Of a DNA stretch of 24,823 bases, positions 1 through 24,823 are shown one piece after another. The translations under genes were made by a program, and so were the position numbers. Source of the stretch: a virus; the IMG/VR virus record IMGVR_UViG_3300042376_000446, positions 1 through 24,823 of that record; one strand, written 5' to 3'. Below the pieces are notes generated by a model. That model saw nothing but the letters and a program-made list of their open reading frames with translations. It had not been told where the DNA came from and ran no database searches. Within the stretch, counting starts at the first letter, position 1; each line of letters begins with the position of its first letter.

Positions 1-53
1 GGGAGTTTTACTAAATTAATAATCTAGTTCAGTAAATTAGTTAGTATGATAGC

Positions 54-539
54 TCAAAAGAGAATTTCACAGTAATCCATTCCAAGAGTCATGCTGATTT
101 CCACCGCTTCTACTGCAGAAAAGTCGTAGTTTCCAAAATTTGCTTCCTTGATGAAAGCTCCTTTTATCACCCAAGAACTAGCTATGTCGCCCAACGGACC
201 AACTACGTTCAAGTTTACGTCTTTTTTATAAAAATCTGAGTACCCGTCGCGGCCCGTTACTGATTCGTGGTGAAGTCTTACCCACTCCATCACAGCCTGC
301 TGGCCAGAAGGAGATATGGGACTGTACAACCCAAGAGTGATGTCCCTCCACTCAGCTTTACCTTTTATCTTACGATATACGTTGATGTGATCCAACTTTA
401 TCTCATTAAATGATACTCCTGGAGCGTCTGCCTTTTTAATCATATAGGCAGGAATACCGTCTATGTAAAATATGAAACGATGCTGTAACATCGGTTCGAA
501 AGCGGTAAACATTATTTCGTTTGGAGAAAGTATTGGCAT
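54..539 (-). CDS. Tail tube protein, T4 gp19-like
   Basis: This 161-residue protein matches the T4 gp19 tail tube family in length (T4 gp19 has 163 residues) and character. The N-terminal part has the family's hydrophobic strand pattern, FEPMLQHRFIFYIDGIPAYMIK, followed by DAPGVSF, DHINVYRKIKGKAEWRDITL and the PISPSGQQAVMEW segment at about residues 74-87. The C-terminal half has the alternating pattern of the tube beta-sandwich (WVIKGAFIKEANFGNYDFS). Subunits of this family stack as hexameric rings to form the rigid inner tube that passes DNA through the contracting sheath. The gene follows the sheath gene, as in T4, but with one unrecognised gene between them. The ATG at 539 is preceded by an A-rich leader without a Shine-Dalgarno sequence and by the ATATTTAT box. 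The gene is complete and ends with TGA. Family assignment is firm, from remembered motifs rather than a search. Confidence 0.9.
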   Translation of the reverse strand: MPILSPNEIMFTAFEPMLQHRFIFYIDGIPAYMIKKADAPGVSFNEIKLDHINVYRKIKGKAEWRDITLGLYSPISPSGQQAVMEWVRLHHESVTGRDGYSDFYKKDVNLNVVGPLGDIASSWVIKGAFIKEANFGNYDFSAVEAVEISMTLGMDYCEILF

Positions 540-561
540 TTTTCGTTTTGTTTTTTCTTTT

Positions 562-583
562 TATAAATATACGTATAACTATT
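562..583 (-). promoter_or_regulatory. Putative late promoter box before the tail tube gene
   Basis: Read on the minus strand, the 42 bp gap before the tail tube gene holds TATTTATA at 569-562, extended to CGTATATTTATA. It lies 22 nt before the ATG. The 22 bases at 562-583 match 11502-11523 at 20 positions, so conservation extends beyond the AT-rich core. A promoter role is inferred from recurrence and position only. Confidence 0.5.
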
Positions 584-1175
584 AATTGCAGTACTTAGAA
601 TTTACTTTTACTTTGTTTCCTTCGTCGTCGACACGATAACATTGTCCATCTATCATTTTGTAAATTCTTTCGTACTCTTTTACCAATTCTTTTTTGTCTT
701 CTGGCTTTGGTTTGGCTTCTTGCACTTTTGATTTTATGTCTTCTGGTACTTTGGCAAGAATTTGAGAAAGATCGTCTCCCTCTTCAAGTCCTTCAGACAT
801 AGCAGGAGCTGCTGCGCCTTCTTTATTTGCGAGTTTTTCTTTTACTTTTTTAGCTGCGGCTACTATGCTGTCTTTTGCTACAGCCAAACCAGCGCTTAAC
901 ATCACTGTACCAGCAGTTGCTAATGTCATTACTTGTCCTCCTAAATCTGCCATGGCTTGACCTGGGTCAGTTGATGTACTCTTTAGTGCGTCTGCGATCG
1001 CCGGCCAATTGTCTGCAGTCCATTTACCCAAATCGTATTCCCAAGAACTACCAGTATATTCGTCAAGAGTTACTTTTACCATCTGCTCGTCTTCGGATTC
1101 CCTTATCAATTGTTTACTTACCGATTCGTAAAGTTTTTTTGGAACTTTTATTCTTAAAATTGTAGTGTCTTTCAT
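582..1175 (-). CDS. Unrecognised protein between tail sheath and tail tube genes
   Basis: This 197-residue protein is not recognised. It starts with a basic segment (LRIKVPKKLYESVSKQL, residues 7-23). A charged, tryptophan-containing stretch follows, then an Ala/Gly/Val-rich hydrophobic region at about 78-106 that could be a buried helix or a membrane segment. The rest is a Lys/Glu-rich helical region (107-175) and a short tail with two cysteines (Cys179 and Cys196) that might pair. No signal peptide is seen. The start lies 4 bp after the sheath stop, so the two are probably co-transcribed and translationally coupled, and the tail tube gene follows after 42 bp. Context suggests a virion or tail-assembly role, for example a chaperone or a minor tail component, but nothing in the sequence proves it. 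Two separate charged regions with a hydrophobic core make a spurious ORF unlikely. Confidence 0.75.
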   Translation of the reverse strand: MKDTTILRIKVPKKLYESVSKQLIRESEDEQMVKVTLDEYTGSSWEYDLGKWTADNWPAIADALKSTSTDPGQAMADLGGQVMTLATAGTVMLSAGLAVAKDSIVAAAKKVKEKLANKEGAAAPAMSEGLEEGDDLSQILAKVPEDIKSKVQEAKPKPEDKKELVKEYERIYKMIDGQCYRVDDEGNKVKVNSKYCN

Positions 1176-1179
1176 TTAA

Positions 1180-2961
1180 TTATACGTTAAAAGTAGTGCC
1201 AGTTGGCATGATGTTAAAGGTCAAGCTGATGATTTCCGCAGCGATTGTGGGTTTTATGTTAATGGCTCCTACAAGAATTCCACGATCGATTGTATCGGGA
1301 GTGTTGTTAGTATCGTCCATTATTACTTCAAATGCGTATAAACCTTCACGTTGTTGTACGGATTCAAGGTAAGGATTAACTTGATTCAAGAATTTATTTC
1401 TTGTAACTTGAGTGTTGGGTTGGAACACTAAAGTTTGTCCTATTTGACCTATGTAAGATTTCAATTCTATCAAGAGTCGTCTTACGCTAACTCTATTTAA
1501 TGCTGAGTTTTTGGATTGCAGAGTCTTTTGACCGTATATTGCTACACCAACTCCAGGGAAACTAGCGATCGGGTTAACTTTTCCTGCGTATAAAAGGTTA
1601 CGATCGTTCAACGATACTTTTCTTTCTGGTTGGATAACGTTACCTAAACCTCCACGATCAACTCCAGCTGGAGCCCACCAAGCAGCGGCAACTTTATCAT
1701 TGTATTCGTATACTGAAGGAATCACTGTAGCGGGTGGAACGAACTGTATTCTTCCAGTCTCTACCGATCTTACTTGTACCCAAGGCCAATAAGTGGCTGC
1801 GTAAGAGTTATCGAAAGTAGAAGCTTGTGATATCACGGATGTTAGATTAGAACTGTATCCAACCATATCAACCACTGCTATGTTGTCGCCTCTATCGGCC
1901 GCTAAACTTATTAAATCTGCTGTAGAGCTTGGTGCGTTTAGTGAGTTAAGACCAGGCGCAGTAATTACGTTAAATTGATACTCGTCTTTATTTCTAAGTA
2001 AGTTTATTGCTATAGCGTAATCTGTGTCCAACAATCCTTGTACGTTCGTAGCTGCAGAGTTCGCAACAGAACTACCGCTTATTGATTGATTCAATGTTAA
2101 AGGCGCGCTTGGAGTAGAATTTGCGAATCCAAATATTGCTCCAGTTGCTCCAGAAAAAGCTCCGTGAAGTGAACCTGAACCTATACGAGGCATGGATCCC
2201 GTCAAAGAGGATACTGGATTTCCCGCAGCATCGAAATAATTCGGAGTAGCTGCTACTGTGCCAGGTATTACGCGAACGTATTTTGATTTGTTCTGATAAG
2301 CCCCTTGTGGTTGTATGTAGTATTGAGAATTTGAAGAATCTAATTGAACTACATTTTTTTGGCTACCTATAACGTATTCTATGTAGTTATTTTGATTAGG
2401 ATCTAGAGACAAATTGTTCCAAGTCTCTAATATAGTCTTGTTATTATTTGTGTCGTCTCCGCGTCTGATTATGATAGAAAATACTCCAGAGCCAGTATTA
2501 ACGGCTGAGATCTCCCAACGAATATTGATGTCTGAACCCGTAATTAAATTACCTACACTTCCAACTGCTCCTGAGTTGTTCATTACAACTCCAGTAGATA
2601 TTGTCTCTAATTGAAAAGATGCAGTGGTACTATTTACGTTACCTATAGAAGTCACATTAGCAGTAGCAGAAGTGTACGAACCGGAAGCTACTCTCGTAAC
2701 TAATAGCGAACTTCCTCCTTGATTAAAGTAATTGTAAGCAGCTATACTAGTTAAATATTCTTGAGAAGCTCCTCCAGTTATGAAAGAAGCTCCGAATACA
2801 GCTTTGTATTCTGAATAAGAGGTTACTAGAGTTGGAGTATTTACAGGACCTATAACAGTCGGGCCAACTATTGCGGCACCTGCTTCTATTGGGCCTTGAG
2901 TGTATTGCGATTGATCGTTTTCTATTAATACTACTCCTGGACTGAAGATTGAATCGGACAT
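1180..2961 (-). CDS. Contractile tail sheath protein, T4 gp18-like
   Basis: This 593-residue protein has the hallmarks of the myovirus tail sheath. The N-terminus has IFSPGVVLIENDQS, then GAAIVGPTVIGPVNTPTLVTSYSEYKAVFG and YLTSIAAYNYFNQGGSSLLVTRV, which form the conserved sheath N-terminal domain. The last 150 residues or so hold the polymerisation core: DRNLLYAGKVNPIASFPGVGVAIYGQKTL, ALNRVSVRRLLIELKSYI, and a final EIISLTFNIMPTG strand. The middle (about residues 95-320) is Ser/Thr/Asn-rich and probably the surface-exposed, variable part. The size is close to T4 gp18 (659). The sheath contracts around the tail tube to drive it through the host envelope. The ATG at 2961 lies in a 76 bp gap with an ATATTTAT box, so the sheath gene may begin its own late transcript, which would continue into the 197-residue gene and the tube gene. 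Confidence 0.93.
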   Translation of the reverse strand: MSDSIFSPGVVLIENDQSQYTQGPIEAGAAIVGPTVIGPVNTPTLVTSYSEYKAVFGASFITGGASQEYLTSIAAYNYFNQGGSSLLVTRVASGSYTSATANVTSIGNVNSTTASFQLETISTGVVMNNSGAVGSVGNLITGSDINIRWEISAVNTGSGVFSIIIRRGDDTNNNKTILETWNNLSLDPNQNNYIEYVIGSQKNVVQLDSSNSQYYIQPQGAYQNKSKYVRVIPGTVAATPNYFDAAGNPVSSLTGSMPRIGSGSLHGAFSGATGAIFGFANSTPSAPLTLNQSISGSSVANSAATNVQGLLDTDYAIAINLLRNKDEYQFNVITAPGLNSLNAPSSTADLISLAADRGDNIAVVDMVGYSSNLTSVISQASTFDNSYAATYWPWVQVRSVETGRIQFVPPATVIPSVYEYNDKVAAAWWAPAGVDRGGLGNVIQPERKVSLNDRNLLYAGKVNPIASFPGVGVAIYGQKTLQSKNSALNRVSVRRLLIELKSYIGQIGQTLVFQPNTQVTRNKFLNQVNPYLESVQQREGLYAFEVIMDDTNNTPDTIDRGILVGAINIKPTIAAEIISLTFNIMPTGTTFNV

Positions 2962-2987
2962 CTATATTTAGTTTTATTTTGTCTACC

Positions 2988-2995
2988 AATAAATA
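2988..2995 (-). promoter_or_regulatory. Putative late promoter box before the tail sheath gene
   Basis: The minus strand carries TATTTATT here, within CGATATTTATTG, 26 nt before the sheath ATG, in a 76 bp gap. It shares ATATTTAT with four other gaps but has T instead of A at the last position of the longer form. The rest of this gap (3001-3037) is AT-rich with no convincing hairpin. Confidence 0.4.
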
Positions 2996-3037
2996 TCGAA
3001 ACTTTAGTCAAAATACAATTGTGTTTTTTTATTAAAA

Positions 3038-3712
3038 TTATCTAAAAAGTAAAGTTGCAATACGACCAGCTCCTGGGGATTGACTGTCATTAACGAAAAA
3101 ACTTCCCCAAGAAGCACCTGGATTATTTTGTGTACCGCCTGTCCCTTGACCCGAGTTAAAATCTACTGCCGCAGCTGATCCTATACCGGTGCCAGAATAT
3201 AAGGTTTGACCTCCTGTGGGTCCGTTATAATCTCTAAAAAAGTATCCAACTTGTCCAAAATATATCGGAAAATCTTTTCCACTAAAATATAACACAATCT
3301 GTGCCGAACCTCCATTCCAAAAGCTTCCGCCTACGTAAACTCCAGTTACAACAAAAGTTGGATGATTATTCGTTACCATCACTAATCCTTGTCTATCTGT
3401 AAAAAATGAAGCATCTGTTACATTAACTCGTAAATCAATTTTATCGAATTGCGCGCTAGTTATGTTTGGATTTCTTATGTATAATTCAGTTTGTTTTTGA
3501 TCTCCTATTTTTGTATATGTATTACTAGATTTCCAAATTCCAGAATTTTTATTCCAAGACAGCGTATTTCCATTCCATGCGTTTATTTCGTTTTCGCTAT
3601 TATAACTTATGTCTGCGTCTAGGGCCTTAAATTGAAAATTGGTAATTAGTCCTGAATCAAGACCTTGTCTTTGCGATATTACGTCTCCATCAGTTGTTAG
3701 TTGATAACTCAT
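3038..3712 (-). CDS. Unrecognised virion-type protein, coupled to the upstream fibre-like gene
   Basis: This 224-residue protein is not recognised. It is rich in Gly, Ser, Asn and aromatic residues (for example WNGNTLSWNKNSGIWKSSNTY at about 45-65, and FPIYFGQVGYFFRDYNG at about 148-164) with alternating polar and hydrophobic residues, as expected for an all-beta surface protein. It has no signal peptide or membrane segment. Its ATG overlaps the stop of the 727-residue gene by 4 bp (ATGA), so translation is very probably coupled and the two products may work together, for example as a fibre and its cap, tip or chaperone. It is the last gene of the adhesin-like block before the sheath gene. 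The Gly-rich C-terminus (residues 165-215) resembles receptor-binding tips in composition only. Confidence 0.7.
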   Translation of the reverse strand: MSYQLTTDGDVISQRQGLDSGLITNFQFKALDADISYNSENEINAWNGNTLSWNKNSGIWKSSNTYTKIGDQKQTELYIRNPNITSAQFDKIDLRVNVTDASFFTDRQGLVMVTNNHPTFVVTGVYVGGSFWNGGSAQIVLYFSGKDFPIYFGQVGYFFRDYNGPTGGQTLYSGTGIGSAAAVDFNSGQGTGGTQNNPGASWGSFFVNDSQSPGAGRIATLLFR

Positions 3713-5892
3713 TGATTTATTAATTTTGCGTATACGTTTATATCTTTTGGTATTAATCTCGTTGGAACAAATCTTCTTTTTGTGCCTATTGCATTTTCAC
3801 CCAAACCCGTTAACCACACGGAACCATTCCAATATTCCACTATACCATTTTTATTTTCGCATAATTCTTGTGACATGAGTAATTCATCGTTATCAAATCT
3901 ATATAATTCTATTCTTTGTTTATTTATATCATTGTAATATTCATTTTGTATCCACGAAAAAACACCGCTATTTAAATTTGTATCTTGATAATTCCACGCA
4001 AATTGAGATGGAATTCCATCTTCATTTTCATATAGTAGAGCTAAACTTAATATTCTAGCAGGTAACATTATTACTCCAGCTGTTCTAAATTGAAAAGCAA
4101 ATTGAATTTCATTAGAAGGAGTTGTCTTAGACATATCTCCATCTTGAGGTATGTCTATCCAACTTCCGCTATTATTACTTATGCCTTGAGTTCTATACTG
4201 CACTTTATACATATCAGGAGTTACTCCAAAATATGTATCGCCTATATTTTTTACACAATTAACTAATAATCTATAATATTTTATTGGTGTAATTTGTAAT
4301 GTTATTCTTGGACATATAATTCTATTGTTGTGATAATTAAAATATTCAATATCTGCGCCTAGCGGATATATCGCTACTCCATTTACGTTACTAGTAGACG
4401 ATCTAGTATAATTATAAAACATCCAACCTTCTAAACTATTAATTAATGCGTTGTTTGATAGCACTGAATGTACGAAATTGGGCGAATTAGAATTTTTTAA
4501 TGCGCTAGGTAATTGAGTAGTTAAACACCCAATACGTCTAGTTAAAGGAGTTTGTGATCTAGTGTCTGGAGGGTTCCAATTGGCGCCAAAAAAATTAGTT
4601 ATATACATATTTCCCGTAGACGTTACAGCTGTAAGCTTATCTATAGATTCATCTGCATTCACTGCAACAAAATTTCCTCCTGTAATATTAGTTCTTAATC
4701 CATATGGCCAAGATTCTAATCCTGGAGGATCTTTCTCTGTTACTATTTTTTCAAGGATATATTGAGATCCAGTAATTTCCATTTGCGAGAGACTACTTCC
4801 TATAATAGATGAAACATTTGGACGAAGACCAACGTCGACTAAACTATACCAGTAATAAGAAGCAGAATTGGCAAAAGATCCGCTTTTTAAAGTAACTAAT
4901 TTTCCGTTACTAAACGTACCTATATTTGGATATACTCCTGCAACTCTACTAGTTATTACGCCAGATTGTACTCCCGAAACCAGCGAAGTTAGCGGAGTTC
5001 TAATATTACCTGAACCTACATCTACTTTTTGAGATATGTCCGCATAATAAGAAACAGTATACACACTTTGAGTGGTCCATGATACCATTTCGTTTGTGTC
5101 AAATCCGTAAACAACAGCGCCTCCAGCTGAAGATAATCCATACACTGCTTTTATTTTATCGACTGTTGATGCCGCTGGTATTGAAGTAGCGGGATTTATA
5201 AAATCTTCGAATCTTATGCCTTTTGCTAAAAATATATTTGGACTATTTGTTCTAGAGTGTAAAATTATTAAATCTTGTATCACATAAGAAGATCCTGATG
5301 GTACGGTTGCACTACCTGTTATTGTTAAAGACGTATCAGATGGTATACTCGCTATTGGATACCACGTAGATATTTGTTGTGGATCTGTACTACCAAATCC
5401 TATTCTAGATCCCACTGATAATCCTACACTCCAAGTAGTATTTGATCCTGTAACAGTGTTTGCATTCACCGTTACACTACCGCTAGTGTAGTTTGTTAAT
5501 ATTACTTTCATAGATGTCACTGTAGCGCTGCCACCGCCTGGAAAGTTTAATGTTATAGCTCCCACATAATTTACTCTATTTATTGATGGTATAAAAGTCC
5601 ACAATTGAACTCTGCGAGTTGCACTAGCTCCTGCAGCATCGTTACCAAATAACCAATATAAATCATCTGTAATTTTTATCGGACTAAATATTGAAGACGG
5701 AATTGCCAATTGACTTTCTGCGCTATTAATTACTGTAACTGGGCTTGGTCCTATGAATTTATCTATTCTATCGGAACCAATATTATATTGGCCAGTATGT
5801 TTGCCTACATTTATCTTATCAGGATCATAAACACCACCAATAGGAATTTGAGGTAAAGATCCATCAAATACTTGTTCAATAGCTACTTTCAT
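3709..5892 (-). CDS. Fibre-like virion protein, copy A of a tandem paralogue pair
   Basis: This 727-residue protein is a paralogue of the gene just upstream (5903-8041). Both begin MKVAIEQVFDGS and share KINVGKHTGQYN, DKFIGP, LAIPSS and a WTF/WTY strand within the first 110 residues. Both then have a small beta module at about 138-206 (VTVNANTVTGS, VGSRIGFGSTDPQQISTWYPI, SSYVIQD). Both end with a well-conserved region: NRIICP, GDT, PDMYKVQYRT, NNSGSW, IQFAFQFRT, MLPARI, SLALLYE and RRFVPTRLIP. The middle (about 255-480) differs from its sister. This pattern fits a beta-rich distal-tail or fibre protein whose ends attach to the virion or trimerise and whose middle varies. No enzyme motif is visible. 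The start is 10 bp after the upstream stop. It is very AT-rich in places: 3901-3960 has 11 G or C in 60 bases by hand count. Confidence 0.75.
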   Translation of the reverse strand: MKVAIEQVFDGSLPQIPIGGVYDPDKINVGKHTGQYNIGSDRIDKFIGPSPVTVINSAESQLAIPSSIFSPIKITDDLYWLFGNDAAGASATRRVQLWTFIPSINRVNYVGAITLNFPGGGSATVTSMKVILTNYTSGSVTVNANTVTGSNTTWSVGLSVGSRIGFGSTDPQQISTWYPIASIPSDTSLTITGSATVPSGSSYVIQDLIILHSRTNSPNIFLAKGIRFEDFINPATSIPAASTVDKIKAVYGLSSAGGAVVYGFDTNEMVSWTTQSVYTVSYYADISQKVDVGSGNIRTPLTSLVSGVQSGVITSRVAGVYPNIGTFSNGKLVTLKSGSFANSASYYWYSLVDVGLRPNVSSIIGSSLSQMEITGSQYILEKIVTEKDPPGLESWPYGLRTNITGGNFVAVNADESIDKLTAVTSTGNMYITNFFGANWNPPDTRSQTPLTRRIGCLTTQLPSALKNSNSPNFVHSVLSNNALINSLEGWMFYNYTRSSTSNVNGVAIYPLGADIEYFNYHNNRIICPRITLQITPIKYYRLLVNCVKNIGDTYFGVTPDMYKVQYRTQGISNNSGSWIDIPQDGDMSKTTPSNEIQFAFQFRTAGVIMLPARILSLALLYENEDGIPSQFAWNYQDTNLNSGVFSWIQNEYYNDINKQRIELYRFDNDELLMSQELCENKNGIVEYWNGSVWLTGLGENAIGTKRRFVPTRLIPKDINVYAKLINQ

Positions 5893-5902
5893 TATTTTAT
5901 TT

Positions 5903-8041
5903 TTATGAAACTATTATTTTTGCATACAAATCTATACTTCCAGGTAAAGATCCTGATGGAACAAATCTTCGCCTTGCTCCTAAAGTATTCGATCCAAGTC
6001 CTCCTGCCCAAGCACTGCCGTTCCAATGTTCAAATGCTCCATTAGTACTACCAGTTGATGATTGCACTAACACTAATGCATTCGTATCTGCTCTATATAT
6101 TTCTATGCTGTGAGTCGGTAAAGATCCGAATAACGAATTTTGTATCCAAGCAAAAGATCCTGTAGCAGAATTAAAATCACTAAAATTCCATCTATATTGC
6201 GAAGGGAGAGAATCTATAGTTTCGTATAATAGCGCTAACGATTGTACTCTAGCTGGTAGCATCATAGTACCAATTGTTCTAAATTGAAAAGCAAATTGTA
6301 TATTCAATGCAGGTAATACGCCAGATAAATCTCCGTCTTCAGGAACGTCAGTCCAAGATCCACTATTATTATCTATTCCTGATGTTCTATATTGTATTTT
6401 ATACATATCGGGAGCAATTCCCATTGCTGTGTCTCCTAAATTTTGTACAGCGTTGGTTAATACTCTATAAAATGCTGATGGCGTAGATCCTAAATTTATT
6501 TTTGGACATATAATTCTATTATTTACATCTAATTGATGATCCATGTCTGCCGCTAATGGATATGCTGTTACAGCGTTAGAGTTTGTTGCAGTCGAGTTAC
6601 CGTATAACCAAAACAACCAACCACTATTACATGCTATACTTGGTGTATTATTTATTATTTGATGAACAAAAATTGGACTGTCTAAATCTCTTAGAGACGA
6701 AGGAAGTTGAGACGTCAAACACGAACATCTCCTATCTATTTGTTGGCCGCCTGTGTAGTAATCAGTTACATACATAGTACCTGTTGATGATGCTCCAACG
6801 ATTATTAATTTATCTATTAGTGTATCCACATCCATTGCAGAAAACGTACTGACAGATACATTTGTGTTTGTAGTTCCAGGAGGAACTTCTGACATGGAAT
6901 CGGCTACAAAAGTGGTACTAGCAGCTGTTACACTACTTGTGGGTATTCGTAATATTCGCGTAGTCGTATAACAGTATATGCTTGTACTACCAGAAGCTAC
7001 TCCATGCCTTAATGTTGCTACTGTTCCATTATTTGATTGAACTATATTACCTGTAACTGTTTGTGCGCCCGTAATCACTATATCACTACCAGATAGCGCA
7101 GTCTGACCAGCTGTTAATGGCGCTAATGTCGCTCTTAGATTGTATCTATACATCTGTAGTGAAGTACTAGATCCTTCTGTGCAATACACGTATTGTTGAC
7201 TCCAAGAATCAAAATTTCCAACTGCGCAGCCTCCAATAACATCGTTAGTCACGGTTGCGGCATCTTTTAACCAATAAGTTGCTTTTATTTTATCAGCAAC
7301 AGACGCAGATGGTATTGCTTTTGCAGGATTTTGAAAATCTTCAGGTCTTAATCCTTTTGTTACGAACAATCCTCCATTCGTAGCAGTAGCAGCCGTGAGT
7401 GCATGAACTAACATTAAATCTTGTATTACATAAGGAGACCCAGACGTGATTGTTCCCGCTGATGAGCTTATAGTCATTTGAGTATCACTACTTATTGTAG
7501 CTATTTCATACCAAGTAGATATTGTATCCGGATTTGTTGATCCAAATCCTATCCTAGAGCCTACTGAAATGCCAGTATTCCACGCAGTACCTGAGCCTGT
7601 AACTGTTGTACTATTTACAGTCACGCTTCCTGTTGTATAATTAGCTAATATAGCAGATATTCCTCTAACTGTTTTATTAGTCGCTGAGGGGAAATTTATG
7701 GTTATTGCACCTATAAACGTATATGTATTTGTAGAAGGAACATACGTCCACATTTGAGCTCTTCTAGTTATCGCGGCAGCAGCTGCGTCTGCTCCGAAAA
7801 TCCAAAATAAATCATCATTTACTTTTATTGTACTAATCACTGAAGATGGTATTGCTAACGTAGTTTCTCCGAAGTTAGCTACACTTAATGGAGTAGGACC
7901 TATAAATTTATCAGTTTGTCCGGAACCTAAATTATATTGGCCAGTATGTTTTCCTACATTTATTTTTGTCTCGTCATAAGCTCCCGTTATGTTCGTTTGC
8001 TGTATTGATCCGTCAAATACTTGCTCTATTGCTACTTTCAT
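5903..8041 (-). CDS. Fibre-like virion protein, copy B of a tandem paralogue pair
   Basis: This 712-residue protein is the sister of the 727-residue protein encoded just downstream. The opening MKVAIEQVFDGS, the HTGQYNLGS, DKFIGP and SRIGFGSTNPDTISTWYEI segments and the C-terminal PDMYKIQYRTSGI, IQFAFQFRT, MLPARV, SLALLYE and RRFVPSG segments all match it. Even in the best-conserved parts the DNA differs at many silent positions, so the duplication is not recent. The central part (about 250-470) is Thr/Ser-rich (for example SGSTSIYCYTTTRILRIPTSS) and differs from its sister. The protein is probably an all-beta surface or fibre component. The ATG at 8041 follows the 142-residue gene by 15 bp with an A/T-rich leader. 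Function is inferred from composition and context. Confidence 0.75.
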   Translation of the reverse strand: MKVAIEQVFDGSIQQTNITGAYDETKINVGKHTGQYNLGSGQTDKFIGPTPLSVANFGETTLAIPSSVISTIKVNDDLFWIFGADAAAAAITRRAQMWTYVPSTNTYTFIGAITINFPSATNKTVRGISAILANYTTGSVTVNSTTVTGSGTAWNTGISVGSRIGFGSTNPDTISTWYEIATISSDTQMTISSSAGTITSGSPYVIQDLMLVHALTAATATNGGLFVTKGLRPEDFQNPAKAIPSASVADKIKATYWLKDAATVTNDVIGGCAVGNFDSWSQQYVYCTEGSSTSLQMYRYNLRATLAPLTAGQTALSGSDIVITGAQTVTGNIVQSNNGTVATLRHGVASGSTSIYCYTTTRILRIPTSSVTAASTTFVADSMSEVPPGTTNTNVSVSTFSAMDVDTLIDKLIIVGASSTGTMYVTDYYTGGQQIDRRCSCLTSQLPSSLRDLDSPIFVHQIINNTPSIACNSGWLFWLYGNSTATNSNAVTAYPLAADMDHQLDVNNRIICPKINLGSTPSAFYRVLTNAVQNLGDTAMGIAPDMYKIQYRTSGIDNNSGSWTDVPEDGDLSGVLPALNIQFAFQFRTIGTMMLPARVQSLALLYETIDSLPSQYRWNFSDFNSATGSFAWIQNSLFGSLPTHSIEIYRADTNALVLVQSSTGSTNGAFEHWNGSAWAGGLGSNTLGARRRFVPSGSLPGSIDLYAKIIVS

Positions 8042-8056
8042 AATATTTTTTATATG

Positions 8057-8485
8057 TTATTGTATGGTAATAAATCCGTCTATTTCATTTAGCGATATAG
8101 TAAAACCAGCGCTATAATAAAATCCTTGACTATCATATATTATAACTCCGTAACCAATATCATAATATCCAATTAGTGGATTTCCAGACGCAGTCGAATT
8201 ATATACCACAACGTATCTAAACGTAGGACTATTTACTCCAACCGCAGATATAGTTAAATTACGTTCTATCAATTTGTACGTACCGTCCACTTGAGCGGAC
8301 GAAACCGTAACTAAATTACGACTACTTAATCCAGTATAATCTATTTCGGTTATTTCACTCAATTGTGTGAAGCTTCCGCTTGGTCTAACATTAGTGAGAG
8401 CGACTGTTAATTGATCTGTGGACAGATTGTGTTTTTTTTCAACTAAATCTTTTGTAAAACAATTAAATTTAATAAACGTTGGCAT
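8057..8485 (-). CDS. Small conserved phage protein of the KFN...VHNL...ALTN type
   Basis: This 142-residue protein resembles a widespread family of small tailed-phage proteins of unknown function. These typically open with a KFN segment and follow with HNL, a VALTN strand and a RYVVVYN strand before an I/LIGYYDxG motif. Here they appear as FIKFNCFTKDL (residues 4-14), KHNLSTDQLTVALTN (18-32), FRYVVVYNSTASGNPLIGYYDIGYG (89-113) and a final GFTISLNEIDGFITIQ. The pattern suggests a compact beta-sandwich. In my memory such genes usually sit among head-decoration or tail-fibre genes; I cannot name a proven role. It is flanked at 15 bp on both sides by the repeat-rich 449-residue gene and the paralogue pair, so it is probably a virion component co-expressed with them. 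Confidence 0.7.
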   Translation of the reverse strand: MPTFIKFNCFTKDLVEKKHNLSTDQLTVALTNVRPSGSFTQLSEITEIDYTGLSSRNLVTVSSAQVDGTYKLIERNLTISAVGVNSPTFRYVVVYNSTASGNPLIGYYDIGYGVIIYDSQGFYYSAGFTISLNEIDGFITIQ

Positions 8486-8500
8486 AATCCTTATTATTTT

Positions 8501-9850
8501 TTATGATGATATATCCCCGTATAAATACCATTCGTCAGTACCTATTTTCGTTAAGTACGCAAATCCGTACCTAGCAGATATCTTCGTAAAATTACTTCTG
8601 CTTCTAACCGTTACTCCAGATCCAGACGCGAACGTAGTTTGTCCTGCTCCGTACTGAGTAACCGTAAATCTAGCGTCCAATGGTATGGGTACAGAAGCGT
8701 TAGTTGGTATAGTCAATGTATTCGCCGAGCCTGAATCCATTTCTATTAATCTGCCTATGTCTGAACCTGCTATAGTATACGAGCCTGTCTTTCTTGTTCT
8801 ATTGAAGAATAGTGTATTCGATACATCGTACTGAAAATAGTAATCACCATCCATTCCTCCGCTTGGAGCAGTAGGACCAGAAGTTATCACTTTATTTGCC
8901 CCGACAGTGTTATAACTCGCAGTGAAAGCTACAGATCCGTCGAAAGAAGTACCTGGTGCTGATCCGCTGCCAGATGCGTTAAAGAATAGAGAATTTGTAG
9001 TAGTTCCGCCACCGCCTCCTCCACCGCCTCCGGAACCTGTGTTAACGGTTATTGGAAACGTACTTCCGTCTCCCTTAGTAAACGTAATAGTATTTAATGA
9101 GACCGAAGCTGTAATTAATGCATTGGAAGTATTAGATGCTGTTAGTGCACTTATCGACCAACTAGAGGTTCCAAATAAAGACCCACTAAATACTCCAAAG
9201 AAAGATCCAGTAAATGATCCCGTACCAGATTGTGCTACGCTCGCAGTGACTGCATAGGACGCACTGGTCGATGTAGAAGATGTTAAGGCGTTGATTGACC
9301 AACTAGAAGTTCCAAATAATGACCCAGAATAACCCTGAGTAGCTGTAACTGATCCTGTAACTATTAAACTACCTGTTATAACAGCAGAACCACTAAATGG
9401 GAATCCTGCACCAGATCCTCCTCCCGCTGAACCTGTATTAACAGTTATTGGAAAAGTACTACCATCACCTTTAGTGAATGTTATTGTATTTAAGTTTACA
9501 GACGCAGTTACTAGCGCATTAGGCGTAAAAGATGCAGTTAAAGCATTTATTGCCCAACTAGCTGTGCCGAATAAAGATCCTGTAAATCCTCCAAGACTAG
9601 TAATACTTCCTGTAACAAATAAAGATCCGCTAACATTGGCTCCTATTATTTGCCAACTCACTTCTAATGATGGCTGAGCTGCATTTACTAAAACATAAAT
9701 AGTATCGTTATCTCTTTGATACACTATCAAGCCTTCATATACGTTAGCAACAGACAAACCAAGTCTAGCTGTAGCATTTGCCACACTAAATCTAGCATCT
9801 ACTGGTTCTGTGCTAGTGACATTAAATCCTGCAGGTAGTATTATAGGCAT
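8501..9850 (-). CDS. Modular tail-fibre-like protein with two repeat units and a phage C-terminal domain
   Basis: This 449-residue protein has three parts. Residues 1-56 (PVDARFSVANATARLGL, YEGLIVYQRDNDTIYVLV) match an N-terminal domain often seen in phage fibre proteins. Residues 74-283 are a low-complexity Ser/Thr/Ala/Gly region with three GSLFGT(A/S)SW motifs and two NTITFTKGDGSTFPITVNTG units, the second followed by nine glycines. Residues 356-447 (GSYTIAGSDIGRLIEMD, TLTIP, FTVTQYGAGQTTFASGSGVTV, KIGTDEWYLYGDI) match a C-terminal beta domain common in phage structural proteins that may be a trimeric tip. The protein is inferred to be an elongated, probably trimeric, fibre or adhesin. Its stop lies 15 bp before the 142-residue gene, and its start follows the 542-residue gene by 3 bp, so it is in the same transcript. 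Confidence 0.8.
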   Translation of the reverse strand: MPIILPAGFNVTSTEPVDARFSVANATARLGLSVANVYEGLIVYQRDNDTIYVLVNAAQPSLEVSWQIIGANVSGSLFVTGSITSLGGFTGSLFGTASWAINALTASFTPNALVTASVNLNTITFTKGDGSTFPITVNTGSAGGGSGAGFPFSGSAVITGSLIVTGSVTATQGYSGSLFGTSSWSINALTSSTSTSASYAVTASVAQSGTGSFTGSFFGVFSGSLFGTSSWSISALTASNTSNALITASVSLNTITFTKGDGSTFPITVNTGSGGGGGGGGGTTTNSLFFNASGSGSAPGTSFDGSVAFTASYNTVGANKVITSGPTAPSGGMDGDYYFQYDVSNTLFFNRTRKTGSYTIAGSDIGRLIEMDSGSANTLTIPTNASVPIPLDARFTVTQYGAGQTTFASGSGVTVRSRSNFTKISARYGFAYLTKIGTDEWYLYGDISS

Positions 9851-9853
9851 AGC

Positions 9854-11482
9854 TTATGTTAAATCATAGGTTATAGTTGTTCCTGCACCTCCAGCTTGAA
9901 GTAAAATAGTTCTGTACACTTTATAATCTCCAAGAGACGACGAAGTAAATGAACTTAAAACTCCAAATCCCGATGATTGTATATTGGTTAAAAAGGCTAA
10001 AGAGGAGTTATATACTATATAGTGGTACTTATCTCCAGTCCATGTTATAGTTGTTGATTGTCCAGGATTTGTAACAGTGCCTTTAGATATAATTCCCACA
10101 TTTCCACCTATAGTAGTATCCCAACCTCCAATATTTTCTATTTCATTTTGAGTTAAACTCGAAGATACTGAAGCTCCAGATCTTAGACTTCTTATCTTTG
10201 TAAATGTACTAGTTGCCAACGCAGTAGTAACTAAGGCCGGACTATTATCTGATCCATTAACGCCTGAAGAAGAGTATGATGATGTAGCTCCAAACACTAT
10301 GCTCGCCGATCCTGTCAATGATCCTGTAACAAATATGGGGCTTGTTCTAGAAGAAGTTACAAAATTTAATACCCATCCATTTGCAGCTCCAGAAGCTGTC
10401 ACGTAAGTGATACTTCCAGTCGCGCCTTGTTCTATTTGATTTGATGATGCTCCTAATTGAATACTAGCTGTTGGGGTTATGGTTGGAGCTCCAGGATTTG
10501 TTTTGCTAAGAGTGCCTGCCAAAGATGCACTTTGTACAAGAATAGATCCATTCGCTGGATTACTTGCTGTTATTTGTAAAAGATAAGTGTGACTTCCAGA
10601 ATCCAAAGTTTGATATGATAATGTAGTACCAACTCCTGTTTGGGCCAATAATACGCCACCTTCAAATATCGAAGCAGATATTAAAGTGTATCCTGCATTT
10701 GACCACGCAGCTGAAGCTGTGTAATCGTCCAATACTTTATTAAACCTATCAGTTATAAATGTAGAATTAAAAGAAAACGAAGATATAGAGTGAGTGGCTG
10801 GATTTCCAAATATAAATTTAAGTCTACCTGCGGTAAAGTCTACAGCAACGTCTGTAGAATAATCTAATACTTCTATTTGTGATAAAGATTGTAGACTACT
10901 AGTAACGTACTGTATATTAGATAAGTTTGCGTAACTTGAAGATAATGCATACGACGAGCTTATTGCTTGACTCGCAGTTCCAAATAAAGAAGCAGTAACT
11001 CCTTGAGTGGCTCTAATTGATCCTGTAACTACTAAGCTACCAGATATAATAGCCGAACCAGTGAATGGAAAATCAGAAGTACCTCCACCTCCACCGCCTG
11101 AACCAGTATTTACTGTTAATGCAAATGTAGAACCATTGCCTTTGGTAAAAGTTATAGTATTTGAGTTAACTGATGCTGTTACTATAGCATTGGGCGTAGT
11201 AGAAGCTGTAGCTGCAGTAGTTGCAAACGAAGCTGATGATATGCTTCCTAATAAGAAAGATGCTGTAGCTGCGTAAGAACTACTTAATGCTTGTAATGCA
11301 TAAGATGCAGTTGCACTTCCACTAGACGATAATCTTTGTATAGATTCAGAAACGCCATTACTCTGTTTAAAAAATATTACTCCATCTGTAGTATTTATGG
11401 CTAATTCACCTAATGCCAAATCTTGGACAGTGGGTTGAGTACCTACAGCAGAACTATTTTTTAATATTATTCTAATTGACAT
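9854..11482 (-). CDS. Modular tail-fibre-like protein with a fibre N-terminal domain and a distinct C-terminus
   Basis: Residues 3-40 of this 542-residue protein (IRIILKNSSAVGTQPTVQDLALGELAINTTDGVIFFKQ) match the virion-attachment N-terminus of many phage fibres (a basic strand, then LGELAINTxDG.LF). Residues 50-195 are the Ala/Ser/Thr repeat region with one NTITFTKGNGSTFALTVNTG unit, a run of six glycines, the FPFTGSAIISGSLVVTGSI block and an ASLFGTASQA motif. The rest (205-542) lacks the repeats. A region around 245-325 (YTLISASIFEGGVLLAQTG...LLQITASNPANGSILVQSASL) looks Ig-like. The end (about 484-542; KYHYIVYNSSLAFLTN, DYKVYRTILLQAGGAGTTITYDL) resembles a C-terminal domain seen in several phage fibre proteins. 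It is the first gene after the 65 bp gap holding a putative promoter. Confidence 0.8.
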   Translation of the reverse strand: MSIRIILKNSSAVGTQPTVQDLALGELAINTTDGVIFFKQSNGVSESIQRLSSSGSATASYALQALSSSYAATASFLLGSISSASFATTAATASTTPNAIVTASVNSNTITFTKGNGSTFALTVNTGSGGGGGGTSDFPFTGSAIISGSLVVTGSIRATQGVTASLFGTASQAISSSYALSSSYANLSNIQYVTSSLQSLSQIEVLDYSTDVAVDFTAGRLKFIFGNPATHSISSFSFNSTFITDRFNKVLDDYTASAAWSNAGYTLISASIFEGGVLLAQTGVGTTLSYQTLDSGSHTYLLQITASNPANGSILVQSASLAGTLSKTNPGAPTITPTASIQLGASSNQIEQGATGSITYVTASGAANGWVLNFVTSSRTSPIFVTGSLTGSASIVFGATSSYSSSGVNGSDNSPALVTTALATSTFTKIRSLRSGASVSSSLTQNEIENIGGWDTTIGGNVGIISKGTVTNPGQSTTITWTGDKYHYIVYNSSLAFLTNIQSSGFGVLSSFTSSSLGDYKVYRTILLQAGGAGTTITYDLT

Positions 11483-11501
11483 AATCTTAGCTAGTGTTAC
11501 C

Positions 11502-11523
11502 TATAAATATACGGGTAACTATT
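11502..11523 (-). promoter_or_regulatory. Putative late promoter box before the 542-residue fibre gene
   Basis: The 65 bp gap holds TATTTATA at 11509-11502 on the minus strand, 19 nt before the ATG at 11482, inside CCGTATATTTATAG. The segment matches 562-583 at 20 of 22 positions. It is flanked by a perfect 6 bp inverted repeat, GTTACC at 11496-11501 and GGTAAC at 11514-11519, with the box in the 12 nt between. The remainder of the gap is AT-rich with no terminator. Confidence 0.5.
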
Positions 11524-11547
11524 TGTCAATTACTTATTATAAATTGA

Positions 11548-11712
11548 CTACATTGTGCTTTTTATAGTGGATATAGATTCTTCTGTCTCTATAATTTCTA
11601 TTTGTAATTTAGTTATAGTTTGCAAATCTCCAGTACTTTGAGCCAATCTCATAAGAACGTGTAAGTTTTGTAATTTTCTTTCTAACACAAGAATTATATC
11701 TCTAAGATTCAT
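11548..11712 (-). CDS. Small helical phage protein (54 residues)
   Basis: A 55-codon reading frame runs from ATG at 11712 to TAG at 11548, filling the space between the 948- and 542-residue genes. The product is MNLRDIILVLERKLQNL at its start and GDLQTITKLQIEIIETEES near its end. It alternates hydrophobic and charged residues and should form a helical hairpin or short coiled coil (residues 2-25 and 31-54 around a turn at STGD). Small phage proteins of this two-helix pattern often accompany tail-fibre genes, as I remember the family. The start is 18 bp after the upstream stop. The A/T-rich leader lacks a Shine-Dalgarno sequence, like its neighbours. A fibre assembly or attachment role is a guess from context. 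Confidence 0.7.
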   Translation of the reverse strand: MNLRDIILVLERKLQNLHVLMRLAQSTGDLQTITKLQIEIIETEESISTIKSTM

Positions 11713-11730
11713 CTAATTTATATTTAACTA

Positions 11731-14577
11731 TTAATAATATAACATAGTTCTCATTACCTCGGTAGATGTATGTTTTACAAACCATAAATATTTAAGACCG
11801 TCTGGACTTGTAAATACTTCCATCCTATTTCTTATTATTGCAGCACCATTTGCAAATGGCGCCAATCCTGCTCCATGTATCTGATTTGTATTAGTGTCTA
11901 AATAGTAAAATCTTAGTGTTGCATCTTTAGTAAAGTATATTCTATCTCCACCATCATAAGCGGTCATAGTACCAGTACTTAAAGTTTCTCCCAATGGACT
12001 TGCTGCTATAAATTCTACTTTATCAGTAGGTATATCTATAAATTCCCAGTTATTTGTAGCGCCACCGCGAGGGATATATATCCTTCTTCCTTTAAGATCT
12101 AGATTTGTTGTATTTTGCGCCCACTGCGCTTCAATACCAACGCTTCGAGTTGGTTGTTGCATAATAGCATAAGAAGAACTTAATAAGCCGGGGGCAGTTA
12201 TACTTCCAAAAGTTAATGTAGTATTTGTATTACTTGCAATAGTAGTTTCTTCTCCTATACCAGACCCAGCTAATATTTTTAAACGTCTACCAGCAAAGAA
12301 GTTTGTTACCCAACCACTTGAAGTGATAGCCGTAAGAGGCACACTTTGAGTATAATTTACTAAATAGCTTCCAGAATAGTCTGTTACAAGTGTACCCGAA
12401 GCATAGTTAACTATAAAAGTACCTGGGAATATTAAACTACCTGTTATTAACGAGCCTATACCAAGACTTCCACTAACTCCCACATTAGTTGTTACAGTGA
12501 GTAAGTTTCCTGATATAGAACCAGATCCAACAAAAAATGCGTTTGTGTCAGTTAGGGTTGTTGCTGTTGGCACACTACCAGTAGTAAAACCAGTATACAT
12601 ACTACCAATCATGTCGTTTTTGGTCAATATATAGCGAGTAACTCCATTTAGCGGCGCAATAAATGTGGGCGTCGCAAATACAAGAGAGCTAGAAGTATTA
12701 GATACAATACGTGTAATTGCGCCAGTAGCAATACCATTTGTTGCTATCGTAGACACATTCATGTATAAATTATAACCTGCCCATTGATTTGTTCTCCAGT
12801 TCTTAGTAGTATCAACTAAAGTCGATAAACTTTGAGAAGAAGATCCGGATGCATTTGGTGTACCTGCCATAGTATATTGAAAAACACTCGCCGATGGTAT
12901 ACTCGTTATAGAAAATGTGCCATTATAGTTGGCATGTGATATACCTCTAATAGTTATTGGTTGATTAAGTTTAAAAGAATGGCTAACTGCTGTTGTTATT
13001 GTAGCTGTTGTGCCAGACGCAGTCATAAATGATATTCCTATCGGTTTATTATTACCAAATTGTGCAGATGCATTTAAAGCTATACCGCTCTCTTCGTCTC
13101 TACCATACGACGGCAAATCATCAGCGAGATTTAAGAACGCAATACTAGACTGACCCCCGATCGCAAGATATGTCTTATCAGGATCTGCTGTTATATTGTA
13201 AACTGATGAGCTATTATACGAAAAAGAAGAAGATCCATACACTGTAATAGAGCTAGAATTACTCGAAGCTATTGGTAATAGAGTTCCAAATCCACTACCA
13301 CTAACGATTCTAAGGGCATAGTTTTTCCATCTATTTAATGGCCAGTTTTTTGTACTATCTATCAATTGATTAAAAGAACCCGAAGTCGCTCTACCAGCAT
13401 CAAATCCATCTATAAAATATTGAGATCCAGAATTTGGTGCCACTGACATTGTCTCATATGTTAATGAAGTTGCGGTGTTAGTTAATATTCTTGCTTGTTG
13501 ACCTTCGCCCTGTCCACTCCATATTCTAACATAATAACTTCCACTTAAGCTACTACTTGCCCATTGATTTACATTCCAAGATTTGCTGGAATCTATTAAA
13601 CTAGAAGTTGTTGAAGTCTGCGTCACTATACCTCTCTCCCAAACAGTCGCTTGATCTCCTGTACGCTCCAGTGATGCGTCTGTACCTGTAGAGCGTATAA
13701 AATTAGTTAAAGATGTTTTAATATACCACGTATCACTGATTGCGTCATATTGTTGCACACTATAGTTAGAGGTAGCTTGTGAAGAGGCCAATATTATGGC
13801 TCCTCCCTCAACTTTAAAACGAGAAGAACTATCCGGCACAATTGACCATGGAAAATCAAGTGTAACGTTATTTGCCTCTATACTAACTATTGTCTGAACG
13901 CCTGCAGTAGCGGCAATAGCGGGAGAGAATACTGAAGGGATTGCAAAAGGCTCGTACGCTGCATACAATGTGGATCCAAAAATCAATTGATTAGCTGAAT
14001 TTCCTATTATTCTTCTTACTTGAGTAGAACCAGCGCCTTGAATAACTCTCGCTTGATATCCTAACCACCTATTAACTCCCCAGTTTTTAGCTGTATCTGT
14101 TAATGTTATATCACCAAGCGTATTTGTAACTGTAGTGGCTATAGCGATATCTTCTACAATTGCATCAGATACGTCTAATATAGTTCTTCTTTGGCCGGCG
14201 CCTGTGCCAGAGACTATAGATACATCATAACCTACATAAGCTTTGCCAAAGTTAGCAGGTACATACAATGTATTATTAGTTGCTCCTAATACAAATCCCT
14301 CAATACCAGCAGACATTAAAAATCTCATTGTTGAAAAAGTTGTTGGAGTGATTGGTGGAGAAGCTAACTGCATGTACGTATCTGTCCAAGTATCGTATCT
14401 CCAAAAACTAGTAGCGGCATTTAAATAGTAGATATATCTACCAAAGTTTATATGCATCACAGGATTTAAAGCAGTACAAGAAGTAGATATCGCAGAACTG
14501 TTACCTCCCTGAGCTGCTCTTAATGGTTCCCATACTGGTAAATCTATTGCAAGTTTATTGTTATTAATTATGGCCAT
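11731..14577 (-). CDS. Large repeat-containing virion surface protein (948 residues)
   Basis: The longest gene of the window encodes a beta-rich protein. About six degenerate copies of one module occur at residues 105-150, 156-202, 322-390, 402-460, 586-650 and 753-806. The pattern is D(S/T)(A/S/T)K(N/S)W..N(R/Q)W, then a strand such as LRIVSGSGFG, then I.SN....L.F. Residues 519-577 (TTATITTAVSHSF...ITIRGISHANYNGTFSITSIPSASVFQYTM) look like an inserted Ig-like or Big-like domain common in phage proteins. Residues 47-72 (YIYYLNAATSFWRYDTWTDTYMQL) and 888-904 (LRFYYLDTNTNQIHGAG) resemble Kelch-like propeller blades. It is probably an elongated baseplate, fibre or surface adhesin component. No catalytic motif is seen. 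It begins 18 bp after the 103-residue gene. Function is inferred. Confidence 0.78.
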   Translation of the reverse strand: MAIINNNKLAIDLPVWEPLRAAQGGNSSAISTSCTALNPVMHINFGRYIYYLNAATSFWRYDTWTDTYMQLASPPITPTTFSTMRFLMSAGIEGFVLGATNNTLYVPANFGKAYVGYDVSIVSGTGAGQRRTILDVSDAIVEDIAIATTVTNTLGDITLTDTAKNWGVNRWLGYQARVIQGAGSTQVRRIIGNSANQLIFGSTLYAAYEPFAIPSVFSPAIAATAGVQTIVSIEANNVTLDFPWSIVPDSSSRFKVEGGAIILASSQATSNYSVQQYDAISDTWYIKTSLTNFIRSTGTDASLERTGDQATVWERGIVTQTSTTSSLIDSSKSWNVNQWASSSLSGSYYVRIWSGQGEGQQARILTNTATSLTYETMSVAPNSGSQYFIDGFDAGRATSGSFNQLIDSTKNWPLNRWKNYALRIVSGSGFGTLLPIASSNSSSITVYGSSSFSYNSSSVYNITADPDKTYLAIGGQSSIAFLNLADDLPSYGRDEESGIALNASAQFGNNKPIGISFMTASGTTATITTAVSHSFKLNQPITIRGISHANYNGTFSITSIPSASVFQYTMAGTPNASGSSSQSLSTLVDTTKNWRTNQWAGYNLYMNVSTIATNGIATGAITRIVSNTSSSLVFATPTFIAPLNGVTRYILTKNDMIGSMYTGFTTGSVPTATTLTDTNAFFVGSGSISGNLLTVTTNVGVSGSLGIGSLITGSLIFPGTFIVNYASGTLVTDYSGSYLVNYTQSVPLTAITSSGWVTNFFAGRRLKILAGSGIGEETTIASNTNTTLTFGSITAPGLLSSSYAIMQQPTRSVGIEAQWAQNTTNLDLKGRRIYIPRGGATNNWEFIDIPTDKVEFIAASPLGETLSTGTMTAYDGGDRIYFTKDATLRFYYLDTNTNQIHGAGLAPFANGAAIIRNRMEVFTSPDGLKYLWFVKHTSTEVMRTMLYY

Positions 14578-14595
14578 ATTATTTATTTTATATTT

Positions 14596-14907
14596 TTACG
14601 ATATATTACTTCTTAATCCTGTGTTATACATTATTCTTTGGTTCATCATTTGAAAGTCGTTGTTTGTGTAACCACCAAAGTTACCAATTGAGTTTGTACC
14701 TACTGGTAAGGCGTTAGTTATAGCTGTTACAGCTGATACAGTAGTTACTGTAGATAATGTTAAACCCGATGTTATAGAGTCTATATTAATTCTCTGTCTT
14801 TGTAAAGAATCTGCGTTAGAAGAAGCTTCTAAAGCTCTTAATATACGTCTCAATAAAAGTATTGAGTCATCTGTTGCAGCATTTTTTGGTACTTGGTTGT
14901 AAGCCAT
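14596..14907 (-). CDS. Small unrecognised phage protein (103 residues)
   Basis: This 103-residue protein starts MAYNQVPKNAATDDSILLLRRILRALEASSNADSLQRQRINID, giving a helix at about 13-38. A Ser/Thr/Val-rich, probably beta, segment follows (TLSTVTTVSAVTAITNALP, 50-68), then a polar tail (YTNNDFQMMNQRIMYNTGLRSNIS). I do not recognise it. Short proteins with a single N-terminal helix and a Thr/Val strand are frequent between tail-fibre genes in environmental myoviruses, and this one could connect or trimerise fibre subunits. Its start is 3 bp after the stop of the 828-residue gene, and it precedes the 948-residue gene by 18 bp. Both spacings indicate co-expression. Confidence 0.7.
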   Translation of the reverse strand: MAYNQVPKNAATDDSILLLRRILRALEASSNADSLQRQRINIDSITSGLTLSTVTTVSAVTAITNALPVGTNSIGNFGGYTNNDFQMMNQRIMYNTGLRSNIS

Positions 14908-14910
14908 ATT

Positions 14911-17397
14911 TTAATATATTATATATTGTGTGTTATTAGAACTTAAGTTTATTGCGTTAAATGGATTATCTATGTTTACTATTGTTCCATCATCTATCAA
15001 ACTAAAATCTATTGCATATATAGTTGCTAAACCATCTATTAATTTTATTATATATTGATTTTTATTTCCTAAAGCTGTTGGTAATATAAAAGTATTTACC
15101 CCTTTTGAATTATAAATATACGTGTCTCCATTTCCAGAAGGAATTGATATTGTTTGGTTATTAACTTCTATTATATTTACAGAATTTCCTCCGCCTCCGC
15201 CACCTGTAACTGTAATAGGAAAAGTAGTTCCATCTCCTTTTGTAAAAGTAATAGTATTTGATGATATTGATGCTGTTACTAAAGCATTAGGAGTAAAAGA
15301 CGCAGTAAAAGCTAAAGATGCTGTAGCGATGCTTCCCAATAAAAAAGAAGCAGTAAGCGCCAAACTACTAGTTTCAGCTTGACTCGCAGTACCAAATAAA
15401 GATCCAGTAATTCCTTGAGTTGCAATTATAGAACCTGTTACTATTAAGCTACCAGATATAATAGCAGAACCAGTAAAAGGAAAATCAGAGATGCTTCCAC
15501 CGCCACCACCGCCACTACCTGTATTTACTGTTAGTGGAAATGTAGTTCCATCTCCTTTAGTAAACGTAATGGTATTTAGATTAATTGAAGCCGTAATTAT
15601 ATTAGTTAATGCTACTGATGAAGTAACAGCGAAACTACTAGATATTGATTGACTTGACGTAATAGAGTATGTACCTATTGCTAAAAAAGAAGCAGTAGCT
15701 GCATTAGTTGCAATAGAAGCTGTTGCTACACTCATTGAACTCGTCTGAGATACTAGTAAGTACGGAGTAAGCATCGATGCTGTACTACTATTTAATACAT
15801 AAGCAGGGGCAAAAGAAGCTGTTTGTGTAAAAGAAGAACTAATTGCTTGACTTGCAGTACCAAATAAAGATCCAGTATATCCCAAAGTCGAGATAATAGA
15901 ACCTGTTACTACTAAGCTACCTGATATAATAGCTGATCCAGTAAATGGAAAAGTACTTCCACCTCCTCCACCACCACTACCTGTATTTACAGTAATTGGG
16001 AATGTGCTACCATCTCCTTTAGTAAATGTAATAGTATTAAAATTTACTGAAGCTGTTAAAATATTATTTAAAGCCAAAGATGCCGTTACAGTTCTAGATG
16101 AGCTGACAGCAAATGATGCACTAAGTGCTGTTGATGCAGTAACTGCGGCATTTATCCATACACTTCCACTTCTTACTAATCCTTGACCAGTTTCAGGACT
16201 TATTATTTTAACATCATGTAATTCATCTAATTCGAATCCATTGTCAATTCTAACATACATTGAACCATTATTCAATTGTACTCTTAATACTTGACCTAAT
16301 CTTACTGCGTGTAGTGGAGCCTGTGGAGCTGAACCTGTCATTGATCCACTTGATGCTAAAAATAATAACTGTCCTGCTGTATAATTAGATGTATCTATAC
16401 CTAACAACTTACCTTCTGTCATTACGTAACCAAAAGCTTGATCAGGTATATTTTCATTAGTTAATCCTAAAGTATTAGCTGAATTTGTATCGTCAGTCCA
16501 ATCCGCTAAAGAAATATTAGCATTATCTCCTGTAGCTCCTGATATTCTAACAACTTTTCCTTTATCGATTTGTACTCCAGTTACATTCTTTACATAAATT
16601 AAAACGTCTTGAGCATTATGAGCACCATCAGCAAATGAAGCTGTTAAAGCATAAGATGAACTTATAGCATTTAAAATAGAACCGCTAAAAAAAGAAGCTG
16701 TTGCAGCAAATGAAGAAGAAACTGCATACGATGAACTTATAACATTTAAAGCCCAACTAGCAGTTCCAAATAAAGAACCTGTATATCCTTGGGTCGCTGT
16801 TATTGATCCTGTTACTACTAAGCTGCCCGAAATTATGGCAGACCCCGTAAAAGGAAAATCAGAAGCACCGCCGCCTCCAGAACCTGTGTTAACTGTAATA
16901 GGGAAAGTACTTCCATCCCCTTTAGTGAAAGTAATAGTGTTTTGAGATACGGACGCAGTTACTAAATTATTCAATGCTATTGATGCAGTAATTGCTCTAG
17001 AGGAACTTATAGCAAATGAAGCGCTTAGTACGCTCATCGAGCTCGTCTGTGAAGTTAACACGTATGGTGCTAACATTGAAGATGTACTACTATTCAATAC
17101 GTAAGCCGGCGCAAAAGAAGCTGTTTGTGCAAAGCTACTTGAATTTGCTTGGCTTGCTGTAATTGCATATGTGCCTGATTGTAAAGTAGATGCAGTTGCG
17201 GCATTAGTAGCAAATGATGCACTTGCTACACTTCCCAATAAAAAAGAAGCAGTGAGAGCCAAACTACTAGATATTGCTTGACTAGCAGTGCCGAATACTG
17301 ATCCAGTGATTCCATTTGTCACGGTCCAGCTTCCACTGACTACGCCAGAACCACTTATTATTATGGAACCTGATATTACTGGACTATATATTCTCAT
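14911..17397 (-). CDS. Long modular tail-fibre-like protein with four repeat units
   Basis: This 828-residue protein is built from repeats. Four NTITFTKGDG(S/T)TFP units followed by glycine-rich linkers lie near residues 143, 444, 598 and 704, and four GS(L/V)FGTAS motifs accompany them. Residues 258-398 form a conserved phage domain (VKNVTGVQIDKGKVVRISGATG, LGLTNENIPDQAFGYVMTEGKLLGIDTS, GQLLFLASSGSMTG, PLHAVRLGQVLRV, NGFELDELHDVKI) found in many virion proteins. The C-terminal ~90 residues (FILPTALGNKNQYIIKLIDG...INLSSNNTQYIIY) resemble the tip domain of fibres. The protein is inferred to be a long trimeric fibre or surface adhesin. Its first residues lack a standard fibre attachment domain, so it may join another fibre subunit. 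It opens a transcript candidate, with an ATATTTAT box 20 nt upstream. Confidence 0.82.
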   Translation of the reverse strand: MRIYSPVISGSIIISGSGVVSGSWTVTNGITGSVFGTASQAISSSLALTASFLLGSVASASFATNAATASTLQSGTYAITASQANSSSFAQTASFAPAYVLNSSTSSMLAPYVLTSQTSSMSVLSASFAISSSRAITASIALNNLVTASVSQNTITFTKGDGSTFPITVNTGSGGGGASDFPFTGSAIISGSLVVTGSITATQGYTGSLFGTASWALNVISSSYAVSSSFAATASFFSGSILNAISSSYALTASFADGAHNAQDVLIYVKNVTGVQIDKGKVVRISGATGDNANISLADWTDDTNSANTLGLTNENIPDQAFGYVMTEGKLLGIDTSNYTAGQLLFLASSGSMTGSAPQAPLHAVRLGQVLRVQLNNGSMYVRIDNGFELDELHDVKIISPETGQGLVRSGSVWINAAVTASTALSASFAVSSSRTVTASLALNNILTASVNFNTITFTKGDGSTFPITVNTGSGGGGGGSTFPFTGSAIISGSLVVTGSIISTLGYTGSLFGTASQAISSSFTQTASFAPAYVLNSSTASMLTPYLLVSQTSSMSVATASIATNAATASFLAIGTYSITSSQSISSSFAVTSSVALTNIITASINLNTITFTKGDGTTFPLTVNTGSGGGGGGSISDFPFTGSAIISGSLIVTGSIIATQGITGSLFGTASQAETSSLALTASFLLGSIATASLAFTASFTPNALVTASISSNTITFTKGDGTTFPITVTGGGGGGNSVNIIEVNNQTISIPSGNGDTYIYNSKGVNTFILPTALGNKNQYIIKLIDGLATIYAIDFSLIDDGTIVNIDNPFNAINLSSNNTQYIIY

Positions 17398-17417
17398 TTT
17401 TTATTTGTTGCGCTGTT

Positions 17418-17425
17418 TATAAATA
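17418..17425 (-). promoter_or_regulatory. Putative late promoter box before the 828-residue fibre gene
   Basis: The minus strand reads AGATATTTATAA here, 20 nt before the ATG at 17397, in a 38 bp gap. It shares the ATATTTAT octamer with four other intergenic gaps. The sequence further upstream does not match the 562-583 and 11502-11523 copies. Confidence 0.4.
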
Positions 17426-17435
17426 TCTTTTTGGT

Positions 17436-18404
17436 CTACTTCTTTACCACTATACTTCCAGAAAATAAAAATCCAATGTTTATAAATACTTGATTTGTAT
17501 TTATCGACTGTATTTGGATCGGTATTATTTGCTCTCTATCAACTGCGTCATATATCTGAACTATGGGATACTCTTCATTTAAACTATGAGTGATAGTATA
17601 CATGGTTGATCCAGATACGCCTATTTTGTAGAATGGAGTATTTGCCGCAAATGATGCAGATGTTGCAAAAGATGCTGATATGGCGGTGCCACTTCCCTTT
17701 GATACAATTGCGTATCCACTCAATGCATTTGGAAAAGTAATTGTTATTGTATTTAAACTAGTAGCTACTACTTCTTGAGGTATTACTGCATAATAGTCAG
17801 AACCATAAACGTCAACATGCGGGATTTGAGTATTAAGATTATGGTTTATAGTCCAAGTAGTAGATGGACTAGATTGCGTATATACAAAACCTTGATCCAT
17901 TATGCTAATAGCATAAGACGCAGTTAAAGCGTTTTGTGACCAACTAGAGGTTCCAAACAAAGATCCAGTAATACCTTGTGTAACTTCTAAAGAACCAGTA
18001 ATTACAGCAGATCCGCTATATGGAAAACCAGCTCCTGTGCCTCCCCCTCCGCCAGATCCTGTATTAACAGTTATTGGAAATGTAGTACCATCACCTTTGG
18101 TAAAAGTAATTGTATTTAGAGATACTGATGCTGAATATATAGCATTTTGTACAAACGATGCAGTAGCCGCAAAACTGCTACTCAAAACAGTCATAGACGA
18201 TGTTTGAGAAGACGCTATTACAGGAGAATTATTAATCCATAAAGATCCAGTTATGCGTACACTGCCTGTAAAATCATGACTTTGAGAAATATTATTACCA
18301 AACACGTCAGACCCAGAAACTAAAAAGTCGCTACCAGTAACTATAAGTCTACTTCCTGTAAACCTAAGCGGGGCAAGTATTTGATCTAATTTTAGTTGGG
18401 ACAT
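17436..18404 (-). CDS. Short modular fibre-like protein with two tandem C-terminal domains
   Basis: This 322-residue protein has an N-terminal LKLDQILAPLRFTGSRLIVTGSDF segment, a Ser/Thr/Gly repeat region with one NTITFTKGDGTTFPITVNTG unit and one GSLFGTSSWS motif, and two related domains at residues 172-238 and 256-322. These share an I(N/T)H(N/S)LN strand, (H/I)V(D/Q)(V/I)Y, then Q, a T(I/V).I.F strand and a G.(A/I)(I/V)(V)(S/V)K end. Domains of this kind (INHNL...P.V.V.D...) occur singly or in tandem at phage fibre ends. The protein is probably a short fibre or tip that binds a surface or another fibre. It follows the gp15-like stop by 2 bp, so it is coupled to the neck-gene cluster. Confidence 0.78.
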   Translation of the reverse strand: MSQLKLDQILAPLRFTGSRLIVTGSDFLVSGSDVFGNNISQSHDFTGSVRITGSLWINNSPVIASSQTSSMTVLSSSFAATASFVQNAIYSASVSLNTITFTKGDGTTFPITVNTGSGGGGGTGAGFPYSGSAVITGSLEVTQGITGSLFGTSSWSQNALTASYAISIMDQGFVYTQSSPSTTWTINHNLNTQIPHVDVYGSDYYAVIPQEVVATSLNTITITFPNALSGYAIVSKGSGTAISASFATSASFAANTPFYKIGVSGSTMYTITHSLNEEYPIVQIYDAVDREQIIPIQIQSINTNQVFINIGFLFSGSIVVKK

Positions 18405-18406
18405 TT

Positions 18407-19660
18407 TTATGAGAATTTACCTACTGCTACTATTATTTTATCTGTTAATTCGTATCCCAATATTGGGGTGTTTACGATCAACACAAGATTGCCAAATCCA
18501 TCGGGACCAAAACTTGATATTTCATTGGCCAATATAGGAAGACCGTTCGCATAAAAGTTAAAATTATTTACTGTCGTAGGCGGCAAACTAGATCCAGGCG
18601 AAGGTTGTAAAATAGATGCTCCAACAAACGTAGCTGTATTAGCGGTTACAGAGTTGGCTATCTTACTTATGAAAGTGTTTAAATACGCTAAATCAGCAGA
18701 AGCAGCGCCTCCAGATCCTCCAATATAGTTAACGATGTTAGCCCCTGCTCCCACAAAATTTGTAGCTTTATTCACTTGCGCTTGAGTTCTATTTGTTTTT
18801 GATATAAATTGCTCTTTGTCTCCGCTGGATACTTCTAAATCGAAAACTATCTGAGACGTACTATATTGTATTTTGGTTGATGCTAAATACTCGTTTAACA
18901 CATCTGGTATTAAATATCCATTAAGTGTTATATCAAAGTTAGTTCTAACTAGTCTATCTTCTCCGACTTCGTAAGTTATAGAATCGTTGAAAGTTTCTAT
19001 AGAAGAGTAAAATTTAAATCTTTCTAAATCCCCCCAATAAGATCTTGACGCAAAATTTAAACTCTCAATTAGTTTATTCATTTGTTCTGCGAAATTAGTC
19101 CACACTATACAAGAGTAAGTTACAGTTACGTAATCCGGAGTTACCACCACTTGATACTCTTTTTCGGGTACCCTATTCGTTAATACAGAAAAATTACTAT
19201 AGTTGTTTCTTTTGTTGTATTTTTTTTCTATAAACTGTAAATTTTGAGCGAAATTTCCGTCTATCTTAAATCCAAGTTCTCTGTTTTGCGATATACTACT
19301 TCTAGAAAACATAATTAACGGAGCTTGTATCTTTCCATTTTTGTCCCTGTAAAATCCGTCTTGCTGTACTCCTTTCCAATTTTCTGGTGTTCCATATATC
19401 ACGTTAACTGGTACAAGCTTATTATTTTGTATTACAGATAATTTTAATTTATTTTTTATATAATACATAACCGCTTCGTCCAAGTCTTGAATACCCACTT
19501 GTATGTTTTTGCCTTCGGAATTTCTTTGTGATAGTTCTAACGCACGATTATTTTCCGGTTGACCCAATTTGGCCTCCATTATACGCTCGGTTTGATCGGG
19601 CGCTGCCAGAGCTTCCATGAACTCTCTCTGCTTAGCTGGTCTTACTTTCGTATTTGCCAT
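18407..19660 (-). CDS. Tail terminator / proximal sheath stabiliser, T4 gp15-like, with extra domains
   Basis: The central part of this 417-residue protein matches T4 gp15 (272 residues). Residues 83-95 (VPVNVIYGTPENW) correspond to gp15 VPITYASKEHF; residues 178-204 (VTVTYSCIVWTNFAEQMNKLIESLNFA) to YELSIFTRYEDDMFQIVEQIL; and residues 239-252 (RTNFDITLNGYLIP) to RIEWSLTFEVNGWMYP. gp15 caps the tail and joins it to the neck. This protein carries a polar N-terminal extension of about 50 residues and a C-terminal part, not in T4 gp15, with a domain at about 363-417 (VNNFNFYANGLPILANEISSFG...LIVNTPILGYELTDKIIVAVGKF). That last segment resembles a small domain found in other phage structural proteins. 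The start overlaps the preceding stop by one base (TAATG). Alignment is from memory. Confidence 0.82.
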   Translation of the reverse strand: MANTKVRPAKQREFMEALAAPDQTERIMEAKLGQPENNRALELSQRNSEGKNIQVGIQDLDEAVMYYIKNKLKLSVIQNNKLVPVNVIYGTPENWKGVQQDGFYRDKNGKIQAPLIMFSRSSISQNRELGFKIDGNFAQNLQFIEKKYNKRNNYSNFSVLTNRVPEKEYQVVVTPDYVTVTYSCIVWTNFAEQMNKLIESLNFASRSYWGDLERFKFYSSIETFNDSITYEVGEDRLVRTNFDITLNGYLIPDVLNEYLASTKIQYSTSQIVFDLEVSSGDKEQFISKTNRTQAQVNKATNFVGAGANIVNYIGGSGGAASADLAYLNTFISKIANSVTANTATFVGASILQPSPGSSLPPTTVNNFNFYANGLPILANEISSFGPDGFGNLVLIVNTPILGYELTDKIIVAVGKFS

Positions 19661-20151
19661 TAAGGTACTATTTTAGTTATGCCCAGTGACTCCCCAGAAG
19701 CATAGTGAGTGTTTAATATTATAGAGTAAGAAGATCCGTAATTTTCCAATCCCGTAGAATACGCGTAAGCGTTGTCCTTACCAACTATTAGTTGGTTTTC
19801 GTTAACGTTATCCACCAAATAATACAATTCGTTGTACATTATCACGTCTCCCACTTCAGGATATATGTTTGCGTCTACTAAGTGATCCCTTAAGAACCTA
19901 AAATCCACGGGTCTATTGACGTCCCTACCAAATTGTTCTTGGTTTACTCCAAAATCTTGTCTAGCTATCAAACAATACACAAGTACGGGACCCACGTAGT
20001 ACTTATTAGCTGATTCTCCGTACAAGTTTGCTTTGGTTTTATCGAGCATGATTTTATAGTAGCCAACTTGTTGACTAACTATGTCTTCCATAAATTCCCT
20101 AGACACGGACTTCATTAAATTTACGTCCCTAGTACTACCAAATAATGCCAT
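19660..20151 (-). CDS. Neck protein, T4 gp14-like
   Basis: This 163-residue protein is likely the gp14-type neck protein. Characteristic segments are ESANKYYVGPVLVYCLIARQDF (47-68), FGRDVNRPVDFRFLRDHLVDANIYPEVGDVIMYNELYYLVDNVNENQLIVGKDNAY (75-129), and a YGSSYSIILNTH strand near the end. The motif of a strand, FxFxRDxL, then an aromatic GD.I....YY.VDN..ENQL is what I associate with gp14 of T4-like phages. It is shorter than T4 gp14 (256 residues), a plausible form for a distant relative. gp13 and gp14 form the neck complex between head and tail. The gene sits between the gp13-like and gp15-like genes, the T4 order. The start is 14 bp after the gp13-like stop, and its stop overlaps the next start. 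Confidence 0.75.
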   Translation of the reverse strand: MALFGSTRDVNLMKSVSREFMEDIVSQQVGYYKIMLDKTKANLYGESANKYYVGPVLVYCLIARQDFGVNQEQFGRDVNRPVDFRFLRDHLVDANIYPEVGDVIMYNELYYLVDNVNENQLIVGKDNAYAYSTGLENYGSSYSIILNTHYASGESLGITKIVP

Positions 20152-20165
20152 GCTTCGTTGTTGTT

Positions 20166-21332
20166 TTATCCAATGTATATCAAAGACGGTACTTGCATCA
20201 ACGTATTCGTAATCGATTGATTTTCTATGTCTTTTCTTTCTAACTGTGATTTTCTACTCATATCTTCAAGATCGGATCTCAATTTTTCCCTTAACGCCGC
20301 TTGTGCGTCTTTACCTTTAGCAATCAAATCCGCTCCGTTTAGTGTAAGTTCGCTACCAGGTATTGCCAATTGCGTGTACTTTCCTCTAATCAATCCCAAC
20401 AATTCTGAAGCTAAAGCTAAAGTGTATTCGTATATCCACTGCTTACCAGGTTGATTGATTTGTGAGTACGATATCTTCGTGTAAGGTACGTTAGATGGAT
20501 TTGAAATAAGTCCCGTATTAGTTCCGTACGGACTGTTTCCTGTAATACTCGATAATTCGCTCTTCTTCGAGTAAGTTAACCAAAGATTCATTCCGTCTAT
20601 TTCTGGTCTTGGAAATATTCTAAGTTTGTTATTTATTAACTCAAATGTATACGCGCTCCTTCTCACTTGATTAGACATCTCTATTTGTTGTATACGCTGT
20701 ATGTCCCAATAAACAGGAAAAAGAACGAAGTTTAAACCTGGGGAGTAGGAAGCCCAACCAAAATTTTCTGTAGCTCCTTGATAGTTTATAGATCCCCCTA
20801 TGTACGGATCATAGTACTGATTAACTGCAGGCGAGCTTTCATAAAATACCCTCTGCACAACCATTCTATCTCCTTGTTGTATCCAACTACTGCTTATCGC
20901 CAATTGTTGAATATCGTAAATTTGCTGTCCAGCAACCAACGATATAGAACCAGTATAGTACTCTACGTTACCGCCCACTCCAGCTGGGGAACCGTAATTA
21001 TCGGCCAAAGTTATGATTGAATTCAAAGATGGAACTACAACTGTGTTATTTAATACAGAAGATGTTGGAGCTCCCTCTAAACTTAAATAGTTGTCTTTAA
21101 TTTTTGCGTGATACAACTCTTCCGCGTACACAGAGACAGCTTCTTCAAAACAAGCATAGATGTTTACGTCTTGCAATTCTACGTCCACTACTGGATATCC
21201 CAACTTATACGCGACGTAGTTCGCTGCTTTAGGTCCATCTGCTCTGTAAATTACGTCTTCGTCGTAAAATCCAAAAGGAGTGCTTCCGGATATAGGTCCA
21301 GGATTACCTGAATAAATTATTGGATTTGCCAT
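20166..21332 (-). CDS. Neck protein, T4 gp13-like
   Basis: This 388-residue protein is probably the gp13-type neck protein. Its N-terminal half has a helical VELQDVNIYACFEEAVSVYAEELYHAKIKDNYLSL segment (51-85). It then has a beta stretch of YDIQQ, a polar middle (FGWASYSPGLNFVLFPVYWD, 191-210) and a conserved C-terminal helix bundle (298-360): QWIYEYTLALASELLGLIRGKYTQLAIPGSELTLNGADLIAKGKDAQAALREKLRSDLEDM. The WI..YTLA.A.E.LG.IRGKY..(I/L)(A/P)IPG pattern is typical of gp13-like proteins in distant T4-like phages. It is longer than T4 gp13 (309). Adjacent gp14-like and gp15-like genes in the same order strengthen the call. It starts 5 bp after the PhoH-like stop, so it may share that transcript. 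Confidence 0.72.
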   Translation of the reverse strand: MANPIIYSGNPGPISGSTPFGFYDEDVIYRADGPKAANYVAYKLGYPVVDVELQDVNIYACFEEAVSVYAEELYHAKIKDNYLSLEGAPTSSVLNNTVVVPSLNSIITLADNYGSPAGVGGNVEYYTGSISLVAGQQIYDIQQLAISSSWIQQGDRMVVQRVFYESSPAVNQYYDPYIGGSINYQGATENFGWASYSPGLNFVLFPVYWDIQRIQQIEMSNQVRRSAYTFELINNKLRIFPRPEIDGMNLWLTYSKKSELSSITGNSPYGTNTGLISNPSNVPYTKISYSQINQPGKQWIYEYTLALASELLGLIRGKYTQLAIPGSELTLNGADLIAKGKDAQAALREKLRSDLEDMSRKSQLERKDIENQSITNTLMQVPSLIYIG

Positions 21333-21337
21333 GATTT

Positions 21338-22015
21338 TTAATCTCTGTGATCAATGTATATTTTTAGTATATCTTCCACTATTGGATCTCTGTGATTTGT
21401 TTTTAATGTCACTACAGCAAATCCTATAACGTTTGTTAAATTGTTACATATAAAATTAAATCCGGATAACTTCTTATCTTTTAAATCGATTTGGGCTACG
21501 TCTCCGCATATAATCATCTTAGAACCCTCGCACAATCTACCCAATATCAATTCCATTTGTCGATGAGTTATATTCTGCCCTTCATCCACCACTACACAAC
21601 AATTGCTTAAATTTCTTCCTCTCATAAAAGCAACTGGTATTACTTCTATTTTTCCTTCTGCTATTTCTCTATCAATCTTTTCTTTGTTATACAGTCTATA
21701 CATATTGTCGTATATGGCTGCTGTATACGGAGCAAGTTTCGCGTCTTTATCGCCAGGCATAAATCCCAAATCTTCTCCAGAAGTTACAGCTGGTCTAGTT
21801 AATATTACTTTCTCTACTTGATTAGTAAAGAGTAAATCTAACGCAACCTGTGCTGCTACCATAGACTTTCCCGAACCTGCTCCCCCTCGTATAACTGTTA
21901 TTTTATTTTCTAATATAATCGCCTTTGCTTGTTTCTGTTCTTCGTTTAAAGATACTTGAAACTTTATTGGATTCTTTGGTTTTTTTACTACTTTTTGTGG
22001 TTTTGTACTACTCAT
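21338..22015 (-). CDS. phoH: PhoH-like P-loop ATPase
   Basis: This 225-residue protein is a phage PhoH-family ATPase. The Walker A motif GGAGSGKS is at residues 44-51 (Lys50 is the nucleotide-binding lysine) and the Walker B motif VVVDEGQN at 131-138. Family motifs LTRPAVTSGEDLGFMPG (72-88), AFMRGRNL (119-126), GDVAQIDL (171-178) and LKTNHRDPIVEDIL (204-217) are all present. It lacks the KH RNA-binding domain of some cellular PhoH2 proteins and has a Lys-rich N-terminus (about 1-20) instead. PhoH-like genes are common in phages, and their role is unsettled; RNA helicase or nucleotide-dependent RNA roles and a link to phosphate stress have been proposed. It follows the capsid gene's terminator by 40 bp and has its own ATATTTAT box, 18 nt before the ATG. 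It likely starts the transcript that runs into the neck genes. Confidence 0.92.
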   Translation of the reverse strand: MSSTKPQKVVKKPKNPIKFQVSLNEEQKQAKAIILENKITVIRGGAGSGKSMVAAQVALDLLFTNQVEKVILTRPAVTSGEDLGFMPGDKDAKLAPYTAAIYDNMYRLYNKEKIDREIAEGKIEVIPVAFMRGRNLSNCCVVVDEGQNITHRQMELILGRLCEGSKMIICGDVAQIDLKDKKLSGFNFICNNLTNVIGFAVVTLKTNHRDPIVEDILKIYIDHRD

Positions 22016-22033
22016 TGAACTACTTTGATTTTA

Positions 22034-22041
22034 TATAAATA
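22034..22041 (-). promoter_or_regulatory. Putative promoter box before the PhoH-like gene
   Basis: The minus strand reads TCATATTTATATAA, with the TATTTATA core 18 nt before the ATG at 22015. It is placed just after the capsid-gene terminator, the expected spot for a new transcript start. It shares ATATTTAT with the other four gaps. Confidence 0.45.
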
Positions 22042-22055
22042 TGAGTAGACAGCAT

Positions 22056-22086
22056 AAAAAAAGGTCCGATTTTGGTCGGACCTTTT
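22056..22086 (-). terminator. Factor-independent terminator after the major capsid gene
   Basis: On the minus strand the sequence is an 11 bp stem, AAAAGGTCCGA pairing with TCGGACCTTTT, around a six-base loop, followed by three more T residues (seven T in a row in total). The stem core GGTCCGA/TCGGACC is perfect at 22063-22069 and 22076-22082. It begins 20 bp after the capsid stop codon and lies ahead of the PhoH gene. The A-run on the other side could allow weak activity in reverse. Confidence 0.88.
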
Positions 22087-22106
22087 AGATATTAGCTGTT
22101 ATTCAA

Positions 22107-23825
22107 TTACACAATGTTCAGATCAGCTACGTAAACTACTCCGTAGTATTCAGGACGAACCATCGTCATCGCGTAGCGGGTCATGATACCTTTGCGCGGA
22201 GTGAAGGTTTGTGGATCGTACACAAGAGGAGTCATGATCAGAGGCACATAAGGAGAGTATACAGCACCACACTCAAGGAACTGATTTCCACGGAATCCCA
22301 TCAGGATAGTGTTTTCAGTCATGTATGGGTTCTTATACACCTTGTAGCGACTGTTCAAGCTACCGATCTTTTGTACGCCGAAAGCGTATTTCATAGTATC
22401 AGCAGCACCGTCAGTGTCAGCAGCGAATCCAGGGATTGATTCCAGGATGGTTGCAACCGCTGGAGAAATTACCATGAAGTTGGCACCTCCGCGAAGTGTA
22501 CGCTGGTGGATGATGTTAGATACTTTTTGCAGTTTGATACCGATTGTTTGGAACCAAGACATTTGAGTGTAGAACACACCAGCAGTGTTGGTTACGAAAG
22601 CGGTATTGGTCGCGTTGATCTGACTACCTACGCGAGCTGACCAATATTCAACTGTAGGAGCTTCTTGTAACAACATCTCAAGTACTTCGAGATCGATCTC
22701 TAAAGAGATGTACTCAGACAAAAGACCAGTCAATTCGGCCTCTGCGTCAAGAGAGTGATACGCGTTCAGATCCTGAGCGAATTCCGGAGTCCACTGAGCT
22801 CTAAGCTTACGAGTTTTAGCAGAAATCGTTTGAGATTTCATCTGTACGTTAATCTCAGGGATAACGATGCTTGTGTTGCTAGCAGCGTTTGGTACTGAGA
22901 AACCTTCTGTTGAGCTTCTGTCTTCGAAGTCACCTCTTACGTTAAAGTCAGTGTCTTTGTTGAACAGTACACGCAATTGGCTAGCGGAACCAGTCAATTG
23001 GTTAAACTGTACAGATGACAGAGAACCGGTGAAAATGAAGCTGATAGTGTCAGCAACAGAGTTGTAAGTGGTAAACTGATTGATCACACCGTCAGTTCCG
23101 ATACCAGAACCAACGAATTCAGTAGCGCGTACGCCAAGCTCGTTGAATGCAGGAGCAACTGATCTTTGGAAGTTTGCGATAGTTACTTTAAACACTTGAG
23201 TTGCTGCGAGCGTGTTTGTAGTAGCTTGAGTAACTAAAGAACCACTGAAAGTTGAATCGAACTGTACGTCAGCGAAAGTTACAGCTGAACCAGTTGCAAC
23301 AGAAGCACTAACGAAAGAAGAAGAAAACAGGTTCAGTGAGTAGTTCCATCTACCAGCTCCGTAAAGACCACCTGAAGCAGCGTTACCGAAGTTCTTCGTG
23401 TTAGCACCGTACAGAGAACCACCCAAAGCAAAAGCGGGGTTGGTAGAGTTACCGTACTGGAAATCCAAGAAGAACACTAAACCAGCTGGCAGGTTCATTG
23501 GTTGAACTGAAACGAATTCTTTTGCAGCGATCTGTCCGAAGATCTTACGAACCAACGGAAGAGCTACACCGGCCCACTGTTCGCCGGTACCAGCAGTGAA
23601 GTTAGCACCTGTAGTGGTACCACCGCCAGAAGTAGAGGCTTCGATCACAAGCTGCTTAGCTTGGTTTTCTAACATGATAGACATGTTATTGCGATCTTGA
23701 CCTTCCAGACCGTTCAACAGTCCGGATTTTGCCCATTTTTTACTCAATTTTTGAGCGACTGTAAACTGGGCTTGTGCAGCGTTTTGAGCTGACTCGTTTA
23801 ACAGACTTTGTACTAAATTTGCCAT
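22107..23825 (-). CDS. Major capsid protein, T4 gp23-like
   Basis: This 572-residue protein matches T4 gp23 (521 residues). Residues VSVQPMNLPAGLVFFLDFQYGN correspond to gp23 CGVQPMNSPTGQVFALRAVYGK. TRKLRAQWTPEFAQDLNAYHSLDAEAELTGLLSEYISLEIDLEVLEML matches its SRQLKAAYSIELAQDLRAVHGMDADAELSGILATEIMLEINREV. The end RYKVYKNPYMTEN...GAVYSPYVPLIMTP...MTRYAMTMVRPEYYG matches the C-terminal region. Residues 1-62 are a helical propeptide-like segment ending VIE, followed by a Gly/Ser/Thr linker, a likely prohead-protease site as in gp23. The gene is clearly richer in G and C than its neighbours: 22141-22200 has 33 of 60 by hand count. It uses CTG, ATC and CGC codons rarely seen in the fibre genes, which fits very high expression. 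It is followed by a strong terminator. Confidence 0.95.
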   Translation of the reverse strand: MANLVQSLLNESAQNAAQAQFTVAQKLSKKWAKSGLLNGLEGQDRNNMSIMLENQAKQLVIEASTSGGGTTTGANFTAGTGEQWAGVALPLVRKIFGQIAAKEFVSVQPMNLPAGLVFFLDFQYGNSTNPAFALGGSLYGANTKNFGNAASGGLYGAGRWNYSLNLFSSSFVSASVATGSAVTFADVQFDSTFSGSLVTQATTNTLAATQVFKVTIANFQRSVAPAFNELGVRATEFVGSGIGTDGVINQFTTYNSVADTISFIFTGSLSSVQFNQLTGSASQLRVLFNKDTDFNVRGDFEDRSSTEGFSVPNAASNTSIVIPEINVQMKSQTISAKTRKLRAQWTPEFAQDLNAYHSLDAEAELTGLLSEYISLEIDLEVLEMLLQEAPTVEYWSARVGSQINATNTAFVTNTAGVFYTQMSWFQTIGIKLQKVSNIIHQRTLRGGANFMVISPAVATILESIPGFAADTDGAADTMKYAFGVQKIGSLNSRYKVYKNPYMTENTILMGFRGNQFLECGAVYSPYVPLIMTPLVYDPQTFTPRKGIMTRYAMTMVRPEYYGVVYVADLNIV

Positions 23826-23849
23826 TTGTTACTTTTTTTGTTTTTTGAT

Positions 23850-24823
23850 TTATTTTTTTAATCCTGCTATGATTGCCCATCTATCGAAAGTAGGATCTAC
23901 TTCGATTATGCTGCGTTTAACAGGCGCGTTACCCGCGGGTTTTGACGCGAAACCAACTGATTCTCTTATGCTAGTCTTTTGGGTTTTTGTAGTAAGAGAT
24001 TCGCTAAGGGTTTGATATACAGTTTTAACTTGATCTACTGTAGTTGCCTTGTCGAATGAACTTATTACTTTAAACTTCTGAGACTCGCTCAAAGATCTTT
24101 TTGCAAATATCTTATTCATGTAAAGATTCTTTGCACTTAAGAGGTTTGTTTCTCTTAACTCACGCTGAAGACGCTTGATGGTTTCTTCCATTTTTGCTTT
24201 TTCTTCGTCGTGTTTTTTTGCTTCCTTCTTAACTGAATGAGCTAATTTCTCGTTCATTTTAGAAGATTGAGCTTTTTTAGGAGCAGCGGTAGCTTTTACG
24301 TAGGGTTCGTTAACTTGCGCTTCTTCAAGCTCTTCGTCAACGTTAACGACTTCTTCATCGCTCATTTCTTCTGGTTCGAACTCTTCGCCTTCTTCTGCGT
24401 CCATAAATGGAGCAAGAGCTTGTTTAAGTTGACCGAAAGTGATTACGATTTCTTCTTCGTCTTCTTCACCCATTTCGTCTTCTATACCTTCTTCTCCACC
24501 GAGTTCTTCTTCAGCACCTTCTTCGTCTTCGTCTGCCTCTTCAAGTTCTGATTCGTACTCTGATAGGGCTTCGAGTTCTTTTAGTACTTCGTCGAGCTCG
24601 TCTTCGGATTCATCGAGTTCTTCGTCTTTAGCTTCGTCGATTTCTTCGTCATAGGCTTCTTCTAATTCTTCATCTTTGCCTTCTTCGAGTTCTTCATCTT
24701 TAGCTTCGTCGATTTCTTCTTCTTCCTTTACAACTGGTTTTTTTCCGTGTTCAGGCTTAGTTTTATCTTTGCCTTCTTCCATTTCATCAACTTCGTCAAG
24801 TTCTTTTTCCAAAGACTCTTGAA
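23850..24823 (-). CDS. Prohead core scaffold protein, T4 gp22-like (5' end outside the window)
   Basis: The visible part is about 323 residues; the frame is open to the window edge, reading QESLEKELDE before the internal TTG at 24812, so the true start lies upstream. Residues are numbered here from that TTG. The first 165 residues are strongly acidic. There follows ITFGQLKQALAPFMD (124-138), a Lys-rich coiled coil (about 185-220), a conserved segment of ETNLLSAKNLYMNKIFAKRSLSESQKFKVISSFDKATTVDQVKTVYQTL (221-269), and a final EVDPTFDRWAIIAGLKK. The NLLSAKNLYMNK..., QK..VI..FD.A and RW..(I/L)AG(I/L)KK segments are characteristic of gp22-like scaffolds in distant T4 relatives. Scaffold proteins fill the prohead and are degraded by the gp21 protease. 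The stop is 24 bp before the capsid gene, as in T4, where gp22 precedes gp23. Confidence 0.85.
   Translation of the reverse strand, partial: QESLEKELDEVDEMEEGKDKTKPEHGKKPVVKEEEEIDEAKDEELEEGKDEELEEAYDEEIDEAKDEELDESEDELDEVLKELEALSEYESELEEADEDEEGAEEELGGEEGIEDEMGEEDEEEIVITFGQLKQALAPFMDAEEGEEFEPEEMSDEEVVNVDEELEEAQVNEPYVKATAAPKKAQSSKMNEKLAHSVKKEAKKHDEEKAKMEETIKRLQRELRETNLLSAKNLYMNKIFAKRSLSESQKFKVISSFDKATTVDQVKTVYQTLSESLTTKTQKTSIRESVGFASKPAGNAPVKRSIIEVDPTFDRWAIIAGLKK
24600..24719 (-). repeat. Tandem 24 bp repeats encoding acidic octads in the scaffold gene
   Basis: Five adjacent 24 bp units encode EEIDEAKD, EELEEGKD, EELEEAYD, EEIDEAKD and EELDESED (residues 32-71, numbered from the TTG at 24812). 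The first and fourth are identical. The surrounding sequence is also very acidic but less regular. These units are prone to slippage and copy-number change and give the scaffold its strongly charged region. Confidence 0.8.

Follow-up and report, generated by a model that had tools for sequence, protein, structure and literature searches.

Tandem copies of a predicted beta-propeller protein, one conserved and one diversified, within a mosaic cassette of a phage genome

The stretch of DNA analysed here (the window) corresponds to a virus record of 24.8 kb and encodes a major capsid protein, PhoH, a tail sheath and a tail tube. The best named matches to its capsid and sheath proteins include those of the Flavobacterium phages vB_FspM_immuto (62% and 49% identity, respectively) and of Microcystis phage Mel-JY01 (48% and 46%), and they point to a contractile-tailed, T4-like phage. 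The ORF list of the window places two genes in tandem on the minus strand, copy A (3709–5892, 727 aa) and copy B (5903–8041, 712 aa), and these coordinates confirm the co-directional neighbours, 10 bp apart, that an earlier note on this DNA had described. They are accompanied on the same strand by p224 (3038–3712, 224 aa) downstream of A, by p142 (8057–8485, 142 aa, a match to phrog_644) upstream of B and, further upstream, by p449 (8501–9850). Together with p542 and p828, p449 belongs to the repeat-rich, fibre-like proteins encoded upstream of the pair. Repeats such as GSLFGTAS and NTITFTKGDGSTFPITVNTGSGGGG are common to p449, p542, p828 and p322 (8501–11482 and 14911–18404), which may constitute a second, fibre-like paralogue family with common modules.

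Copies A and B align from end to end in BLASTP with 47% identity and a score of 652 bits, far past chance. In a 26-sequence alignment, the identity between them is 62% over columns 1–255, 30% over columns 256–475 (which include 37 gapped columns) and 51% over the remainder. The earlier observation of similar ends around a differing centre thus stands, whereas the notion that the centre is a different domain does not: compared on their own, the variable middle of A (residues 247–445; 4558–5154, minus strand) and the matching middle of B (residues 252–431; 6749–7288, minus strand) are 29% identical with an E value of 8e-13. Replacement of A's middle by a foreign domain was considered and is ruled out, as it is homologous to B's middle and has the same predicted fold.

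AlphaFold2 models were obtained with a mean pLDDT of 71.5 for B and 81.9 for A, the model of A being built on a deeper alignment. Both models match beta-propellers over residues ~45–520 (Z up to 20.5 for B and 17.4 for A) and, because these matches run straight through it, the middle is modelled as part of one propeller in each copy. The low-confidence stretches of the A model (residues 369–401 and 438–448) coincide with extra residues relative to B. Both predicted propellers carry an insert of ~75 residues (residues 137–205 in A, 5278–5484; residues 135–220 in B, 7382–7639; both minus strand) that resembles tail fibre proteins (phrog_1980) in PHROG and structural matches, with an Edwardsiella phage tail fibre as the structural match for the insert of A. 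The propeller family itself is an unnamed one: Pfam holds no name for it, and PHROGs match it only through the short insert.

The earlier note had looked to carbohydrate-binding or depolymerase folds for the central domain. Phages K1F and phi92 have endosialidases as tail spikes, phage tail proteins with a propeller fold, and both endosialidases are among the first matches to A in a Foldseek search of the PDB, as would be expected if A were a propeller depolymerase cleaving the capsule or polysaccharide of a local host. The resemblance goes as far as the propeller and the rank among A's best structural matches. TM-scores over the full length are low, however, and A matches a large number of unrelated propellers, non-enzymes among them, equally well, so the fold gives no function. 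Unlike the spikes, A and B lack the sialidase Asp box ([ST]x[DN]xGxx[WFY]), and no carbohydrate-binding, depolymerase, enzyme or C-terminal S74 family was found in either protein by Pfam at E values up to 0.1. Assignment of A and B as depolymerases or sialidases by family or motif is consequently unsupported, and we regard a depolymerase function of A as very unlikely. What comparison of the two central regions does show is the same predicted fold in both copies, which in part speaks against the interpretation in the earlier note, yet also a strongly diverged middle in A that lies in a mosaic cassette (see below).

Relatives turned up in profile scans at 71 virus loci and at 7 genome loci. Contigs with both copies were confined to the near-identical lineage to which the window belongs, for which the sample comprises just three haplotypes out of few studies: 3300044911 (the window type, of which 3300044614 is a truncated contig), 3300046010 with 3300046009, and 3300035666. 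Both frames are open in all three haplotypes and no decay of either copy was seen, contrary to the regular decay of one copy that the earlier note named as a refuting outcome. A single copy is present in 19 other whole records that were searched end to end, and in ~65 other virus loci overall, which are very diverse in gene content and in many cases come from fragmentary records, so that a second copy may have been missed in some of them; where complete, the single-copy proteins are nearly all 711–718 aa long. No relative of B was found among 50,697 records of isolated phages, and a sequence search of the PDB with B gave no match.

With Patescibacteria homologues as the root of the tree, A and B form sister clades (100/99) inside the single-copy family, and removal of the middle columns leaves them sisters (100/98); the branches of A are long, which calls for caution on its placement. 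The sister placement, the restriction of two copies to this lineage and the intactness of both in three haplotypes favour a tandem duplication of B inside the lineage, predating the split of the haplotypes, as the probable origin of A, a view that is supported but not settled. The alternative, that A is no local duplicate but a distant homologue that came in from another phage and was set beside B, would account for the long A branch and suits a family that is clearly mobile, and an AU test with all columns retains a tree with A outside all others (p = 0.13). We consider it unlikely, given the sister relationship in both trees, the AU result without the middle columns (p = 0.008), and scans with A alone or with three A proteins, which detected no gene outside the lineage nearer to A than the single-copy level. 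The duplication and specialisation proposed in the earlier note are thus supported insofar as one copy has specialised beside its sister, with the proviso that it takes the removal of the middle columns to reject an older or imported A.

Comparisons within and between haplotypes identify the copy that has changed. The middle region of B is 79% identical between the window and locus L002, and among single-copy relatives the same region is 72% identical on average; the middle of A in the window is only 30–36% identical to those of A in the other two haplotypes, a level that does not exceed the one between A and B. Middle divergence is therefore a property of copy A only. B is also about 60–68% identical to most single-copy genes, compared with about 42–47% for A. 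B is the conserved, ancestral-type copy, and the divergence of A is greatest in the middle of the propeller. The earlier proposal of two receptor or polysaccharide specificities is plausible from the sequences, although one conserved and one diversified copy fit them better, B's middle being invariant.

At the codon level, dN/dS is about 0.1 in B (a close pair), and in A it is 0.12 for the N-terminal region, 0.28 for the middle and 0.17 for the C-terminal region in the single pair with moderate dS, the remaining comparisons of A being near saturation at synonymous sites. Purifying selection seems to act on both copies and to constrain A's middle least; this region differs between haplotypes but stays in frame, the only disruptions being changes in length. 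A bias of variation between strands and loops in A's middle is weak (37% vs 30% identity). With regard to a diversity-generating retroelement, the divergence of A extends over the whole gene with high synonymous change, and no reverse transcriptase was found among the PHROG matches of the scanned ORFs of the window, a record that is itself a fragment.

Two short tracts were also observed. A stretch of ~33 bp (ATAAATGTAGGxAAACATACTGGCCAATATAAT) is near-identical in A and B of the window (5782–5814 and 7931–7963); the A genes of the other haplotypes do not share it, and it has the look of a brief gene-conversion tract between the two genes. At about 7163–7273, some 40 codons of B are 97–100% identical in DNA between the window and L002, with most of the remaining gene at 60–88%, and this is likely a recombination tract inside B.

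The divergence of A is set in a wider pattern. Between the window and loci L040 and L041, the flanking DNA is 97–100% identical over the tube, p197, sheath, p542 and most of p948 genes, except that identity drops to 84% in one patch of p542 (against L040) and to 93% in one of p948. Over a cassette of ~6 kb (about 3001–9100, edges approximate, minus strand) that contains p224, A, B, p142 and the C-terminal part of p449, identity falls to 46–88%, with an abrupt edge after the sheath gene and a graded one inside p449. Strongly diverged genes thus lie between near-identical flanks, as in an exchangeable recognition cassette. Between L040 and L041 themselves, B is 92–100% identical, A 74–95%, most of p224 51–66% and p142 73–81%. 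These unequal identities mean that the parts of the cassette differ in history, with A, p224 and p142 the most divergent, and a pattern of this kind would result from old alleles swapped by recombination. A second, small mosaic site is visible at 10401–10600, where the patch in p542 that is 84% identical to L040 is about 100% identical to L041, within flanks of 99–100%.

These data bear on the possibility that A and B assemble as the two subunits of a hetero-oligomer, an idea also raised in the earlier note, and that the middle of A has drifted under relaxed constraint with no part in receptor binding. Adjacent, co-directional genes with conserved N-termini in common would suit such an assembly, and a dN/dS below 1 in A's middle is compatible with relaxed constraint. 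Yet L040 and L041 differ far more in A and p224 than in B, A's middle differs while staying in frame with changes in length only, and the synonymous divergence (dS of 0.63 in A and 0.13 in B) is beyond what relaxed constraint alone would give and needs a separate allele history. We hold this explanation to be possible but doubtful.

The gene downstream of the pair provides a further link to relatives elsewhere. In other phages, the gene after B overlaps B or starts within 12 bases of it in nearly all cases, and in 43 of 53 cases it encodes a conserved N-terminal segment of ~55 residues followed by a variable remainder, often with repeats of the 'WIKVSGVWK' type and a match to the minor tail protein phrog_6977. 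In the lineage of the window p224 occupies the partner position behind A; its start codon overlaps the stop codon of A, and it is found only in two-copy phages. p224 does not match the profile of the conserved segment, but a profile comparison with the partner alignment gives a match (probability 75.9%, E 2.3e-5) that covers the later part of that segment together with the repeat. If the partner touches its scaffold, a contact that we infer because of gene order, then p224 and A would have changed together.

Outside the lineage, B is found in varied settings. In Roseomonas MAG loci it lies near Mu-like baseplate, tail and tail fibre genes, and other settings include lambda- and Mu-type portals. 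Fibre-like, collagen-like or tail-fibre genes are near B in several phages, and other phages have relatives of p142 at −1 or −2 relative to B. Loci L131, L132 and L164 hold one B near a 50%-identical sheath; in L164 the single B is close upstream of the sheath gene, the two proteins being 65% and 50% identical, respectively, to those of the window. A sheath-anchored survey of 80 virus loci, many of which end early, found no A or B beside the sheath outside the near-identical group. The flanking GC content of B loci ranges from 0.30 to 0.74 and, on account of this wide range and the varied gene settings, B behaves as a portable module.

Some of these settings raise the question of a different place in the virion. 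P22 gp10 and T7 gp12 are propeller proteins of the head, neck or tail hub, and A and B could likewise be head, neck or tail-hub proteins that bind no receptor. In L170, B lies between portal and ClpP-like protease/capsid genes, phrog_3758 (head and packaging) is often upstream of B, and structural matches in BFVD include a P22 gp10 domain protein and tail tubular protein B. An essential hub protein, however, would be expected to hold its place and to be invariant between near-identical phages; the Roseomonas loci associate B with baseplate and tail fibre genes, and the insert of A and B resembles tail fibres. A role in the head, neck or hub seems unlikely to us on this balance, and A and B are most likely fibre or adsorption proteins of the virion of a contractile-tailed, T4-like phage.

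Homologues of B also occur in cells. Four Patescibacteria MAG contigs (L185–L188, around 9000–20000) encode proteins of 710–1072 aa that are 33–38% identical to B, among neighbours named by eye as rpoB, primase and uvr or GTPase-like genes. They share a conserved cluster of a Tat-like signal protein (KRxFLKxxG, recognized by eye), the B homologue, a protein of ~200–244 aa and TatC (PF00902 in L186, E 7e-34), after which come proteins that look secreted, one of them matching dockerin weakly. In L186–L188 (genomes G024–G026) the insert-like segment, at about residues 131–204 of the L185 protein, is present several times, and its repetition as a module accounts for their greater length. Of the 287 genomes sampled from one Patescibacteria phylum, 3 have the cellular homologue.

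Considering all of these results, we propose, with a probability of about 0.5, that B is a conserved virion scaffold and A its diversified duplicate, that A and p224 form a diversified recognition pair, and that exchange of the block shifts host recognition. B would keep the structural scaffold role common to other phages; a tandem duplication of B inside the lineage, before the present haplotypes split, would have given rise to A; A and p224, translated right after it, would form a diversified pair in contact with the surface of the host; and homologous recombination would swap the block, changing host recognition and leaving the rest of the virion unchanged. A middle that varies between near-identical phages is what a part that helps to choose the host would show. 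The unequal divergence of the copies and the mosaic cassette are results of computation, and duplication is the reading that the tree favours, whereas placement in the virion, contact between partners and binding of a receptor are inferred. Against this proposal stands the inconstant position of B, which lies in the capsid region in L170, and in L136 and L137 (a 256-kb virus contig) is found with its partner immediately ahead of the gene for a family B DNA polymerase; a glycosyltransferase/methyltransferase gene lies upstream there, and recognised tail genes are not nearby.

By analogy, A and B would follow a known pattern of duplicated, exchangeable phage adhesins in a variant form. Ackermannviridae carry multiple tail spikes in one phage as a branched complex, and similarly have several adhesin genes per phage with conserved N-terminal parts, whole-gene exchange altering host recognition; A and B differ from these spikes in being predicted propeller proteins, in the conservation of their C-terminal part and in having one conserved copy (PMC11414711). 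Distantly related Alteromonas phages have tail fibre modules in common, each a fibre with a partner gene, which resembles the occurrence here of what may be one recognition module in phages of different families. The likeness is one of arrangement, as the Alteromonas partner is a fibre chaperone and there are no tandem scaffold copies (PMC10579305). In the T5-like phages DT57C and DT571/2, with lateral tail fibres made of two proteins, near-identical phages likewise differ in adhesin genes and have two proteins where relatives have one, whereas the abstract of that study does not present LtfA and LtfB as paralogues with a diverged middle (PMC4728585). Gp45 of Staphylococcus phage phi11 is a receptor-binding protein whose five-bladed beta-propeller may hold the ligand, accompanied by an N-terminal helical stem and a tower (PMC4901313). 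The models of A and B have no such N-terminal helical stem and are predicted to have an insert in the propeller; the phi11 structure is not among the fold matches listed for A and B, which is no argument against kinship.

The locus therefore presents a set in which the gain of a second adhesin-like gene can be followed, from many one-copy phages to one two-copy lineage whose haplotypes vary in the middle of the second copy. The propeller family and its linked partner gene travel in phages that differ greatly in base composition and in the genes they contain, and a tentative extension, which we rate well below the main proposal, is that B and its downstream partner make up a portable two-gene display unit: B would serve as a propeller scaffold in unrelated virions, the variable part of the partner would be an exchangeable effector attached via its conserved N-terminus, and duplication of the scaffold would have let one lineage diversify both. 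Were this true, the Patescibacteria propellers near TatC would point to a surface-display fold common to phages and cells.
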